NCBI RefSeq assembly: GCF_024979295.1 | Contig: NZ_JANLCJ010000005.1 | Location: forward strand, 62,001-126,000 | DNA length: 64,000 bases | Source: Herbiconiux daphne | GTDB lineage: Bacteria; Actinomycetota; Actinomycetes; Actinomycetales; Microbacteriaceae | Reading direction: 5' to 3' | Shown here: piece by piece, positions 1 through 64,000 of the stretch | How the letters are laid out: every line of letters begins with the position of its first letter | Position numbering within the stretch: position 1 is the stretch's first letter | Notes under the pieces: generated by a model | The model's input: the letters and a program-made list of their open reading frames with translations, nothing else | Database searches by the model: none | What the model was told of the DNA's origin: nothing | Made by a program: the position numbers and the translations under genes

Positions 1-1
1 C

Positions 2-157
2 GAGCCGACGAGGCCGGAGGCGACCGCAGCTGAGCCGACTGCACCTGAGCCGACCGCATCCGAGCCGACTGACCCGGAGCCGACCGACGCTGCGAACGCC
101 GGCCCCCACGCCACCCGCCCCGGCCCGCCGGCCCGCGACGCGGAGGGCGAGCGATGA
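2..157 (+). CDS. C-terminal end of an unidentified protein with EPT-rich tail (5' truncated)
   Basis: An open frame enters from the left edge and stops at TGA 155-157. The visible 51 residues are a low-complexity tail in which the unit E-P-T recurs at short intervals, followed by a Pro/Arg-rich end. No catalytic domain is visible, so the function cannot be named. Its stop overlaps the ATG of the next gene in an ATGA (154-157), so the two are probably translationally coupled and work together. The repeated GAGCCGAC core in the DNA matches the protein repeat. The downstream neighbour resembles a degenerate sensor kinase, so a regulatory partner is possible, but that is inference. Confidence 0.6.
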   Translation, partial: EPTRPEATAAEPTAPEPTASEPTDPEPTDAANAGPHATRPGPPARDAEGER

Positions 158-1344
158 TCTCGATGCCGCGCGGGCTGCTCGTCGGGCTCGCCGCGTTGTT
201 CTCGGCCTACCACGTGGTGCTCGGGCTCTATTCGCTCGCGATTCCGGCGTCGCCGTGGCCCTCGGTCGTCGCGATGGCCCTGTACGGGGCGGCGACCGCC
301 GTGAGTCTCGCGCCCTCGGCGGCGATGCGGATGCCGGTGGGCATGGCCGCGGCCAACGTGGGCGTCACCGCGTTCGGGCTGGTGCTCGTGCTGACGCAGC
401 TCGATCCGGCCGACGACAACGGCTACGCCACCTGGATCGTCGGCGCGGTCGGCACCCTCATGACCATCACCGTCGTGCGCCAGCGACCGCTGTTCGCCTG
501 GCTCGGCCTGGGCGTGATGCTCGTGTCGGTGCTGATCTGGTCACGCGACATCCTGAGCCTGCCCGCCCTGGGCGCGGTCGGCGGCCCGATCTGGGTGGGC
601 GTGGCGCAGGCCACCACGACCGCCATCGTGCGCGCCGCCCGCGACGCGACGCTGTTCGAGCAGGCGGAGCAGCGCGCCGCCGAGTGGCACGCGCAGGAGG
701 AGGCGGAGTTCTTCGAGCGCAAGGTGCGGCTCGGCCAGATGAAGCGCGTGGTGGAGCCGATGCTGCGCCGCATCGTGATGAGCGACGGCCGGCTCGGCGA
801 CGGCGACCGGCAGGAATGCCTGCACCTCGAGGCGGCGATGCGCGACGAGATCCGCGGCCGCCGTCTGCTCGACGACGCGGTGCGGCGCGAGGTCCTCGCC
901 GCGCGCCGCCGGGGTGTGGAGGTGACGCTGCTCGACGACGGTGGCATCGACGACCTCGACCGCACCGAACACGCTCGGGTCACCGCCGTGATCGCGAAGC
1001 AGATCGGTGAGACCACGGCCGATCGCGTCGTGGTGCGCACCGGCCACGCCGACGACGAGGTCGCCGTGACCATCGTGGGCCTGCGGGCCGCCCCCGAGAG
1101 CGACGGATCGGTGCTCGACGACGACGCCCAGCTCGACCTCTGGCTCGAAGTTCCGCGGGAAGACGCTCCGGATGCCGCCGCACGCGCCATCGGCGCCGAC
1201 ACCGACAGCGGCAGCGGCTCCGGCACCGACACCGGCGCGAGCGCCGGCACCGCAACCAGCAGCGGCGCGAGCGCCGGCACCGGCGCGACAGGCGGCCGCG
1301 GTCCGGCCCCCACCGGCGCGACGCCCGCATTCCCCCCGGAATGA
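154..1344 (+). CDS. Membrane protein with degenerate histidine-kinase-like cytoplasmic region
   Basis: This is a 396-residue protein. Residues 1-160 contain about five or six hydrophobic segments. They are followed by a charged, probably coiled-coil stretch (about 165-205) and a soluble region (about 205-335) rich in acidic and Arg residues. The layout recalls a sensor kinase with a membrane sensor, a dimerisation helix and an ATPase-like end. I see no clear phospho-acceptor His motif and no N/G1/G2 ATP-binding boxes, so kinase activity is doubtful. The last 55 residues are a Gly/Ser/Thr/Ala low-complexity tail encoded by imperfect DNA repeats. The start is the ATG overlapping the upstream stop. 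Alternatives are an orphan sensor or a plain membrane protein of unknown role. Confidence 0.55.
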   Translation: MISMPRGLLVGLAALFSAYHVVLGLYSLAIPASPWPSVVAMALYGAATAVSLAPSAAMRMPVGMAAANVGVTAFGLVLVLTQLDPADDNGYATWIVGAVGTLMTITVVRQRPLFAWLGLGVMLVSVLIWSRDILSLPALGAVGGPIWVGVAQATTTAIVRAARDATLFEQAEQRAAEWHAQEEAEFFERKVRLGQMKRVVEPMLRRIVMSDGRLGDGDRQECLHLEAAMRDEIRGRRLLDDAVRREVLAARRRGVEVTLLDDGGIDDLDRTEHARVTAVIAKQIGETTADRVVVRTGHADDEVAVTIVGLRAAPESDGSVLDDDAQLDLWLEVPREDAPDAAARAIGADTDSGSGSGTDTGASAGTATSSGASAGTGATGGRGPAPTGATPAFPPE

Positions 1345-1354
1345 GAACCGGGGG
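1333..1354 (+). terminator. GC-rich hairpin at the end of the 154-1344 gene
   Basis: CCCCCGG at 1333-1339 can pair with CCGGGGG at 1348-1354 around an 8-base loop containing the TGA stop. A second, overlapping inverted repeat (ATGAGAA 1341-1347 with TTCTCAT 1359-1365) offers an alternative fold. There is no T-tract, so termination is only suggested. Confidence 0.35.
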
Positions 1355-1636
1355 CCGATTCTCATCGACCCCCGGAAGCTTCGAGCCAGGACGATAACCC
1401 GAATATCGCCCTGACTCGCCCCCGGAACGCAAGCCCGCTTACCCTAGTCGGCCTGCATCCGGCGGTGTAACTCAAAGAGACACACCTAGCACTGTCTATA
1501 GTGCTGAACCGTCGACACCCGCACAGTAGGTATTTCGGTGGACATTCTCGCGAACGGTTACAGCGAGTATTCAGATTCCACCCAGAGAAGCCTCAAGGAG
1601 AGAAGCCTCAAGGAGAGAAGCCTCACCCAGAGAAGC
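1345..1636. other. Gene-poor stretch with a possible promoter and tandem repeats
   Basis: No convincing gene lies here. The stretch holds an inverted repeat AGCACT (1488-1493) / AGTGCT (1500-1505) that brackets a consensus-like TATAGT (1497-1502) on the plus strand, then the 15-base tandem repeats listed separately. A 95-codon frame starting with GTG at 1501 crosses the repeats. Its Arg-rich composition and overlap with accE argue against it. Confidence 0.4.
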
Positions 1637-1650
1637 TCACGCAGAGAAGG
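1584..1650. repeat. 15-base degenerate tandem repeat next to the accE stop codon
   Basis: The unit AGAGAAGCCTCAAGG occurs exactly at 1584-1598 and 1599-1613. It recurs in decayed form at 1614-1628 and 1629-1642, with a partial copy at 1643-1650. The last copies overlap the 3' end of accE, whose stop lies at 1637-1639. Confidence 0.8.
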
Positions 1651-1873
1651 AACGCCAGGCGCCGGCATCCGGATGCAGCGGGCCGCGCAGTGACCGTTGG
1701 CTCCGCTCCCAGGCCGACGGATCGGCTCGCACGTCGTCGTGCAGCTCGGCGAGCTCTTCGTCGACCGCGGCGTCGATCACCGCGGTGACGGCGGCGAGCT
1801 CTTCGGCGGTGACGCCCCGCGTGAGCACCCGGATCGCCGGTTCGGAGTCGGAAGTCGGGGTCGAGTCGTTCAC
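1637..1873 (-). CDS. accE: Acyl-CoA carboxylase epsilon subunit
   Basis: A 78-residue protein that matches the small epsilon subunits of actinobacterial acyl-CoA (acetyl/propionyl) carboxylases. After a short Asp/Ser-rich head it has IRVLTRGVTAEELAAVTAV, an acidic helix, then W-x-R-S-x-R-S-L-R-G-P-L and a terminal GAWR. These are the usual landmarks of the family. The subunit binds and stabilises the alpha-beta carboxylase complex that makes malonyl- or methylmalonyl-CoA. The start is GTG at 1871-1873, seven bases after a TAGCCT -10-like box, so a leaderless message is likely. In relatives it normally directly follows the beta subunit gene. Here that gene lies 3.7 kb away (5579-7180, same strand), with two opposite-strand genes in between. 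Confidence 0.8.
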   Translation of the reverse strand: MNDSTPTSDSEPAIRVLTRGVTAEELAAVTAVIDAAVDEELAELHDDVRADPSAWERSQRSLRGPLHPDAGAWRSFSA

Positions 1874-1880
1874 ATCGACG

Positions 1881-1886
1881 AGGCTA
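1881..1886 (-). promoter_or_regulatory. -10 box of accE
   Basis: TAGCCT on the minus strand ends seven bases before the GTG start of accE. It shares two bases with the plus-strand -10 box of the MprF-like gene (1885-1890), so the two divergent promoters overlap. Confidence 0.45.
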
Positions 1887-1890
1887 CATT
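1885..1890 (+). promoter_or_regulatory. -10 box of the MprF-like gene
   Basis: TACATT lies about 31 bases before the ATG at 1922, leaving a short leader that contains the ribosome site GGAGGGG. It overlaps the divergent accE -10 box. Confidence 0.45.
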
Positions 1891-1921
1891 AGAACCCTGG
1901 CTTCGGAGGGGAATCGTCGGC

Positions 1922-4441
1922 ATGAGCAACACCATCGCATTCGCGGGCCGCTACCTCAGGTCGGTGCCCCTCAGCATCGCGTTCGCCGCCATCATCGTGG
2001 TGACAGCGCTGGTGACCGGAACGTTCTTCGGCGAGGCCTCCGCCGACACCCAGGCCTACTGGAGCGCCGGTGTCATCACCGTGGTCGAGATGGGCCGGTG
2101 GTACACGATCTTCACCGCCCTCTTCATTCCCTGGGACCCGTTCCAGCTCATCGGCTGCGTGCTCGCGGCGCTCGTGCTGATGGGCGTCGCCGAGCGCATC
2201 CTGGGCCGGCGACGCCTGATTCCGGTGTTCTTCGCCACCGGCATCGTGGGTGTGGGGCTCGGAGTGCTCGTGCAGTGGATCGGGTCGCTCGCGGGCGAGT
2301 GGTGGGCCGACGGCACGAGCGCCGACCTCACCATGGACCCGCTGACCCCCATCGTCGGCTCGCTGCTCGTGGCGAGCGCGTTCATGGGCCCGCTCTGGCG
2401 CCGCCGGGTGCGTCTGGTGACCTTCGGACTGCTCATCATGTTCGCCCTCTACGACGGCGACACCTCGACCGTCTACCGGCTGATCGCCGCGATCGCCGGC
2501 GTGGTGATCGGGCACTTCCTCAGCGCTCGCCGCCACCGCATCGTGCTGCTGCGCAGCTCGTTCGGCGAGGTGCGGGTGCTCATCGCCGCCATCGTGCTGA
2601 TCACCGCCATCGGCCCCCTCATCTCGCTGCTGAACCCCGACGGCAGTGGCGCGTTCGGTCTCGCCGGTAGCTTCTACGGCGACATCTTCCCGAGTGCCGC
2701 CGACATCGACGACTTCTGCTCCACCGCCACCACCGGAGTGTGCGACGACATGCAACGACTGGCCGCCCTCGGCGGGGTCGGGCCCGTCGTGCAGACGTTC
2801 GTGCCGCTCGCCCTGCTGCTCGTGTCGGCCTGGGGGCTGCGCAAGGGCCGCCGGTTCGCGCTCTGGCTGGGCATCGTCACCAACCTCGCCCTGATCGCGC
2901 TGGCCTTCGTGTTCCTCGGCCTCGTGGTGTCGCTCGCCGCCGGTGTGGCCTCGGCCGACGACTCGGCGACCGAGCTGCAGCCGGTCGACGTCGGGGAGTA
3001 CATCGTGTGGGGCGGGTCGACGGTCGCCGTTCCGCTCGCCGTGGCGATCCTGCTGTTCGTCACCCGCAAGCGGTTCCAGATCAGGGCTCCCCGCGAGGCG
3101 TTCATCCGTTTTCTCGTCGTGGTGGTGGGCGCGCTCGCCATTCTCTCTATCGTCAACGTCGGCGTCGGCGCGGTCACCCTCGACAGCTACTCGCCGCCCG
3201 GAACGACCATCGTCGAGCTCGTGTTCGACCTGCCGCGCCGCTTCCTGCCGGTCACCCTCGTGGGCGTCACCGGCGACGTCGTCGTGCCCGCGGCGGGAGT
3301 GGCGCTCTTCGTCTTCCAGTGGATCGGCCCGGTGTTCTGGCTCATCTTCACGATCGCCTCGTTCCAGCTGCTCACGTCGACCGAGCACGCCGTGAAGGTG
3401 GGCGACCACCAGCGCATCCGGGCTCTGCTCCGCCGGGGCGGCGGCGGAACGCTCGGCTGGATGACCACCTGGCCGGGCAACGTCTACTGGTTCAACGAGG
3501 CCGGCGACGCGGCGGTGGCCTATCGGGTCATCAACGGGGTGGCGATCACGATGTCCGACCCGGTCTGCCGCGAGGGCGACGACGAGGCGACGGTGCGCGC
3601 CTTCGCGGCGTTCTGCGACGCCCACAGCTGGACGCCGGTGTTCTACAGCGTGCACGAGAACGTCGTGCCCGTGTTCGACGCGATGGGGTGGCAACGGATG
3701 TCGGTGGGCGAAGAGACCCTCATGCACCCCCAGTCGCTCGAGATGACGGGCAAGTCGTGGCAGAACGTGCGGTCGGCGCTCAACCGCGGCGTGCGCGAGG
3801 GCATGACCACGCTCTGGACGACCTACGACGAACTGCCGCGCACGATGATCGCGCAGATCAACGCGATCTCGGAAGCCTGGGTGTCTGAGAAGGAGCTGCC
3901 CGAGATGGGGTTCACCCTCGGCGCGCTCGAAGAGATCAAAGACCCCGACGTCAAGCTCATGCTCGCCCTCGACGCCCAGGGCCGCATCGCCGCCGTCACC
4001 AGCTGGCTGCCGATGTATCGCGACGGCGTGCCCGTGGGCTACACCCTCGACTTCATGCGCCGCGCCGACGAGTCGATGAGCGGCACAATGGAATACCTGA
4101 TCGCGTCTGCGGCCCTGCACATGAAAGACGAGGGGGTCGAGGTGCTGAGCCTCAGTGGTGCGCCGCTCGCGGCCGCCCCCGTGGCATCCGGTGAGCCCGA
4201 GCCCGAACCCACGGTGATGACGGGGCTGCTCGAGTTCCTCGCCAAGACGCTCGAACCGGCCTACGGGTTCTCGTCGCTGTTCAAGTTCAAGGCGAAGTTC
4301 AACCCGACCTACTCGTCGATCTACATGGCCTACCCCGACCCGCTGGCCCTGCCCACCATCGGCGGCGCCATCGGCCGTGCCTACCTGCCGTCGATGTCGC
4401 CGAAGGAGGCCGTCTCGCTCGTGCGGACGCTCGTGCGCTGA
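1922..4441 (+). CDS. MprF-like membrane protein with C-terminal DUF2156 (aminoacyl-phosphatidylglycerol synthase-like) domain
   Basis: An 839-residue protein. The N-terminal half (to about residue 480) has some twelve hydrophobic segments. The C-terminal part (about 485-835) is a soluble GNAT-like double domain of the DUF2156/LPG-synthase type, with G-N-x-Y-W-F, AVAYRVINGVAITMSDPVC and a late F-K-F-K-A-K-F-N-P-T-Y motif. Family members move lysine or alanine from tRNA to phosphatidylglycerol and flip the product, which lowers surface negative charge. Many actinobacterial relatives have unknown substrates. The start at ATG 1922 is chosen because GGAGGGG sits about ten bases upstream; the frame stays open upstream to 1697 but that part overlaps accE. 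Together with galE it separates accE from the carboxylase beta gene. Substrate is not determinable from sequence. Confidence 0.8.
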   Translation: MSNTIAFAGRYLRSVPLSIAFAAIIVVTALVTGTFFGEASADTQAYWSAGVITVVEMGRWYTIFTALFIPWDPFQLIGCVLAALVLMGVAERILGRRRLIPVFFATGIVGVGLGVLVQWIGSLAGEWWADGTSADLTMDPLTPIVGSLLVASAFMGPLWRRRVRLVTFGLLIMFALYDGDTSTVYRLIAAIAGVVIGHFLSARRHRIVLLRSSFGEVRVLIAAIVLITAIGPLISLLNPDGSGAFGLAGSFYGDIFPSAADIDDFCSTATTGVCDDMQRLAALGGVGPVVQTFVPLALLLVSAWGLRKGRRFALWLGIVTNLALIALAFVFLGLVVSLAAGVASADDSATELQPVDVGEYIVWGGSTVAVPLAVAILLFVTRKRFQIRAPREAFIRFLVVVVGALAILSIVNVGVGAVTLDSYSPPGTTIVELVFDLPRRFLPVTLVGVTGDVVVPAAGVALFVFQWIGPVFWLIFTIASFQLLTSTEHAVKVGDHQRIRALLRRGGGGTLGWMTTWPGNVYWFNEAGDAAVAYRVINGVAITMSDPVCREGDDEATVRAFAAFCDAHSWTPVFYSVHENVVPVFDAMGWQRMSVGEETLMHPQSLEMTGKSWQNVRSALNRGVREGMTTLWTTYDELPRTMIAQINAISEAWVSEKELPEMGFTLGALEEIKDPDVKLMLALDAQGRIAAVTSWLPMYRDGVPVGYTLDFMRRADESMSGTMEYLIASAALHMKDEGVEVLSLSGAPLAAAPVASGEPEPEPTVMTGLLEFLAKTLEPAYGFSSLFKFKAKFNPTYSSIYMAYPDPLALPTIGGAIGRAYLPSMSPKEAVSLVRTLVR

Positions 4442-4479
4442 GCCGGGTTCACGCAGCCAGGGCTTTCCCGTGGCCCCGG

Positions 4480-4485
4480 TAGGGT
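4480..4485 (+). promoter_or_regulatory. Candidate -10 box for galE
   Basis: TAGGGT in the 103-base gap before galE would give a leader of about 53 bases with the ribosome site GAGAGGA. A GTG at 4491 is in frame, but the family's N-terminus fits the ATG at 4545. Confidence 0.35.
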
Positions 4486-4544
4486 TTTCTGTGGGCGATC
4501 GAGCCAATCGAGCGCGATCGAGCGCCCTCGAGCGAGAGGAAACC

Positions 4545-5513
4545 ATGACCTGGTTAGTCACCGGCGGAGCAGGCTACATCGGATCGCACGTCGTGGCGGC
4601 GTTGCGCGAGGCCGGCATGCCGAGCGTCGTGCTCGACGACCTCTCGAGCGGGCACGCCTCGTTCGTGCCCGACGACGTGCCGTTCGTGCGGGGCAGCATC
4701 CTCGATGCCGCGCTGGTGCGCCAGACCATCGCCGAGCACGCGGTGACCGGCGTCATCCACATCGCCGGCTTCAAATACGCGGGTGTCTCGGTGCAGCGGC
4801 CGCTGCACACCTACGAGCAGAACGTCACCGGCATGGCCGTGCTGCTGAAGGAGATGCAGGATGCCGGTGTCGACCGGGTGGTCTTTTCCTCCAGCGCCGC
4901 GGTCTACGGAACGCCCCCGACCGACATCGTGACCGAGGAGACCCCGAAGGCTCCGGAGAGCCCCTACGGCGAATCGAAGCTCATCGGCGAGTGGCTGCTG
5001 CGCGACCAGGGCATCGCGGCAGGCCTGCGGCATACCTCGCTGCGCTACTTCAACGTCGTCGGCTCGGGCAGCCTCGACCTCTACGACACCAGCCCGCACA
5101 ACCTCTTCCCGCTCATCTTCGACGCGCTGCTCGCCGGTCGCACGCCGCGCATCAACGGCGACGACTACCCGACGCCCGACGGCACCTGCGTGCGCGACTA
5201 CATCCACGTCGCCGACCTCGCGCTGGCGCACGTCGAGGCCGCCAGAAAGCTGGATGCCGGCGACACCCTCGAGCCCGCCTACAACCTCGGCTCGGGAGAC
5301 GGCGTCTCGGTGAAACAGATCATGACGGCCGTGGCCTCGGCCACCGGCATCCCGTTCACGCCCGAGATCGCGCCCCGTCGCCCCGGCGACCCGGCGCGCA
5401 TCGTGGCCACCGGCGACCTCGCCGCCCGCGACCTCGACTGGCGCATGCGCCACACCCTCGACGACATGGTCGTCTCGGCCTGGCAGGCCCGCGAGGCGGC
5501 AGCGACCGTCTGA
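4545..5513 (+). CDS. galE: UDP-glucose 4-epimerase
   Basis: A 322-residue short-chain dehydrogenase/epimerase. It has an N-terminal NAD-binding VTGGAGYIGSH, the SSSAAVYG segment supplying the catalytic Ser, and YGESK with the Tyr/Lys pair. The later R-Y-F-N-V-V-G and C-V-R-D-Y-I-H-V-D motifs are typical of GalE. It interconverts UDP-glucose and UDP-galactose in the cytoplasm, and could feed galactosyl units to the wall polysaccharide. The start at ATG 4545 has GAGAGGA five to six bases upstream. The gap before it carries several copies of ATCGAGC/CTCGAGC. Two other epimerase-type genes in the window (34253-35179 and 58988-60013) are more divergent. Confidence 0.9.
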   Translation: MTWLVTGGAGYIGSHVVAALREAGMPSVVLDDLSSGHASFVPDDVPFVRGSILDAALVRQTIAEHAVTGVIHIAGFKYAGVSVQRPLHTYEQNVTGMAVLLKEMQDAGVDRVVFSSSAAVYGTPPTDIVTEETPKAPESPYGESKLIGEWLLRDQGIAAGLRHTSLRYFNVVGSGSLDLYDTSPHNLFPLIFDALLAGRTPRINGDDYPTPDGTCVRDYIHVADLALAHVEAARKLDAGDTLEPAYNLGSGDGVSVKQIMTAVASATGIPFTPEIAPRRPGDPARIVATGDLAARDLDWRMRHTLDDMVVSAWQAREAAATV

Positions 5514-5528
5514 GCGAACGGCCGCCCC

Positions 5529-5572
5529 TCTTCCGACCGAGCCGAGCGCGTCTTCCGACCGAGCCGAGCGCG
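5529..5572. repeat. Perfect 22-base tandem duplication between galE and the carboxylase gene
   Basis: Bases 5529-5550 are repeated exactly at 5551-5572; each copy begins TCTTCCGACC and ends GAGCGCG. It occupies most of the 65-base gap between the two convergent stop codons. Confidence 0.9.
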
Positions 5573-5578
5573 CCGTCC

Positions 5579-7180
5579 CTAGAGCGGGATGTTCCCGTGC
5601 TTCTTGGGCGGCAGCGAGGCCCGCTTGGTCTTGAGCGCGCGAAGCGCCTTCGTCACGGCGACGCGTGTGGCGGCCGGCTCGATGACCCCGTCGAGCTCGC
5701 CGCGCTCGGCGGCCAGGAACGGGGATGCCACGTTGTAGGTGTATTCGTTCGCGAGCTTGGTGCGCACGGCCACGACGTCTTCGCCCGCCTCTTCGGCGCG
5801 CTTGATCTCGCCGCGGTAGAGGATGTTGACGGCGCCCTGCCCACCCATCACCGCGATCTCGGCGGTCGGCCAGGCGAGGTTGATGTCGGCGCCGAGCTGC
5901 TTCGAGCCCATCACGATGTAGGCGCCGCCGTAGGCCTTGCGCAGGATGACGGTGACGAGCGGCACGGTGGCCTCGGCGTAGGCGTAGAGCAGTTTCGCAC
6001 CGCGGCGGATGACGCCCGTCCACTCCTGGTCGGTGCCCGGCAGGTAGCCCGGCACGTCGACGAGCGTCAGGATCGGAATCGAGAACGCGTCGCAGAACCG
6101 CACGAACCGCGAGGCCTTCTCGCCCGCTTCGATGTTGAGCGTGCCCGCCATCGAGTTCGGCTGGTTCGCCACGATGCCGACCGAGCGCCCCTCGATGCGC
6201 GCAAACCCCACCACGATGTTGGGCGCGTAGAGCGGTTGGGTCTCGAGGAAGTCGCCGTTGTCGACGAGGTGCTCGATCACCGTGTGCACGTCGTAGGGCT
6301 GGTTGGGGGAGTCGGGGATGATCGTGTTGAGCTTGCGGTCGGCATCCGTGATCTCGAGCTCGACCTCGCTGTCGTAGACCGGCTGCTCGGCCAGGTTGTT
6401 CTGCGGCAGAAAGCTCAGCAGGGCGCGGGCGTAGTCGAGCGCGTCGTCTTCGTCGCTCGCGAGGTAGTGTGAGACGCCCGAGACGCTGTTGTGGGTGAGC
6501 GCGCCGCCGAGCTCCTCCATGCCGACATCCTCGCCCGTGACGGTCTTGATGACGTCGGGGCCGGTGACGAACATCTGGCTGGTCTTGTCGACCATGATCA
6601 CGAAGTCGGTGAGGGCGGGGGAGTAGACCGCGCCGCCCGCGGCCGGGCCCATGATGATGGAGATCTGCGGGATGACGCCCGACGCGGCCGTGTTGCGGCG
6701 GAAGATCTCGCCGTACTTGCCGAGCGCCACGACACCCTCCTGGATGCGCGCGCCGCCGGAGTCGAGCATGCCGATGATGGGCACGCCGGTCTTCAGCGCC
6801 AGATCCATCACCTTGATGATCTTCTCGCCGGCCACTTCGCCGAGCGACCCGCCGAAGATCGTGAAGTCCTGCGCGTAGACGGCCACCTGGCGGCCGTGGA
6901 TGGTGCCGGTGCCGGTGACGACCGCGTCGCCGTAGGGCCGCGACTTCTCCATGCCGAAGGCGTGGGTGCGGTGGCGCACGAACTCGTCGAGCTCGACGAA
7001 CGAGCCGTGGTCGAGCAGCTGCTCGATGCGCTCGCGGGCGGTCTTCTTGCCGCGCTTGTGCTGCTTCTCGATGGCGGCTTCACCCGACGCCGTCACGGCC
7101 TCGTGATAGCGGTTCTTCAGGTCGGCCAGCTTGCCCGCCGTGGTGTACATGTCGGGCTCGGTCGTTGCGTCTTCACTCAC
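5579..7180 (-). CDS. pccB: Acyl-CoA carboxylase beta subunit (carboxyltransferase)
   Basis: About 533 residues, the usual size for actinobacterial AccD/PccB carboxyltransferases. It shows the crotonase-fold landmarks in both halves: GARIQEGV and [16 protein letters not shown] in the N-half, [18 protein letters not shown] in the C-half, where the Gly pairs form the oxyanion holes. It transfers carboxyl from carboxybiotin to acetyl- or propionyl-CoA. The start is uncertain: GTG 7180 lies seven bases after a TAGAGT -10 box and gives a natural leaderless start, while GTG 7189 is also open. Divergent birA, which biotinylates the partner alpha subunit, shares the intergenic region. The epsilon gene accE is displaced to 1637-1873. 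Acetyl versus propionyl specificity is not settled. Confidence 0.9.
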
Positions 7181-7187
7181 GCCGTTC

Positions 7188-7193
7188 ACTCTA
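7188..7193 (-). promoter_or_regulatory. -10 box of the carboxylase beta gene
   Basis: TAGAGT (minus strand) ends seven bases before the GTG at 7180, consistent with a leaderless transcript. Confidence 0.45.
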
Positions 7194-7308
7194 CCGGCCA
7201 GGGGTTGGGGCATCCGGTTGCCGAAACCCTACAAAAGGGGCGGGTGCGCTTGTGCGGCGAGCGGCAGCCGGGGCGCGGAGGGCCTGACGCTCCGGATGCC
7301 GCGTCCGG

Positions 7309-7314
7309 TAGCTT
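7309..7314 (+). promoter_or_regulatory. -10 box of birA
   Basis: TAGCTT ends six bases before the ATG of birA. No ribosome site is present, so transcription probably begins at the start codon. Confidence 0.5.
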
Positions 7315-7320
7315 TGCGGC

Positions 7321-8169
7321 ATGGCGCACCGTTCCTTCCCGCTCTCCGAGGCCACCGTGCCGAAGCTCGTCTGGCGGCCGCAGGCGGGGTCGACCAACGT
7401 CGAACTCGTCGAGGCGGCCACGGGGGCCGACGCGGCTGACTGGCCCGACCTCTCCGTGCTCGCGACCGACGACCAGGTCGCGGGGCGCGGCCGGCTCGGC
7501 CGCACCTGGACCGCACCGGCCGGTCGGTCGCTCGCCATCTCGGTGCTGCTGCGGCCGCGCCGGGTCTCGGGCGAGGCCGTGCCGCTCAACCGGTACGGCA
7601 TGCTGCCCCTGCTGGCGGGGGTCGCGATGTCGCAGGTGGTCGGCCGGCTCGTCGGGTCGGCGCACATCAGCAACCAGCAGCATGCGGCTGAGAAGGTGTC
7701 GCTCAAGTGGCCGAACGACGTGCTGATCGGCGACCGGAAGGTCTGCGGCATCCTGGCCGAACTGCTGCCGGAGGGTCAGGGCGTCGTGATCGGTGCGGGC
7801 ATCAACCTCACGCTGACCGCCGACGAACTGCCGACGCCGGTCGCGACCTCGCTCGCGCTGGCGGGCGTGCACGCGGTGTCGGCCGACGCGGTGCTCGCGG
7901 GGTATCTGCGCGATCTGTCGGTGCTCTACCGGCACTGGCTCGCGGCCGACGGCGATGCGGTGGCGAGCGGTGTGCTCGAGGCGGCGGTGCGGATGTCGGG
8001 CACCCTCGGGCGCCGGGTGCGCGTCGAGCTGCCCGGCGGCGAGGTGAAGACGGGGGTCGCCCGGTCGATCGACGAGACGGGGCGGCTGGTGGTGGAGGTC
8101 GACGGGGCGGCGGATCCGCTCGTGGTCGCGGCGGGCGATGTGACGCATCTCCGGCACGATGACAGCTGA
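7321..8169 (+). CDS. birA: Biotin--[acetyl-CoA-carboxylase] ligase
   Basis: A 282-residue biotin protein ligase. It carries the nucleotide/biotin loop GRGRLGRTW with the following AGRSLAIS, the KWPND motif at about residues 129-133, then GAGINL, and a small C-terminal SH3-like domain (about 225-275). It activates biotin with ATP and attaches it to the carboxyl-carrier domain of acyl-CoA carboxylase alpha subunits, which fits its place opposite the beta subunit gene. There is no N-terminal winged-helix domain, so unlike the E. coli protein it should not act as a repressor. The start follows a TAGCTT box by six bases. Confidence 0.93.
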   Translation: MAHRSFPLSEATVPKLVWRPQAGSTNVELVEAATGADAADWPDLSVLATDDQVAGRGRLGRTWTAPAGRSLAISVLLRPRRVSGEAVPLNRYGMLPLLAGVAMSQVVGRLVGSAHISNQQHAAEKVSLKWPNDVLIGDRKVCGILAELLPEGQGVVIGAGINLTLTADELPTPVATSLALAGVHAVSADAVLAGYLRDLSVLYRHWLAADGDAVASGVLEAAVRMSGTLGRRVRVELPGGEVKTGVARSIDETGRLVVEVDGAADPLVVAAGDVTHLRHDDS

Positions 8170-8198
8170 GATCGCGATTCGCGGTAAAGAATGGCCCC

Positions 8199-9077
8199 AT
8201 GGCCAAATCGTCGCCCGGAGCGGACTCGTTCGAGTCGGTGCTGCGCGGCGACGCCGCGAGGGGGGCTGACGGGGGCGGTGCGGCTGGCGGGTCAGGGCCT
8301 TCTGCATCGCCACAGGGCCGGCCGAGCCGCCGGGAGCGAAAAGAGGCGCGCGCCCGCTCGGAGGCCGCGCGGGCCGAAGTCGCCCGCGCCGAAGCTGCCC
8401 GCGGTGGGCGGGGCGTGGCCGACACGGCGGCGACCGAACGCTTCGGCTGGGGAGCGGCCACCTTCGAGGGCGACGCATCGCTCTATGAGAGCGGAAGCCG
8501 CGTCGGCTCGCCCTACGCGGTCGCCGGATCGGGCAACTCCTACTCTCCGCCGCAATACGACGACATGGCGGGCTACACCTCGGCGGTCGAGCCGCCGCGC
8601 CCCACGACGCCCGAGGCCATCATCGCCCGCACGAGGCCGCATGCACGTCGGCTGACGATCCCGGTGCTGCTGCTGTTCGCCACGACCGCGGCTTACGGAT
8701 GGTTCGGCGGCCGGTTCCCCGAGGAGTGGCAGAACTGGGCAGCGCTCGCCGCCGCCGGGGCCCTCGTGTTCTTCGGAGTGCTGCTGCCGTTCCTGGCCTG
8801 GGTCGGCCACCGCTACACCATCACCACCCGCCGCATCATCGCGCGCCACGGCCTCGTCGTGCGCCACCGCCAAGACGTCTACCTCGCCCGCATCAGCGAC
8901 GTTCGCCTGCGCCGCACCCCCCTCCAGGCCGCCTTCGCCTCGGGCAACGTGCGGGTCGTGGCGGGCCCCGACCTCGTCCTCATCATCCACGACGTTCCCT
9001 CAGCCCGCCTCGTCGCCGACCTCCTCGGCGACCTCACCGAGCACCCCACCCCGCCCTCCCACCTCCCCCCACCCTGA
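8199..9077 (+). CDS. PH-domain (bPH2/DUF304) membrane protein
   Basis: A 292-residue protein. The first 145 residues are charged and low-complexity (Arg/Ala/Glu then Gly/Ser/Tyr-rich), probably disordered and cytoplasmic. Two hydrophobic segments follow (about 150-170 and 182-205), then a short beta-rich domain beginning HRYTITTRRIIARHGLVVRHRQDVYL, the signature of bacterial PH-like domains. The role is unknown. The gene sits between birA and purK-purE, an arrangement I recall as common in actinobacteria. An AAGAAT box ends six bases before the ATG. The last residues are Pro-rich and run into the C-rich intergenic tract. Confidence 0.75.
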   Translation: MAKSSPGADSFESVLRGDAARGADGGGAAGGSGPSASPQGRPSRRERKEARARSEAARAEVARAEAARGGRGVADTAATERFGWGAATFEGDASLYESGSRVGSPYAVAGSGNSYSPPQYDDMAGYTSAVEPPRPTTPEAIIARTRPHARRLTIPVLLLFATTAAYGWFGGRFPEEWQNWAALAAAGALVFFGVLLPFLAWVGHRYTITTRRIIARHGLVVRHRQDVYLARISDVRLRRTPLQAAFASGNVRVVAGPDLVLIIHDVPSARLVADLLGDLTEHPTPPSHLPPP

Positions 9078-9234
9078 CCGCCGCGGCGCTCTGCCGCCCG
9101 CCGCTCCGCCCCGCGCCCGCTCGCCCCGCGCTCGCCCGCCCCGCCCCGTCCCGCCGCCCAGCGCTAGCCCCGCCCCGCTCTGCCCCGCCCTAGGGAGGCC
9201 GCTGGCCCCGCGCTCCCCGCCGGGAGGCCACTCC

Positions 9235-9393
9235 GGCCTCCCGACCACCAATCGGACTCCCGAACAGGCGGGTGGTGTCTCCCTTCCCGCAGGCCCGCGC
9301 TCGCCCCCCCCTCAGCCGTCAGGAGGCCGTCGACCTCTCTCCCGCGCTCGGGTGGCCGCCACGACCTCCCGAACCACGAACGGCCTCCCGACC
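9235..9393. repeat. Pair of diverged 31-base direct repeats
   Basis: Copy one is 9235-9265 and copy two 9363-9393. Both have the form CCTCCCGA-CCACxAAxCGG-CTCCCGA-C, with an internal repeat of CTCCCGA. Roughly three quarters of positions agree by eye. Confidence 0.55.
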
Positions 9394-9613
9394 GACCGCA
9401 ACGTGCTCACCGAACCGCGACCCGCGCCGCGCGTGGCGCGCGCCCGCCGGACGCCGGCCACGGCACCGCACGCAACAGGCCGCGCTCGACGACCCAGGGT
9501 GAGCGGGTGGCCGCGCCAGCGACCGCCCGCTCACATGTCGCCCGGCGCCGGGCAGGGACCGGCGCCGCCCGGCGAGGCCGCGCGAAGCACGGCCCCGCCG
9601 GCAGCCAGCACCG

Positions 9614-9619
9614 TAAACT
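9614..9619 (+). promoter_or_regulatory. -10 box of purK
   Basis: TAAACT ends six bases before the GTG start of purK; no ribosome site is visible. Confidence 0.5.
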
Positions 9620-9625
9620 GACACA

Positions 9626-10774
9626 GTGACTTTTCGAGTAGGCGTTATCGGTGGCGGACAGCTCGCGCGCATGATGGTGCCGCCCGCGATCGAGTTGGGG
9701 ATCGACATCCGGGTGCTGGCCGAGACCGAGGGCATGGCGGCATCCATCGCCGCGACCGCGGTCGGCGACTACACGAACCTCGACACCGTGCGCGAGTTCG
9801 CCAAAGACGTCGACGTCGTCACGTTCGACCACGAGCACGTGCCCCAGTCGGTGCTGCGCGCCCTCGTGGCCGACGGGGTGACGGTGCACCCTGGTCCGGA
9901 TGCGCTGCAGTTCGCCCAAGACAAACTGCGCATGCGGGAGCGGCTCGGCGAGCTCGGCATCCCGATGCCCGACTGGGCTCGGGTGTCGACGGCGGCCGAA
10001 CTCGACGACTTCATCGCCGATCACGGCGGACAGGCGGTGGTGAAGACCGCGCGCGGCGGCTACGACGGCAAGGGCGTGCGGGTCGTCACGAGTGCCGCCC
10101 AGGTGGAGGAGTGGTTCCTCGCGCTCGACGAAGACGGGGGTCCGAGCGAGGCGGGCGGCGCGCTGCTCGCCGAGGAGCTCGTCGACTTCCGGCGCGAACT
10201 CGCCCAGCTGGTGGCCCGGCGGCCGAGCGGAGACGTCACGCTCTGGCCCGTCGTCGAGTCGGTGCAGCAGAACGGCGTGTGCGCCGAGGTCATCTCGCCC
10301 GCACCCGGTTCGGCCGGGCGGGTCGCTGAGATGGCCGCGCGCATCGGCACCACGATCGCCGAGGAGCTCGGCGTGACCGGTGTGCTCGCGGTCGAGCTGT
10401 TCGAGACGACGGATGAGCGCATCCTGGTGAACGAGCTCGCGATGCGCCCGCACAACACCGGCCACTGGTCGATCGACGGCAGCACGACGAGCCAGTTCGA
10501 GCAGCACCTGCGGGCCGTGCTCGACCTGCCGTTCGGCGCGACGGGCCAGCGCGATGCGTGGTCCGTGATGATCAACATCCTCGGCGGCCCGGCCGACGGC
10601 GAACTCGACGGCCCGACGGCACGCGCGATGGCCGATCAGCCGGCGGCCAAGGTGCATCTCTATGGCAAACAGCCCCGCCCGGGCCGCAAGATCGGGCACG
10701 TCACGGTGAGCGGAGAAGACCTCGACGAGGTTGTCTTCCAGGCGCGTGCCGCTGCGGCGTTCTTCCAGAACTGA
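9626..10774 (+). CDS. purK: N5-carboxyaminoimidazole ribonucleotide synthase
   Basis: A 382-residue ATP-grasp enzyme of purine synthesis, which converts AIR plus bicarbonate and ATP to N5-CAIR. The N-terminal pre-ATP-grasp fold starts [13 protein letters not shown]. The ATP-grasp core includes [14 protein letters not shown], an E-E-L-V-D-F segment, and [14 protein letters not shown], all characteristic of PurK. The GTG start is six bases after a TAAACT box. purE follows after 17 bases, and the two catalyse consecutive steps. Confidence 0.95.
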
Positions 10775-10778
10775 GACC

Positions 10779-10784
10779 TACCAT
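10779..10784 (+). promoter_or_regulatory. Internal -10 box before purE
   Basis: TACCAT ends seven bases before the ATG of purE in the 17-base gap after purK. It may give purE and the LCP gene their own leaderless transcript. Confidence 0.4.
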
Positions 10785-10791
10785 TGGGCCT

Positions 10792-11292
10792 ATGCCCGAA
10801 GCCAATCCCGTCGTGGGCGTCGTCATGGGGTCGGATTCCGACTTCACCGTCATGAGCGATGCCGTGCAGGTGCTCGCCGATTTCGGCGTGCCCTGCGAGG
10901 TGCAGGTCGTGTCGGCGCACCGCACGCCCGAGAAGATGATCGCCTACGGCAAGCAGGCCCGCGAACGCGGCCTCAAGGTGGTGATCGCCGGCGCCGGCGG
11001 GGCGGCCCACCTGCCCGGAATGCTCGCCTCGGTCACCACGCTCCCCGTCATCGGCGTGCCCGTCCCGCTCTCGCGGCTCGACGGCCTCGACTCGCTGCTC
11101 TCGATCGTGCAGATGCCCGCCGGCATCCCGGTGGCCACCGTCTCGATCGGTGGCGCGAAGAACGCCGCCCTCATCGCTGTCAGCATTCTGTCGACATCGG
11201 ATGCTGAGCTTGCCGACAGACTCGACGCCTACCGCACCGAGCTCCGCGAGCTCGTCGAACAGAAGAACACGGATCTCCAAGCCCGCCTATGA
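10792..11292 (+). CDS. purE: N5-carboxyaminoimidazole ribonucleotide mutase
   Basis: A 166-residue class I PurE, which converts N5-CAIR to CAIR. It has the family core [35 protein letters not shown] and a C-terminal A-x-x-A-x-x-I-L segment. The length fits the octameric bacterial enzyme. It directly follows purK and its stop overlaps the start of the LCP gene in an ATGA (11289-11292), which couples purine synthesis to a wall-assembly gene. Confidence 0.95.
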
Positions 11293-12680
11293 CCGCCTCC
11301 GCATCCGCCGCGCATTCCACCGCGAACGCCACCGCCAGCCCCATCCGTTACCCCGACACGTCGTCACCCAAGGCGATGACGGTGCGCGGCTGGTGGCTCG
11401 TCGTGCTCAACTTCGTGATCCCGGGCTCGGCGCAGGTGCTGGCCGGCAACCGCAAGCTCGGGCGGTTCGGCCTCTACTTCACGTTCGCGCTGTGGGTGAT
11501 GGCCATCCTCGGCATCGTCATCTATCTCATCTGGCCGCAGGTGATCTTCTCGATCGCCACCAACCCGATTCCGCTCGGCCTGGTGCAGGTGGTGCTCGGC
11601 GTCTATGCGGTGCTGTGGGTCATCCTCACCCTCGACACGCTCCGGCTGGTGCGACTCGTGCGGGTCGGCACGCGGGCTCGGCCGTGGCTGGCGGTGTTCT
11701 CGGTGCTGCTGCTCGTCGTGACATCCGGTGGCGCCGCAGCCGGCGCCTACTTCGCCAACGTCGCCCAGAGCGGGCTGAACGCCGTGTTCTCGGCGCAGGC
11801 CGCGGCCGAGCCGCCGGTCGACGGGCGCTACAACATCCTGCTGCTCGGCGGCGACGCCGGACCCGACCGCGACGGCATGCGCCCCGACAGCATGACCGTG
11901 GTGTCGATCGAGGCCGACACCGGCCGGGCCACGATGATCGGCATCCCGCGCGACCTGCAAGACGTGCCGCTCGCCGAGGGCTCGCCCCTGATCGGCAGCG
12001 ACTACGCGCCCGACGGCAGCTACGACTGCGGCAGCGACTGCCAGATCAGCTTCCTCTACCCGCGCGTGATGGCTTTCAATCCCGACATGTACCCGAACGC
12101 CGAGGCCGAGGGCTCGAACTCGGGCGTCGAGGCCACGAAGGATGCGATCGAGGGCGCGCTCGGCATCACCATCCAGTACTACGTGATGATCGACATGCAG
12201 GGCTTCTCCGACCTCATCGACGCGCTCGGCGGCGTCGACATCAACGTCACCGAGGCGCTGCCCATGGGCGGCGACGAAGACGGCAACGAGATCGAGGGCT
12301 GGATCTGGCCCGGCCAGCAGCACATGAACGGCTACACGGCCTTGTGGTACGCCCGCTCGCGGCACACGACGAGCGACTACGACCGGATGCAGCGCCAAGG
12401 CGAACTGCAGACCGCCATCCTGCAGCAGTTCCAGCCGGTGAACGTGCTCACCAAGTTCCAGGGCATCGTCGAGGCCGGCACGCAGGTCGTGCAGACCGAC
12501 ATCCCGCAGTCGACCCTGTCGTACTTCATCGACCTGGCGCTCAAGACCAAAGACCTGCCGATCGACCGCGTCGACCTCACGCCGCCCCTGATCGACCCCG
12601 AAGACCCCGACTGGGATGTCGTGCGCTCCACGGTCTCGAGCGCCCTCGTGCTCTCCACCGCCACCGATACCGCCCAGTAG
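11289..12680 (+). CDS. LCP-family (LytR-CpsA-Psr) cell-wall polysaccharide ligase
   Basis: A 463-residue membrane protein. About four hydrophobic segments occupy residues 30-160. The extracytoplasmic LCP domain (about 179-345) starts [11 protein letters not shown] and contains [17 protein letters not shown] and A-L-G-G-V-D-I-N-V, with the late [17 protein letters not shown] motif. These Arg and Asp residues bind the pyrophosphate of the lipid-linked donor. LCP enzymes move polysaccharide from undecaprenyl diphosphate to peptidoglycan. The extra N-terminal membrane helices are more than the single anchor of typical members. Placement beside the polysaccharide locus suggests it anchors that polymer. 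A large hairpin follows the stop. Confidence 0.9.
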
Positions 12681-12687
12681 CCCCCAC

Positions 12688-12754
12688 CTCGTTGAGTTGC
12701 GCCGAAGTGCCCATCCGCACACGCGGGATGGGCACTTCGGCGCAACTCGGCGAG
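12688..12754. terminator. Long perfect inverted repeat between convergent genes
   Basis: Arms 12694-12716 and 12726-12748 are perfectly complementary over 23 bases around a 9-base loop. The flanks add G-U and four further pairs, reaching 12688 and 12754. It lies between the convergent LCP and GT4 genes and can serve both as a bidirectional terminator. There is no T-tract. Confidence 0.8.
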
Positions 12755-12770
12755 AAGTAGAGGCGCGGGG

Positions 12771-13910
12771 CTAGAGGTCGGCGTGCAGCTGCCAGACCTT
12801 GTCGGCGGAGTCGCGCCACGAGAAGGCGCGCGCCCGGTCGAGGCCCGAGATCGAGAGGCGGTTGCGCAGGGCGGCATCCGTCGTCACGGTGTGGATGGCA
12901 TCCGCCAGCTGGCCCGGGAACTCCGAGGGCGTCGTGCGCTCCACCACGAACGTCGAGCCCGCCGCCACCTCGAGCAGCGCCGGCACATCGGCGTGGATGA
13001 CGGGGGTGCCGAAGTTGAAGGCCTCGATCAGCGGCAGGCCGAAGCCCTCGGCCTGGCTCGGGTAGACGAACACGGTCGCCCGCTCCAGCGTGAGCGCGAG
13101 GTCGGAGTCGCTCAGAAAGCCGAGCACCCGGATGCGCGCGGGGTCGACGCCGGCGGCCGCCGCGACCGACGCCACGTCGACCTCACCCCAGCCCTCGGGC
13201 CCCGCGATCACGAGCGGCAGGTCGTCGGTCGCGGGCTCGGCCAGGGCCTCGATGAGCGCGGCGAGGCCCTTGCGGGGCTCGAGGGTGCCCACGGCGAGGA
13301 TGTAGCGCTCCGGCAGCCCGAGCGCGAGCGCGCGTTCTGCGGGGTCGAGCGGCAGCCGCAGCTCGTCGCTGACGGCGCCGCCGATCACGCGGATGCGGTC
13401 GCCGAAGTTGAAGTACTGCGACAGCTCCTGGGCGACGGCGTGGGTCGGCACCACGATCGCGTCGGCGAACTTGGCCGCGCGCTTGGCCATGGCCTTGTGC
13501 CAGGTGACGCCGCGCGGGGTGAGGGTCTCCGGATGCGTCCACGGCACCACGTCGTGAATGGTGACGGCCGTCTGCGTGCCGAGCTCTTCGCGGCGGTCGT
13601 GCCGCCGCATCGGGGCGAGCAGGCTGGTGGCGTGCACCATGCCGCCGCCGGAGGAGCCGATGATGCCGTGCTGCCAGGCGGCCGAGAGCTCGCGCCGCGG
13701 CAACGAGGCGCGGTGCAGGTCGGCGAGGCCGGGCAGGCGCTCACGCACCGACGCGACCGTCTCGGGCGGCACCGCCGAGATGATGCCCTCGACGTCGCAG
13801 TCACGCGGCGCGGTGGCGATGAGCTGCTTGGTGAGCTCGAGGGTGTAACGACCGATGCCGCCGGGAACGGGGGCGACCAGCTGGTCGACGATCACCCGCA
13901 GCGTGGCCAT
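12771..13910 (-). CDS. Glycosyltransferase family 4
   Basis: A 379-residue GT-B enzyme. The N-half has the glycine loop PGGIGRYTLEL. The C-half has YILAVGTLEPRKG, V-I-A-G-P-E-G-W-G, R-V-L-G-F-L-S-D and the donor-binding motif PSQAEGFGLPLIEA (EX7E). Such enzymes use nucleotide sugars in the cytoplasm to extend lipid-linked glycans with retention of configuration. Its start overlaps the rmlD stop (TAATG, one base shared), so it is the last gene of an rmlB-rmlD-GT4 operon and may be a rhamnosyltransferase, though donor specificity cannot be read. A long hairpin ends the unit. Confidence 0.88.
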   Translation of the reverse strand: MATLRVIVDQLVAPVPGGIGRYTLELTKQLIATAPRDCDVEGIISAVPPETVASVRERLPGLADLHRASLPRRELSAAWQHGIIGSSGGGMVHATSLLAPMRRHDRREELGTQTAVTIHDVVPWTHPETLTPRGVTWHKAMAKRAAKFADAIVVPTHAVAQELSQYFNFGDRIRVIGGAVSDELRLPLDPAERALALGLPERYILAVGTLEPRKGLAALIEALAEPATDDLPLVIAGPEGWGEVDVASVAAAAGVDPARIRVLGFLSDSDLALTLERATVFVYPSQAEGFGLPLIEAFNFGTPVIHADVPALLEVAAGSTFVVERTTPSEFPGQLADAIHTVTTDAALRNRLSISGLDRARAFSWRDSADKVWQLHADL

Positions 13911-14761
13911 TATTCTCCAAAAACTCCCGAGGAGACTGCGTCGTGTAAAGCAGCCCGCCAGTCACGCATGGGCTCTAATCCTGCTCGGGACCACGCGTCG
14001 TGCCCGAGCACGGAGTACACGGGACGCGGGGCAGGACGAACAAACTGCGAACTGTCTGTGGGCTTGACTTTATCAGGGTCGAGTCCCGCTTCCTGAAAGG
14101 TTGCCTGGGCGAAATCGAACCAGGAGCCCTGCCCGGAATTGGTGCCGTGATAGATGCCGGCCGGGGCATCCGAGTCGACCAGCTGCACCAGTTGGCGGGC
14201 GAGATCGGCCGTCCAGGTGGGCTGCCCGACCTGGTCGTGCACCACCGTCACGGTGTCGCGCTCGCGCCCGAGGCGCAGCATGGTGGCCGGGAAGTTGGCC
14301 CCGTTGCGGCCGTAGAGCCAGGCCGTGCGCACGACGTAACCGCCGGCCGGGTTGAGCCGCAGCACGGCCTCCTCGCCGTCGGCCTTGGTGCGGCCGTAGG
14401 CGTTAAGCGGGTCGCGCGGCTCGTCTTCGGGGTAGGGCGAGGTGGCCGAGCCCTGAAAGACGTAGTCGGTCGAGATCTGCACGAGCTTGGCGTCGTTCGC
14501 GGCCGTCGCCGCGGCGAGCGTCGCCGGGCCGATCGCGTTCACCGCGTGGGCGGTCGCTTCGTCGGTCTCGGCGGCATCCACCGCGGTGTAGGCGGCGCAG
14601 TTGAACACGACGTCGACGCCGGCGAGAGCGGATGCCACGGCCGAGGCATCGGTGATGTCGAGTTCTGCGCGCGAGAGCGCCACCACGTCGCGCCCGTCGA
14701 GGGCCTCGACGAGGTCGTGGCCGAGCATGCCGGCGGCGCCGGTGATGAGGTAGCGGGTCAT
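13910..14761 (-). CDS. rmlD: dTDP-4-dehydrorhamnose reductase
   Basis: A 283-residue short-chain dehydrogenase that performs the last step of dTDP-L-rhamnose synthesis. Landmarks are YLITGAAGMLGHDL for NAD(P) binding, F-N-C-A-A-Y-T-A-V-D-x-A-E, I-S-T-D-Y-V-F-x-G and YGRTK with the catalytic Tyr/Lys. The ATG at 14761 is chosen because the family starts at this point; it follows the rmlB stop by 19 bases. The partner genes rmlC and rmlA lie 13 kb away on the other strand. Confidence 0.93.
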   Translation of the reverse strand: MTRYLITGAAGMLGHDLVEALDGRDVVALSRAELDITDASAVASALAGVDVVFNCAAYTAVDAAETDEATAHAVNAIGPATLAAATAANDAKLVQISTDYVFQGSATSPYPEDEPRDPLNAYGRTKADGEEAVLRLNPAGGYVVRTAWLYGRNGANFPATMLRLGRERDTVTVVHDQVGQPTWTADLARQLVQLVDSDAPAGIYHGTNSGQGSWFDFAQATFQEAGLDPDKVKPTDSSQFVRPAPRPVYSVLGHDAWSRAGLEPMRDWRAALHDAVSSGVFGE

Positions 14762-14780
14762 GACGATCTCAGCCCGCGGA

Positions 14781-15767
14781 TCAGACGAGCGCGGCGCGGG
14801 CCTTGAGAGGCTCCCACCACGGGCGGTTGTCGCGGTACCACTGCACCACGTCGGCGAGGCCCTGCTCGAACGGCACGAGCGGCTCGTAGCCGAGCTCGGC
14901 CGTGATCTTCGAGATGTCGACCGAGTAGCGCAGGTCGTGGCCGAGGCGGTCGGCGACGCGGTCGACGTACGACCAGTCCTTGCCCGTGGCATCCAGCAGC
15001 AGCTGCGTGAGCTCCTTGTTGGTCAGCTCGGTGCCTCCGCCGATGTTGTAGATCTCGCCGGCGCGGCCCTTGGTGAGCACCAGGGCGATGCCGCGGGTGT
15101 GGTCGTCGACGTGCAGCCAGTCGCGGATGTTGTTGCCCTCGCCGTAGAGCGGCACGTGCTTGTCGTCGATGAGGTTCGTGACGAACAGCGGGATGACCTT
15201 CTCGGGGAAGTGGTAGGGCCCGTAGTTGTTCGAGCAACGCGTGATCGAGATGTTCATGCCGTGGGTGCGGTGGTAGCTGCGGGCGAGCAGGTCGCTGCCG
15301 GCCTTCGAGGCCGAGTAGGGCGAGTTCGGCTCGAGCGGGCGGTCTTCGGCCCACGAGCCCTCGGCGATCGAGCCGTAGACCTCGTCGGTCGACACGTGCA
15401 CGAAGCGGGGCAGGTTGTTGCGCAGCGCCGCGTCGAGCAGCTGCTGGGTGCCGAGCACGTTGGTCTCGACGAAGATCGAGGCGTCGCGCACCGAGCGGTC
15501 GACGTGCGACTCGGCGGCGAAATGCACCACGGCGTCGAGGCCCGGGAAGAGGTCGTCGAGCAGCTGGCCGTTGCGGATGTCGCCGTGCACGAAGGTGAGG
15601 CGCGGGTTGTCTTTGACCGGAAGCAGGTTGTCGAGGTTGCCGGAGTAGGTCAGCGCGTCGAGCACGACCACCTCAGCGCCTTCGAGGCCGGGGTAGGCGT
15701 CTTCGAGAGTGCGTCGAACGAAGTTCGAGCCGATGAATCCGGCGCCGCCGGTCACAAGAATCTTCAT
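14781..15767 (-). CDS. rmlB: dTDP-glucose 4,6-dehydratase
   Basis: A 328-residue enzyme making dTDP-4-keto-6-deoxyglucose, the branch point for rhamnose and amino-deoxy sugars. It has VTGGAGFIGSNF, FAAESHVDRS, STDEVYG, YSASKAGSDLL and NNYGPYHFPEK, all classic RmlB motifs. The start ATG at 15767 has GAGGAG twelve bases upstream and a TACAAT -10 box further up. It is the first gene of the operon rmlB-rmlD-GT4. Its product would also feed the WecE-like transaminase at 21136-22269. Confidence 0.95.
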   Translation of the reverse strand: MKILVTGGAGFIGSNFVRRTLEDAYPGLEGAEVVVLDALTYSGNLDNLLPVKDNPRLTFVHGDIRNGQLLDDLFPGLDAVVHFAAESHVDRSVRDASIFVETNVLGTQQLLDAALRNNLPRFVHVSTDEVYGSIAEGSWAEDRPLEPNSPYSASKAGSDLLARSYHRTHGMNISITRCSNNYGPYHFPEKVIPLFVTNLIDDKHVPLYGEGNNIRDWLHVDDHTRGIALVLTKGRAGEIYNIGGGTELTNKELTQLLLDATGKDWSYVDRVADRLGHDLRYSVDISKITAELGYEPLVPFEQGLADVVQWYRDNRPWWEPLKARAALV

Positions 15768-15803
15768 GGTGGGGGATGTCTCCTCGCATCTATGTCGCCC
15801 TCG

Positions 15804-15809
15804 ATTGTA
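15804..15809 (-). promoter_or_regulatory. -10 box of the rmlB operon
   Basis: TACAAT on the minus strand in the 71-base gap upstream of rmlB gives a leader of about 30 bases containing GAGGAG. No clear -35 box is seen. Confidence 0.45.
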
Positions 15810-15838
15810 GCGGGAGGCCCCTGTGCGCCTCGCCGGGC

Positions 15839-16363
15839 CTACTCCCCGGACCGGTTGCGGGGATTGCGCGACGCCAGGATCTCGCGCAGAGTCGGCAGCA
15901 CCCGCTGATCCTTCGGCCGGTTGGCCGCCTGCTTCGAGCGGATGATGTCGGCCAGCGACGCGACCCGCACCGTGACACCGTGGATGTCGCCCGTGACCGC
16001 ATCTCGCTTGAGGTCGTCGTAGCCGGTGGTTCCGTCCGGGACGAAGGAGATGTCGAGCTGGCCGAATTTCGTGGCGAGATTCCACACCGCGCTCTCGCCC
16101 AGCGACGTGCCCGTGTGATTGAGCGGAAGACCGGCGGGTTCCTCGCTCGTGTAGATCCGTGCGCCCAGTTCTCGGAGCGCCTCGGATAGACGACTGAGGT
16201 TGTCGGTCGACCGGGCAGGGGTGATGTCGATGTCTTGCGTGACAAAGGGCGCCGATTGCAGAATGGCGCCGTATCCGCCGATCACGACGAACTCGACACC
16301 ATGTCGGGTCAAGCACTCGAGGATCGGCAGAGGCTCGAAAGGCATGTCAGGCGGTTGTCTCAT
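15839..16363 (-). CDS. Nucleotidyltransferase-fold protein (AbiEii-like), partner of an XRE regulator
   Basis: A 174-residue protein with the minimal nucleotidyltransferase signature EFVVIGGYGAIL followed by TQDIDITP (the GG...DxD metal site), as in the DUF1814/AbiEii group and related NTases. A predicted helical C-terminus follows. It overlaps the upstream XRE gene by 17 bases. Pairs of this kind act as toxin-antitoxin or phage-defence modules in known cases, with the NTase as toxin; whether this one does is inference. A second start at 16345, right after the XRE stop, is also possible. It sits between unrelated polysaccharide genes, which suggests insertion. Confidence 0.65.
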   Translation of the reverse strand: MRQPPDMPFEPLPILECLTRHGVEFVVIGGYGAILQSAPFVTQDIDITPARSTDNLSRLSEALRELGARIYTSEEPAGLPLNHTGTSLGESAVWNLATKFGQLDISFVPDGTTGYDDLKRDAVTGDIHGVTVRVASLADIIRSKQAANRPKDQRVLPTLREILASRNPRNRSGE

Positions 16364-16676
16364 TGAACTGGGAGACCATGTCGGAGTTGAGCGCGTTCCA
16401 TCTTATCAGTTCATCATGGTTCTGAGTAAAACTCGAGTTCATTCGCGACTGCGCCTGCCTCCAATCGGATTCGTCGCGGTCGACGAGCATGACGTCGAGG
16501 TCGAGGCCCATCAGCCGCAGGTAGCGCATGACGTCGTCGAAGCTCGGAGACGTGCGGCCCGACTCGAGTCGCGCGATCGCCGACTGGGTCGTGCCGGCGA
16601 GGCGCGCCAACTCGGCCTGGGTCATGGCGACGCGCAGACGGCCCTCGCGGATCAGATCGTTTCCCATGCCATTCAT
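16347..16676 (-). CDS. XRE-family helix-turn-helix regulator (likely antitoxin)
   Basis: A 109-residue protein with one HTH at about residues 18-55 (MTQAELARLAGTTQSAIARLE), then a helical tail containing M-G-L-D-L-D-V-M-L. The 3' third of the gene is visibly richer in A and T than its neighbours, a sign of recent acquisition. It starts at ATG 16676, six bases after a TATAGT box, and a perfect 14-base palindrome lies just upstream, a likely operator for self-repression. It overlaps the nucleotidyltransferase gene, forming a two-gene module. Confidence 0.8.
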   Translation of the reverse strand: MNGMGNDLIREGRLRVAMTQAELARLAGTTQSAIARLESGRTSPSFDDVMRYLRLMGLDLDVMLVDRDESDWRQAQSRMNSSFTQNHDELIRWNALNSDMVSQFNETTA

Positions 16677-16682
16677 GCAAAC

Positions 16683-16688
16683 ACTATA
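16683..16688 (-). promoter_or_regulatory. -10 box of the XRE/nucleotidyltransferase pair
   Basis: TATAGT on the minus strand ends six bases before the ATG at 16676, predicting a leaderless message. Confidence 0.55.
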
Positions 16689-16694
16689 CCAGAA

Positions 16695-16708
16695 CTGCTA
16701 TATAGCAG
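16695..16708. promoter_or_regulatory. Palindromic operator candidate
   Basis: CTGCTATATAGCAG is a perfect 14-base palindrome. It lies in the -35 to -10 spacer region of the XRE gene's promoter, where a bound dimeric regulator would block RNA polymerase. Confidence 0.6.
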
Positions 16709-16754
16709 GACGGAGATGCGGGGTGTCGTGAGGCCGCACCCAGCCACCAGCCCC

Positions 16755-16760
16755 TAGAGT
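16755..16760 (+). promoter_or_regulatory. -10 box of the gtrA operon
   Basis: TAGAGT ends six bases before the GTG start at 16767. Confidence 0.5.
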
Positions 16761-16766
16761 GGGCCC

Positions 16767-17297
16767 GTGACACAGCCGGACCAGGACGGCGCCGCCCGCC
16801 CCGGCCTCATCCTCCGCCTCATCAAAGATCAGAGAGTCGCGTTTCTGCTCGTCGGCGCCACCAACACCGGCGTCGGCTTTCTCTTCTTCATCGCCTTCGA
16901 CCTCACCGTCGGCAACTGGCTCGACGACGCCGTCAACGAGACCATCGGCTCGCTCGCCACGCTGGCGTGCGCCCACGTGCTCGGCGTGCTCTTCGCCTTC
17001 GTGATGTACCGCCGGTTCGTGTTCCGGGTCACCGGTCACGTCTGGCGCGACCTGGCGCGATTCGAGAGCGTCTACCTGGTGGCGATCGTCATCAACGCGA
17101 TCATCCTGCCGATCCTGGTGGGGTTCGGCTGGAACCGCATCCTCGCCCAGTTCTCGATCCTCATCATCACCACGCTCATCAGCTGGTTCGGGCACAAGGG
17201 CTTCTCGTTCCGCCGCGAGGCCGAAGCCGCCACCGAGGTCGAGCCCGGCCGACCCGGCGACACCGGCGACACCACAGGATCGGGGGCCGGCCGCTGA
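16767..17297 (+). CDS. GtrA-family membrane protein
   Basis: A 176-residue protein with four hydrophobic segments (about 25-48, 66-88, 97-118 and 122-142), the GtrA/DPMS architecture. Landmarks are FLLVGATNTGVGF near the start and the Y-R-R-F-V-F-R segment after the second helix. GtrA proteins are thought to flip undecaprenyl-phosphate-linked monosaccharides so that a membrane transferase can use them outside the cell. GTG start, leaderless layout. It is the first gene of a tight run with a GT2, a GT-C-like protein and a GtrB/ArnC-like GT2 (overlap TGATG with the next gene). Confidence 0.85.
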   Translation: MTQPDQDGAARPGLILRLIKDQRVAFLLVGATNTGVGFLFFIAFDLTVGNWLDDAVNETIGSLATLACAHVLGVLFAFVMYRRFVFRVTGHVWRDLARFESVYLVAIVINAIILPILVGFGWNRILAQFSILIITTLISWFGHKGFSFRREAEAATEVEPGRPGDTGDTTGSGAGR

Positions 17298-18133
17298 TGC
17301 CCAAGCTCTCCGTGGTCATCCCCGCGTTCAACAACGCCGACTTCATCGTCGACACCGTGCGCTCGGTGCTCGACCAGCGCTACGGCGACTTCGAGCTCAT
17401 CGTCGCCGACCACTCGTCGGCCGACGACACCCGAGCGCTGCTCGAGCGCTTCGCCGGCGACCCCCGCGTGACCCTGCTCGACACTCCGGCGGGCGGCGGC
17501 GCCGAGGCGAACTGGCGGCGGGTGACGGATGCCGCCACCGGTGACTACCTGAAACTCCTGCCCGGCGACGACCTGCTCTACCCCGGCGCCCTCGAGCTGC
17601 ACGCCCACGCCCTCGACGCGCATCCGTCGGTCGTGCTCGTCTCGAGCCCACGCGACATCCTCGACGCCCGCGGCCGCGTCACCATCCGCAAACGCGGACT
17701 CCAGGGCGTGCCGCGCCGGGTGCAGCCCGGGGTCGAGGTCATCCGGCAGACCGTGCGCCGGGGCACGAACGTCTTCGGCGAACCCGGATGCGTCACCATG
17801 CGCCGCTCGGTGCTCGAGCAGGCCGGCGGCTGGGACGCTCGGTTCCCCTACCTCATCGACCAGACGAGCTACTCCAAGGTGCTGCTGCGCGGCGACTACC
17901 TGCCGGTCGATCGCGCGCTCGCGGGCTTCCGGGTGAACCAGGGGCAGTGGAGCGTGGCGCTGGTGAACGACCAGGCCGAGCAGGCCAAGGCCTACAACCG
18001 GTGGTGCCGCGAGCAGGCGCCCGACACCATCAGCGCCCGCGACGTCTGGATCGGCAACCGCCGCGCCGAAGTCATGGCCCTCGCGCGCCGCGCCTACTAC
18101 ACCGTCACCGCGAGCAGGATGCGAGCCGCATGA
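17297..18133 (+). CDS. Glycosyltransferase family 2
   Basis: A 278-residue inverting GT-A enzyme. It opens with KLSVVIPAFNNADFI, has IVADHSSADDT and a metal-binding L-P-G-D-D-L stretch, then G-E-P-G near the acceptor region. No membrane helices. It begins at an ATG that overlaps the gtrA stop and ends in an ATGA overlap with the next gene. It probably transfers a sugar to the growing lipid-linked polymer or side chain; donor unknown. Confidence 0.85.
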   Translation: MPKLSVVIPAFNNADFIVDTVRSVLDQRYGDFELIVADHSSADDTRALLERFAGDPRVTLLDTPAGGGAEANWRRVTDAATGDYLKLLPGDDLLYPGALELHAHALDAHPSVVLVSSPRDILDARGRVTIRKRGLQGVPRRVQPGVEVIRQTVRRGTNVFGEPGCVTMRRSVLEQAGGWDARFPYLIDQTSYSKVLLRGDYLPVDRALAGFRVNQGQWSVALVNDQAEQAKAYNRWCREQAPDTISARDVWIGNRRAEVMALARRAYYTVTASRMRAA

Positions 18134-19998
18134 ATACCCTCGACCGGGCCGCCGCCCGCCTCACCACCTGGCGCTGGTTCCCCTATGCGCTCGCCGCGCT
18201 GCTCTCGCTCGTCGCCGTCTGGTTCGGCCTCGACCTGTGGCACCTCGACTGGAGGGTGCCGCTCTACTACACGGGCGACGCCCTCGCGGTGGGCTCGCAC
18301 TTCAAGACCATCATCGAGACCGGATGGTTCACCCACCAGCCCGACCTCGGCGCTCCCTACGGGCAGTTCTACAACGACTATCCGCAGGCCGACAACCTGC
18401 ATTTCATCGCCGCGAGCGTGCTGCGGGTGTTCACGAGCGACTTCGGTGCCCTGATGAACATCTCTTTCGTGATCGGCTTCCCGCTCGCGGCCGTCACGGC
18501 GGTGTGGTTCCTGCGGCTGGTCGGCGTGAGCCGCACGCTCTCGGTCGCGCTCGGCGTCGCGTTCTCGATCGCGCCCTACCACTTCATCAAGGGCGAGGGC
18601 CACCTCTTCCTCGCCGCCTACTTCGTGGTGCCGCTCGCGCTCGGCATCCTCTACCTGGTGGCGACGGGGCAGCCCGTGTGGTCGCGGCGCATCCTCAGCC
18701 GGCGCAATCTCGCGACGGTCGGCATCCTGGTGCTGCTCGGCACGGCCTCGAGCTACTACTCGGTGTTCGTGGCCCTGGTGCTCGCGGTGGCGGGGCTCGC
18801 GAAGCTCTGGCAGACGCACGCCTGGCGGCGGTTCTTCGGCGCGGCCGCGGCCGGGCTGGTGATCGCCTTCACGATGTTCCTCAACCTGCTGCCCGACCTG
18901 ATCTACCGCCTGGCCAACGGGGCCAACGAGGCGGTGCTCGTGCGCAGCCCACCCGAGGCCGAGCTCTACTCGTTCAAGATCGCGTCGCTGCTGCTGCCTG
19001 TTCCCGGGCACCGCTTCGCCCCATTCGCGAACCTGCGGCAGCTCTACGACACCTACTACCCGCTGCCCTCCGAGGCGCCGGCGCTCGGGCTCATCGCCGC
19101 GGCGGGATTCGTGGCGCTGATCGTGTTCGCCGTGTACTTCTTGCTCACCGCCGGCAAGACGCGGTGGCGGGCGCCGCGCAGCTACGTGCGCACCCTCTCG
19201 GTGCTGTCGGGGCTGACGCTCGTCGCCTTCCTGTTCGGCACCGTCGGGGGGCTCTCGACGTTGCTCTCGTTCGTCGACTTCCCGATCCGGTCGTGGAACC
19301 GCATCGCCATCCTGATCGCGATGCTCGCGCTCGCCGCCGTGGGGCTGCTGCTCGACCGCGCGGTGCGGTCGGTGATGCGCCGCGCCGAGCGGCGTGCCGC
19401 GGCGCGAGATGCCTCCGCGCTGGACGCCGCGAGCGGCTACGGCGGCATCGGCGCTTCCGCGGCATCCGCCGCCCGCCCCCGTCGTCGCTGGCTCGTCGCC
19501 GTGCCGCTCGCCGTGCTGCTCATGGTGCTCGCCGTCTGGGACCAGATTCCCCCCATCGACCACGCCGCCCGGGCGGCGACCGTGGCGAGCTTCGACTCCG
19601 ACGAGGCGTTCACGAAGCAGGTCGAGCAGACGGTGGCGAGCGGATGCCTGCTCTACCAGTTGCCCTACATCGCCTTCCCCGAGTCGCCACCCGTCAACGG
19701 CGCCACCGATGCCGACGAGCTGCGGCCGTTCCTGCACTCCACCGATCTGCGCTGGTCGGCGGGCGGCATCAAGGGCCGGGCGCCGGTCGACGAGGTCGGC
19801 GCGCTGGCCTCGCTGCCTGTGCCGGCGCTCGTGATGGCGCTGAAGGGCATCGACGCGTGCGGCATCGTGGTCGACCGCGCCGCCTATGCCGACGGCGGCG
19901 CCGCGGTGGTCGACCAGCTCGAATCGGTGACCGGCGACGCCGCGTCGTCGTTCGACTCACCCGACGGCCGCTTCAGCTTCATCCGCACCGTGCCGTGA
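18130..19998 (+). CDS. Polytopic membrane protein, GT-C-like
   Basis: A 622-residue protein with about ten to twelve hydrophobic segments up to residue 490, and a soluble extracytoplasmic C-terminus (about 490-622). The first loop holds Y-Y-T-G-D-A and further acidic residues, as in GT-C glycosyltransferases that use polyprenyl-phosphate sugars. No named family motif is certain. The position between gtrA and a GtrB/ArnC-like GT2 supports a role as the outside sugar transferase of a three-part decoration system. The ATG at 18130 overlaps the previous stop. Confidence 0.65.
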   Translation: MNTLDRAAARLTTWRWFPYALAALLSLVAVWFGLDLWHLDWRVPLYYTGDALAVGSHFKTIIETGWFTHQPDLGAPYGQFYNDYPQADNLHFIAASVLRVFTSDFGALMNISFVIGFPLAAVTAVWFLRLVGVSRTLSVALGVAFSIAPYHFIKGEGHLFLAAYFVVPLALGILYLVATGQPVWSRRILSRRNLATVGILVLLGTASSYYSVFVALVLAVAGLAKLWQTHAWRRFFGAAAAGLVIAFTMFLNLLPDLIYRLANGANEAVLVRSPPEAELYSFKIASLLLPVPGHRFAPFANLRQLYDTYYPLPSEAPALGLIAAAGFVALIVFAVYFLLTAGKTRWRAPRSYVRTLSVLSGLTLVAFLFGTVGGLSTLLSFVDFPIRSWNRIAILIAMLALAAVGLLLDRAVRSVMRRAERRAAARDASALDAASGYGGIGASAASAARPRRRWLVAVPLAVLLMVLAVWDQIPPIDHAARAATVASFDSDEAFTKQVEQTVASGCLLYQLPYIAFPESPPVNGATDADELRPFLHSTDLRWSAGGIKGRAPVDEVGALASLPVPALVMALKGIDACGIVVDRAAYADGGAAVVDQLESVTGDAASSFDSPDGRFSFIRTVP

Positions 19999-20012
19999 TA
20001 GCTTCTGGTCTC

Positions 20013-21146
20013 GTGGACAATGTCGACGCGACCGCTTCCACGGTGTACTCCATCTCGGTCGTGGTGCCCGTGTATCAGGGCGAACGCACCCTCGCGGCGG
20101 TCGTGGCCGAGCTCGAGCCCTACACCCGCGGGGCGCGCACGCCCGATGGCGTCGCCTACCGCGTCTCGGAAGTGCTGCTCGTGCACGACAACGGCCCCGA
20201 CCACTCCGACATCGTGATGCGCACGCTCGAGGTGCAGTATCCGTTCGTCAGCATCATCTGGCTGAGCCGCAACTTCGGTCAGCACGCCGCCACCATCGCG
20301 GGAATGGCGGCCTCGAAGGGCCGCTGGATCCTGACGATGGACGAAGACGGCCAGCACGACCCCGCCTCGATCGGCGCCTTCCTCGACACCGCCATCCGCG
20401 AGCGGGCGGGCGTGGTCTACGCCCGCTTCACCAACGAGCGCCCGCACGGGTTGTTCCGGGCGGCCGCGTCGCGGTCGTCGAAGCGGATGCTCGGGGCCGC
20501 GTTCCGCCTGCCCGACGCGAGCCAGTTCCAGAGCTACCGTCTCGTGCGCGGCGACGTGGGCCGCAAACTCGCGGGGTTCGCGGCGACCGGCGTCTACCTC
20601 GACGTCGCGCTGAGCTGGGTGACGAACCGGGTGGCCACGTCGCCGACCCGCCTGCGCACCGCCGACGGACGGGTGTCGGGCTATTCGCTGCCGGCCCTCT
20701 TCGCCTACTTCTGGCGCATGGTGCTCACGAGCGGCACCACGGGCCTGCGTTTCGTCAGCGTGCTCGGTGGCATCATCGCGGTGATCGGCGTGATCATCGC
20801 GATCTACATCATCGCGTCGCCGAACGTCGGGCAAGAGCCCGAGACGGCGGGCTGGGCGTCGCTCATCGTCGTCATCCTGCTCTGCTCGGGCGCCATCCTG
20901 GTGTCGCTCGGAGTGATCGCCGAATACATCGGGGTGTCGCTCAACGTGGCGATGGGGCGGCCCCTCTATCTGGTGGTCGACGACCCCGAGACGATCATGC
21001 CCGAAGACGAACCCGTCACGCCCGAGACCATGCGCTCGGCCGACACGGCCACCATCCCCTACCTCGACCCCGCTGAACCACAGGCAGTCCGGCCCGAACC
21101 GACCGTCGCTCCCCACGGAACGGAAAACCACCCCGGTGCCCGATGA
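20013..21146 (+). CDS. Polyprenyl-phosphate glycosyltransferase, GtrB/ArnC-like GT2
   Basis: About 377 residues. The GT-A domain (about 5-245) has SVVVPVYQGERTL, LSRNFGQHAATIAGM and the metal site MDEDGQHDP. Two membrane helices follow (about 250-275 and 290-315), the layout of GtrB, DPM1-like and ArnC enzymes that load a sugar onto undecaprenyl phosphate. Start choice: GTG 20013 follows a TAGCTT box by eight bases; GTG 19995 overlaps the previous stop (GTGA) and is an alternative. It overlaps the sugar transaminase gene by 11 bases, suggesting that the loaded sugar is the amino sugar made by that enzyme (inference). Confidence 0.85.
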   Translation: MDNVDATASTVYSISVVVPVYQGERTLAAVVAELEPYTRGARTPDGVAYRVSEVLLVHDNGPDHSDIVMRTLEVQYPFVSIIWLSRNFGQHAATIAGMAASKGRWILTMDEDGQHDPASIGAFLDTAIRERAGVVYARFTNERPHGLFRAAASRSSKRMLGAAFRLPDASQFQSYRLVRGDVGRKLAGFAATGVYLDVALSWVTNRVATSPTRLRTADGRVSGYSLPALFAYFWRMVLTSGTTGLRFVSVLGGIIAVIGVIIAIYIIASPNVGQEPETAGWASLIVVILLCSGAILVSLGVIAEYIGVSLNVAMGRPLYLVVDDPETIMPEDEPVTPETMRSADTATIPYLDPAEPQAVRPEPTVAPHGTENHPGAR

Positions 21147-22269
21147 GATCGTCTTCAGCCGCCCGCTGCGAACGCCCGACGAACTGCCGAACCTCGACAC
21201 GGTTCTGCGGTCGGACCACTCGCACGGCGACGGCCCCTTCACCGCGACGGCGACCGCCCGGCTGAAGGTGGTGACCGGGGCGTCCGAGGCACTGCTCACC
21301 ACGTCGTGCACGCACGCCCTCGACATGGCGTCGCTGCTGCTCGATCTCGGCCCCGGCGACGAGGTCGTGCTGCCGAGCTTCACGTTCCCCTCCGCGGCCA
21401 CGGCGATCGTGCTGCGGGGAGCGACCCCGGTGTTCGTCGACATCGACTTCTCGACCGGCAACATCGACCCCGAGCAGGTCGCCGAGGCGCTGACCCCGCA
21501 CACCAAGGCGGTGACCGTGATGCACTACGGCGGGGTGCCGGTCGACCTCGACGCCGTCGTCGGCATCGCCGAGCGCGCCGGCATCGCGCTGATCGAAGAC
21601 AACGCCCACGGCCTGGGCGGCCGCGACGGGGAGCGCCGGCTCGGCACCGTCGGCGCCTTCGGCACGCAGAGCTTCCACGACACCAAGAACGTGCACTGCG
21701 GCGAGGGCGGCGCCCTGCTCATCAACGACGAGCGCTACGTCGAGCGCGCCGAGATCGTGCGCGAGAAGGGCACCAACCGCGCCCGCTTCCTGCGCGGTGC
21801 GGTCGACAAGTACACCTGGCAGGATGTCGGCTCGAGCTACCTGCTCAGCGAGCTCAACGCCGCCGTGCTCGACTCCCAGCTCGCCTCGTTCGACACCATC
21901 CAGGCCGCGCGCAACCGGGTCTGGAACGCCTATGCCGACGGTCTCGGCGACTGGGCCGACGACACCGAGGTGCGCCTGATGTCCGACGACCCGAACCTCG
22001 AGCACACCGCGCACCTCTTCTATGCGCTCATGCCCGACCACGAGGGGCAGTCGGGGCTCATCCAGCACCTCCGCGGTCTCGGCATCCGGGCGGCCTTCCA
22101 TTACGTGCCGCTCGACTCCTCGCCCGCCGGCCGGCGTTTCGGCCGCACGGCGCATCCGCTCGACCGCAGCGAAGGGTTCTCGTCGCGCCTCGTGCGGCTG
22201 CCGCTCTGGGCCGGCATGACGGATGCGCAGGTCGAGCGCGTGATCGAGGGCGTGCGGTCGTACCGCTGA
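21136..22269 (+). CDS. dTDP-4-amino-4,6-dideoxyhexose transaminase (WecE/RffA-like)
   Basis: A 377-residue PLP enzyme of the DegT/DnrJ/EryC1/StrS family. It shows the WecE pattern LTTSCTHALDMASLLLDL, GDEVVLPSFTFPSAA, EDNAHGLG and SFHDTKNVHCGEGG, with Lys184 as the PLP lysine. WecE aminates dTDP-4-keto-6-deoxyglucose, the RmlB product, to dTDP-4-amino-4,6-dideoxygalactose. Exact stereochemistry here is not provable from sequence. It starts at GTG inside the end of the GT2 gene. No soluble N-acetyltransferase (WecD-like) is adjacent, so the amine may stay free or be modified by the membrane acyltransferase downstream. Confidence 0.88.
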   Translation: MPDEIVFSRPLRTPDELPNLDTVLRSDHSHGDGPFTATATARLKVVTGASEALLTTSCTHALDMASLLLDLGPGDEVVLPSFTFPSAATAIVLRGATPVFVDIDFSTGNIDPEQVAEALTPHTKAVTVMHYGGVPVDLDAVVGIAERAGIALIEDNAHGLGGRDGERRLGTVGAFGTQSFHDTKNVHCGEGGALLINDERYVERAEIVREKGTNRARFLRGAVDKYTWQDVGSSYLLSELNAAVLDSQLASFDTIQAARNRVWNAYADGLGDWADDTEVRLMSDDPNLEHTAHLFYALMPDHEGQSGLIQHLRGLGIRAAFHYVPLDSSPAGRRFGRTAHPLDRSEGFSSRLVRLPLWAGMTDAQVERVIEGVRSYR

Positions 22270-22342
22270 GGCGTGACAGCGGGGAGCGCGGGCTGCCCAG
22301 TGCCCGTGCGCGTGGCCGTGCCCCGGCCGACCTGACGACTGA

Positions 22343-22373
22343 TTAACATCGGTTAACCTCCGTCGGTTATGCT
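22343..22373 (+). promoter_or_regulatory. Promoter of the acyltransferase gene
   Basis: TTAACA (22343-22348) and TATGCT (22368-22373) form a -35/-10 pair with a 19-base spacer. The palindrome GGTTAACC lies between them (22351-22358). Transcription would start near 22380, which excludes the ATG at 22369. Confidence 0.5.
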
Positions 22374-22455
22374 GACGGCTTCACTACGACTGTCGAGCAG
22401 CGGCCCGGTGCCGCCCGCAGCGGCGGTCGCCGCCACCGCAGGGAGCCGCACCCGC

Positions 22456-23529
22456 ATGATCACCCGGCCCGCGCCCGATCCGCGCCGGCGACCGAACGCC
22501 TTCACGGCGCTCACGGTCGCGGGCGCGCTGCTCGTGGTGCTGCGGCATTCCGGCCCGATCTTCGGCGGCGACGCCGAGACGTCCTGGTTCCAGACGCTGC
22601 CGCCGCTCGGCATCTACGTTCTGCTCGCCGTGAGCGGATTCCTGCTGGTGCAAAGCTGGGAGCGCCGACCGAACCTCGCCGTCTATGCGGGGGCGAGAGT
22701 GGTGCGCATCTTCCCGCCGCTCGCGATCGTCGTGCTGCTCACGGTGTTCGTGCTCGGCCCGCTGACGACGACGCTCGACGGTGAGCTCTACTTCTCATCG
22801 CCCGAGACCTGGGCCTACCTCGGCAACATCGCGCTCAACCCGCATTACTTCTTGCCCGGGGTGTTCGCCGACAACCACTATCCCTTCGCCGTGAACGGCT
22901 CGCTCTGGTCGCTGCCGGCCCAGTTCGCGTGCTACTTCTTCGTGCCGGTGGTGGCCGTGCTGCCCGCGCGCCCGGCCCGTGGCGCCCTGTGGATCGTGCT
23001 CGGCATCGTCGCCGCGGTGGCGTCGCAGCTGCCCGCGCTCGCGACCTTCTCGGTGTGGGGCAGTGCTCCGCAAGACGTGCTGCGGGTGTGGCCGGCATTC
23101 TTCTTCGCGGCGGCCCTGCGCGAGCTGGTCGGCGCACCCCGCGTGCGGTGGGGCGTCGCCGCCGCCGCGCTGCTCGCCGTCGTGCAGCTCTGGCTGCCGG
23201 CGCAGCTGCAGCTCGCCGACTGGGCACTGGTGCCGGTGGCGGTCGCAGCGATCGGCTCCGCACCGATCCCGGTCGTGTCGGCGGCCGGGCGCTGGGGCAA
23301 TCCGACCTATGGCGCCTTCCTCACCGGCTTCCCCATCCAGCAGACCCTCGCCGAGACGTTCGGCACCGATCACGCGGCGGCTCTGCTCGTCGCCTCGCTG
23401 GTGCTCGCCCCCACCGCGGGCTTCGTGCTCGCGCGCACCGTCGAGCAGCCACTCACAAACGCTTTTCGGCGCGCGACCAGGGTGCGTACAGGGCCCGTCA
23501 AGGCGCTGCCGGAACCTCTCGTGGCATGA
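22456..23529 (+). CDS. Acyltransferase family 3 membrane protein
   Basis: About 357 residues with ten or so hydrophobic segments. The opening R-P-N-A-F-T-A-L-T-V-A-G-A-L-L-V-V-L-R-H has the family's R-x10-H arrangement, followed by V-S-G-F-L-L and R-I-F-P-P. Such proteins O-acylate (often acetylate) glycans at the membrane. The ATG at 22456 is chosen because AGGGAG lies about ten bases upstream and the -10 box at 22368 would remove the earlier ATG at 22369. It may decorate the wall polysaccharide or the amino sugar made next door. Confidence 0.85.
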   Translation: MITRPAPDPRRRPNAFTALTVAGALLVVLRHSGPIFGGDAETSWFQTLPPLGIYVLLAVSGFLLVQSWERRPNLAVYAGARVVRIFPPLAIVVLLTVFVLGPLTTTLDGELYFSSPETWAYLGNIALNPHYFLPGVFADNHYPFAVNGSLWSLPAQFACYFFVPVVAVLPARPARGALWIVLGIVAAVASQLPALATFSVWGSAPQDVLRVWPAFFFAAALRELVGAPRVRWGVAAAALLAVVQLWLPAQLQLADWALVPVAVAAIGSAPIPVVSAAGRWGNPTYGAFLTGFPIQQTLAETFGTDHAAALLVASLVLAPTAGFVLARTVEQPLTNAFRRATRVRTGPVKALPEPLVA

Positions 23530-23564
23530 GACGACCGGTCTCAAACAAGGAAATGTGAATTCGC

Positions 23565-23570
23565 TATGCT
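23565..23570 (+). promoter_or_regulatory. -10 box upstream of the 1370-residue fusion gene
   Basis: TATGCT, followed by GATG, matches the -10 and downstream bases of the acyltransferase promoter (TATGCTGACG). The leader of about 63 bases has AAAGGG eight bases before the ATG. Confidence 0.4.
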
Positions 23571-23639
23571 GATGCCGCCTGACACGGTGGAGACCCTGGT
23601 TCCCGTTGTTCGACCACACCTGATCAAAGGGATTGCACG

Positions 23640-26600
23640 ATGACCACCGACCTCACACCCGCGCGCAGAATCGCCGCGCACGCCGACGCCTCCGGTGTTC
23701 GGCCGCTCGGCCCGCACGAAGACGACAGCGCCCCCGACCAGCACGCCGACGATGCTCTGCTGCCGATCGTGCGGAGCGCCCGAGACCTGAGCGCGGCAAG
23801 CACCGAGCTGCTCGAAGCCGCCATCGCTGCCGGGTCGCTGCACCGCCGTCACGTCGACCCGTCCCGGGCCAACGTGCTGCGGGCCCTGGCGCTGCCCCGT
23901 GAAGCCCGGGTGCTCGAGATCGGCGCCGGGTACGGCGCCATCACGCGCTACCTCGGTGAGACGGTGGCGGTGGTCGACGCGCTCGAGACGGAGCACGCCC
24001 GCGCGGCGGTCGCCCGCGAGCGCACCCGCGACCTCGCGAACGTCGAGGTGTTCGCCGGCGTTCTCGCCGATCTGCCGGCCGAGCCGGCCTACGACGTGAT
24101 CGTCATGGTCGACGTGCTGGAACACGTCGGCCACGGTTCGGCCGATCGCGCGCCCTACGTCGCCTTCCTGCGCGAAGCGGCCTCGCGCCTCGCGACAGGC
24201 GGCCGCATCGTGCTCGCCATCGAGAACAAGCTCGGCGTGAAATACCTCGCCGGAGCACCCGACGATCACACCGGGCGGCTGTTCGACGGCCTCGAAGACT
24301 ACCCTCGCGGCACCGGCGCCCGCTCGTTCAGCCGCGCCGAGCTCCTCGTGCTGCTCGAGCAGGCCGGGCTCACCTCGCGCACCCTGGGCGCCTTCCCCGA
24401 TCACACGTCGGCTCGTGTGGTGCTCGATTTCGACGACGTTCCGGATGCCGCCACGGAGCTGCTCCATCGCATCCCGTCGTTCCCGAGCCCCGACACCGCC
24501 GGGCGCCGGGTGGCGCTCGTCGACGAAGGGCTGCTCTGGCGCAGCCTCGTCGACGCGGGGGTGGGGCGCGACTTCGCCAACTCGTTCGTGGTGATCGCGA
24601 CGGCCGAGGCCGCCGATGACGCGCTCTGGCCGTCGGCCACGCTCGCGCGCTTCTTCTCGCGCGACCGCACCCGCGACGCCTCGGCCTCGACCACCGTGTG
24701 GCGCGAGGGCGACACCGTGCGGTTCTCGCGATCGTTCGCGGCCGACCCCTCGCCCCTCATCTCGACCGAGATGGCGGAGTCGGAGTTCGTGGCGGGCCGC
24801 GCCTTCGACGAGGTCTTCGTGGCCGCCGACGACGACGAGCGCCGCCGCCTGCTGACGGCCTGGAGGCAGCTCGTCGACGCGTCGGTCGACGCGGAGGGAG
24901 TGCCGATCGACGCCATTCCGCAGAACGTGCGGGTGGAGGCATCCGGAGCGCTGCGGCTGATCGACATCGAGTTCCGGTCGCCCGACGTCCGCGTCGAGTT
25001 CGTGATCGAACGCGGGGTGCTGTGGCTCGGCACCCAGCTCGCGTCGACGACCGCCCCCGAGGTGTGGCCGCAGTACGGCCGCATCCGGGAGCTCGTGGTG
25101 GGTCTCGGAGCACTGGCCGGTCTCGACCCGTCGGGGGCCTGGGTGAGCGCCGCCGTCGAGGCGGAGGCCCGGTTCCAGGCGGAGGTCACCACCCGGTTCG
25201 CCGGGCCCGACGCCGTGGGGCTCTGGCAGAGCGAGCTCGATCGCATGCTCGACTCCGACCTCATCGCCGGGCCGCTCGGACTGCGAGTGAACGACGTGCT
25301 CAACAGCGCGGAGGGGCGCCTGGTCGACCTCGCCGCCGAGCTCGCCGAGACCGAGCAGCAGCTGGCGACCGTGACCGGCGAGCTCACGGCCGAACGCGCG
25401 GCCGCGGAGGCCGCCGTGCTGCGGCTGGAATCCGAGTTGCTCGCCACGGCGCAGCGGGTGACCGAGCTCGAGATCCGGCACCAGGACACCGAGTTCCAGC
25501 TGCGCGCGGCCGAGAACGAGCTCGGCACGGCCCGCAGCGAGGGTGCCCGCCTGCTGCACCAGAGCCAGGACGAGACGTTCGTCGCCCGCAGCGAGCTGCA
25601 GGCCCTGCAGTCGTCTCGCGCGTTCCGGGCCCTCGCGTTCTCGCGCCGCCGGCTCGACCGGCTGGCGCCGTGGGGCACGCACCGCCGCGGTCTCTACGAG
25701 CGCAGCCTCCGGGCGGTCGGTGTCGCGGCACGCACCGTGCGTCGCGCGCCGGCGGCGGTGCCCGCGCCGCCCCGGTTCGCCATGCCCACGGCCGACGTGC
25801 CGCTCGTCAGCATCGTCATCCCCATCCACGGCAAGTGGGATTTCACCGAGCGCTGCCTGCACTCGCTCATCCGCTGCCACAACGGTGAGTCGTTCGAGGT
25901 GATCGTGGTCGACGACGCCTCGCCCGACGATTCGTTCGCCCGCCTCGAGGAGTTCGAGGGCGTTCGCGTCGTCGCTCTGGCGCAGAACGCCGGTTTCACC
26001 CGGGCGGCCAATGCCGGCATCCGTGCGGCCCGCGGCCGTCACGTGGTCATGCTGAACAACGACGCCGAGGTGACCCACGGCTGGCTCGACGCCCTGCTCG
26101 ACGCGGCCGAGCTGCCGGGAGCCGGCATCGTGGGCGCGAAACTCGTCTACCCCGACGGGCGGTTGCAGGAGGCGGGCGGCATCATCTTCCGCGACGCGAG
26201 CGGCTGGAACTACGGCCGCTACGGCGACCCGAACGCGCCGGAATACAACTTCCGTCGCGAGGTCGACTACTGCTCGGGCGCCGCCATCCTGATCACCCGC
26301 GCCTTGCTCGACGTCGTGCCCGGCTTCGACGAGCGCTACGCGCCGGCCTACTACGAAGACACCGACCTCGCCTTCGAGGCCCGGCGCCACGGGCTCACGG
26401 TGGTCTACGAGCCGCGCTCCACGGTCATCCATCACGAGGGAATCTCGCACGGCACCGACGAGGCCTCGGGCACCAAGAAATACCAGGCGATCAACCGCGA
26501 GAAGTTCCTCGAGAAATGGGCGGTCGAACTCGAGGGCCAGTTCGAGAACGATCCGTCGGTCGCCACGGTGGCCTCGATGCGGCGATCGGGGCGCCGCACG

Positions 26601-27752
26601 GTGTTCATCGTCGACCACATGGTGCCGCGCTGGCGGGAGGACTCCGGGTCGCTGCGCATGCAACGCCTCATGACCACGATGATCGAACTCGGCTACGACG
26701 TCGTGTTCCTTCCCGACAACCGCGACCAGGCGCAGCCCTACACCGCCGAGCTGCAGCGGCTCGGCGTGTTGGTCTGGTACGGCTGGGGAGACATCTGGGC
26801 GCACCTCGAGGCGATCCGCGACGTGGTGGCGCTGGTCGTGCTCTCGCGGGCGACGGTCGCCTCGACCTACATCCGTCACGTGCGCGAGGTGCTGCCCGAT
26901 GTGCCGCTGGCGTTCGACACGGTCGACCTCCACTTCCTGCGCGAGCAGCGGCGCCTCGATCTCGCCGCCGGCGGCAACGCGAAGTCGGTGCACGCCATGC
27001 GCGAGCTCGAGCTGGCGATCGTGCGGGCCTCCGATCTGACGCTCGTCGTCTCGGAGTTCGAGCGCAGCGTGCTGCAGCAGCTGGAGCCGCAGAAGCCGGT
27101 CTACGTGCTCTCGAACTCGCACGACAGCGTTCCGGTGTCCGAAGCGCTGCCGCGCACCGAGATCACCTTCGTGGGCAGCTTTCAGCACAACCCCAACGCC
27201 GACGCGATCCGCTGGTTCGTGCGCGAGGTGTTCCCGCTCGTCAGACAGCAGGTGCCCTCGGCCCACCTCTCGGTCGTGGGGCGCTTTCCGCCCAGCGATC
27301 TGCTCGACGTGCCGCATCCGGGCATCGACTACCTCGGCTGGGTCGAGGATGTCGCTCCCGTTCACGCCCGCAGCATCGTGTCAATCGCGCCACTGCGCTA
27401 CGGCGCCGGTGTGAAGGGCAAGGTCGGCGACGCCTGGGCGCACGGGGTGCCGGTGGTGATGACCGCGCTCGCGGCGGAGGGCATGCAGGTCGACGACGGC
27501 CGAACCGGCATCGTCGCCGACACCGCCGAGGAGTTCGCGGCCGCCGTAGTGCGGCTGCACCGCGATCGCGAGCTGTGGCAGAGCATCTCCGACCAGTCGC
27601 GGGCCCACGTCGACCGCGTGTTCGGCCGCGAGCGGCTCGTGCAGGCGCTCGCGGAGATCCTCGAGTTCCAGGTCGATGACGCCGACGCTGCTGCGCCGGG
27701 CTCGCCGGGCGCCGACGGGCCCGTGGAGTGGGAAGAGCGGCCGGTTGGTTAG
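23640..27752 (+). CDS. Methyltransferase - coiled coil - GT2 - GT4 fusion protein
   Basis: A 1370-residue cytoplasmic protein with at least three enzyme domains. Residues about 75-290 form a class I SAM methyltransferase (VLEIGAGYGAITRYLG, then VIVMVDVLEHVGHG). A region of unclear fold follows (about 290-550), then a Glu/Ala/Leu-rich coiled coil (about 560-670). A GT2 domain (about 718-955) starts LVSIVIPIHGKWDF and contains VVDDASPDDS, MLNNDAEVTHGWLDALLDA and YYEDTDLAFEARRHG. A GT-B/GT4 domain (about 983-1340) has FVGSFQHNPNADAIRWF and I-A-P-L-R-Y-G-A-G-V-K-G-K. It could elongate, branch and methyl-cap one polymer in a single machine. RBS AAAGGG; the stop overlaps the -10 box of rmlC. Confidence 0.88.
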   Translation: MTTDLTPARRIAAHADASGVRPLGPHEDDSAPDQHADDALLPIVRSARDLSAASTELLEAAIAAGSLHRRHVDPSRANVLRALALPREARVLEIGAGYGAITRYLGETVAVVDALETEHARAAVARERTRDLANVEVFAGVLADLPAEPAYDVIVMVDVLEHVGHGSADRAPYVAFLREAASRLATGGRIVLAIENKLGVKYLAGAPDDHTGRLFDGLEDYPRGTGARSFSRAELLVLLEQAGLTSRTLGAFPDHTSARVVLDFDDVPDAATELLHRIPSFPSPDTAGRRVALVDEGLLWRSLVDAGVGRDFANSFVVIATAEAADDALWPSATLARFFSRDRTRDASASTTVWREGDTVRFSRSFAADPSPLISTEMAESEFVAGRAFDEVFVAADDDERRRLLTAWRQLVDASVDAEGVPIDAIPQNVRVEASGALRLIDIEFRSPDVRVEFVIERGVLWLGTQLASTTAPEVWPQYGRIRELVVGLGALAGLDPSGAWVSAAVEAEARFQAEVTTRFAGPDAVGLWQSELDRMLDSDLIAGPLGLRVNDVLNSAEGRLVDLAAELAETEQQLATVTGELTAERAAAEAAVLRLESELLATAQRVTELEIRHQDTEFQLRAAENELGTARSEGARLLHQSQDETFVARSELQALQSSRAFRALAFSRRRLDRLAPWGTHRRGLYERSLRAVGVAARTVRRAPAAVPAPPRFAMPTADVPLVSIVIPIHGKWDFTERCLHSLIRCHNGESFEVIVVDDASPDDSFARLEEFEGVRVVALAQNAGFTRAANAGIRAARGRHVVMLNNDAEVTHGWLDALLDAAELPGAGIVGAKLVYPDGRLQEAGGIIFRDASGWNYGRYGDPNAPEYNFRREVDYCSGAAILITRALLDVVPGFDERYAPAYYEDTDLAFEARRHGLTVVYEPRSTVIHHEGISHGTDEASGTKKYQAINREKFLEKWAVELEGQFENDPSVATVASMRRSGRRTVFIVDHMVPRWREDSGSLRMQRLMTTMIELGYDVVFLPDNRDQAQPYTAELQRLGVLVWYGWGDIWAHLEAIRDVVALVVLSRATVASTYIRHVREVLPDVPLAFDTVDLHFLREQRRLDLAAGGNAKSVHAMRELELAIVRASDLTLVVSEFERSVLQQLEPQKPVYVLSNSHDSVPVSEALPRTEITFVGSFQHNPNADAIRWFVREVFPLVRQQVPSAHLSVVGRFPPSDLLDVPHPGIDYLGWVEDVAPVHARSIVSIAPLRYGAGVKGKVGDAWAHGVPVVMTALAAEGMQVDDGRTGIVADTAEEFAAAVVRLHRDRELWQSISDQSRAHVDRVFGRERLVQALAEILEFQVDDADAAAPGSPGADGPVEWEERPVG

Positions 27753-27755
27753 ACT
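27750..27755 (+). promoter_or_regulatory. -10 box of rmlC-rmlA, overlapping the previous stop codon
   Basis: TAGACT begins with the TAG stop of the fusion gene and ends six bases before the GTG of rmlC. Confidence 0.5.
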
Positions 27756-27761
27756 CGGTGC

Positions 27762-28373
27762 GTGCAATTCCGCGAACTGAGTATTCCTGACAGCTACGAG
27801 ATCACGCCGAAGCAGTTCGGCGACGATCGGGGCGTGTTCCTCGAGTGGTACCGCTTCGACAAGCTCGAAGCCGAGATCGGCCACTCGCTCGACCTCGCTC
27901 AGGCGAACACGTCGGTGTCGAAGAAGGGTGTCGTGCGCGGCATCCACTTCGCCGACATCCCGCCGTCGCAGGCGAAGTACGTCACGGCCACCCACGGTGC
28001 GGTGCTCGACTTCGTCGTCGACATCCGGGTGGGCTCGCCCACCTATGGCCAGTGGGACTCGGTGCTGCTCGACGACGTCGACCGCCGGGGCATCTATCTC
28101 GCCGAGGGCCTCGGGCACGCGTTCGTGGCGCTGACGGATGACGCCACCGTCTCCTACCTCGTCACTTCGACGTTCGCGGCCGAACGCGAGCACGGCATCA
28201 ATCCGCTCGACCCCGAGATCGAGCTGCGGTTCCCCGACGAGGCCGGCAACCTGCTGCTGTCGCCGAAGGACACGGATGCCCCGAGCCTCGCCGAGGCGGC
28301 GGCATCCGGTCTGCTGCCCACGTGGGACGAGGCGAAGGCGTTCTACGCGTCGCTCAACGAGGGAGGCCGCTGA
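27762..28373 (+). CDS. rmlC: dTDP-4-dehydrorhamnose 3,5-epimerase
   Basis: A 203-residue cupin enzyme, third step of dTDP-L-rhamnose synthesis. It has [27 protein letters not shown] with the catalytic His, a [12 protein letters not shown] strand and [12 protein letters not shown] start with leaderless layout. The stop overlaps the rmlA start (TGATG), so the two are made together. Confidence 0.94.
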
Positions 28374-29242
28374 TGCGCGGAATCATTCTGGCGGGCGGGT
28401 CGGGCACGCGGTTGTGGCCGATCACGAAGGGCATCTCGAAGCAGCTGATGCCGATCTACGACAAGCCCATGGTCTACTACCCCCTGTCGACGCTGATGAT
28501 GGCGGGCATCAACGAGGTGCTCATCATCACCACCCCGGAGTACAACGAGCAGTTCAAGGCGCTGCTCGGCGACGGCAGCGAGCTCGGCATGCGCATCGAA
28601 TATGCGGTGCAGCCCTCGCCCGACGGCCTGGCGCAGGCGTTCATCATCGGTGAGGAGTTCATCGGCGACGAGAGCGTGGCCCTGGTGCTCGGCGACAACA
28701 TCTTCCACGGTGTGGGGCTCGGTTCGAGCCTGCGCAGCAACGACGAGATCGACGGCGCCCGCATCTTCGCCTATCACGTGGCGAACCCGCGGGCGTATGG
28801 CGTGGTGGAGTTCGACGACGACTTCACGGCGGTGTCGATCGAAGAGAAGCCGGTTCAGCCGAAGTCGAACTACGCGGTGCCCGGCCTCTATTTCTACGAC
28901 AACTCGGTGGTCGAGATCGCGAAGTCGATCGAGCCCTCGGCGCGCGGCGAGCTCGAGATCTCGACCGTGAACGAGCGCTACCTCGAGCGCGGTGACCTGC
29001 ACGTGCAGGTGCTCGACCGCGGCACCGCCTGGCTCGACACCGGAACGTTCGAGTCTATGATGCAGGCCTCGGAGTACGTGCGGGTGATCGAAGACCGGCA
29101 GGGCTACAAGATCGGCTGCATCGAGGAGATCGCGTGGCGCGCGGGCTGGATCGACACCGCGCAGCTCGCGAAACTCGCGGCACCGCTGGTGAAGAGCGGT
29201 TACGGCGCCTACCTCGAGACCCTCATCGCCGCCGACGACTGA
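28373..29242 (+). CDS. rmlA: Glucose-1-phosphate thymidylyltransferase
   Basis: A 289-residue nucleotidyltransferase that makes dTDP-glucose from glucose-1-phosphate and dTTP, the entry to the rhamnose pathway. The signature [16 protein letters not shown] opens the protein; later come [28 protein letters not shown] and WLDTGT. A strong GGGAGG precedes the overlapping ATG. It completes the Rml set with rmlB/rmlD at 13.9-15.8 kb. Confidence 0.96.
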
Positions 29243-29289
29243 CCCCACCACTCGGGGCGTGGCTCCCTCGCGGCAGGCGCTCGAGGCCC

Positions 29290-29295
29290 TAGCGT
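29290..29295 (+). promoter_or_regulatory. -10 box of the wall-bound protease gene
   Basis: TAGCGT ends six bases before the GTG at 29302, which decides the start over the in-frame GTG at 29296. Confidence 0.45.
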
Positions 29296-29301
29296 GTGAG
29301 C

Positions 29302-31671
29302 GTGCGCTCCCTCAGTTCCCGACCTCGCCGGCGCGGTCTGCGTTCCCTCGCGGTCGTCGCCTTCGCTGCCGCGGCCCTCGTCGTCGCCTCCGGACTGAGC
29401 GGCCCCGCGGCCGCGGCGACGGCGGCTGACGAGCCGCCGATCGAGGTCGCGCCCACCGAACTGCCGCGCATGTCGGACTACCCGGCCGCGGAGTTTCTGA
29501 GCGAGGCGGCCGAGCTGCCCGGGGAGCTCGCCACCGCCGTCGAGCGCGACCTGGGCGAGACCCCCGAGGAATACCTCGCCCGGGCGAACGCGGCCGCCGA
29601 CGCCTCCGACGTGGTCGAAGCGCTGCAGGCGAGCGGCATGAACCTGCTCGGGTCGAGGCTCGAGGGCACGACCCTCGTCGTCAACGTCGCGAACGACACG
29701 GATGCCGCCACGGTGCAATCCCTCGGCGCGACAGCCGAGGTGGGCGAGCCGCCCGCGACCGACTACTCCGACCGCCACCTCGAGGCGCTCGCCGACATCG
29801 TGGGCGGTCAGGGCTTCCAGTTCCTGGCCGAGGGCTACACTTGGGTGTGCTCGGTCGGCTTCACGGGGCGCTACAAGGCCTACCCGCAACTGCAGTTCGT
29901 GACATCCGGGCACTGCATCGAACCCGACCACGCCGACGGCACCTATTACTACGAGTCGAAGCAGTCGTCGGCCGGCTCGACCCCCTCCCGCGGCGGCATC
30001 ATCGGCGCGCCGATCGCCGACCAGTACAAGTTCGGCGGGGGAGCCGACGTGGGCGCCGTGGGCGTCTCGCCGGCCTGGGGAACCCAGCCCACGGTGTCGA
30101 CGTGGGGCGGTGGCGCCGGCGCGCTCGGCGACGGCAACCCGGTGACGGTCACCGACCTCACCACCGGTGTGGTGGGGTCGCCGATGTGCAAGTCGGGCCG
30201 CACCACGGGGTGGACCTGCGGCGAGATCCTCGTGGTCAACGAGTCCTATCCCGTCTACAACCGCGCGGGCGTGCCGCAGTTCGTCAACCTCACGCTCACC
30301 GACGTGTGCGCGCTGCCGGGCGACAGCGGCAGCGCCGCCATGATCGGCAACAGCGCCTTCGGGCTGGGGTCGGCCGGCGACTGGGTGAACAACTGCGACC
30401 GGGCGAGCCAGCCGAACGCGATCACCGCCTTCTTCCCGCTGCTCACGACCGACGGCTCGCCCAGCGTGGCCACGGCGCTGCCCACCTTCGAGCTGGGAGT
30501 GCAGCTCGCCCAGCCCACCTACGTGCGGCCGTCGTTCGTCGGCGACACCATCCGCGGCACCCTCCAGAACGCGGGGCCGCGGCACCGTGTGGTCGTCACC
30601 ATCGACGGAACGGCCTACAGCGTCACCCCCGGCGCCGGCGGCCAGTGGTCGCTGCCCATCCCGGCCGCCCTGCAGACCGGCAAGCACACGTTCACCGTGG
30701 GTTCGCACTGGGGTGACGTCACCGACTCGCCGGTGGTGAGCGACAGCTACGAGCTGCTGCCCACCCGCCCGACCGTCGAGCGCGTCGACGGGGCCACCCG
30801 CTACGACGTGGCGGTGAAGATCTCACAGCGCAGCTACCCGGGCACCGCTCCGGTCGTCTACGTCGCTGCGGGCAGCAACTACCCGGATGCGCTGAGCGCC
30901 GCGCCGGCGGCCGTGAAGCAGGGCGGCCCGCTGCTGCTGACCCCCGGCGATCAGCTGCTGCCGGTGGTGTCGGCCGAGATCGCCCGGCTGAAGCCCGCGA
31001 AACTCGTGGTCGTCGGCGGCGCCTTCTCGGTCAACGACGCCGTCTTCGCCCAGCTCGCCGCGCTCGTGCCCGACGCCACGCGCATCGCGGGCGACGACCG
31101 GTTCGCGGCATCCCGCGCCGTGGCGGCCTTCGCGTTCGGCACCACGGCCAAGAGCTTCGTGGCGACGGGCACCAACTTTCCCGACGCCCTGTCGGTGAGC
31201 TCGGCTGCCAGCTCACAACGCGTGCCGATCGTGCTGGTGAACGGGCCGGGGGCGGCATCCGCCGGTCAGGCCACTCTCGACCTCTTCCGTGCGATGGGCA
31301 CCACGCAGACCACCATCGCCGGTGGGCCGAACTCCGTCTCGACCGGCGTCGAGAACTCGCTCGCCGTGCTCGGGCCGGTCACCCGGTTGACGGGCAGCGA
31401 CCGCTTCACCGCGTCGCAGGCGATCAACCGGGCCGCCTACTCGACGAGCAGCACGATCTACCTGGCCACCGGCCTCAACTACCCCGACGCCCTGGCCGGC
31501 GGGGCGCTCGCGGGCAAGGGCAACGCCCCGCTCTACATCGTGCCGACCGACTGCGTTCCCCGCGGCGTCATCGCCGACATCAGCGCCATGAAGGCGAGCA
31601 AGGTGGTGCTGCTCGGCGGCGTCAACTCGTTGAACGCGTCGGTCGCGAGCCTCTCGGCGTGCAGCTGGTAG
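29302..31671 (+). CDS. Exported chymotrypsin-fold serine protease with CWB2 cell-wall-binding repeats
   Basis: About 789 residues. An Arg-rich signal peptide with hydrophobic core and Ala-x-Ala site covers about residues 1-40. A pro-region-like segment runs to about 170. The protease domain resembles streptogrisin/alpha-lytic enzymes, with His204 in TSGHC, Asp249 in GADVGAV and Ser342 in LPGDSGSA; paired Cys flank the sites. A short beta domain follows (about 400-485). Then come three CWB2 repeats (about 490-789) with YPDALS- and V-V-G-G-type motifs, known to bind anionic wall polymers. The protein probably sits on the wall polymer made by this locus. Substrate is unknown. Confidence 0.88.
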   Translation: MRSLSSRPRRRGLRSLAVVAFAAAALVVASGLSGPAAAATAADEPPIEVAPTELPRMSDYPAAEFLSEAAELPGELATAVERDLGETPEEYLARANAAADASDVVEALQASGMNLLGSRLEGTTLVVNVANDTDAATVQSLGATAEVGEPPATDYSDRHLEALADIVGGQGFQFLAEGYTWVCSVGFTGRYKAYPQLQFVTSGHCIEPDHADGTYYYESKQSSAGSTPSRGGIIGAPIADQYKFGGGADVGAVGVSPAWGTQPTVSTWGGGAGALGDGNPVTVTDLTTGVVGSPMCKSGRTTGWTCGEILVVNESYPVYNRAGVPQFVNLTLTDVCALPGDSGSAAMIGNSAFGLGSAGDWVNNCDRASQPNAITAFFPLLTTDGSPSVATALPTFELGVQLAQPTYVRPSFVGDTIRGTLQNAGPRHRVVVTIDGTAYSVTPGAGGQWSLPIPAALQTGKHTFTVGSHWGDVTDSPVVSDSYELLPTRPTVERVDGATRYDVAVKISQRSYPGTAPVVYVAAGSNYPDALSAAPAAVKQGGPLLLTPGDQLLPVVSAEIARLKPAKLVVVGGAFSVNDAVFAQLAALVPDATRIAGDDRFAASRAVAAFAFGTTAKSFVATGTNFPDALSVSSAASSQRVPIVLVNGPGAASAGQATLDLFRAMGTTQTTIAGGPNSVSTGVENSLAVLGPVTRLTGSDRFTASQAINRAAYSTSSTIYLATGLNYPDALAGGALAGKGNAPLYIVPTDCVPRGVIADISAMKASKVVLLGGVNSLNASVASLSACSW

Positions 31672-31707
31672 TTCCCTCGGGCGCCGCCCGGTGGCAAGGT
31701 GGTGGGC

Positions 31708-33375
31708 ATGCGACACCGCCGTCTCATGACGGCCGTCTCGTCGATCCTCGTCGCGGTGGCGGCCGGGCTGTTCGGGCTCGTCGTCGCCCCGGCGTCGCCG
31801 GCGAAGGCCGACACACAGGAGGACCAGGTCTTCGACCGGGTCAACTCCGAGCGCGCGGCGGCGGGTTTGCCGCCGCTGGTGCGTGACGCGCAGATCGAAG
31901 CCGCCGCCGAGGAGTGGGCCAACTGGATGGGCACCATCCCTGACCCGCTCACGCACAGCTCGAACGAGTGGCGCGCGTCGCGCCTGCCGGCCGGCTGGAG
32001 CGCGAACGGCGAGAACATCGCGGTCGGCCAGACCTCGGCCACCCAGGTGATGACCGCCTGGATGGCCTCGCCCGGGCACCGCGCCAACATCCTCGACGGG
32101 CGCTTCACCCGCATCGGCATCGGCTACGCGGCCACCCCGAAGGGCCCGACCTGGGTGCAGATCCTCGGCGCCTACGCGAGCAACCCGCCCCCACCGCCGC
32201 TCACTGTCTCGCCGACGCCCACCATCTCGGGCACCGCCCGGGTGGCCCAGACCCTCACGGCCACCGCGGGAACGTGGGGCCCGGCCCCGGTGTCGCTGTC
32301 GTTCCAGTGGAACGCGGGCGGTGCACCGGTGGCGGGGGCGACCGCGAGCTCCTTCCTGCCCGACCAGACGCTGGTCGGAAAGACGGTCACCGTGACCGTC
32401 ACCGGCTCGCGTCCGGGCTACCAGAGCGCCAGCCGCACGAGCGCGCCCACCAGCCCGGTCACCTCGCCGTTCGCCACCGACCGCCTCGCGGGCGCCGACC
32501 GCTACGCGGTGGCGATCGCGCTCGCGCAACGCGGCTACCCCGGCACCGCTCCGGTGGTCTACGTCGCGACCGGCGCCACCTACCCCGATGCCCTGAGCGC
32601 CGGCCCGGCAGCCGCATCGCAGGGCGGCCCGCTGCTGCTCACCGCGGGCAACGCGCTGCCGTCGGCCGTGGCCGCCGAGATCTCGAGGCTGAGGCCGGCG
32701 ACCGTCGTGATCGTCGGCGGGCCGGCATCCGTCTCCACCGACGTCGAACGAAGCCTGCGCGCCCTCGCGCCCACGGTCACCCGGGTGGCGGGCGCCGACC
32801 GGTTCGACGTCTCGCGCGCCATCGCGCGCACCGCCTTCGGGTCGACGGGGGCCGGCACGGCCTATGTCGCGACGGGCCTCAACTTTCCCGACGCCCTCGC
32901 CGCCGGGGGAGCGGGAGGCCACAGCGGCAGCCCGGTGCTGCTCGTCGACGGCACGGCCGGTGCCGCCGACTCGGCCACCCTCGCCACGCTGCGGAGCCTC
33001 GGAAGCGCGACGATCAAGGTGGCCGGGGGCCCGCTGTCGGTGAGCGGCGGCATCCAGAGCTCGCTCCTGGCCGTCGGCGGCGTGACACGCCTGGCGGATG
33101 CCGACCGCTACTCGACCGGGGTGGTGATCAACCTCGACGCCTATTCCCGGGCGACGAGCGCCTACCTCGCCACCGGTGTCACCTTTCCCGACGCCCTCAC
33201 CGGAGCGGCGCTCGCGGGTGCTCTCGATGCGCCGCTGTTCGTGGTGCCGACCGATTGCGTGCCCCGCACGGTGCTCGGCGCGCTCACCACGCTCGGGGTG
33301 ACGCGGGTGACGGTTCTCGGCGGGCCGGCGTCGCTCGCGCCCGCCGTGCAGAACCTGGCGGCGTGCGCCTGGTGA
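31708..33375 (+). CDS. Exported CAP-domain protein with CWB2 cell-wall-binding repeats
   Basis: A 555-residue protein. A signal peptide ends near residue 33 (PASPAKA). A CAP/SCP-like domain (about 36-150) has FDRVNSERAAAGLPPL, T-H-S-S-N-E-W, GENIA and SPGHRANIL, the usual conserved residues. A Pro linker leads to an Ig-like repeat (about 160-245) and three CWB2 units (about 250-555) with YPDALSAGPAA and F-P-D-A-L. It pairs with the preceding CWB2 protease. The function of bacterial CAP proteins is mostly unknown. Start ATG 31708 follows AAGGTGG by five bases. Confidence 0.88.
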   Translation: MRHRRLMTAVSSILVAVAAGLFGLVVAPASPAKADTQEDQVFDRVNSERAAAGLPPLVRDAQIEAAAEEWANWMGTIPDPLTHSSNEWRASRLPAGWSANGENIAVGQTSATQVMTAWMASPGHRANILDGRFTRIGIGYAATPKGPTWVQILGAYASNPPPPPLTVSPTPTISGTARVAQTLTATAGTWGPAPVSLSFQWNAGGAPVAGATASSFLPDQTLVGKTVTVTVTGSRPGYQSASRTSAPTSPVTSPFATDRLAGADRYAVAIALAQRGYPGTAPVVYVATGATYPDALSAGPAAASQGGPLLLTAGNALPSAVAAEISRLRPATVVIVGGPASVSTDVERSLRALAPTVTRVAGADRFDVSRAIARTAFGSTGAGTAYVATGLNFPDALAAGGAGGHSGSPVLLVDGTAGAADSATLATLRSLGSATIKVAGGPLSVSGGIQSSLLAVGGVTRLADADRYSTGVVINLDAYSRATSAYLATGVTFPDALTGAALAGALDAPLFVVPTDCVPRTVLGALTTLGVTRVTVLGGPASLAPAVQNLAACAW

Positions 33376-33382
33376 CGATGTG

Positions 33383-33407
33383 GGCGCCTGGTCACGGCGC
33401 AGGCGCC
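33383..33407. terminator. GC hairpin between convergent genes
   Basis: GGCGCCTG (33383-33390) pairs with CAGGCGCC (33400-33407) around nine bases, between the CAP gene and the minus-strand GT. No T-tract. Confidence 0.45.
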
Positions 33408-33448
33408 GGCCGGGGCTGACGAGGCGGGCGGCGGCCGGGCGGCCGCGG

Positions 33449-34243
33449 TCAGCGCGCCGAGAGCTCGCGGTAGAACTCGCGCTTGAGGTCGCCGAGCGAC
33501 CAGTGCTGGTTGGTGTCGTGCAGCACGAACTCGATCTCGACCGGGAGCTTCGCGAGCGTGTAGCCGTGCGACTTGGCGAACCAGGTGAACCAGAGGTCGT
33601 CGAGCAGCCAGTAGCGGTCGGGCAGCGCCGTGAAGAACGTGTCGTCGAGAAAGAGGTCGGAGTCGCACACCATGCCGCCCGGGCCGACGTGGTCGACGGG
33701 GCCGCCCACCACGGCGGGCACCCGATCGAAGTAGTCGTCGGAGGCGATGGTGAACGCCCAGAACGCGTGCGCCGACTTCGGCCGGTAGGCGTCGAGCGCG
33801 GTGCGCACGAAGCCGGGCTCGATGATCTCGTCGTCGTCGATGACGATGATCGGCTGCTGCTTCTGCCGCGCCAGCAGGCGCGCCCAGTAGAACCGCGCGA
33901 TCGAACCGAGGTTGTAGGGCGTGCGCACCAGGTGCACCGACCGGATGGCGCCGCCGCCCGCGAAGTCGCGCACGGTGTCGCGGTAGTGACGGTGGGCGCG
34001 GCGGTTGTTGTTCCACAGATAGAGGTCGATCGGCGGGCTGTCGGCCTGGGCGTCGATCAGCTCGAGCATGGTGCGGAAGTGGTCGGGACGGTTCCACAGG
34101 CACATCAGAACGGCCACGGGGGCGGCATCCGCTCGGCCTGCGACCGGCTCGAACCGCTTCTCGGTCGAACGGAAGCGCCCGTCGAGCAGGCGTCGGCGGA
34201 TGCCCGCCTTCACCCACGATTTCGCCCGACTCGAAATTGTCAC
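33449..34243 (-). CDS. Glycosyltransferase, GT2-like
   Basis: A 264-residue protein with a GT-A look: VAVLMCLWNRPDHFRTML at the start, L-Y-L-W-N-N-N, and a clear I-I-V-I-D-D-D-E metal site, followed by D-D-L-W-F-T-W-F-A-K. No membrane helix. It starts at GTG six bases after a TAGGCT box that lies inside the end of the upstream epimerase gene, so it has its own promoter although it ends the long minus-strand operon. Donor and acceptor unknown. Confidence 0.75.
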   Translation of the reverse strand: MTISSRAKSWVKAGIRRRLLDGRFRSTEKRFEPVAGRADAAPVAVLMCLWNRPDHFRTMLELIDAQADSPPIDLYLWNNNRRAHRHYRDTVRDFAGGGAIRSVHLVRTPYNLGSIARFYWARLLARQKQQPIIVIDDDEIIEPGFVRTALDAYRPKSAHAFWAFTIASDDYFDRVPAVVGGPVDHVGPGGMVCDSDLFLDDTFFTALPDRYWLLDDLWFTWFAKSHGYTLAKLPVEIEFVLHDTNQHWSLGDLKREFYRELSAR

Positions 34244-34249
34244 CCGCGA

Positions 34250-34255
34250 AGCCTA
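34250..34255 (-). promoter_or_regulatory. -10 box inside the epimerase stop region
   Basis: TAGGCT on the minus strand, six bases before the GTG at 34243, overlaps the last bases of the epimerase gene. Confidence 0.45.
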
Positions 34256-35179
34256 TCGATTCCTCATCCACGCCAGAGTCGCGGCCAGGCCGGCGTCGAG
34301 CGGGATCGGTTCGAGTGCGGGGAACAACCGGGCGAGCTCGGCGCCCTCGGCCTGGGAGTGCAGCACGTCGCCGTCGCGGGAGGGTGCGAAGGCGGTCTTC
34401 ACGGGGTGGCCGAGTTCGGCCTCGATCAGGCCGATGAGTTCGAGCAGGCTGGTGCGCACCCCGAAGCCCAGGTCGACGGGGATGTCGGATGCCACGCGGC
34501 GGTGCACGGCGTCGGCGATGACCTCGCAGACCGAGCCCACGTAGGTGAAGTCGCGCGACTGCTCCCCGGTGCCGTGGATGATGAGGGGCTCGTCGGCGAG
34601 GGCCGCCTCGAGGAAGGCGGGAACCACGGCGGGGTAGGCCGAGGTGCTCTGCTGCGCGGGCCCGAAGACGTTGAAGAAGCGGAACGCGAGCACCGGCAGG
34701 CCGTAGGCGCGCTGCCAGGTGAGGGCGTAGGCCTCGGCGGCGAGCTTGGTGACGCCGTAGGGGCTCTCGGTGCGCGGCAGCATGTCTTCGCGCTTGGGCA
34801 GGGCGGGGTTGCTGCCGTAGACGGCCGACGACGACGCGAGCACGACGTGGGCTCCGCCCGCGCGCCGCGCCGCCTCGAGCACCTCGACGGTGCCGGTGAC
34901 GTTGACCTCGTGCACGTGCCGCGGGTTGTTGATCGACTCCTGCACCGAGGCGATCGCGGCCAGATGCACCACGGCAGCCGCGCCGGCGAAGGCCCGGTCG
35001 AGTGCCGCCTCGTCGAGGATCGAGCCCTCGATGACGGCGACGTCGAGCGCCGCGAGGTGCTCGCGCGAGCCCGACGAGAAGTCGTCGAGCACCACCACGT
35101 CGGTGTCGGGCTCACGGGTGAGAACGCTGCAGAGATTGCTGCCGATGAAGCCGGCGCCGCCGGTGACGACGACCTTCAT
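34253..35179 (-). CDS. NAD-dependent sugar-nucleotide epimerase/dehydratase
   Basis: A 308-residue extended SDR. VVVTGGAGFIGSNL binds NAD; VLASSSAVYGSNP and SPYGVTKLAAE supply the Ser and Tyr/Lys. R-F-F-N-V-F-G-P and R-D-F-T-Y-V follow. It resembles UDP-glucose or UDP-GlcNAc 4-epimerases more than dehydratases. Located between a GT2 gene and a GT, it likely supplies a galacto-configured donor for this operon. ATG start, 12 bases after the GT2 stop. Confidence 0.85.
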   Translation of the reverse strand: MKVVVTGGAGFIGSNLCSVLTREPDTDVVVLDDFSSGSREHLAALDVAVIEGSILDEAALDRAFAGAAAVVHLAAIASVQESINNPRHVHEVNVTGTVEVLEAARRAGGAHVVLASSSAVYGSNPALPKREDMLPRTESPYGVTKLAAEAYALTWQRAYGLPVLAFRFFNVFGPAQQSTSAYPAVVPAFLEAALADEPLIIHGTGEQSRDFTYVGSVCEVIADAVHRRVASDIPVDLGFGVRTSLLELIGLIEAELGHPVKTAFAPSRDGDVLHSQAEGAELARLFPALEPIPLDAGLAATLAWMRNR

Positions 35180-35191
35180 CGCACCGGTCCG

Positions 35192-36361
35192 TCAGCCGGA
35201 GACACGTCGGCCGTCTCGTCGGAGCCGGTTCGACACCCGCACCTCCCAGCGGTCGTTGACCGCGTGCAGGTGCTGCTCGAGGTTCGCCACGTGCTTGTCG
35301 GTGAGGGCCTGCACCTGCTCGAGGTGCAGCACCTGCGCTTCGAGTTCGGCGATGCGCCCGGTGGCGGCGTCGAGCTGCGCCTCTTTCTCGTCGAGCTGCT
35401 CGGCCTGACGGGCGGTGGTGGCACCGAGACGGCCGAGGCGCACCTCGGCGTCTCGCAGAGCGGGGGCGACGCGGTCGTGACGGGCCGCGGCCTCGGGCGA
35501 GAACGGCACATCGGCCACGACGGAGGTGAGGTGGTCGGCGAGCACGGTCTCGAGTGTGAACACGCCGTCGGCGAGCCCCTGCTCGAGCTCGGCCGCGCTC
35601 GGATGCCGCAGCAGATAATAGTCCTCGAGCGCGCCGGCCTGCAGCCGCGCGTAGTCGCGCATGCCGTGGTGGTTGGGGCTCGGCGTGAGGCCGGGGTTGC
35701 TCTCATAGGCCCGGCCCGACACGTCGACCTTGTGGCGGAACTGCTCATAGGAGCGCCAGGGCAGGTGCAGCACCTCGATCGCGAGTTCGGCGGGCGGAAA
35801 GCCGCGGCCCTCGAGGCTCACGAAGTGGTTGCCCTGGATGACGTCGATCTCGGGGTCGCCGATGTGCACGGCGTCGGCCGTGGGGTGGGCGCGCAGGCCG
35901 GCGGCGGCGAGCTGCTCGTCGGAGCGGAGGTCGCGGTAGACCAGGCGCTGCAGGCCCGAGCCCGCGACGGCGCCGGGGCCGGTGAGATTGGTGACCGGCA
36001 CCAGGAACGCCTGAATGGCCGGGTCGATGCCCTCGAAGGCCTCGTGCAGGGTCAGCGACCGGTCGACGGGCAGGAAGAACTCGTCGGCGTCGGCGTTGAT
36101 CACCCAGTCGGCCCCGTGCACGGTGGCGGCGTCGCGGGCCATCTGCGTGACGACCGGGCTCTGCTGCTTGAGATGCCGTGGGTCGTGGCGCAACTCGATC
36201 AGGCCGCGGGTCTCGTAGTCGCGCAGGATGTCGGTGGTGCCGTCGATCGAGCCGTTGTCGGTCACGATGATCGTATCCACACCCTGGGCGAGGTGGTGGT
36301 CGAGCATCGACGACACGATGTCGGCTTCGTCGCGCACCATCAGCGTCAGTGCGAGCTTCAC
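35192..36361 (-). CDS. Glycosyltransferase family 2 with C-terminal coiled coil
   Basis: A 389-residue protein. The front (about 1-270) is a GT2 of the Glyco_tranf_2_4 kind: LTLMVRDEADIVSSMLDHHL, VTDNGSIDGTTDIL and W-V-I-N-A-D-A-D-E-F. The back (about 310-375) is a Glu/Ala/Leu coiled coil ending in a basic tail, similar in style to the coiled coils of the other large transferases here, perhaps a docking element. GTG start with AAGGAAGG eight bases upstream. Confidence 0.82.
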   Translation of the reverse strand: MKLALTLMVRDEADIVSSMLDHHLAQGVDTIIVTDNGSIDGTTDILRDYETRGLIELRHDPRHLKQQSPVVTQMARDAATVHGADWVINADADEFFLPVDRSLTLHEAFEGIDPAIQAFLVPVTNLTGPGAVAGSGLQRLVYRDLRSDEQLAAAGLRAHPTADAVHIGDPEIDVIQGNHFVSLEGRGFPPAELAIEVLHLPWRSYEQFRHKVDVSGRAYESNPGLTPSPNHHGMRDYARLQAGALEDYYLLRHPSAAELEQGLADGVFTLETVLADHLTSVVADVPFSPEAAARHDRVAPALRDAEVRLGRLGATTARQAEQLDEKEAQLDAATGRIAELEAQVLHLEQVQALTDKHVANLEQHLHAVNDRWEVRVSNRLRRDGRRVSG

Positions 36362-36436
36362 GGGTCGGCCTTCCTTCCAGTCGGATCGGATCGGGTCAGG
36401 ACGGGATTCGGCATTCAGAACACCCTAGCGTCGGAT

Positions 36437-37420
36437 TCATCCTCGCCTTCGCGCCTCGTCTGCGAGCCTGCGGTTGCGGCGGCGCACCACGAGCGACCGC
36501 AGCGACAGCCCGAACGAGAGCGTGGCCCGCACGGGCCAGAGCAGTGGCCCGGAGTACTTCTTCGCGAGGAACCGCTTGGCGCTGTCGTGGTGGGCGACGA
36601 GCATGCGCTCGGACTCACCGGTGGTGGAGTGGGCGCCGGTGTGCAGGGCTTCGGCGGCGGGTTCGTAGAGGTTGCGCCATCCGTGGGACCCGAGGCGGTA
36701 GCCGAGGTCGACGTCTTCGAAATACATGAAGTAGCCGGTGTCGAACCCGCCCAGCTGCTCGAAGGCCGTGCGGCGGATGAGGAAGCACGAGCCCGAGAGC
36801 CAGCCGGCGTCGCGGCGCACGGGGTGGTCGCCGATCTCGTTGCGGTAGGAGCGGGTCCACGGGTTGCCGGGCCAGACGTTCGCGAACAGGGCGTGGCCGA
36901 TGCCGTTGCGGATGGAGGGCACGGCGCGCGCGGAGGGATAGGCGCTGCCGTCGGGCTCGAGGATCTTGGGCCCGACGGCTCCCACGTCGTCGAACTCGCG
37001 CAGGGTGGCGACGAGCACGTCGATCGCGCCGGCGGCGAGCACCACGTCGGGGTTGCTGACGAGCACGAACTCGGTCGCGGGGGGCAGGGTGGCGACGACG
37101 GCGTTGATGGCGTGGCCGTAGCCGAGGTTGCCGGTCATCGGCAGGTAGGTGGCGCCGTGGGCGGCGACGATGCGCTCGATCTCGGGGCGCTGGGTGGAGC
37201 CCGGCTTGTTGTCGGCGACGTAGACGGCTGCCCGCACCTGCTGGGCGGCGGGGCCGACCGAGGCGAGGAAGGGCTCGAGCACCACGGCGGAGTCGAAGTT
37301 GACGGTGACGACGGCGACCTCGGGGGCGACCGGGGCGGCCTCGGGTGCCGCTGCGGGCTGCGCGGCGGGGTCAGGGGTGTGGTCGGCGGCAGCGGGGCGG
37401 GCGGGGCCGGCGGCGGTCAT
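36437..37420 (-). CDS. Glycosyltransferase family 2, WbbL/rhamnosyltransferase-like
   Basis: A 327-residue protein. After an Ala/Pro-rich head of 33 residues it has VAVVTVNFDSAVVL, V-A-D-N-K-P-G-S, L-V-S-N-P-D-V-V-L, G-W-L-S-G-S-C-F-L-I-R-R and F-M-Y-F-E-D-V-D-L-G-Y-R. These fit the WbbL/GumL-type inverting rhamnosyltransferases. The start overlaps the stop of the GT4 gene (ATGA). A role in adding L-rhamnose is likely but not proven. Confidence 0.83.
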   Translation of the reverse strand: MTAAGPARPAAADHTPDPAAQPAAAPEAAPVAPEVAVVTVNFDSAVVLEPFLASVGPAAQQVRAAVYVADNKPGSTQRPEIERIVAAHGATYLPMTGNLGYGHAINAVVATLPPATEFVLVSNPDVVLAAGAIDVLVATLREFDDVGAVGPKILEPDGSAYPSARAVPSIRNGIGHALFANVWPGNPWTRSYRNEIGDHPVRRDAGWLSGSCFLIRRTAFEQLGGFDTGYFMYFEDVDLGYRLGSHGWRNLYEPAAEALHTGAHSTTGESERMLVAHHDSAKRFLAKKYSGPLLWPVRATLSFGLSLRSLVVRRRNRRLADEARRRG

Positions 37421-38559
37421 GCGGCGGCTCCGGCGCGCTCGTAGGCGTCGAGGTGCACGCGGGCGCAGGCGAGCCAGGTGAACTCGGTCGAGCGTGCGGC
37501 CGCCTGACTGGCGAGGCCGGCGCGGCGCTCGGGCTCGGCGAGCAGCGTCTCGAGGGCCGCGGCGATCGACTCGCTGTCGGGCTCGGTGTAGGCCACGGCG
37601 TCGCCCCCCACCTCGGGGATCGACAGGCGCCGCGTCGTCAGCACCGCGGCGCCACAGGCCATCGCCTCGAGCACGGGGAGCCCGAAGCCCTCGCCGAGAC
37701 TCGGGTAGGCCACGACGCTCGCGCCTCCGAGGAACGCGGGCAGGTCGTCGAGGGGGAGGTAGCCGGCCTCGACCACGAGGTCGGTGGGGGTCAGCGCGTC
37801 GAGGCGGGTGGCGGCATCCTCGTCCCACCCGCGGGAGCCCGAGAGCACGAGGGTGGGGGTGCCGCTGCCGAGCCGCTCGCGCAGCAGGGCGTGGGCGCGC
37901 AACAACGCGGGAACGTTCTTGCGGGGTTCGATGGTGCCGAGGAACGCGATCCAGCCCGTGGGGGAGTCGAGGGCGTGCTCGCGCGCGAACCGTTCGACCT
38001 CGGCAGACGCCGGCACGTGGAACACCGCCGGGTCGACGCCGAGGTAGGCGACGAGCATCGCGGCCCGCACGTCGCGGATGCTCGCCCGCACGGCGTCGGC
38101 GGTCGCGCGACTCGGGGTGATGAGCACGGCGGCGCGGCCGGCGGCGCGCCTGGTCCACCAGGTGAAGAAGGTGCGCTTGAGGCGCGAGTGCACCTCGGGG
38201 TCGGTGAAGAAGGTTGCGTCGTGCAGTGTCACGACGTTCGCCGCGCGCGACACGAGCGGCAGCGTGTAGTGAGGGGAGTGGATGACGGTGGCGCCGAGCG
38301 TGCGCGCCAGCCGGGGGAGGCCGAGCTGCTCCCAGGCGAAGCGCACCGGGCGGGCCCTGATGGCCGCCGGAGCCGGGTGGTACCGGTGTCCGGGAGCCGC
38401 GTCCCGCAGCCGCGCGATGTCGGCCGGCTTCGCCACGACGTGCACGCTCACGCCGAGCTCGTCGAGCCCGGCCAGCACGCCCTGGATGTAACGGGCGACG
38501 CCTCCCCAGTTCGGCGGCAACGACGTCGCGTCGAACAGAACGGATGTGTGGGGGCTCAC
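37417..38559 (-). CDS. Glycosyltransferase family 4
   Basis: A 380-residue GT-B enzyme: L-P-P-N-W-G-G-V-A-R-Y in the N-half, F-L-G-T-I-E-P-R-K-N-V and YPSLGEGFGLPVLEAMACG (EX7E) in the C-half. Related in plan to the GT4 at 12771-13910. Start choice: GTG 38559 has AAGGA about nine bases upstream; the frame is open to 38730 but that part crosses a terminator. It starts a sub-operon of five genes running to 33449. Confidence 0.87.
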   Translation of the reverse strand: MSPHTSVLFDATSLPPNWGGVARYIQGVLAGLDELGVSVHVVAKPADIARLRDAAPGHRYHPAPAAIRARPVRFAWEQLGLPRLARTLGATVIHSPHYTLPLVSRAANVVTLHDATFFTDPEVHSRLKRTFFTWWTRRAAGRAAVLITPSRATADAVRASIRDVRAAMLVAYLGVDPAVFHVPASAEVERFAREHALDSPTGWIAFLGTIEPRKNVPALLRAHALLRERLGSGTPTLVLSGSRGWDEDAATRLDALTPTDLVVEAGYLPLDDLPAFLGGASVVAYPSLGEGFGLPVLEAMACGAAVLTTRRLSIPEVGGDAVAYTEPDSESIAAALETLLAEPERRAGLASQAAARSTEFTWLACARVHLDAYERAGAAA

Positions 38560-38655
38560 CGATAGTCCTTGCTTGGGCCGAAATCGAGCAACCACCAGCA
38601 TACCCGCGCCCACCTGAGCAACCTTCGAGCGCGCCGCCCGTCGGCGGAGTGCGCC

Positions 38656-38721
38656 AAAAAGCTGCAATTCACGACGAGCGAGGCCGTATAGGGCTCCACT
38701 CCTCGTGATTTGCAGCTTTTT
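38656..38721 (-). terminator. Hairpin with A/T tract between two glycosyltransferase genes
   Basis: The 18-base arms at 38656-38673 and 38704-38721 pair with one mismatch around a 30-base loop, with five A at one end and five T at the other. It looks like an intrinsic terminator usable in both directions. It follows the GT2 at 38738-39871 and so splits the minus-strand run. Confidence 0.75.
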
Positions 38722-38737
38722 CGACGGCAACCCGACG

Positions 38738-39871
38738 TCAGTCGCGCACGAGGAAGGCGGCCACCGCCGCGCGTGGCACGACCGCAGCGCGGTCGAGGCG
38801 CCGGCGCTCGCCGAGCGCGGCCGGCAGGCGCCCGAGCGCCGCCGACAGCGACCGCACGCGCCGCTGCGCGTCGGCGAGCGTGTCGCCGGCGTCAGGGGCG
38901 TCGCCCGCGCGAGCGGAGGCCACGAATGCGGTCGCCAGGGTTCGCGCCGTGCCCACGATGGTGCGGGCGAGGGCCGTGAGCAGCACCGCGGCTGGGGCGT
39001 TCTTCGCGGCCACGAGAACGCGGTTGCGCTCGTTGTAGAAGCGGAACGTGTGCGACCCGGTGCCCGTCGACGCCGCGTGAGCGTGCCGCACCGAGGCCGA
39101 CGGCTCGTACCGGATGCCCCAGCCCGCCCGCCGCAGCCGCCACGACAGGTCGGTGTCTTCGTAATACATGAACAGGCTCTCGTCGAACAACCCGACCTGC
39201 GCGAGCGCGCTCGCCCGCAACGCCGCCGCGCCCCCCGAGAACCCCATCACCTCGCCGGCCGGCCGGCGATCACGGTCGACGGGCACCAGCCAGTCGCGGT
39301 CGCGCCCGTTGCCCGACCGGGTCACCTCGTTGCCGGTGCTGTTCACCAGCTCCTGACCCTCGGCATCGACGACCCATCGCGCCCCGTCAGCCGCCACGAG
39401 TGCCGCACCGGCATCCCGCGGGCCGGCCCCGGAACCGGACTCGGCCCCGACCGGGATCGCCGCCTCACGATACCGCTCCCGCAGCACGATCCGCCCCGTC
39501 ACGGCGCCCACCGACGGCTCCGCCCGCAGCGCCCCCACCAGCACCGCCACGAAGCCCGCCGACGCCACGGCGTCGTTGTTGAGCAGCACGTACACCTCCG
39601 CCGCCACCGCCCGGATGCCGGCGTTCACGCCGGCTCCGAACCCGCCGTTCGTGGCCACCGCCACCAGGGCGTGCTGCGGATGCCGCGCCGCGAGCACCTC
39701 GGCCGACCCGTCGCCCGACCCGTTGTCGACGATCACCACCGACAGGTCGACGTCGCCGAGCCCGGTCTGCGCCTCGAGCGAGGCGACGGCCGCCGACGTC
39801 AGATCGGGCTGCCGCCAGTTGACGACGATCGCGGCGACCGCGATCCGGCCCGACGACGCCGCGGCGGGCAT
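38738..39871 (-). CDS. Glycosyltransferase family 2, rhamnosyltransferase-like
   Basis: A 377-residue GT2 with AAIVVNWRQPDLTSAAVASL, IVDNGSGDGSAEVL, VLLNNDAVASAGFV, G-F-S-G-G-A-A-A-L and L-F-M-Y-Y-E-D-T-D-L-S-W-R. A hydrophobic/Ala-rich C-terminus (about 295-375) follows. WbbL-like motifs again suggest a deoxyhexose donor such as dTDP-rhamnose. It begins one base after the wzt stop. A terminator follows its stop. Confidence 0.84.
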   Translation of the reverse strand: MPAAASSGRIAVAAIVVNWRQPDLTSAAVASLEAQTGLGDVDLSVVIVDNGSGDGSAEVLAARHPQHALVAVATNGGFGAGVNAGIRAVAAEVYVLLNNDAVASAGFVAVLVGALRAEPSVGAVTGRIVLRERYREAAIPVGAESGSGAGPRDAGAALVAADGARWVVDAEGQELVNSTGNEVTRSGNGRDRDWLVPVDRDRRPAGEVMGFSGGAAALRASALAQVGLFDESLFMYYEDTDLSWRLRRAGWGIRYEPSASVRHAHAASTGTGSHTFRFYNERNRVLVAAKNAPAAVLLTALARTIVGTARTLATAFVASARAGDAPDAGDTLADAQRRVRSLSAALGRLPAALGERRRLDRAAVVPRAAVAAFLVRD

Positions 39872-39872
39872 C

Positions 39873-41081
39873 TCAGGCTCCGAACGACCGGATCTCCGGC
39901 ACGGCGTGCACGAGGCCGACGGCGAGATCGTAATAGGGAACGTCGAACGAGACCGCCTGCGGCACGTCGTGCAGGTGCACCTTCTCGCTGTTCATCAGGG
40001 TGGAATTGATGAAGTACTTGCCGGTGCCGAACTGCACGTCGCGCAGCACGAACTCCACGGTGCGGGGCTCCCGCAGCGTGCCCAGCTCGAGGCCGGTGCG
40101 GAGCGACGCGGTGCCGTAGACCGGCACCCCCTGCACGTTGTCGATCTGGATGGCGGCGATCCAGTCGTCGATGCCGGTCGGGTGCTCGTAGGTCACCCGC
40201 ACGATCAGGTCGTCGCCCGGCTGCACGGGGTCGCCCTCGGCTCGGCCGGCGGCGTGCACCGTGGTGGCGAGGATGCGCCCGTTGTTCACGGGCACCTTCT
40301 CTTCGTGGGTGGCGTTGTGCTCTTCGGCCTCGTCTTGACGGCGCTCCTCGAGCACCTCGCGGAAGTCTTTGACGGCCTCGTGCGGCACGCCGTCGAACAG
40401 CACCTCGCCGCGGTTGAGCAGCACGGCCCGGTCGCAGAACTCGGTGATCTGCCCGAGCGAGTGGGTGACCAGCACGATGGTGCGGCCCTCACGCTGGAAC
40501 GAACGGATCTTGTCGAGGCACTTGCGCTGGAAGGCCTCGTCGCCCACGGCCAGCACCTCGTCGACGAGCAGCAGGTCGGGGTCGACGTGCACGGCGACCG
40601 CGAAGGCGAGTCGCACGTACATGCCCGAGGAGTAGAACTTCACCTGGGTGTCGATGAAGTCCTTGATGCCCGAGAACTCCACGATGTCGTCGAAGTAGAG
40701 GTCGGTCTGCTTGCGCGACAGCCCGAGGATCGAGGCGTTGAGGTAGACGTTCTCGCGCCCGGTGAGGTCTTGGTGGAACCCTGCTCCGAGCTCGAGCAGC
40801 GCGGCGAGACGCCCGCGCCGCCGCACCGTGCCCGAGGTGGGCTGGATGATTCCGCCGATGGTCTTCAGCAGCGTGCTCTTGCCCGAGCCGTTCTGCCCGA
40901 TCAGGCCGATGGTGGTGCCGGACTCGATCTCGAGCGAGATGTTCTTCAGCGCCCAGAAGTCCTCTTTGAACTGCTTCGACCGCCCGGCGTTGACCAGGCG
41001 CTCCTTGAGGCTCTTCTCCTTGCGGATGATGAAGCGCTTCGAGACGTCGTTGATCTCGACGACGGGGACATGACTAGCCAC
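39873..41081 (-). CDS. wzt: ABC transporter ATPase for polysaccharide export, with Wzt-type C-terminal domain
   Basis: A 402-residue ATPase. The nucleotide-binding domain (about 5-250) has Walker A GLIGQNGSGKSTLL, signature Y-S-S-G-M-Y-V-R-L-A-F-A and Walker B LLLVDEVLAVGDEAF, the KpsT/TagH/Wzt pattern. An extra beta-rich domain (about 265-400) corresponds to the Wzt C-terminal domain, which in E. coli O9a reads the chemical cap at the end of the finished chain. It works with the permease just upstream. GTG start; the ribosome site CAGGAG lies within the last codons of the permease gene. Confidence 0.93.
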   Translation of the reverse strand: MASHVPVVEINDVSKRFIIRKEKSLKERLVNAGRSKQFKEDFWALKNISLEIESGTTIGLIGQNGSGKSTLLKTIGGIIQPTSGTVRRRGRLAALLELGAGFHQDLTGRENVYLNASILGLSRKQTDLYFDDIVEFSGIKDFIDTQVKFYSSGMYVRLAFAVAVHVDPDLLLVDEVLAVGDEAFQRKCLDKIRSFQREGRTIVLVTHSLGQITEFCDRAVLLNRGEVLFDGVPHEAVKDFREVLEERRQDEAEEHNATHEEKVPVNNGRILATTVHAAGRAEGDPVQPGDDLIVRVTYEHPTGIDDWIAAIQIDNVQGVPVYGTASLRTGLELGTLREPRTVEFVLRDVQFGTGKYFINSTLMNSEKVHLHDVPQAVSFDVPYYDLAVGLVHAVPEIRSFGA

Positions 41082-41084
41082 GGA

Positions 41085-41996
41085 TCACAGCTCCTGTGCG
41101 AAGTCGCCCTGCAGGCGGCTGAAGACTCGTTGCGCCCCGAAAAGGGCGAGAAGGCCGACGGCGCCCGCGATGAGCATGCGCAGCGCGAGGTGCGGCAGCG
41201 GAACACCGTTCGAGGCCTCCGACCAGAAGGCCTCCTGGAAGCCCAGCACCGCGAGGGTGATGGGGCTGTTCACGTAGATCTCGAGCAGCCACTGCGGCAG
41301 GATCGCCGCGGCCTGCTGCCACGAGTAGAGAATCGGCGAGGCCCACATGAGCAGCAGCAGCACCACCTCGACGAGGTACTGGATGTCGCGCAGATAGACA
41401 TTGAGGGCGGCGAGCAGCAGCCCGATCGCGGTTCCCCAGAGCAGGATGAGCACGAGTGCCCCGAGCCCGAACAGCAGTTGCGGGCCGAAACTCAGCGTGC
41501 CCACCACGACCGACGCGATGATGAGGATGACGAACTGCACGGCGAAGTTGAACAGCGCCGATCCGACCGCGGCGAGCGGGAAGATCTCGCGCGGCAGGTA
41601 GACCTTCTTCACCAGCCCCGAGTTCGCGATGATCGACCCCGTGCCGGCGCCGACGATCTCGCTGAACAGCGTGTAGACCGTGAGCCCGGCGAAGATGTAG
41701 ATGGCGAAGTTCTCGATGCCCCGGGCGGCGCCCAGGAACTGGCCGATCACCAGGTAGTAGATGAACAGCTGCGTCAGCGGCTTGGCGAGGCTCCACAAGA
41801 ACCCGCCGGCGCTGTCTTTGTAGCGCGACTTGAGCTCCCGGCCGGTGAGCAGCCGCAGCAGTCGCCGCTGCTCCCAGATCTCGCGGATCGAGGCGATGGT
41901 TCCCGACACGCCCGAACTCGGCCCGCCGGCATACTGCCACGGTTCGGCGAGCAGCCGGGCCGAGCGCTCGGTGGGGGACTCCAGTGAGCCAGCCAT
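41085..41996 (-). CDS. wzm: ABC-2 permease for polysaccharide export
   Basis: A 303-residue ABC-2 type permease with six hydrophobic segments between about residues 70 and 295. The cytoplasmic N-terminus contains L-L-R-L-L-T-G-R-E-L-K-S-R-Y-K-D-S-x-G-G-F-L-W, the usual entry to Wzm/TagG/RfbD proteins. With Wzt it exports a completed undecaprenyl-diphosphate-linked polymer. ATG 41996 follows GGAGG by eight bases. Confidence 0.93.
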   Translation of the reverse strand: MAGSLESPTERSARLLAEPWQYAGGPSSGVSGTIASIREIWEQRRLLRLLTGRELKSRYKDSAGGFLWSLAKPLTQLFIYYLVIGQFLGAARGIENFAIYIFAGLTVYTLFSEIVGAGTGSIIANSGLVKKVYLPREIFPLAAVGSALFNFAVQFVILIIASVVVGTLSFGPQLLFGLGALVLILLWGTAIGLLLAALNVYLRDIQYLVEVVLLLLMWASPILYSWQQAAAILPQWLLEIYVNSPITLAVLGFQEAFWSEASNGVPLPHLALRMLIAGAVGLLALFGAQRVFSRLQGDFAQEL

Positions 41997-42047
41997 AATC
42001 ACGGCCTCCAAGCCACATGGTCAGGCAGGGGTGATCTGCCGGGTAGA

Positions 42048-42053
42048 AGAATA
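42048..42053 (-). promoter_or_regulatory. -10 box of wzm-wzt
   Basis: TATTCT on the minus strand gives a leader of about 45 bases to wzm. A small hairpin, GTTCCGCGGGGAAC (42061-42074), lies just upstream, after the fusion-GT gene. Confidence 0.4.
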
Positions 42054-42082
42054 CATGACCGTTCCGCGGGGAACGCTCAGGC

Positions 42083-44647
42083 TCAGCCCTTGGCCGCGCG
42101 GGCGTGCTGCAGCCGCGAGCGCACCTTGCCGCCGAGCGAGGCGAGCCCGCCGTTGGTGAGGTAGTGCCGGGCGAGCGCGAGATCGCGACGGATGCCGTGC
42201 CGCCTGGTGGAGATGGCCTGGAACTTCTCTTCGGCCGTCACCGGCCGCGCGCGTCGGGTCCCTGACACGTCGAGCGGGGCCGACAGCGAACCGAGCACCC
42301 GGTCGGCCGCGGGGTGCGGGTCGCGGCAGAACTCCACCAGGGGGCGGAGCGTCTCGTCCCAGGTGAAGCGCTCGCGCACCCGGCCCACCGCCTCGACGGC
42401 AGCCTCGCGCTCGGCGGGCGCGTAGAGCATGCGCTCGAGGGCGTCGGCCAGCGCGTCGACGTCGCGCTCGGGCACCGAGACGCCGAGCCCTTCTTTCTCG
42501 ACCAGGTCGCCGAAGCTGTCGCCGCGGGTCGTCACGATCGGCAGGCCCGCCCAGAGGTAGTCGAGGATGCGGGTGCGGAACGAGAACGTCGTCTCGATGT
42601 GGTCGAAATGGGTGCTCACGCCGACATCCGCTTCCAGCAGGTAGTTCTGGCGGTCGTCGAGGTCGACCCAGGAGTCGTTGAAGAACACGTTCGTGCCGGT
42701 GAGGCCGAGGTCGGCCGCGAGCTGGCGCGTCTTCTGCACCACCGCCATCTCGGGCACGTCGGGGTTCGGATGCGCCACGCCCATGAAGAACAGGCGCACG
42801 TCGGGGCGCCGTGACGCCAGCTGCCCGACCGCCCGCACGAGGGTGAAGGTGTCGAACCAGTTGTAGATGCCGCCGCCCCAGATGACGACCTTGTCGCTCT
42901 TGCCGATGCCCGGCACCACGCCGCGGATGGCGTCGCGGGTGTGTCTCGGGGGTGTCGCGTCGAGCCCGAACGGCGCGATCGCGATGAGCTCTTCGAGCGA
43001 GTCGTCGGCCGCGTAGTTCGCGGGGTTGATGCGCCCGAGCGCGGCGAGCTGCCCCAGCCAGAACAGGCGCTGGCGTTCCGAGGCGCAGAGGAAGAAGTCG
43101 GCGCGCGAGAGCTGCTGGTTGAGCACCTCGGTGGCCGAGCGCACGATGTTCGTCCAGCGCTCGGTGCCGAACTCGCGGCCCTGCTCGAGCTGTTCGAGGT
43201 GCATCGGGTCGTAGATGTCGGCCACGATGATCTTCTCGGAGCGCTGCAGGGTCGTGAAGTGGTGCAGGGCGTAGCCCTGGAAGAAGATGATGTCGGCCCA
43301 CTGCTCGTGCACCTTCATCTGGCGCTCGTTCTGCAGCTGCACGTGCTCGACCTCGAACGCGTCGGAGTGCCGGGCCGCGGCGTTCCACGTCACGAGCCGC
43401 ACGTCGTGCTCGGCCGACAGCGCCTCGCTGATCTTCCAGGCGCGAAGGCCCGGGCCCGCCATCTTCTCGCCGAGCGAGTCGCCCGTGATCACGAGCACGT
43501 GCCGCCGGTCGGCCGACGACTCGATGTCGAACGCGTCGACGACGGCCCGGAAGCCCGAGAGATACGACGAGCCGCCGAGCAGCGGGTGGATCATGTTGCC
43601 GAACAGGCGGAACAGGTCGGCATCCGTGCGCCGCCGCCGCCGCTGGATGTCGTCGCGCGACACGCTCAGCGACTCGAGCTCCTCGACGAACTGGTCGAGG
43701 GCGAACAGCCCGGCGAGCGACTCCTTCGCCACCGGCGTGGTCTCGTCGAACTCGCCCTCCGCGGTGCGATCGAACCGGCGGATGTCGAACAGCTGCGAGT
43801 CGAGATCGCTCTTCGACACCGCGCGGCGGGCGAGCAGCGCCATCGCCCCGGGCAGGAACCGCGCGAGGTTCTCGTCGGACAGGTTCTTGTAGAGGGTGGC
43901 TAGGGCATTGCGCTCGAGCAGGTAGCTCTCGCGGTAGGGCCCGAAGCTGCGCATCGAGGCGTGGTGGCGGTGGAAGACCACGGATGCCGGCGCGAATCGC
44001 ACCCGGTAGCCGAGCAGGTTGAGGCGCCACCCCAGGTCGACGTCTTCGTAGAACATGAAGAACCGCTCGTCGAACCCGCCGACCTCAGCGAAGGTCGAGG
44101 CCCGCACGAACAGGGCCGAGCCCGTGCCGTAGAGGATGTCGCGGGGCGTCTGGAACCGCTCGTCGTCGGGCTCGTTCTCGTGGTCTTTGTAGCCCATGCC
44201 GAACCAGGTGAGCGAGCCGTTGACGAAGTCGACGACCTTGCCGTCCCAATCCAGCACCTTGCTGCCGACGGCGGCGACGGCGGGGCTGGTCTCGAACTGC
44301 TCGACGGCCCCGCGGATCCACGAGGCATGCGGCTTGGCGTCGCTGTTGAGAAAAGCGATGAACTCGCCCCGCGCGACCGACGCACCGAGGTTCGACCCGC
44401 CGGCGAAGCCGAGGTTCTCGGCCGATTCGACCACCCGCACGCGGTCGTCGGCCGCGAAGGCGGCGGAGAGGCGTGCGAGGCTGTCGTCGCCCGATCCGTT
44501 CTCGACCACGACCACGTCGAGGCGGTCGGCCGGCCAGTCGACCTCGCCGAGAGCGGTGACGCACTCGATCGTGTCGTCGGCTCCGCGGTAGTTGACCACC
44601 ACCACCGAGACGACGCCGGGCTGGACGGTCGGAACGGGATTCTTCAC
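42083..44647 (-). CDS. GT2-GT4 fusion glycosyltransferase
   Basis: An 854-residue two-domain protein. The GT2 half (about 10-260) has VSVVVVNYRGADDTIECV, VVENGSGDDSL, AFLNSDAKPHASW and F-M-F-Y-E-D-V-D-L-G-W-R. A linker (about 260-385) contains a basic patch RRRRR. The GT-B half (about 390-770) has V-I-T-G-D-S-L-G-E-K-M-A-G-P-G-L-R-A-W, VIWGGGIYNWFDTFT and D-Y-L-W-A-G-L-P-I-V-T-T-R-G-D. The C-terminus is basic. Such double enzymes make alternating linkages. GTG start, six bases after TAGGCT (leaderless). First gene of the assembly/export run. Confidence 0.88.
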   Translation of the reverse strand: MKNPVPTVQPGVVSVVVVNYRGADDTIECVTALGEVDWPADRLDVVVVENGSGDDSLARLSAAFAADDRVRVVESAENLGFAGGSNLGASVARGEFIAFLNSDAKPHASWIRGAVEQFETSPAVAAVGSKVLDWDGKVVDFVNGSLTWFGMGYKDHENEPDDERFQTPRDILYGTGSALFVRASTFAEVGGFDERFFMFYEDVDLGWRLNLLGYRVRFAPASVVFHRHHASMRSFGPYRESYLLERNALATLYKNLSDENLARFLPGAMALLARRAVSKSDLDSQLFDIRRFDRTAEGEFDETTPVAKESLAGLFALDQFVEELESLSVSRDDIQRRRRRTDADLFRLFGNMIHPLLGGSSYLSGFRAVVDAFDIESSADRRHVLVITGDSLGEKMAGPGLRAWKISEALSAEHDVRLVTWNAAARHSDAFEVEHVQLQNERQMKVHEQWADIIFFQGYALHHFTTLQRSEKIIVADIYDPMHLEQLEQGREFGTERWTNIVRSATEVLNQQLSRADFFLCASERQRLFWLGQLAALGRINPANYAADDSLEELIAIAPFGLDATPPRHTRDAIRGVVPGIGKSDKVVIWGGGIYNWFDTFTLVRAVGQLASRRPDVRLFFMGVAHPNPDVPEMAVVQKTRQLAADLGLTGTNVFFNDSWVDLDDRQNYLLEADVGVSTHFDHIETTFSFRTRILDYLWAGLPIVTTRGDSFGDLVEKEGLGVSVPERDVDALADALERMLYAPAEREAAVEAVGRVRERFTWDETLRPLVEFCRDPHPAADRVLGSLSAPLDVSGTRRARPVTAEEKFQAISTRRHGIRRDLALARHYLTNGGLASLGGKVRSRLQHARAAKG

Positions 44648-44653
44648 CCGATC

Positions 44654-44659
44654 AGCCTA
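44654..44659 (-). promoter_or_regulatory. -10 box of the GT2-GT4 fusion gene
   Basis: TAGGCT on the minus strand, six bases before GTG 44647; divergent to the lipoprotein promoter 40 bases away. Confidence 0.5.
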
Positions 44660-44697
44660 TCGTCGGAGGGTCATCGGGCATCCGGAGGCATCGTCCT

Positions 44698-44703
44698 TAG
44701 GAT
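44698..44703 (+). promoter_or_regulatory. -10 box of the lipoprotein gene
   Basis: TAGGAT ends six bases before ATG 44710. Confidence 0.5.
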
Positions 44704-44709
44704 CGTGTC

Positions 44710-45231
44710 ATGGCTCGTTCGACTCTTCTCCGTGTGACCCTGGGCAGCGCCGTGGCGGTGCTCGCGACCGTCGGCATGACGGGCTGCATCGGCGGGCCGG
44801 GCACGCCGACCGCCAGCCCCACGGCGTCGACCTCGACCCCCACCGCCACCCCGACGCCGACCCCCACTGCCACGCCCACCACACCCCCGTCGACCCCCAC
44901 CGCCCCGCCGTCGACCCCCACGACGCCGCCGGTCGAGTCGGTCTCGGTGCAGATCCTCAACGCGGCCTTCGACCCGTCGACGTCGACCGTCTCCGTGGCC
45001 GGTCAGGTCGTCGGCCTCGTCAGCGACAGCGGAACCTGCACGGCCACGGCCAGCCAAGACGGCCAGTCCGTCACGGCCCAGTCGGCCGGCATGGCGAACA
45101 CGGCCGAGACCTACTGCTCCGACCTCACGCTCGCCCTTCCGGCCGGCAGCACGGGCACCTGGACCATCGATCTCGCCTTCGCCGACGCGACGCACTCCGG
45201 ATCGGTGTCGGGCACCGTCGAGGTCGGCTGA
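44710..45231 (+). CDS. Putative lipoprotein with Thr/Pro stalk
   Basis: A 173-residue protein. A hydrophobic signal leads to the lipobox V-G-M-T-G-C with the lipidated Cys at residue 26. Residues about 28-72 are a Thr/Pro/Ser stalk, likely glycosylated or spanning the wall. A small beta-rich domain with two Cys (about 76-173, in G-T-C-T-A-T and E-T-Y-C-S-D) ends the protein. Function unknown. It lies between divergent polysaccharide operons and is transcribed alone. Confidence 0.75.
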   Translation: MARSTLLRVTLGSAVAVLATVGMTGCIGGPGTPTASPTASTSTPTATPTPTPTATPTTPPSTPTAPPSTPTTPPVESVSVQILNAAFDPSTSTVSVAGQVVGLVSDSGTCTATASQDGQSVTAQSAGMANTAETYCSDLTLALPAGSTGTWTIDLAFADATHSGSVSGTVEVG

Positions 45232-45280
45232 CCCGGGCTCCCATACGGCGTCCTGCCAGGCGGGATGATTCGAACCTGGA

Positions 45281-45286
45281 TACTAT
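45281..45286 (+). promoter_or_regulatory. -10 box of the coiled-coil/RgpF operon
   Basis: TACTAT about 37 bases before ATG 45323; the same hexamer serves the repeat protein at 48634. Confidence 0.4.
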
Positions 45287-45322
45287 GGGCAGCGTTTCCC
45301 CTGTCCGAAAGTAGCGGTAGCG

Positions 45323-45631
45323 ATGAGCTCACGACTCTCACCAACAGGCGACGGCGCCTCAGTTTCGTCTGCGGCATCCGGCGACCCCGGTCTTCCGGCC
45401 GACGTCGCCAACGAATTGCGCGAACTGCGCCTCGAAGTGGTCGCCCTGCGCTCGCAGCTGGCGAGCCGCGCGGCCGAGACCCAGGAGTACCGCAAGATGC
45501 TCGTGGCCAGCCGCAACCAGTGCGAGCGCTACAGCAGCCAGCTGAAGGCCCTGCGGGCATCGACCAGTTGGAGCATCACCCGGCCGCTCCGGATGCGCCG
45601 GCGCAAGGCCCTCAACAACGGCTGGACGTGA
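45323..45631 (+). CDS. Small coiled-coil protein coupled to RgpF
   Basis: A 102-residue soluble protein. Residues about 28-80 form a Leu/Glu/Arg coiled coil. The end, A-L-R-A-S-T-S-W-S-I-T-R-P-L-R, matches the motif (L-R-x-S-x-S-W-R-x-T-x-P-L-R) often found at the end of coiled coils inside large glycosyltransferases. It thus looks like a free-standing version of such a docking segment. The stop overlaps the GTG of the RgpF gene (GTGA), so equal production of both is likely. The start has only a weak ribosome site. Confidence 0.65.
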   Translation: MSSRLSPTGDGASVSSAASGDPGLPADVANELRELRLEVVALRSQLASRAAETQEYRKMLVASRNQCERYSSQLKALRASTSWSITRPLRMRRRKALNNGWT

Positions 45632-46446
45632 GCGGGGTGGCTCCGAACGTCTTGGAGCTCGTGCTCCCCAGTGCCACCATCGAAAGCGAACGCACCACGC
45701 TGCCCCGCACCGACCGTGTGGCCGTGGTGGCCAGCTGGGGTGTCGACTCCCGGGTGTCGCTGTCGTTGTCGTGGATGGTCGCCCGGCTCGAAGAGGCCGG
45801 TTACGCGGTCGTCGTGGTGCGGGCCTCCGACGACACCGCTCCGCTCGACTGGTCGCGGGGGCCGGCGAACGACGCGATCGTCATCCGCAAGCCCAATATC
45901 GGCTACGACTTCGGGTCGTGGGCGACCGGTCTCGAGATGTTCCCCGAGATCAGGCGCCTGCCCTACGTCATCATCACGAACGACTCGCTGGTCGGGCCGT
46001 TCACGAGTCTCGAGCCCATGGTCGCCGATTTCGAGGGCTCCTACTTCGACGTCTGGGGCGGCACCTGGACGAGTCAGTACATGCAGCACCTGCAGAGCTT
46101 CCTGCTCGGCTTCCGCAACGGGGTGCTCGACGACCCGGCGCTGAAGTACTTCTGGCAGAACCTGCCCGACGAGACCAACAAGTTCGACATCATCAACAAG
46201 TACGAGCTCGGGCTCAGCCGTCTGCTCTACGGCGAGGGCTTCGTGTCGGGCGCGTGGTTCGACTACGAGCTCGTCGTGCAGTACACGCAGAACCCCACCA
46301 TCATCGGCTGGCGCGGGCTGCTCGAGCGAGGGTTCCCGTTCGTCAAACGCGAGCTGGTGACGAACCCCAGTATCGTTGCCGATGGTCTCCAGGTGCCCGC
46401 CGTGGTGCAGGAGAGATACGGCGTGAACCCGGCGGACTGGCTCTGA
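45628..46446 (+). CDS. Rhamnan synthesis F (RgpF)-family protein
   Basis: A 272-residue protein with the RgpF pattern: RVAVVASWGVDSRVSLSL, R-K-P-N-I-G-Y-D-F-G-S-W, Y-V-I-I-T-N-D-S-L-V-G-P-F and W-G-G-T-W-T-S-Q-Y-M-Q-H-L-Q-S-F-L-L-G-F. RgpF is a glycosyltransferase for streptococcal rhamnose-glucose polymers. GTG start coupled to the coiled-coil gene. The next gene has a second RgpF-type domain. Confidence 0.83.
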   Translation: MSGVAPNVLELVLPSATIESERTTLPRTDRVAVVASWGVDSRVSLSLSWMVARLEEAGYAVVVVRASDDTAPLDWSRGPANDAIVIRKPNIGYDFGSWATGLEMFPEIRRLPYVIITNDSLVGPFTSLEPMVADFEGSYFDVWGGTWTSQYMQHLQSFLLGFRNGVLDDPALKYFWQNLPDETNKFDIINKYELGLSRLLYGEGFVSGAWFDYELVVQYTQNPTIIGWRGLLERGFPFVKRELVTNPSIVADGLQVPAVVQERYGVNPADWL

Positions 46447-46474
46447 TGCCCTCCGCCCGGTCAGTGAGAGGACT

Positions 46475-48514
46475 ATGAGAAGAATCACCATCGGCGGCGT
46501 CAAGCGTCGCACCGGCCGCGTGCTGAAACGAGCCGGCGAGAAGCTCGCCGAGATGCCCGTCGCGCCGGTGGGCGACGACTTCCCGGCCGGATTCACGGCG
46601 TGGTCGGAGAACCGCACCAACCGGCTGAAGGCGCTCTATCCGGGCGCCTGGAAGAAGCAATTCGTCAGCGAGGCGCCGACCTCCCGCGTCGCGGTCGTGG
46701 TGCACGTCTTCTACGTCGACCTGGTCGCCCAGATCATCGAGTCGCTCGCCGCGCTGCCAGTGCAGTTCGACCTCATCGTGACCAACGCCTCGGGGGCACC
46801 GCTCGACCTCGACACGAGCGCGCTCGCCAACGTCGACCGCGTGCAGGTGTTCGACATCGAGAACCACGGCCGCGACATCCTGCCGCTCGTGTCGGTGGTG
46901 AACGCGGGCCTGCTCGACCCCTACGAGCTCGTGTTCAAGGTGCACACCAAGAAGAGCGCGTGGCGCGAGGCGCACACCGAGCTCGGCGGTTCGGGCGACC
47001 AGTGGCGCGAGAGCTTCTTCAGCGAGCTGCTCGGGTCGGTGCAGAACGTCGAGCGGGTGCTCGACGAGTTCGCCTCCGACCCGGCGCTCGGCATCCTGAC
47101 CTCGTCGGGCAATGTGCTGGGCCCGGAGTTCTGGGGCGGCGACCAAGCCATCGTCGGATCGCTGTTGCGGCGCATCCAGCTCGACCTCGATGTCGACGGC
47201 CTGCGGTTCGCCGCGGGCTCGATCTACTGGGTGCGGGGCTTCCTGCTGCAGGGACTGCGCGCCTTCGAGCTGTCGGCCGACGACTTCGACGAGGAGGCCG
47301 GTCAGGTCGACGCCACCACGGCGCACGCGATCGAGCGCATCCTCGGCATCGTGGCGGGTGAGGCCGGCTACGACGTGCGCGACGTCACGAGCCTCACGGC
47401 CGAGCGCGACGGCCGGGCCTTCGAGCGCTATCGCCCCGAGCATCCGGAGTCGCCGCGGGCCCGAGTGATCCCTTTCTATCTGCCGCAGTTCCACACCTTC
47501 CCCGAGAACGACGAGTGGTGGGAGAAGGGGTTCACCGAGTGGTCGAACGTGGCCGCGGGCACCCCGCTCTACCCGGGGCACATCCAGCCCCTGCTGCCGA
47601 GCGAGCTCGGCTTCTACGACCTCCGCACGCCGGGCGTGCGTGACGCGCAGTACGACCTGGCGACCTCGATGGGCATCGAGGGCTTCATGTACTACTACTA
47701 CTGGTTCGCGGGCAAGAAACTGATGGACCTGCCGATCGAGCAGCTCGCGGCATCCGGCGAAGACCAGAAGTTCTGCATCATGTGGGCCAACGAGAACTGG
47801 ACCAGGCGCTGGGACGGCAGCGAGAAGAACATCCTCATCGCCCAGGACTACGACCGCGTCTCGGCGAAGCAGTTCATCCACGACGTGCTGCACCTCGTCA
47901 CCGACCCGCGCTACATCCGCATCGACGACAAGCCGGTGATCGCGGTCTACCGCATCACCCAGATCCCCGACCACGTCGAGGTGGTCGCCTACTGGCGGCA
48001 GGTCGCGCTCGACGCCGGTCTGCCGGGCCTCACCCTGGTGACCGTGGATGTCGGCACCTCGATGCAGGGGGTCGAGGGCGAGCTCGCGGCGCACGGCCTC
48101 GACGCCTACCTCGAGTTCGCCCCGCACAACATGTTCTGGGCGTCGCTGCCGCGCGACAACCGCGGCCTCGACGAGCGGTTCCAGGGCAACCTGCTGAGCT
48201 ACAACGCCATGGCCGAGCACGCCGAGGCGCGACTCAACTCCACGCCGCCCGAGCACCGCTACCCCGGGGTGATGGTGAACTTCGACAACACCGCCCGCCG
48301 CCAGTGGCAGCCCGACATGTGGTACGGATCGAACCCCTACACGTTCCGCCGCTGGCTCAACACCACCGTGTCGTCGGTGGCCGACCGCGACCGCGACGAG
48401 CGGGTGGTGTTCGTGAACGCCTGGAACGAGTGGGCCGAGGGTGCGGTGCTCGAACCGTCGCAGCGCTACGGTCGCACCTACCTGCTCGCGGTGAGGGACG
48501 TGCTCTACCGCTGA
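46475..48514 (+). CDS. RgpF - WbsX (GH99-like) fusion protein
   Basis: A 679-residue protein. Residues about 65-320 are RgpF-like (V-V-V-H-V-F-Y-V-D-L, E-N-H-G-R-D-I-L-P-L, F-K-V-H-T-K-K-S). Residues about 325-675 match the WbsX/Glyco_trans family: IPFYLPQFHTFPENDEWW, GFTEWSNV, F-M-Y-Y-Y-Y-W-F-A-G-K, W-A-N-E-N-W-T-R-R-W and N-A-W-N-E-W-A-E-G. Both domains occur in O-antigen and rhamnan loci, often fused. GAGAGG precedes the ATG. It likely extends the rhamnose chain or adds branches. WbsX chemistry is poorly known. Confidence 0.87.
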   Translation: MRRITIGGVKRRTGRVLKRAGEKLAEMPVAPVGDDFPAGFTAWSENRTNRLKALYPGAWKKQFVSEAPTSRVAVVVHVFYVDLVAQIIESLAALPVQFDLIVTNASGAPLDLDTSALANVDRVQVFDIENHGRDILPLVSVVNAGLLDPYELVFKVHTKKSAWREAHTELGGSGDQWRESFFSELLGSVQNVERVLDEFASDPALGILTSSGNVLGPEFWGGDQAIVGSLLRRIQLDLDVDGLRFAAGSIYWVRGFLLQGLRAFELSADDFDEEAGQVDATTAHAIERILGIVAGEAGYDVRDVTSLTAERDGRAFERYRPEHPESPRARVIPFYLPQFHTFPENDEWWEKGFTEWSNVAAGTPLYPGHIQPLLPSELGFYDLRTPGVRDAQYDLATSMGIEGFMYYYYWFAGKKLMDLPIEQLAASGEDQKFCIMWANENWTRRWDGSEKNILIAQDYDRVSAKQFIHDVLHLVTDPRYIRIDDKPVIAVYRITQIPDHVEVVAYWRQVALDAGLPGLTLVTVDVGTSMQGVEGELAAHGLDAYLEFAPHNMFWASLPRDNRGLDERFQGNLLSYNAMAEHAEARLNSTPPEHRYPGVMVNFDNTARRQWQPDMWYGSNPYTFRRWLNTTVSSVADRDRDERVVFVNAWNEWAEGAVLEPSQRYGRTYLLAVRDVLYR

Positions 48515-48621
48515 CCCGTCGGCGCACGCCCGCGGGCCCCGGCCAACAACCCGTGGGCCCGGCCCATCGGCACGGACACGCCGCAGTTCAGCGAGTCCCC
48601 GGCTGACGCCCACCTTCTCCT

Positions 48622-48627
48622 TACTAT
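48622..48627 (+). promoter_or_regulatory. -10 box of the secreted repeat-protein gene
   Basis: TACTAT ends six bases before GTG 48634. A later in-frame ATG at 48649 is less well placed. Confidence 0.5.
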
Positions 48628-48633
48628 GGACGG

Positions 48634-51327
48634 GTGAGGGGAACGACGATGACGCGCAGCCAATTCCGACGAGGTGCTCTCGCCGCCATGCTGAGCGCCG
48701 TGCTCGCCGTGAGCGGCCTGACGGCCATCGCCGCGCCGGCGGCGGCCGCGACCACGACGACCCCCGCGAGCGCGACGACCACGAGCGCGACGGCCGCGGC
48801 GGCCTCGGCCCCCGCCGCCTCGGCTCCCGCCGCCACCGCGAGCGACTTCGACCCCGGCAACATCATCAGCGACGCCAACTTCTTCAACGGCAACGCCATG
48901 TCGGCCGGCGCCGTGCAGAACTTCCTCAACGCGCAGGTCTCCAGCTGCCGCGCCGGCTACACCTGTCTCAAGGACTACAAGCAGTCCACCTGGACGAGAC
49001 CGGCCGACGCCATGTGCAACACCTACACGGGCGCCGGCAACGAGTCGGCGGCGACCATCATCGCCAAGGTGGGCCAGGCCTGCAACGTCAGCCAGTCGGT
49101 GCTCATCGTGCTGCTGCAGAAGGAGCAGTCGCTCGTCACCGACTCCTGGCCGAGCCAGAGCCAGTACACCTCGGCCACCGGTTTCGCCTGCCCCGACACC
49201 GCGCCGTGCGACGCCGAGTACTCCGGCTTCTACAACCAGGTCTACAAGGCGGCTTGGCAGTACAAGCGCTACTCGAACCCACCCGGCACCTCGGCGTTCT
49301 TCAACTGGTTCCCGGTCGGCAAGTACTCCAACGTGCGCTACCACCCGAACGCCGCGTGCGGTTCGTCGCCCGTGCTCATCCAGAACCAGGCCACGGCCGG
49401 TCTCTACTACTACACGCCCTACCAGCCCAACGCGGTGGCGATGTCGAACGTCTACGGCGGGCAGACCGACGGATGCTCCTCCTACGGCAACCGCAATTTC
49501 TGGCGGCTCTACACCGACTGGTTCGGTGACCCCCGCGGCTCGAACAACCCGCACGGCGCCTTCGACACCGCGGCCCCGGTGGCCGGCGGCGTTCTGGTCA
49601 CCGGCTGGGCGGTCGACCCCGCGAGCGACGCGCCCGTCAACGTGACCGTCTCGGTCGACGGCGTGGCCTCGACCCTCACCGCGAACGTGCGCCTCGACTG
49701 GATCCCCGTTCTCTACCCGAGCCTCAGCCCCAACCACGGGTTCAGCGGCATCGTGGGAGCGTCTCCCGGCAACCACACCGTGTGCGTCGCCAAGGCGAAC
49801 GGCGCCGACCTCGGCTGCAAGTCGGTCACGGTGGCCTCGACGACGGCCGCGGGCTACCTCGACACGGCCGACGGCGTCGTCGGCGGCGTGCACATCGCCG
49901 GCTGGTCGCTCAACAAGGCCAGTGCCGCGCAGACCTACATCTGGGTCGACATCGACGGCGTCGGTCAGCCGTTCAAGGTCGACAAGCAGCTCAGCTGGAC
50001 CCCGGCGCTCTACCCGAACATCGGCAACACCCACGGTTACGACCGCGTCGTGCCGGCGGCGCCCGGCAAGCACCAGGTGTGCGTCTACGGCTTCGCGTCG
50101 GTGCTGCTCGGCTGCAAGACGGCCTACGTGCCCTCGAACGAGGCCGGCACCGTCGAATCGGCCACCGGCGTGCTCGGCGCCATCACGGTGAGCGGCTGGA
50201 GCCTCGACAAGCGCACCACCGCATCCACCTATGTCTGGGTCGACGTCGACGGCACCGGCAAGGCCGTCTACGCCGCCGACAACTCCGAGACCGCGGGGGC
50301 CGCCTGGCCCTCCACCGGCAAGCGCCACGGCTTCACCACCAGCATCGCCGCGAAGCCCGGCAACCACCAGGTCTGCGTGTTCGGCACCCTCGAGAACACC
50401 TCCTACGGCTGCCGCACCGTCACCGTGCCGCACAACGAGGTCGGCTCGTTCGACTCCGCCACCGGCGTCATGGGCGGCATCAACGTGAGCGGCTGGTCGC
50501 TCGACCAGACCAAGTCCGACTCCACCTACGTCTGGGTCACCATCGACGGCGGCGGGGGCGGCGCGATCTGGGCCGGCGGCAAGCTGAACTGGATCGAGGG
50601 GCTCTACCCGGGCAAGGGCCCGCGCCACGGCTTCAGCGGCTTCTTCAGCGCCTCGGCCGGCGTGCACAACGTCTGCGTGGTCGGCACGTCAGAGAACGTC
50701 TCCTATGGCTGCAAGCAGGTGACGGTGCCCTCGAGCGGTGCCGCCTCGTGGGACACGCTGACCGCCACCGAGCAGCAGATCAACCTCACCGGCTGGGCGG
50801 TCGACCGCATCTCGACCGACATCAAATACGTCTGGGTGACCGTCGACGGCGTCGGCGGGCCCTACATGGCCGGCGAAGCCCTCAACTGGATCGACGGCTA
50901 CTTCCCGGGCGTCGGCCCGAGGCACGGCTTCAACATCACCATCAAGGCCGGCGCCGGGCCGCACACCGTCTGCGTGGTGGCCACCTATGACAACCAAGAC
51001 CTCGGATGCCGCACGGTGGAGGTGCCCTCGACGGGTGCCACGAGCATCGACTCCGTGACGGGTGTCAAGGGCGGCGTGCGCATCACCGGCTGGTCGGTCG
51101 ACCGCAACTCCACCGCCACCACCTACATCTGGGTCAACATCGACGGCGTCGGCACGGCGATCGCCGCGGCGAGCAAACTCGACTGGATCAACGCCTACTT
51201 CCCCGGCGTCGGGCCGAACCACGGCATCGACAGCACCCTGCCGGCCAGCTCGGGCAGCCACCAGGTGTGCATCACCGCCACCTTCGACAACCGCAACATG
51301 GGCTGCAGCACCGTCACCGTTCCGTGA
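48634..51327 (+). CDS. Large secreted protein with six tandem approximately 98-residue repeats
   Basis: An 897-residue exported protein. A signal peptide (to about residue 39) is followed by an Ala/Thr/Ser-rich linker. A folded domain (about 70-300) begins DFDPGNIISDANFFNG and has several Cys plus many Tyr/Asn; it resembles domains in other actinobacterial surface proteins of unknown role. Six repeats follow from about 307 to the end, each with G-W-(S/A)-(L/V)-D, Y-(V/I)-W-V-x-(I/V)-D-G, an L-x-W-I-x-x-(Y/L)-(F/Y)-P segment, H-G-F and a closing V-C-V-x-(6-12)-G-C with a likely disulfide. No catalytic motif or membrane anchor is seen. Adhesion or glycan binding is a guess. Confidence 0.78.
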   Translation: MRGTTMTRSQFRRGALAAMLSAVLAVSGLTAIAAPAAAATTTTPASATTTSATAAAASAPAASAPAATASDFDPGNIISDANFFNGNAMSAGAVQNFLNAQVSSCRAGYTCLKDYKQSTWTRPADAMCNTYTGAGNESAATIIAKVGQACNVSQSVLIVLLQKEQSLVTDSWPSQSQYTSATGFACPDTAPCDAEYSGFYNQVYKAAWQYKRYSNPPGTSAFFNWFPVGKYSNVRYHPNAACGSSPVLIQNQATAGLYYYTPYQPNAVAMSNVYGGQTDGCSSYGNRNFWRLYTDWFGDPRGSNNPHGAFDTAAPVAGGVLVTGWAVDPASDAPVNVTVSVDGVASTLTANVRLDWIPVLYPSLSPNHGFSGIVGASPGNHTVCVAKANGADLGCKSVTVASTTAAGYLDTADGVVGGVHIAGWSLNKASAAQTYIWVDIDGVGQPFKVDKQLSWTPALYPNIGNTHGYDRVVPAAPGKHQVCVYGFASVLLGCKTAYVPSNEAGTVESATGVLGAITVSGWSLDKRTTASTYVWVDVDGTGKAVYAADNSETAGAAWPSTGKRHGFTTSIAAKPGNHQVCVFGTLENTSYGCRTVTVPHNEVGSFDSATGVMGGINVSGWSLDQTKSDSTYVWVTIDGGGGGAIWAGGKLNWIEGLYPGKGPRHGFSGFFSASAGVHNVCVVGTSENVSYGCKQVTVPSSGAASWDTLTATEQQINLTGWAVDRISTDIKYVWVTVDGVGGPYMAGEALNWIDGYFPGVGPRHGFNITIKAGAGPHTVCVVATYDNQDLGCRTVEVPSTGATSIDSVTGVKGGVRITGWSVDRNSTATTYIWVNIDGVGTAIAAASKLDWINAYFPGVGPNHGIDSTLPASSGSHQVCITATFDNRNMGCSTVTVP

Positions 51328-51354
51328 CGGGTGCCGGCCGCCGCGCCGGTGACC

Positions 51355-53070
51355 TCAGGCAGCGCCGTGCCGCACCCCGCTGCGGCGTGCCAGGAGCATC
51401 GGCACCACGAGGGTGAACGCGAGGGCCGCCGCGCCGACCACGAGAGCCGCGGGTGAGAACCGCTGCGGGGCATCCGGGCGCAGCAGGGCGAAGTAGACCA
51501 CCATCAGGCCGACCGCCTGAACTCCGACGAGCGGCAGCGCCAGCCGGGGCACGCGCTCCAACAGCCAGGCGAACGGAACGGTGGCCAGCACGAGGATCCA
51601 GGCGTGCGACCCCTGCGCCACGATGGCGGCGTTCGCCGAGAACAGGGCGATCACCCACACCACGATGCACACGAGCATCGCTCCGACGATCAGCAGCCGC
51701 TGGCGGCCGGCGGAATCGAGGCGGCGCCGGCGGGCGAGATTCCACGCGATCATCGCGACGAGGCATCCGACCGCGATCACGCCGAGGGCGAAGGCCGTGC
51801 TGGTCCAGTCGACCACGCGCAGGAAAACGAACGGGTTCACGTTCGGGTCGGCCAGCCGGTAGAACTGGTCGGCGCCGAACACCGTGCCCAGGTTGGCCAG
51901 CCGGTTTCCGACCAGGTCTCTGAACGGCAGCGCGGAGTACTGGGCCACGAGCACGTCGGCGAACGAGTCCTGGGTGACCGGCACCCAGCCCGCCAGGTGC
52001 CACTTCAGCAGGCGGTCGCCGGGCGGGTCGGTGAACCGCTGATAGATGAACCACGGTGCATAGAGCAGGATGCCGGCCACCGCGCCGAGCGCGATCGGGC
52101 TGAACGACGCGCGGATGCCGCGGCCGCGCAGCGAGACGAGGCCCACGATGACCAGGGCCGGGATGGCGAAGGCGGCGGCGCCGTGCGCGAGCACCGCGAA
52201 CGTGGCCGAGATGACCGCGAACACGAACGGCCAGAGTGCCCCGGTCGTGGTCTGCCGGGTGGCGAGCAGAAAACCGAGGGCGGCCAGCACGAGCGCGGCC
52301 GAGAGCATCTTGGGCCAGGTGTAGACCGAGTCGACCAGGATGGTCGGCACCACGGTCGCGAAGACGAGCGCGCCGATGGCGACCCAGGCGCGGAACCTCA
52401 GCAGTCTCAGCAGGCTGTAGCCCACCGGCAGCCAGAGGAACTGGCTGAGCACGTCGACGGCGAACGACGCCCCGAGCGGGAGGGTTCCGCCGAGCCCGAC
52501 CGGCGTGAGGCCCGAGATCGCCTGCGCGACGGCGACCACGGGGCTGACGAGCAGCTCGAACCCGGTCTGCAGCGGAGGCCGGTCGCCGCCGTTCCAGTCG
52601 CCGAGCAGCAAGGTGGTGCTCTGGCCGAGGGCCAGCTTGTCGGCGAAGAGCATCGGGATGGTGTTGTCGCTCGGCAGCAGGAAGTGGAAGAACCGCCCGG
52701 CGACCACCGAGTAGGGGTCGGTCGCGGCGCCCCAGAGATAGCTGAACGCGATGGCGAAGGTGATGGCCCCGGCCATCAGGGCGAGCACCGGCACGGCCTC
52801 GCGCCAGCGCCGCCACACCCCGCCGTGCGCGACCGCCACGATGGCGCCGCCGAGAAGAACGGATGCCGCCACGAGACCCGCCGCCGGTGCCACCCAGTAG
52901 GCAACGAAGGTCAGCCACGCCGCCAGGGCGAGCCCGACGGTCGCGAGCAGGGGCGCGAGCTGTGGCGTGTGCTGCCACAGCGACCGGGTCGCGGTCATCG
53001 CGCCGAGGAACACGAGCCCCAGGGGAATCGCCAGCACGCCGAGCCAGACGAGCACCAGCCACATCGACAC
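51355..53070 (-). CDS. Polytopic membrane protein, GT-C-like
   Basis: A 571-residue protein with about fourteen hydrophobic segments through its whole length. The first large loop is acidic, and L-L-P-S-D-N-T-I-P with A-D-K-L may be part of it. No named family is certain; overall shape fits GT-C transferases that use lipid-linked sugars outside the membrane. GTG 53070 is taken; ATG 53064 is close. It is the last gene of the five-gene membrane run and follows the previous gene by six bases. Confidence 0.65.
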   Translation of the reverse strand: MSMWLVLVWLGVLAIPLGLVFLGAMTATRSLWQHTPQLAPLLATVGLALAAWLTFVAYWVAPAAGLVAASVLLGGAIVAVAHGGVWRRWREAVPVLALMAGAITFAIAFSYLWGAATDPYSVVAGRFFHFLLPSDNTIPMLFADKLALGQSTTLLLGDWNGGDRPPLQTGFELLVSPVVAVAQAISGLTPVGLGGTLPLGASFAVDVLSQFLWLPVGYSLLRLLRFRAWVAIGALVFATVVPTILVDSVYTWPKMLSAALVLAALGFLLATRQTTTGALWPFVFAVISATFAVLAHGAAAFAIPALVIVGLVSLRGRGIRASFSPIALGAVAGILLYAPWFIYQRFTDPPGDRLLKWHLAGWVPVTQDSFADVLVAQYSALPFRDLVGNRLANLGTVFGADQFYRLADPNVNPFVFLRVVDWTSTAFALGVIAVGCLVAMIAWNLARRRRLDSAGRQRLLIVGAMLVCIVVWVIALFSANAAIVAQGSHAWILVLATVPFAWLLERVPRLALPLVGVQAVGLMVVYFALLRPDAPQRFSPAALVVGAAALAFTLVVPMLLARRSGVRHGAA

Positions 53071-53076
53071 GGGAGC

Positions 53077-54786
53077 CTACCGGCAGAGGGTCAGGGCGGT
53101 GCCGGCTGCGGTGACGGTGGCCGGGCGACCGGCGACCGACTCGAGCTCCGTTCCGTCGGCCGGCACGGCGATCGACCGGGTGGCGTCGCTCGTCGGGTAG
53201 GCGAGGGTCGCGGATGTCGCGGCGCCGTCTATCGGGGCGATCTCGAGGTCGGTGCCCTCCGCCACCGCGACCGTGGTGTTCGCGGGCACCGTCGAACAAC
53301 TCGTGCCCGCGTCGGCATCCGCCTCGACGGCCGCCCACTGCACGTTGAGCGACACCTGGTCGGCGGTCAGCTGCGACGGCTCCTCGCCGTCGATGCGGCC
53401 GGCGTCCACCATGCCGGTGAGCTCGCTCCAGGTCACGGTGGGGGCGAGACCGGGCGAGGGCGCGGCATCCGCCACCACCGGGAACTCCTGCTGACTGAGG
53501 TAGGCGGCCCCGGTCAGCAACGCCGCGTTCGAGGCCTTCCAGTCGGCGAGCCCCCGGGCGTCTTCGCCGAACCCGACGATGTTGATGGCGCTCCAGCCCG
53601 CGAGCAGCAGCACGATCACGGCGACGGCCAGCCGCGTCGCTGAGACGAACCGGGCGATCGTCGCCACGAAGAGCGGGATCGCCGCGATCAGGATGAAGTA
53701 GCTGTAGCCCCCGCTCGCCGATTCGGCGACGTCGCGGCTCAGCCGGCCGACGAGGGTGATGACGAGTGAGAGCACGAGGCCGACCAGCAGGAAGAGGTAG
53801 GTGCGGCGGGCCCGCGAACTGCCGACCGGCGCGTTGCGCACCGCCAGGTAGGCGATCACGCCGAGGGTGCTGACGACGAGCAGGGGGGTGGTGAACGAGT
53901 CGCTCACCGGGATCGAGTCGTTGACGGCCTTGTTGAGCAGGGCGTAGACGAACTCGGGTCCGTCGCGCAGCACCTGCGTGATGCTGTGGGCGCTGTTGTA
54001 GCTCGGGATGGTCCAGAACACGCGCGCGAGCACGAACCAGACCGCCGGGATGAGAACGGTCACGATGCCGAGCAGGTAGCGGCGCAGGCTGATCGCCGCC
54101 AGACCGGCCGCGACCCCGAGGGGGATGTAGGCCGAGCCGCTGAACGTGCCCACGATCGAGAGCGCCATCATCCAGACCCAGCGGCTTCGGTCGCCGAGGG
54201 CCGGCGACAGGGCGCAGTAGAGCACCCAGAGGCCGGCCGCCGTCGCCGCGGTGTACTGGAACTGCCCGGCCCAGGTGAGGGTGCCGACGCCGGCCGCCAT
54301 GAGCAGCACGGGAGCCACCGCGGCCACGGCGACCGCGCGCGAGGGGATGACGAGGCGGAGCAGCTTGTAGACGGCGACACCGCCGGCGAGGTGGCTGATG
54401 ATCATCGGTGCCGCATAGAGCCAGTAGCCCTGCAACCCGATCGTGTTGTAGAGCAGCGAGAACCAGAGCTTCGTGAAGAGGATGGTGTGCTCGTTGTGCG
54501 GGGTGATCAGCCAGCCGATCCAGCTCGCGCCCTCGGGCGGGTTCAGGTAGTCGAACTCGTCGTAGATGAACCACTGACCGCGCACGTTCGCCCACAGCAC
54601 GAGAGCGGTCACGACGAGCAGCAGCACCAGCGCGACGCGCGCCACGACCACGGGATCGAGGCGTCGCCAGAGGCCGAGGAGGCGTCGGTGGGCACCCGTC
54701 ACTCCACGGTCGACGGCGGTGTCGAACCGCGTCACAGACGATCCTGCAGGGGAGTGGTCACTCATTCCGGGCACCATTCGTTTCAC
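53077..54786 (-). CDS. GT-C-like membrane protein with extracytoplasmic C-terminal domain
   Basis: About 569 residues: ten to twelve hydrophobic segments up to about residue 420, then a soluble C-terminal domain. The first loop carries QWFIYDEFDYL with Asp76-Glu77, a likely catalytic acidic pair. The C-terminus begins A-P-T-V-T-W-S-E-L-T-G-M-V-D-A-G, shared with the genes at 56201 and 57622, and then has a Cys pair and a beta-rich end. The start may be GTG 54786 or ATG 54765. Confidence 0.72.
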   Translation of the reverse strand: MKRMVPGMSDHSPAGSSVTRFDTAVDRGVTGAHRRLLGLWRRLDPVVVARVALVLLLVVTALVLWANVRGQWFIYDEFDYLNPPEGASWIGWLITPHNEHTILFTKLWFSLLYNTIGLQGYWLYAAPMIISHLAGGVAVYKLLRLVIPSRAVAVAAVAPVLLMAAGVGTLTWAGQFQYTAATAAGLWVLYCALSPALGDRSRWVWMMALSIVGTFSGSAYIPLGVAAGLAAISLRRYLLGIVTVLIPAVWFVLARVFWTIPSYNSAHSITQVLRDGPEFVYALLNKAVNDSIPVSDSFTTPLLVVSTLGVIAYLAVRNAPVGSSRARRTYLFLLVGLVLSLVITLVGRLSRDVAESASGGYSYFILIAAIPLFVATIARFVSATRLAVAVIVLLLAGWSAINIVGFGEDARGLADWKASNAALLTGAAYLSQQEFPVVADAAPSPGLAPTVTWSELTGMVDAGRIDGEEPSQLTADQVSLNVQWAAVEADADAGTSCSTVPANTTVAVAEGTDLEIAPIDGAATSATLAYPTSDATRSIAVPADGTELESVAGRPATVTAAGTALTLCR

Positions 54787-54863
54787 TGGGGGAACGGATC
54801 GACACTACACTCGTCGAGTTGTGCGCCGCTCGCGGCACTCCGCGGCCACCGGGCGTCAGGCGT

Positions 54864-56204
54864 TCAGTCGGCAAGGATGCGCTCGCAGGGCACGGAGAAG
54901 GTGAAGCCCGGGGGCGCGATCGGCACGTCGACCGAGCTGTGCGGCCGCGCCTCGCAGGCCGCTCGGAAACCGGGCACCGAGGTGCTCAGCTCGGGCACGC
55001 CGGCCTTGTTGTCGGGCGTGCGGTAGTTCAGGATGCCGGGGGCGATGAGCGCCGCGGCTACGACGAGCGCCACCACGATGCGCACGACCCGGCGGGCGCC
55101 GCGGGCCTCGGGCCCGGGGAGCCACATGCTGACCGTCGCCACGATGGCCACGATCAGCAGCAGAGACGGCACGACGAGGTAACGGCCGCCGAGGAAGACC
55201 TCCACCCCGGGTTCCTGGCGCCCGAGCGACGCCCAGGTGAGAACCGCCGTCACGGCGTAGAAGCCCAGCGACCCGGCGAGGGCCACCGCCGCGAGCCCGC
55301 TACGGCGCCAGCGCAGCGCGATGAGCGCCGCGAGCACGACCATGGCCGCCGCGGCCAGGAACACCACCGGCTGCCGGCCGAGTTCGGCATAGAGCCGCGT
55401 GCCGTCGACCTGGCCCACCAGATCGCCCCAGACCACCCGCACCAGGTAGGTGGCCGCCATCGGTCCGGGCTGGAGTTGCGGCTCGCCCCGGTCGCGCTCG
55501 GTGCCGAGCGCCACCAGCACCTGCACCACCCCGGCGGCGACGAAGGCGATGCTCACGATGTTCTCGCGCAGGCGGGGCAGGGCGAGAGCCCGCGCGACGA
55601 CGAGCGGCAGGAATGCCAGGGCGAGCGGGTCGCTCATCACCGCGGCCGCGACGAGCGCGGCGGCGAACACCGTGCGGGCGACGCCCCCGCTGCGGGCGGA
55701 GAGCGCCATGAACAGGCCGAACATCAGGAACCAGTGCGAGTTCGACGTATTGGTCGCGACCTCCATCGACCCGATCGGCACGATCAGCACGAGAATCCAC
55801 AGCAGGGCGCGCAGCGGCACCTGCACCCGGTCACGGGTGAAGACGAAGGCCGCGAGGGCCGCCGCCGACCACACGGCGGCGCCGGCGAGGTTCATGCCGA
55901 GCCCCAGGTAGCCGGTGGGCACGACGCCCTCGACGATCTGCGCCGCCGTGCGGGGCAGGAAGTGCATGTAGCCGGCGTAAGGCGTGAAGAGGTTGGTGAG
56001 GTAGTCGGCGTGGAAGGCACCGGCCAAGAACTGGTTGCCGTCTTCCGACCAGAGCACGTTGCGCTGCTCGCGCGGCAGCCGCCCGATGGTCACGACGATC
56101 CCTGCCGCGAACAGCACGACCACGACCGCGGCCCGCAGCAGCAGGGGCCGAGCGGGCGTGAGGGCGCGCCCGAAGGCCCAGTCGGCGAATCTGTCGCGGC
56201 TCAT
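54864..56204 (-). CDS. GT-C-like membrane protein
   Basis: A 446-residue protein with about ten hydrophobic segments. The first loop has V-L-W-S-E-D-G-N-Q-F-L, an acidic pair placed like that of its neighbours. The end (about 395-446) is soluble with two Cys. It starts at ATG 56204, overlapping the upstream stop (ATGA). Distant relative of the flanking proteins by eye; function unknown, probably a polyprenyl-sugar-dependent transferase. Confidence 0.68.
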   Translation of the reverse strand: MSRDRFADWAFGRALTPARPLLLRAAVVVVLFAAGIVVTIGRLPREQRNVLWSEDGNQFLAGAFHADYLTNLFTPYAGYMHFLPRTAAQIVEGVVPTGYLGLGMNLAGAAVWSAAALAAFVFTRDRVQVPLRALLWILVLIVPIGSMEVATNTSNSHWFLMFGLFMALSARSGGVARTVFAAALVAAAVMSDPLALAFLPLVVARALALPRLRENIVSIAFVAAGVVQVLVALGTERDRGEPQLQPGPMAATYLVRVVWGDLVGQVDGTRLYAELGRQPVVFLAAAAMVVLAALIALRWRRSGLAAVALAGSLGFYAVTAVLTWASLGRQEPGVEVFLGGRYLVVPSLLLIVAIVATVSMWLPGPEARGARRVVRIVVALVVAAALIAPGILNYRTPDNKAGVPELSTSVPGFRAACEARPHSSVDVPIAPPGFTFSVPCERILAD

Positions 56205-57625
56205 TCCGCGGGCTCGGCCGGTGAGGTCACCGTCGCCGGAGCGTCGTCGGGCAGTGTCAGGCGGCTGAGCGCGATGTTCCAGCCCCGCTCGGAGTACGGC
56301 CCGGCCGTCAGAAGGCCGGCGTCGACGAAGGCCCGGATGTCCCCGACCGTGACGCTGGGGGCGAAGGCAGGGTCGGGGTAGGCCGAGATGTTCACGTCGC
56401 GGCCCGGCTCGCCGATGAGCGCGACGGTCGCGTAGAAGACATCCCTCGTCGCCTGCTCGGTGATGGCCTGTGCCTGCCCGGTGACCCGCATCACGTAGCC
56501 GCCGTAGACCGCGGTGAGCCCGAGGGCCGCCACGATGGCGATGCCGACCCATCGGTTCGCCGCGGCCAGACGGGTGCAGAGCAACCCGATCAACGGAACG
56601 AGCAGCACCGTCGTGAGGTAGATGTATCGGCTCGACATCGAGGTGTCGGCGCTGAAGTCGATGCGCGAGACCGCGGTCACCAGGGCGAATGCCACGGCGG
56701 CCGCGGCGAGTCCCAGGGCCGCCGGCGAGGCCGTGAAGAGCCGGCGCGCGAAGATCGCGCCGTACAGCACCAGCACACCGAACAGCAGGTATCCGAAGAA
56801 CGGCACCGGCGTCAGCCCGTCGAGCCCGCCCACGATCATGCGCACCGCGAAGGCCGGCACGTCGATCACGAACTTGTCGACGCCACCCGGCTTGATGCCC
56901 GGCGGCATGAAGTAGACCGGGTTGAGCTTCGCGTAGACATACCAGGCGCCGTAGACCGCCACCGCGGGCGTCAGCAGCAGCGCCGTGCGCCAGAGTCCGA
57001 CGCGCCGCAGGGCGACCACGCCGATCGCCACGAGCATGGGCAGCGCGGTGCCCGAGAACAGCAGCGACAGCACCGACACCAGCGCCACGGCGAGAAAACG
57101 GCGCCGGTAGTTCTGCCGCGTCATCCGGTCGGTCAGCAGCACGGCCACGAGGCCGAGCAGCACCGCGCCGAGAAACCCGAACTGGAAGGCCCAGAGCACG
57201 TTCTCGCTGCCCGCGCCGAACAGTGCGACCACGAACGCGAGGGCCACCGCGATCCACGGCGCCACCCGCAGGCGCCGCATCACCCGCCACAGGGCGTGGG
57301 CGATGCCGAGGTGGATGAGCAGCGTCGGCACGAGATAGGGCCAGTAGCTGCCCAGCCCGAACAGCTGCCGGGTGGCGGCGGTGACGAGCATCGGCACGGT
57401 GCTCCAGTGGCCGAGGTGGGGCGTGAAGTAGTCGATCGACGAGAGCTTCAGAAAGTCCCACTCGTCGAAGAAGAACCACTGCCCCCGGCCGCAGACGACG
57501 AGCCAGGCGAACGCGACGGCCATCGAGACGTAGTGCACGGTGGCCGGCGTGAGCATCGTGCGCAGTCGCGTGGCGACCGGATGCCGCGGCCGCGCGACCG
57601 GCGAGGCGGCGACCAGCCCGGTCAC
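56201..57625 (-). CDS. GT-C-like membrane protein, paralogue of the next gene
   Basis: A 474-residue protein with about eleven hydrophobic segments. The first loop is GRGQWFFFDEWDFL with Asp54-Glu55. P-H-L-G-H-W-S-T-V-P-M-L-V-T, Y-W-P-Y-L-V-P and G-S-E-N-V-L-W-A-F-Q-F-G-F follow. The soluble C-terminus has A-P-S-V-T-V-G-D-I-R-A-F-V-D-A-G. It is very similar throughout to the product of 57622-58983, so the two arose by tandem duplication. GTG start overlaps the upstream stop (GTGA). Confidence 0.74.
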   Translation of the reverse strand: MTGLVAASPVARPRHPVATRLRTMLTPATVHYVSMAVAFAWLVVCGRGQWFFFDEWDFLKLSSIDYFTPHLGHWSTVPMLVTAATRQLFGLGSYWPYLVPTLLIHLGIAHALWRVMRRLRVAPWIAVALAFVVALFGAGSENVLWAFQFGFLGAVLLGLVAVLLTDRMTRQNYRRRFLAVALVSVLSLLFSGTALPMLVAIGVVALRRVGLWRTALLLTPAVAVYGAWYVYAKLNPVYFMPPGIKPGGVDKFVIDVPAFAVRMIVGGLDGLTPVPFFGYLLFGVLVLYGAIFARRLFTASPAALGLAAAAVAFALVTAVSRIDFSADTSMSSRYIYLTTVLLVPLIGLLCTRLAAANRWVGIAIVAALGLTAVYGGYVMRVTGQAQAITEQATRDVFYATVALIGEPGRDVNISAYPDPAFAPSVTVGDIRAFVDAGLLTAGPYSERGWNIALSRLTLPDDAPATVTSPAEPAE

Positions 57626-58983
57626 TCGTCGCCTCCGGATGCCGGAACGATGTTCTTGATCGCCAGGTCGAGCGCCGCCTGATCGAACTCGCCCACGTCG
57701 AGGTAGCCCGCGTCGACCAGGCCGCGCAGCTGGTGCACCGTGAGCGTGGGCGCGTAGAGCGGCTCGACGTAGGCGTCGTCGTCGACGGTGACGGCCGGGT
57801 CGTCGATGAGCGACGCAGCCGCGTAGACCACGGCCCGGGTGGGCAGCTCGATGCCGGCCATCTCGGCCGAGTGCTGCCGGATGCCGAGGGCACCCCACAC
57901 GCCCACGGCCGCGCTGACGGCGAGCACGGCCGCCAGGGCCACGCGCCGGCGGGAGCGGAAGAGCGCGCAGAGCGCGGTGAGCGCGACCCCGCACAGCGGC
58001 ACCGCCATGGCGAACACGAAGTAGAGGTAGCGGCCCGAGGTGGCGAGCGCGGGGTCGATGTTGAGGCGCGAGAAGCCGGTCAGCAGGCCGAACGCGATGC
58101 CGGCGAGGGCGAAGGCGAGCGCCAGGGGGGCCGCGCGCCACTGACGCCGCAGAGTCGCGACGGCGAAGACGAGCAGGGCCACGGCGACGACGAGGCCGGC
58201 GAACGGAAGGGGGGAGAGGCCCTGGAAGGCGCCCACGATCATGCGGCCCGCATACAGCGGAACGTCGATGAGCAGCTGCCCCGCCGAATCGGGCTGCCAC
58301 TGCGTCGGCATCGAGTAGGAGGGGTTGGCCTTGGCGAACAGATACCAGGCCAGGTAGACGACGGTGGGGGCGCCGGCCACGATGACGGCGCGGACGAGTC
58401 CCACGCGTCGCAGGGCGAGCAGCGCGAGCGCCGCGACGAGTGGCACGGCGGTGCCGGCGAACATGAGGCCGAGCAGCATGATCAGGGCGATCACGGGCGC
58501 CCGCCGGCGCAGGTTCTCGCGCGTCAGGCCGTCAGCCAGCAGCACGGCGATCGAGCCGCACAGGATGCCGCCGACGAAGCCGAACTGGAAGGCCCAGAGG
58601 ATGTTGTCGGCGCCGGCCCCGTAGAGGGCGAAGACGAGCGCCAAGGCCGTGGCGATCCATGGCTGCACACGCACGGCGTTCATCACGCGCCAGAGAACGT
58701 GGGCGAGGCCGACGTGCACGAGGATGACGAGCACGAGATAGGGCCAGTAGCTGTGCAGCCCCACGGTGTGCACGAGCGCCTGGGTGACGAGCATCGGAAC
58801 GGTGCTCCAGTGACCCACGTGCGGCGCGAGGAAGTCGAGACCGCCGGTCGTCAGGAAGTCCCACTCGTCGTAGTAGAACCACTGGTCTCTGCCATACCAG
58901 CAGATGAAGGCGAAAGCGAGGGCGAGCGTGGCGTAGTGGGCGTGCGCGGGTGTCAGCCACCGGCGCACGCCCACCGGGCGCAT
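57622..58983 (-). CDS. GT-C-like membrane protein, paralogue of the previous gene
   Basis: A 453-residue protein with the same plan: loop GRDQWFYYDEWDFL (Asp39-Glu40), P-H-V-G-H-W-S-T-V-P-M-L-V-T, G-A-D-N-I-L-W-A-F-Q-F-G-F and C-terminal A-P-T-L-T-V-H-Q-L-R-G-L-V-D-A-G-Y-L. Conserved acidic pair and Trp/Phe-rich reentrant motif favour catalysis. ATG 58983 lies four bases after the epimerase stop; ATG 59013 would overlap it. Confidence 0.74.
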   Translation of the reverse strand: MRPVGVRRWLTPAHAHYATLALAFAFICWYGRDQWFYYDEWDFLTTGGLDFLAPHVGHWSTVPMLVTQALVHTVGLHSYWPYLVLVILVHVGLAHVLWRVMNAVRVQPWIATALALVFALYGAGADNILWAFQFGFVGGILCGSIAVLLADGLTRENLRRRAPVIALIMLLGLMFAGTAVPLVAALALLALRRVGLVRAVIVAGAPTVVYLAWYLFAKANPSYSMPTQWQPDSAGQLLIDVPLYAGRMIVGAFQGLSPLPFAGLVVAVALLVFAVATLRRQWRAAPLALAFALAGIAFGLLTGFSRLNIDPALATSGRYLYFVFAMAVPLCGVALTALCALFRSRRRVALAAVLAVSAAVGVWGALGIRQHSAEMAGIELPTRAVVYAAASLIDDPAVTVDDDAYVEPLYAPTLTVHQLRGLVDAGYLDVGEFDQAALDLAIKNIVPASGGDE

Positions 58984-58987
58984 CGAC

Positions 58988-60013
58988 TCAGATGGTGCCG
59001 TCTGCGACGGCATTCTCAATCCACGGGATGACCTCGTCGAGCATGTCTTCGAGCGTGGTGGTCGCTTCGAAGCCGAGCAGCTCCTTCGCCTTCGAGACAT
59101 CCGGAACGCGCTTGGCGACGTCGTATTCGAAGCCCGGGTCGCTGGTGTAGTTGAAGGGCACATCCGGGCCCTTGATCTTGCGCCAGATGGTCTCGGCGAG
59201 CTCGAGCACCGAGTGGCCCTCGGCGGTCGAGACGTTGAAGTCGTTGTTGAGCGCCGCCGGGTGGTCGAGCGAGAGCACGATGCCGCGCGCGAGGTCGCCG
59301 CCGTAGGTGTAGTGGCGCACCTGCTCGCCCGAGCCGAGGATGTGCAGCGGGTCTTGACCCTTGAGCACCTTCTGCACGAGGTCGGGCACCACGTGGCTCA
59401 TGGCGAGCTTCACGTTGCCCGAGTCGATCTCGACGTCGCCGAGCGCGCGGCTCTCGCCGATGCCGACGCAGTTGAACGGGCGCAGGATCGTGTAGGGCAG
59501 CTTGTACTGGTCCCAGGCGGCGCGGGCGAAGTACTCCACCGCGAGCTTCTGGAAGCCGTACGACGACAGGGGCGGCGGCACGAGGCGCTCGTCGCCTTCT
59601 TTCGAGGGCCAGCGGTCGGTCGACTCGAACACCATCGAGCTCGACATGTAGGTCACCTTCTCGAGGCGGCCCTTCTTGTGGGCGGCGATCGCGGCGTCGA
59701 CGCTCGAGGCGATGATGCGCTCGTTCTGCGCCAGCAGGTCGTAGGCGTAGGTGTGGAAGTACGAGATGCCGCCGATGAGGGCGGCTCCGGCGATGAAGTG
59801 GTCGCAGTCCTCGAGCAGGCGCGTCATCAGCTCGACGTCTTGCACGTCGCCCACCACGAGCTCGTAGTTCGGGTTGTCGTCATAGCTCTTCTTGACGGGG
59901 CCGTACTTGGAGTAGTTGTCGACTCCGACGACCTGGTAGCCCTTGGCGAGCAGCTCTTCGACGATGTAACCGCCGATGAATCCCGCGGAGCCGGTGACGA
60001 GGACCTTCTTCAT
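58988..60013 (-). CDS. NAD-dependent sugar-nucleotide epimerase/dehydratase
   Basis: A 341-residue extended SDR. KVLVTGSAGFIGGYIVEEL, then D-N-Y-S-K-Y-G, Y-M-S-S-S-M-V-F-E, S-S-Y-G-F-Q-K-L-A-V-E-Y and R-P-F-N-C-V-G-I-G-E. Its Y-x-x-x-K is Y-G-F-Q-K. More distant from GalE than the other two epimerases here, so specificity is open. Grouped with a GT2 and a UDP-sugar dehydrogenase, it may act on a uronic acid donor. Confidence 0.82.
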   Translation of the reverse strand: MKKVLVTGSAGFIGGYIVEELLAKGYQVVGVDNYSKYGPVKKSYDDNPNYELVVGDVQDVELMTRLLEDCDHFIAGAALIGGISYFHTYAYDLLAQNERIIASSVDAAIAAHKKGRLEKVTYMSSSMVFESTDRWPSKEGDERLVPPPLSSYGFQKLAVEYFARAAWDQYKLPYTILRPFNCVGIGESRALGDVEIDSGNVKLAMSHVVPDLVQKVLKGQDPLHILGSGEQVRHYTYGGDLARGIVLSLDHPAALNNDFNVSTAEGHSVLELAETIWRKIKGPDVPFNYTSDPGFEYDVAKRVPDVSKAKELLGFEATTTLEDMLDEVIPWIENAVADGTI

Positions 60014-60039
60014 GAATGTGTTTTCTTTCTGGTGGGTGA

Positions 60040-60795
60040 TCAGGGAGTGGGGGCGGACTTCGCTGCGAGCTCGTGCAGTTCGTCGACGGTGAGCTTGCGG
60101 CCGAACGCGAAACGGTACCAGCGGAAGTACTTCGGCAGCCATTTCGCGAGCTTGAAGTTCGACTGACCGAACGCGCGGTCGAGCCAGATGGTCGGGATCT
60201 CGGCCACCGGCAGCCGCAGGCGGCGTGCTTTCGCGGTGAGCTCGAGCCCGATCTCGAAGCCGTCTTTGGAGTTGATGCCCACCTGGCGCACGAACTCCGC
60301 GTTGTAGGCCTTGAACGAGTTCGTGGCGTCGCGGGTGCCGGCGTTGGTGAACAGCTCGAGGGTGATGCCGGCCGTGCGCGAGAGGAAGCTCTTGAAGCGC
60401 GGCCCGCCGACCTGCTGGCCGCCCGGCATGTAGCGCGACGCGGCGGCCACGACGACACCGCGTTCGACCAGGCGCACGAGGTCGTCGATCTGGCGCGGGT
60501 CGTCGCATCCGTCGGCCATCGTCACCACGACGGTCTCGCTCGTGGCGTGGTCGATGCCGTAGCGGATGGCGTAGGCGGGGCCCCGGCCGTAGTCGTTGAC
60601 GAGCACCTTGAGATTCGGATGCCGCTCGGCATAGCGTTCGACCACGGGCACCGTGGTGTCGCTCGGGGAGTCGACCACCACGAGCACCTCGGAGTCGAGG
60701 TGCACCGCCTCGAAGATGCGGTCGAGGCCGGGAACGATGTCATCGCCCTCGTTGTAGGCGGGGATGACGATCGAGGCGCGAAGCCCGTCGGTCAA
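60040..60795 (-). CDS. Glycosyltransferase family 2, polyprenyl-phosphate-mannose synthase-like
   Basis: A 251-residue soluble GT2: SIVIPAYNEGDDIVPGLDRI, VVDSPSDTTVPVV, T-M-A-D-G-C-D-D-P-R-Q-I and S-R-Y-M-P-G-G. The core resembles DPM1-type enzymes that load sugar onto polyprenyl phosphate, but no membrane helices follow. The start is TTG 60795, overlapping the dehydrogenase stop (TTGA), with AGGGGG about eight bases upstream. It could supply lipid-linked sugar to the nearby GT-C proteins. Confidence 0.82.
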   Translation of the reverse strand: MTDGLRASIVIPAYNEGDDIVPGLDRIFEAVHLDSEVLVVVDSPSDTTVPVVERYAERHPNLKVLVNDYGRGPAYAIRYGIDHATSETVVVTMADGCDDPRQIDDLVRLVERGVVVAAASRYMPGGQQVGGPRFKSFLSRTAGITLELFTNAGTRDATNSFKAYNAEFVRQVGINSKDGFEIGLELTAKARRLRLPVAEIPTIWLDRAFGQSNFKLAKWLPKYFRWYRFAFGRKLTVDELHELAAKSAPTP

Positions 60796-61997
60796 ATCAC
60801 GACCCCCTGGCCGAGCATGTTCCAGACGTCGGCGACCGGCTTGTCGGTGACGAGGTCGCGGTATTCGCTGTGCGGGGTCGCGATGATGAGGATGTCGGCC
60901 TTCTCGAGCACCGACTCGAGCGGCAGCAGGGTGTCGTCGGTCTCTTCGGTCACGTAGGGGTCGGTGCCGAGCACGGCCTTCGCGCGGAACTTCAGCACCC
61001 GGCGCAGCTTGTAGGAGAGGCTGGAACGGATGTCGTCGGAGCCGGCCTTGAACGCCATGCCGAGGATGCCCACGGTGAGGTTCTCGAGGTCGAAGCGCTT
61101 CTCGAGCTGGGTCACGATGTAGAGCGGCAGCCCCTCGTTGACGAGCATCGCCGAGTGGCCGAGCGAGAACTTGTTGTCGCTGAACGCGGCGAGCTGCATC
61201 GTGTCTTTGAACAGGCACGGCCCGGCGGCGAAGCCGGGGCCCGGCAGGTCTTTGGCCCGCGGGTAGTCGTGGGTGAGACCCTTGCGGATCTTCTCGAAGT
61301 CGAGCCCGCGGTCGTTCGCCATCATGTAGAACTGGTTCGCCGCGGCGAACTTGATGTAGCGCCAGGTGTTGGTGAACAGCTTCGCCAGCTCGGCCTCTTC
61401 GGGCTCGAGGTCGACGATCTGGTCGGTGAGGGTGCGGAACAGCTTCGACGCACGGGCGCGGCCGGTGTCGGTGCGGCTCGAGACGATCTGCGGCAGGGTG
61501 AAGAGCTCTTCCATCGCCTTGTGCTCGGCGATGCGCTCGGGGCAGAAGGCGACCTCGGTGGCGAGGCCGGCCTCGCGCAGGCGGCGCTCGACAAGGGCGG
61601 TGACACCCGGGTAGACCGTGCTGCGCAGAATGAGCAGCTGGTCGTCGGAGAAGAACGGCATGCAGGTCTCGAGCGCGGCCGGGATGGCGTTCGGGTCGGG
61701 GTTGAGGTGCTCGTCGACCGGCGTGCCGATCACGACGATCACGTTCTCGGCCGTGCCGACCACGCTGGCGTCGGTCGACGCGGTGAACATGCCGTTGGCC
61801 AGCACCTTCTGCAGCACGGGTTCGGCACCGGGCTCGCTGAACGGCATGACTCCGGCGTTGATGCCGGCGACCGCGCGTTCGCTCACGTCGTAGACGACGA
61901 CTTTCGAACCACGGTCGGCCAGGGCGATGGCCAGAGGAAGGCCGACGTGGCCACCTCCGCCGATGACGACTACGTCTCTGTCAAAGTTGGTGGACAA
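60792..61997 (-). CDS. UDP-glucose/GDP-mannose dehydrogenase-family protein
   Basis: A 401-residue NAD-dependent oxidoreductase. The Rossmann motif VVVIGGGGHVGLPLA opens it; G-T-P-V-D-E-H, L-R-S-T-V-Y-P-G and F-C-P-E-R follow. The catalytic region is F-A-A-G-P-C-L-F-K-D with Cys261 and Lys264. F-K-A-G-S-D-D-I-R-S-S binds the nucleotide. It oxidises a UDP-hexose to its uronic acid, or a related sugar. TTG start with AGAGG about nine bases upstream; leader of unknown length. Confidence 0.88.
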   Translation of the reverse strand: MSTNFDRDVVVIGGGGHVGLPLAIALADRGSKVVVYDVSERAVAGINAGVMPFSEPGAEPVLQKVLANGMFTASTDASVVGTAENVIVVIGTPVDEHLNPDPNAIPAALETCMPFFSDDQLLILRSTVYPGVTALVERRLREAGLATEVAFCPERIAEHKAMEELFTLPQIVSSRTDTGRARASKLFRTLTDQIVDLEPEEAELAKLFTNTWRYIKFAAANQFYMMANDRGLDFEKIRKGLTHDYPRAKDLPGPGFAAGPCLFKDTMQLAAFSDNKFSLGHSAMLVNEGLPLYIVTQLEKRFDLENLTVGILGMAFKAGSDDIRSSLSYKLRRVLKFRAKAVLGTDPYVTEETDDTLLPLESVLEKADILIIATPHSEYRDLVTDKPVADVWNMLGQGVVI

Positions 61998-62145
61998 ACG
62001 CCTGACCTCTTGTTGTAGGGGATGTTTTTCGCGACTCTCTGCCCGTGTCGACAGCAGTAGAGCAATCGCAAGGATACATGGCCGGTTATCATTTTGAAGG
62101 CTCGGCACACTCGCCGGGCGTCAGGATGCTCAGGAAGCCTGCTAC

Positions 62146-62673
62146 GTGAAGAAGATCTGGAACTACCTCTGGGAGCGCTTGGTGCGCTACGCGCTCAAGT
62201 TCGGCGTGGTGGGGCTCATCGGTTATTTCATCGACTTCGGCATCTCCAACTTCCTCTGGTCGGGCGCGCTCGGCGACGGATGGTACGAGACCCCGCTGGG
62301 CGGAAAACTCATCTCGGTCACCGTCGCGACGCTCGCCACCTGGTTCGGCAACCGCTACTGGACCTTCCGCGACCACCGCCGCAAGAACTTCGTGCTCGAG
62401 CTGGCCGAGTTCAGCCTCATCGCGGTCATCGGCCTCGGCATCTCGCTGGCCTGCCTCTACGTCTCGCACTACCTGTTCGGCCTCACGTCGCTGTTGGCCG
62501 ACAACATCTCGGGCAACGTCATCGGCCTGGTGCTCGCCACGGCGTTCCGCTTCTTCCTCTACCGCTTCTGGGTGTTCGCGCCCACGCGTGCCGACGGCTA
62601 CACGGCCCTCAAGAACAAAGAGGCCGCGGCGGCCGAGGCGGCTCAGCCCGCGGCGGCCTCGTCCAGCACGTAG
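62146..62673 (+). CDS. GtrA-family membrane protein
   Basis: A 175-residue protein with four hydrophobic segments (about 15-38, 55-75, 83-108, 118-140). KFGVVGLIGYFIDFGI at the front and N-R-Y-W-T-F-R-D-H after helix two are GtrA landmarks. The tail is Ala/Glu-rich. Probable flippase for a polyprenyl-phosphate sugar. GTG start with AGGAAG nine bases upstream. Its 3' end overlaps the convergent transferase gene by 31 bases. Confidence 0.85.
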   Translation: MKKIWNYLWERLVRYALKFGVVGLIGYFIDFGISNFLWSGALGDGWYETPLGGKLISVTVATLATWFGNRYWTFRDHRRKNFVLELAEFSLIAVIGLGISLACLYVSHYLFGLTSLLADNISGNVIGLVLATAFRFFLYRFWVFAPTRADGYTALKNKEAAAAEAAQPAAASSST

Positions 62674-64000
62674 AGCGTCACGTCGTCGAGTTTCTCGACG
62701 GTGAGATCGCCGGCGTGCTCGTCGAGGAACTCGGTGACCGCCGGCGTCGGCGGAAAGCGCAGCGAGTCCTTCGAGATCACGGCCACGACGTCGGGGTCGG
62801 CGGCATCCTTCGTCTCGCGGTCGTCGAGGTATTCGGTGTACTCCCAGTCGGCCATGCCGTCGACGAGGATGTCGCCGTCGTCGACCCCCAGCTCGTCGAG
62901 TGCCGGCAGCACGAGTGCCACGCCCGCGGCCCGCTCGTTCCAGATGGCCACCGAACTGTAGGCGCCCGAGACGACGGCGAGCAGCACGAGGGCACCGCCC
63001 AGCACGCGGGTCGCCACGGTGGCCGCGCGGCCGCGTTTCGCCGCCAGCAGCGCGCCGATGCCGATGCCCGCGAGGGCGCAGAACAGCCAGACCCAGGCGT
63101 AGTAGTAGTGGGTGAGCGCGACCTTCGAGATGCCGAGGTAGAACACGAACAGCAGGGCGACGGCGGCGCCGAGGTAGAGCACCAGGCTCCATCGCCGGGC
63201 CCAGAGCGAGGCGAGGGAGCCGATGGCCAGCACCGCCACGGCCGCGACACCCATGCCGTCGACCATGAACAGCAGGTTGGCCCACCATTGTGGGAACAGC
63301 TGCGGCACGCCCGCCACCACCACGAGGTGGCCCTGGGCGTCGTGGGTGGCCTGGAACTCGACCATGTAGGTCAGGGCGCTCCGGATGCCGAGCGGCAGGT
63401 AGGCCGCGACGAACACCACCGCGAACACGGCGCCGAACACGAGGCCGCCGAGCACGGTGTCACGCCAGCGCCTGCGCAGCGGCATCCGGCGGTCGAGCAG
63501 CGGTAGCAGCAGGAGGGCCGGAACGATCACGACCGACGAGATCTTCGACGTGACCGAGAGGGCCATCAGCACCGCGGACGCCACGAGCCAGACCCACGAT
63601 CTTCTGCGGAACCACAGCCATGCGGCGGCCATGGCGGCGATGGCGAACACCACCATGAACGGCTCGAGCAGGGCGAACCGGTCGATGCGCACCCCGCTCT
63701 GCACCCCGCGCGGCAGCACGAGCCAGAGACCGGCGACGCTCAGGGCGCCCACCCAGCCGATCTCGCGGCGCATCCAGAAGTAGAGGATGAGCGCGCCCAC
63801 GATCACGCACACGCCCACCGCGATTCGGCCGGCGAGGGCGCCCTGGCCGAAGAGCAGCTGAGCCAGGCCGATCAGGTATTTCGCGGTCGGCGGATGCTCG
63901 CGGTTGGCCGAGAAGTCGCCGTGCACGTAGGCCCAGCCGGCGTCGAGGTAGATGGGTTCGTCGGCATTGAAGTTCGCGGCCCCGAGGTTCCAGAACGCGA
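62643..64000 (-). CDS. PMT/GT39-family membrane glycosyltransferase (5' end beyond window)
   Basis: The frame runs to the right edge, so the N-terminus is missing. The first visible residues, F-N-A-D-E-P-I-Y-L-D-A-G-W-A-Y-V-H-G-D-F, then R-E-H-P-P-T-A-K-Y-L-I-G, are the first-loop signature of GT39-like transferases, with the catalytic Asp-Glu. About ten hydrophobic segments follow, then a soluble C-terminus (last 100 residues). It would use a polyprenyl-phosphate sugar outside the membrane, with the convergent GtrA as possible flippase. Confidence 0.82.
   Translation of the reverse strand, partial: AFWNLGAANFNADEPIYLDAGWAYVHGDFSANREHPPTAKYLIGLAQLLFGQGALAGRIAVGVCVIVGALILYFWMRREIGWVGALSVAGLWLVLPRGVQSGVRIDRFALLEPFMVVFAIAAMAAAWLWFRRRSWVWLVASAVLMALSVTSKISSVVIVPALLLLPLLDRRMPLRRRWRDTVLGGLVFGAVFAVVFVAAYLPLGIRSALTYMVEFQATHDAQGHLVVVAGVPQLFPQWWANLLFMVDGMGVAAVAVLAIGSLASLWARRWSLVLYLGAAVALLFVFYLGISKVALTHYYYAWVWLFCALAGIGIGALLAAKRGRAATVATRVLGGALVLLAVVSGAYSSVAIWNERAAGVALVLPALDELGVDDGDILVDGMADWEYTEYLDDRETKDAADPDVVAVISKDSLRFPPTPAVTEFLDEHAGDLTVEKLDDVTLYVLDEAAAG

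Follow-up and report, generated by a model that had tools for sequence, protein, structure and literature searches.

Which sugar is handled by a compact gene set that joins membrane glycosylation functions to a sugar transaminase, and where does that sugar end up? Five such genes occupy positions 16767-22269 of the window, by which we mean the whole 64-kb stretch of Herbiconiux daphne DNA that was analyzed; Herbiconiux is a bacterium of soil and plants. The genes encode, in order, a GtrA protein, a GT2 glycosyltransferase (GT2a), a membrane protein of 622 residues, a further GT2 that is ArnC/GtrB-like, and finally a WecE transaminase (Table 1). An earlier note on this DNA named these genes, which the family matches confirm, and described them as tightly packed, which the junction lengths bear out: between GtrA and WecE, three of the four junctions are overlaps (1, 4 and 11 nt) and the remaining one is a gap of 14 nt. 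A scan of positions 15600-29400 returned a single promoter-like site, located beyond the cassette (shuffle mean 0.5); its two terminator-like sites (shuffle mean 3.7) are both on the opposite strand. RmlA to RmlD are all encoded within the window, and RmlB, which the same note had named as the precursor supplier, scores above its model cut-off.

Table 1. The cassette and the sugar-nucleotide and polymer genes around it
Feature	Positions	Strand	Supporting match
RmlD (dTDP-4-dehydrorhamnose reductase), competing rhamnose branch, later step	13910-14761	-	TIGR01214 296.7 bits, cut-off 224.05 (score of the longer reading 13910-14992)
RmlB (dTDP-glucose 4,6-dehydratase), source of dTDP-4-keto-6-deoxyglucose	14781-15767	-	TIGR01181 432.8 bits, cut-off 365.1
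GtrA-family flippase	16767-17297	+	PF04138 52.9 bits, cut-off 26.1
GT2 glycosyltransferase (GT2a)	17297-18133	+	PF00535 90.2 bits
Predicted GT-C-fold membrane glycosyltransferase, 622 aa	18130-19998	+	Structure model; no Pfam/NCBIfam match
ArnC/GtrB/PgfS-like GT2, predicted polyprenyl-phosphate-sugar synthase	20013-21146	+	PF00535 65.5 bits
WecE-type dTDP-4-keto-6-deoxyglucose transaminase, predicted dTDP-Fuc4N	21136-22269	+	PF01041; NF008687 471 bits, cut-off 375
Membrane acyltransferase 3, accessory	22369-23529	+	PF01757 40.6 bits, cut-off 31
Methyltransferase-GT2-GT4 fusion, probable polymer assembly gene	23640-27752	+	PF13489, PF00535, PF13692
RmlC	27762-28373	+	PF00908 186.7 bits; TIGR01221 153.2 bits, slightly below cut-off 155.75
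RmlA (glucose-1-phosphate thymidylyltransferase)	28373-29242	+	TIGR01207 470.2 bits, cut-off 360.65 (score of the longer reading 28322-29242)

The membrane protein had no Pfam or NCBIfam match at E ≤ 0.001, and neither its single sequence nor a 45-row profile found anything meaningful in the PDB. Its AF2 model (pLDDT 91.6, pTM 0.92) had AglB (E 1.3e-6) and ArnT (5f15, E 5.2e-6, TMq 0.53) among its best Foldseek matches. A second structural comparison gave Z scores of 18.1 for an oligosaccharyltransferase subunit, 17.6 for PMT, 17.1 for AglB, 16.7 for PglB, 16.4 for AftA, 15.0 for AftD and 13.1 for ArnT, on a scale where, by the tool's own warning, values below about 13 can be common among helical proteins. 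The superpositions span 378-491 residues with rmsd values of 4.6-5.7; that of ArnT covers 458 residues at 4.7. Other GT-C families thus score higher than ArnT, to whose family the protein has no match. On the strength of the model, we predict a GT-C fold for this protein. The earlier note had called it GT-C-like and proposed a structure search as the check; a non-transferase fold was not borne out.

The ArnC-like GT2 falls below every NCBIfam equivalog cut-off, its best model being NF007986 (ArnC) at 96.3 bits, far under the cut-off of 529. ArnC is its best match in both NCBIfam, together with PgfS, and the PDB, together with sll0501; these matches cover most of its length. The DED motif at residues 110-112 is invariant across 12 rows. 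Judged by sequence, the protein is predicted to be a polyprenyl-phosphate-sugar synthase. A GtrA-family flippase, an ArnC/GtrB/PgfS-type GT-A enzyme and a predicted GT-C fold, that is, the parts of a three-component glycosylation system, are found together in the cassette.

The transaminase exceeds the cut-off of the WecE equivalog model, an equivalog that it shares with WecE of the enterobacterial common antigen (ECA) pathway. It differs from the ECA enzyme in missing the narrower ECA subfamily model TIGR02379 (395.2 bits versus a cut-off of 434.85), in having no linked WecD and in the predicted passage of its product through a polyprenyl monophosphate. The closest solved relatives are 6blg and 4piw/4zah, and solved WecE chains score 305-308 bits. 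Lys 184 within FHDTKN, which we take to be the PLP-binding lysine, aligns with the FHETKN motif of these chains. As for the sugars themselves, the excerpted text of PMC10011130 lists glucose for two Herbiconiux species and glucose, rhamnose and ribose for H. oxytropis, which carries the cassette (locus L109). These listings count against an amino-dideoxy sugar, which that text does not name, but they come from routine whole-cell hydrolysate analysis, in which such a sugar could be missed.

Taken together, these features make it likely that the locus is a three-component (GtrA/GtrB/GT-C) extracytoplasmic glycosylation cassette with its own enzyme for a dTDP-Fuc4N-type sugar, in other words, a known kind of system with a new donor. 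RmlA and RmlB would yield dTDP-4-keto-6-deoxyglucose, and WecE would aminate it, most likely to dTDP-4-amino-4,6-dideoxygalactose (Fuc4N). The ArnC/GtrB-like GT2 would then load the sugar onto undecaprenyl (or another polyprenyl) phosphate, GtrA would carry the lipid-linked sugar to the outer leaflet, and the GT-C protein would put it on a polysaccharide of the wall. The acceptor is probably the rhamnose-rich polymer, exported by an ABC transporter, that is encoded in the window, where RgpF, WbsX and a Wzt-type ATPase mark a rhamnan context. GT2a possibly acts on the acceptor branch.

How stable is this arrangement among relatives? The five-gene order is kept in the 11 closest of 65 named related loci (Herbiconiux and Glaciibacter). 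GtrA is visible in 10 of these 11 WecE-type loci, because one contig (L105) begins within the second gene; in L110 the ArnC-like gene is present as two ORFs. Among 299 genomes of the family Microbacteriaceae, eight encode a close GT-C relative (at least 69% identity), and in all eight a WecE over the cut-off lies 1.0-1.2 kb away, whereas a WecE over the cut-off occurs in none of the 26 genomes with a more distant GT-C and in 30 of the 265 without a GT-C match; a Fisher test on these counts sets one lineage against the rest, not many independent events. With all 11 of the closest loci sharing it, the conserved order exceeds chance.

In 17 of the 65 named loci, mostly from sister genera, an SDR gene lies directly behind the ArnC-like gene, in the place of WecE. 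One of them comes from a Herbiconiux MAG and carries the SDR form of the cassette at this same rml locus. All six SDR proteins tested contain PF01370, and in NCBIfam they match broad epimerase/dehydratase models only, all far under the cut-offs; the product could be either a reduced or an epimerised sugar. The gene-order survey suggested in the earlier note thus gives a divided answer: close relatives hold the five genes together, whereas sister genera exchange WecE for an SDR enzyme and keep the transfer genes. The donor-sugar enzyme is, as gene order shows, the swappable part of the cassette. The membrane acyltransferase, which the note had listed as following these genes, did not hold its place. 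It lies 99 nt behind WecE (186 nt if a later start is used), and acyltransferase genes of variable type and strand occur within 6 kb in four of the 11 WecE-type loci, as well as in L084. Since it varies between relatives, we place it outside the module.

The earlier note went further and proposed an Arn-like route that gives the wall positive charges, with the amine left free. Its decoration module, a flippase, a polyprenyl-phosphate-sugar synthase and a GT-C protein coupled to a WecE-type transaminase, is retained in our reading, but membership in the Arn pathway is not: the transaminase scores 191.8 bits against the ArnB model NF008658 (cut-off 631), the ArnC-like protein is far from its own cut-off, and no formyltransferase is linked. 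The Arn pathway, which adds Ara4N to lipid A, resembles the cassette in its DegT-family transaminase for a 4-amino sugar, its ArnC-like loader and its GT-C transfer. It differs in that here a dTDP- rather than a UDP-sugar is expected, a GtrA flippase is present and a formylation gene is not linked. In the Arn pathway the amine is N-formylated ahead of transfer, so transfer of a free amine would depart from that precedent. The positive-charge proposal overlaps the three-component reading and adds charge to it.

A search of the eight cassette genomes found WecD over the cut-off in none, although four have weak matches below it in other parts of the genome. The GNAT protein encoded alongside WecE in two other loci (L064 and L065) had no match in these eight. 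Formyltransferase-family genes (PF00551) are present in all eight, three to four in each, none of them near the cassette. The missing linked WecD, GNAT and formyltransferase genes are compatible with a free amine and prove nothing. An N-acyltransferase encoded elsewhere, or one of another type, might nonetheless mask the amine, and some cassettes have membrane acyltransferases nearby. Moreover, the SDR-family enzyme of the sister cassettes is no aminotransferase, and charge is therefore not the general purpose of these systems. We consider the full positive-charge proposal rather unlikely.

A further alternative is that a soluble transferase, either GT2a or the large fusion glycosyltransferase, adds the WecE sugar inside the cell, while the ArnC-like protein, GtrA and GT-C add a different, ordinary sugar and the genes are mere neighbors. 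GT2a, which could itself use the dTDP sugar, is as constant as the ArnC-like gene (11 of 11 WecE-type loci). In addition, a WsaF-like transferase lies beside WecE in 11 of 15 examined Microbacteriaceae WecE loci that lack this GT-C (drawn from 15 of the 30 such genomes), and all three WsaF-like proteins tested contain Pfam WsaF domains. WecE products are therefore usable in another way; in one WecE-type locus (L111) the cassette is even accompanied by a WsaF-like gene, about 6.5 kb past WecE. Against this, the spot immediately after the ArnC-like gene is taken by WecE and by the SDR gene in two sister lineages. Furthermore, in L064 and L065 WecE has GtrA and a different ArnC-like protein nearby, with no GT2a-like gene among the ORFs listed, and the distant GT-C relatives described below likewise adjoin sugar enzymes. 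On balance, intracellular transfer seems improbable. Least likely of all is a surface protein or glycolipid as the acceptor in place of the wall polysaccharide: CWB2-repeat proteins are encoded downstream in the window and the best matches of the GT-C model include protein glycosyltransferases (oligosaccharyltransferases, AglB and PMT), but such matches say little because GT-C folds match across acceptor types, and the window carries RgpF and Wzt-type genes along with seven further glycosyltransferase genes outside the cassette.

The three-component reading has clear precedents. The Gram-positive wall-polymer systems CsbB/GtcA/YfhO, GtlA/GtcA/GtlB and GtsA/GtsB/GtsC, as presented in the excerpted text of PMC8035078, likewise combine a GtrA flippase, a lipid-loading membrane GT-A enzyme and an extracellular, wall-decorating GT-C; the sugars named there are Gal and GlcNAc, whereas our cassette brings along an enzyme for a deoxy-amino sugar, and its GT-C is without a family model. 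The same division of labor appears in the GtrA/GtrB/Gtr O-antigen seroconversion and pentofuranose systems covered in the excerpts of PMC11127046. There, changes of donor or GT-C alter the serotype, and one example works on an ABC-exported polymer, but the donors are Glc, Gal or a pentofuranose and the target is mostly Gram-negative O antigen. The gsf cluster of Actinoplanes missouriensis (PMC13390465) is also a GtrA-dependent glycosylation set in an actinomycete; in the text available, its membrane transferase is, according to the authors, not of the GT-C fold, and WecE does not occur. Open-licence PMC literature, represented mainly by titles and the starts of abstracts and with subscription journals mostly outside, yielded no report of a Gram-positive three-component system that handles an amino sugar or a 3,6-dideoxyhexose.

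The GT-C family extends to Actinomycetota, Bacillota, Planctomycetota, Acidobacteriota, candidate phyla and a methanogen. Its distant members adjoin RfbH or other DegT enzymes: RfbH (3,6-dideoxyhexose) is over the cut-off near the GT-C in nine distinct loci, which belong to several phyla and include one archaeal locus, and one locus (L158) has the GT-C beside WecE. In the nine RfbH-locus genomes, CDP-glucose 4,6-dehydratase (TIGR02622) is over the cut-off in six, below it in two and without a match at E ≤ 1e-60 in one. What the WecE, SDR and RfbH versions would share is a sugar derived from NDP-4-keto-6-deoxyglucose. The replacement of WecE by SDR beside the same transfer genes and the proximity of RfbH to distant GT-C relatives are new here. 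RfbH was also considered as a general partner of the GT-C and rejected: of 296 genomes of the phylum, 15 have RfbH, four have the GT-C family (E ≤ 1e-20) and one, G495, has both, 210 bases apart, RfbH being absent from the other three, the window's own genome included; three candidates were scored per genome in the GT-C search, which makes absences soft. RfbH does not depend on this GT-C.

We tentatively propose, as a possibility short of an even chance, that the GT-C founds a widespread, undescribed family that works outside the cell, adding NDP-4-keto-6-deoxyglucose-derived sugars to surface polymers. The adjoining last sugar enzyme (WecE, SDR, RfbH or another DegT protein) would be exchanged, even within Herbiconiux at one locus, in a manner resembling a serotype switch, and in Herbiconiux polyprenyl-phosphate-linked, unacylated Fuc4N would place free amines on a Gram-positive rhamnan. 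If true, three-component wall decoration would take in amino- and dideoxyhexoses besides the common hexoses, a GT-C family currently without a model would become testable, and one locus with two sugar enzymes in a single genus would be a natural experiment on the donor specificity of flippase and GT-C. Were the amine free, the sugar would be a counterpart of D-alanylation in setting Gram-positive wall charge.

At the level of single residues, Glu 267 of the GT-C protein was considered as a mark of amine recognition, this position being acidic only in the WecE type if one row may differ. The candidate was discarded, as the residue is Ala in L111 and Pro in both L158 proteins beside WecE, and Glu also in the RfbH-type loci L133 and L167. 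Position 50 is acidic in all rows of the 45-row alignment.

At 16767-22269 on the forward strand, five consecutive genes encode a GtrA flippase, a first GT2 (GT2a), a 622-residue membrane protein, an ArnC/GtrB-like GT2 and a WecE-type transaminase. Three of the four junctions overlap, by 1, 4 and 11 nt, and the fourth is a 14-nt gap. Every gene that the earlier note had listed for this cassette is present as described. The transaminase scores 471 bits with NF008687 (cut-off 375), stays under the cut-off of the ECA subfamily (TIGR02379, 395 bits vs 434.85) and scores lower with the models for PseC (208), ArnB (192) and DesI (134). Its closest solved structures are WecE chains (6blg, 4piw/4zah; 305-308 bits), the next solved relative being ArnB at 163 bits. 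The proposed source of the precursor, RmlB, is indeed encoded within the window alongside RmlA, RmlC (slightly below its NCBIfam cut-off) and RmlD. Since all four are present, the routes to rhamnose and to the WecE sugar diverge at the RmlB product. The rmlB-gtrA interval also holds a small reverse-strand nucleotidyltransferase-like gene (15839-16363; PF10706, 22.7 bits, cut-off 21), which has a 68% relative in the same place in L087 and is absent from the gene calls of six other close loci.

The 622-residue protein had no meaningful match to Pfam or NCBIfam models or to PDB sequences. An AF2 model built from a 45-row alignment (pLDDT 91.6, pTM 0.92) gave the predicted GT-C fold. Foldseek ranked AglB, ArnT, yeast oligosaccharyltransferase and the C-mannosyltransferase DPY19 as the top four. 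In a second structure comparison, where Z scores within 1 of each other count as tied, the order was oligosaccharyltransferase subunit (18.1), PMT (17.6), AglB (17.1), PglB (16.7), AftA (16.4), AftD (15.0) and ArnT (13.1). Because several GT-C families match, some above ArnT, the prediction is a GT-C in general, not specifically an ArnT. Position 50, in the loop following the long helix 17-33 of the model, is Asp in 43 of the 45 rows and Glu in L136 and L152; given the catalytic positions of known GT-Cs, it is a plausible candidate for the catalytic acid.

The GtrA flippase, the ArnC/GtrB-like GT-A and the predicted GT-C together class the cassette as a three-component system. It works like those reviewed in PMC8035078, a scheme that PMC11127046 extends to pentofuranoses. 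The notion of an Arn-like module held only for part of the mechanism; the cassette is not a member of the Arn pathway, its transaminase reaching only 192 bits with the ArnB model. In the open-access literature we found no precedent for the donor type or for the swappable sugar gene, and on that basis both appear new.

How conserved is this arrangement? A single scan of the genome collection yielded 65 loci, and the gene order recurs in 11 of them (L104-L113, L135), mainly from Herbiconiux, with Glaciibacter superstes and two differently named records making up the rest; L105 begins within GT2a. The order in L084 (G288), L086 (G026) and L088 (G205) is identical to the window's. Among the genomes listed, the GT-C occurs in 7/7 of the genus, the window's own included; a further 245 rows, all lacking a match, fall outside that listing. 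Across 299 family genomes, WecE passed its cut-off in 8/8 with a close GT-C, 0/26 with a more distant one and 30/265 with none; since the eight represent one lineage (seven from the window's genus, one from another), the Fisher value of this association is descriptive only. The H. moechotypicola assembly (L110/L090) shows its ArnC-like gene as two separate ORFs of 168 and 154 aa, the result of either a natural frameshift or a sequencing error.

The ArnC-like gene is immediately followed by an SDR-family gene in 17 of the 65 loci (L114-L116, L118, L120-L130, L134, L148; Subtercola, Cryobacterium, Frigoribacterium, Salinibacterium, Cellulomonas and others), and the stretches fetched for them showed no DegT-family gene. 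The distance between GT-C and ArnC-like gene is about 7 kb in L122 and L130 and about 2 kb in L127 and L134. All six SDR proteins examined match PF01370; none reaches an NCBIfam cut-off. One of these loci is L121, a Herbiconiux MAG contig, whose rmlB, rmlD and next GT4 products are 98, 88 and 85% identical to those of the window. Its GtrA is of the window type (78%), whereas identity falls to 58, 40 and 52% for GT2a, GT-C and the ArnC-like protein, after which comes an SDR. By blastn, its rmlC-rmlA-matching and gtrA-matching DNA are separated by 37 nt; the corresponding rmlA/gtrA interval in the window is about 10.5 kb and holds the remaining cassette. The SDR cassette of L121 is located beyond rmlA. 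The comparison indicates a donor-gene swap within the genus; chimerism is possible in a MAG, yet one contig carries both gene types. With mechanically assigned starts, SDR-type GT-Cs are 744-818 aa long (15/17 loci) vs 593-675 aa for the WecE type (n=12). The model of one SDR-type GT-C (L120) has an additional C-terminal beta-rich part (residues about 632-745) that the window protein lacks, so the latter may use a different acceptor.

The remaining 37 loci extend the range of partners. RfbH over cut-off lies within 4 kb of the GT-C in ten, nine of them distinct (L133, L137, L140, L142, L144, L151, L153, L162, L167; L138 equals L137 by matches and coordinates). CDP-glucose 4,6-dehydratase passed its cut-off in 6/9 RfbH genomes, each time within the fetched locus, contig identity being judged by coordinates. 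Other DegT proteins, below cut-offs, occur at L136, L145, L152, L154 and L159, and a broken one at L155. In L158 two GT-Cs immediately follow a WecE (530.6 bits); at this locus (4026-9286, Thermoleophilaceae MAG), the WecE ahead of the tandem relatives passes the ECA subfamily cut-off (514.7 vs 434.85). Neither RfbH nor WecE nor another DegT protein was seen in the other 20 loci, several of which are short contigs. In a quick GT-C tree of 45 sequences (SH-aLRT only, L158 left out; flags on two long branches and, for unusual composition, on 19 rows), the seven WecE-type rows form one group with support 100, and five partner labels require 13 changes vs a shuffled mean of 26.7. The assigned partner enzymes share an NDP-4-keto-6-deoxyglucose precursor; our guess is that the SDR uses it likewise.

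We also considered whether the WecE sugar would carry a charge. WecD passed its cut-off in 0/8 cassette genomes (weak matches in 4/8, none at or near the cassette), and the three to four formyltransferase-family genes per genome lie away from it. Two other Microbacteriaceae (L064 3962-10633, L065 2801-9234) have an independent arrangement of WecE, GNAT, ArnC-like GT2, GtrA and large unassigned proteins. Their ArnC-like protein differs from the cassette's, and their GNAT has no match in the eight cassette genomes. Taken together, the WecD result, the distant formyltransferase genes and the missing GNAT make a free amine plausible; an unlinked acyltransferase could mask it. For two Herbiconiux species the excerpted part of PMC10011130 gives glucose, and for H. 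oxytropis it gives rhamnose and ribose in addition to glucose; no amino-dideoxy sugar is named there. Of 15 fetched loci that have WecE but not this GT-C, 11 carry a WsaF-like transferase adjoining WecE (Pfam confirms three), an alternative way for the sugar to be used. A WsaF-like gene also occurs, about 6.5 kb from WecE, in L111, one of the WecE-type loci.

As for the acceptor, the RgpF-domain and WbsX-domain proteins encoded in the window, along with its Wzt-type ATPase, suggest a polymer that contains rhamnose and is exported by an ABC transporter; we infer that this is what the cassette decorates. Two adjacent RgpF-domain proteins, the second fused to WbsX, are encoded at 45265-48514, and this region with the ATPase is probably an ABC-exported rhamnan locus. 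A second three-component set probably occupies 51355-63998.

Features of the probable rhamnan locus and of the probable second three-component set
Feature	Position	Strand	Remark
Wzt-type ATPase	39873-41081	-	near RgpF-domain pair
Five large proteins, second set	51355-58983	-	no Pfam match; membrane GT-C look by eye
SDR, second set	58988-60013	-	
GT2, second set	60040-60795	-	
GtrA, second set	62146-62673	+	PF04138, 80.3 bits
PMT_2 protein, second set	62643-63998	-	

Immediately downstream of rmlA (29296-33375), two proteins carry three CW_binding_2 stretches each, one of them with a CAP domain; relatives sit just past rmlA in L105, L108, L110 and L135.
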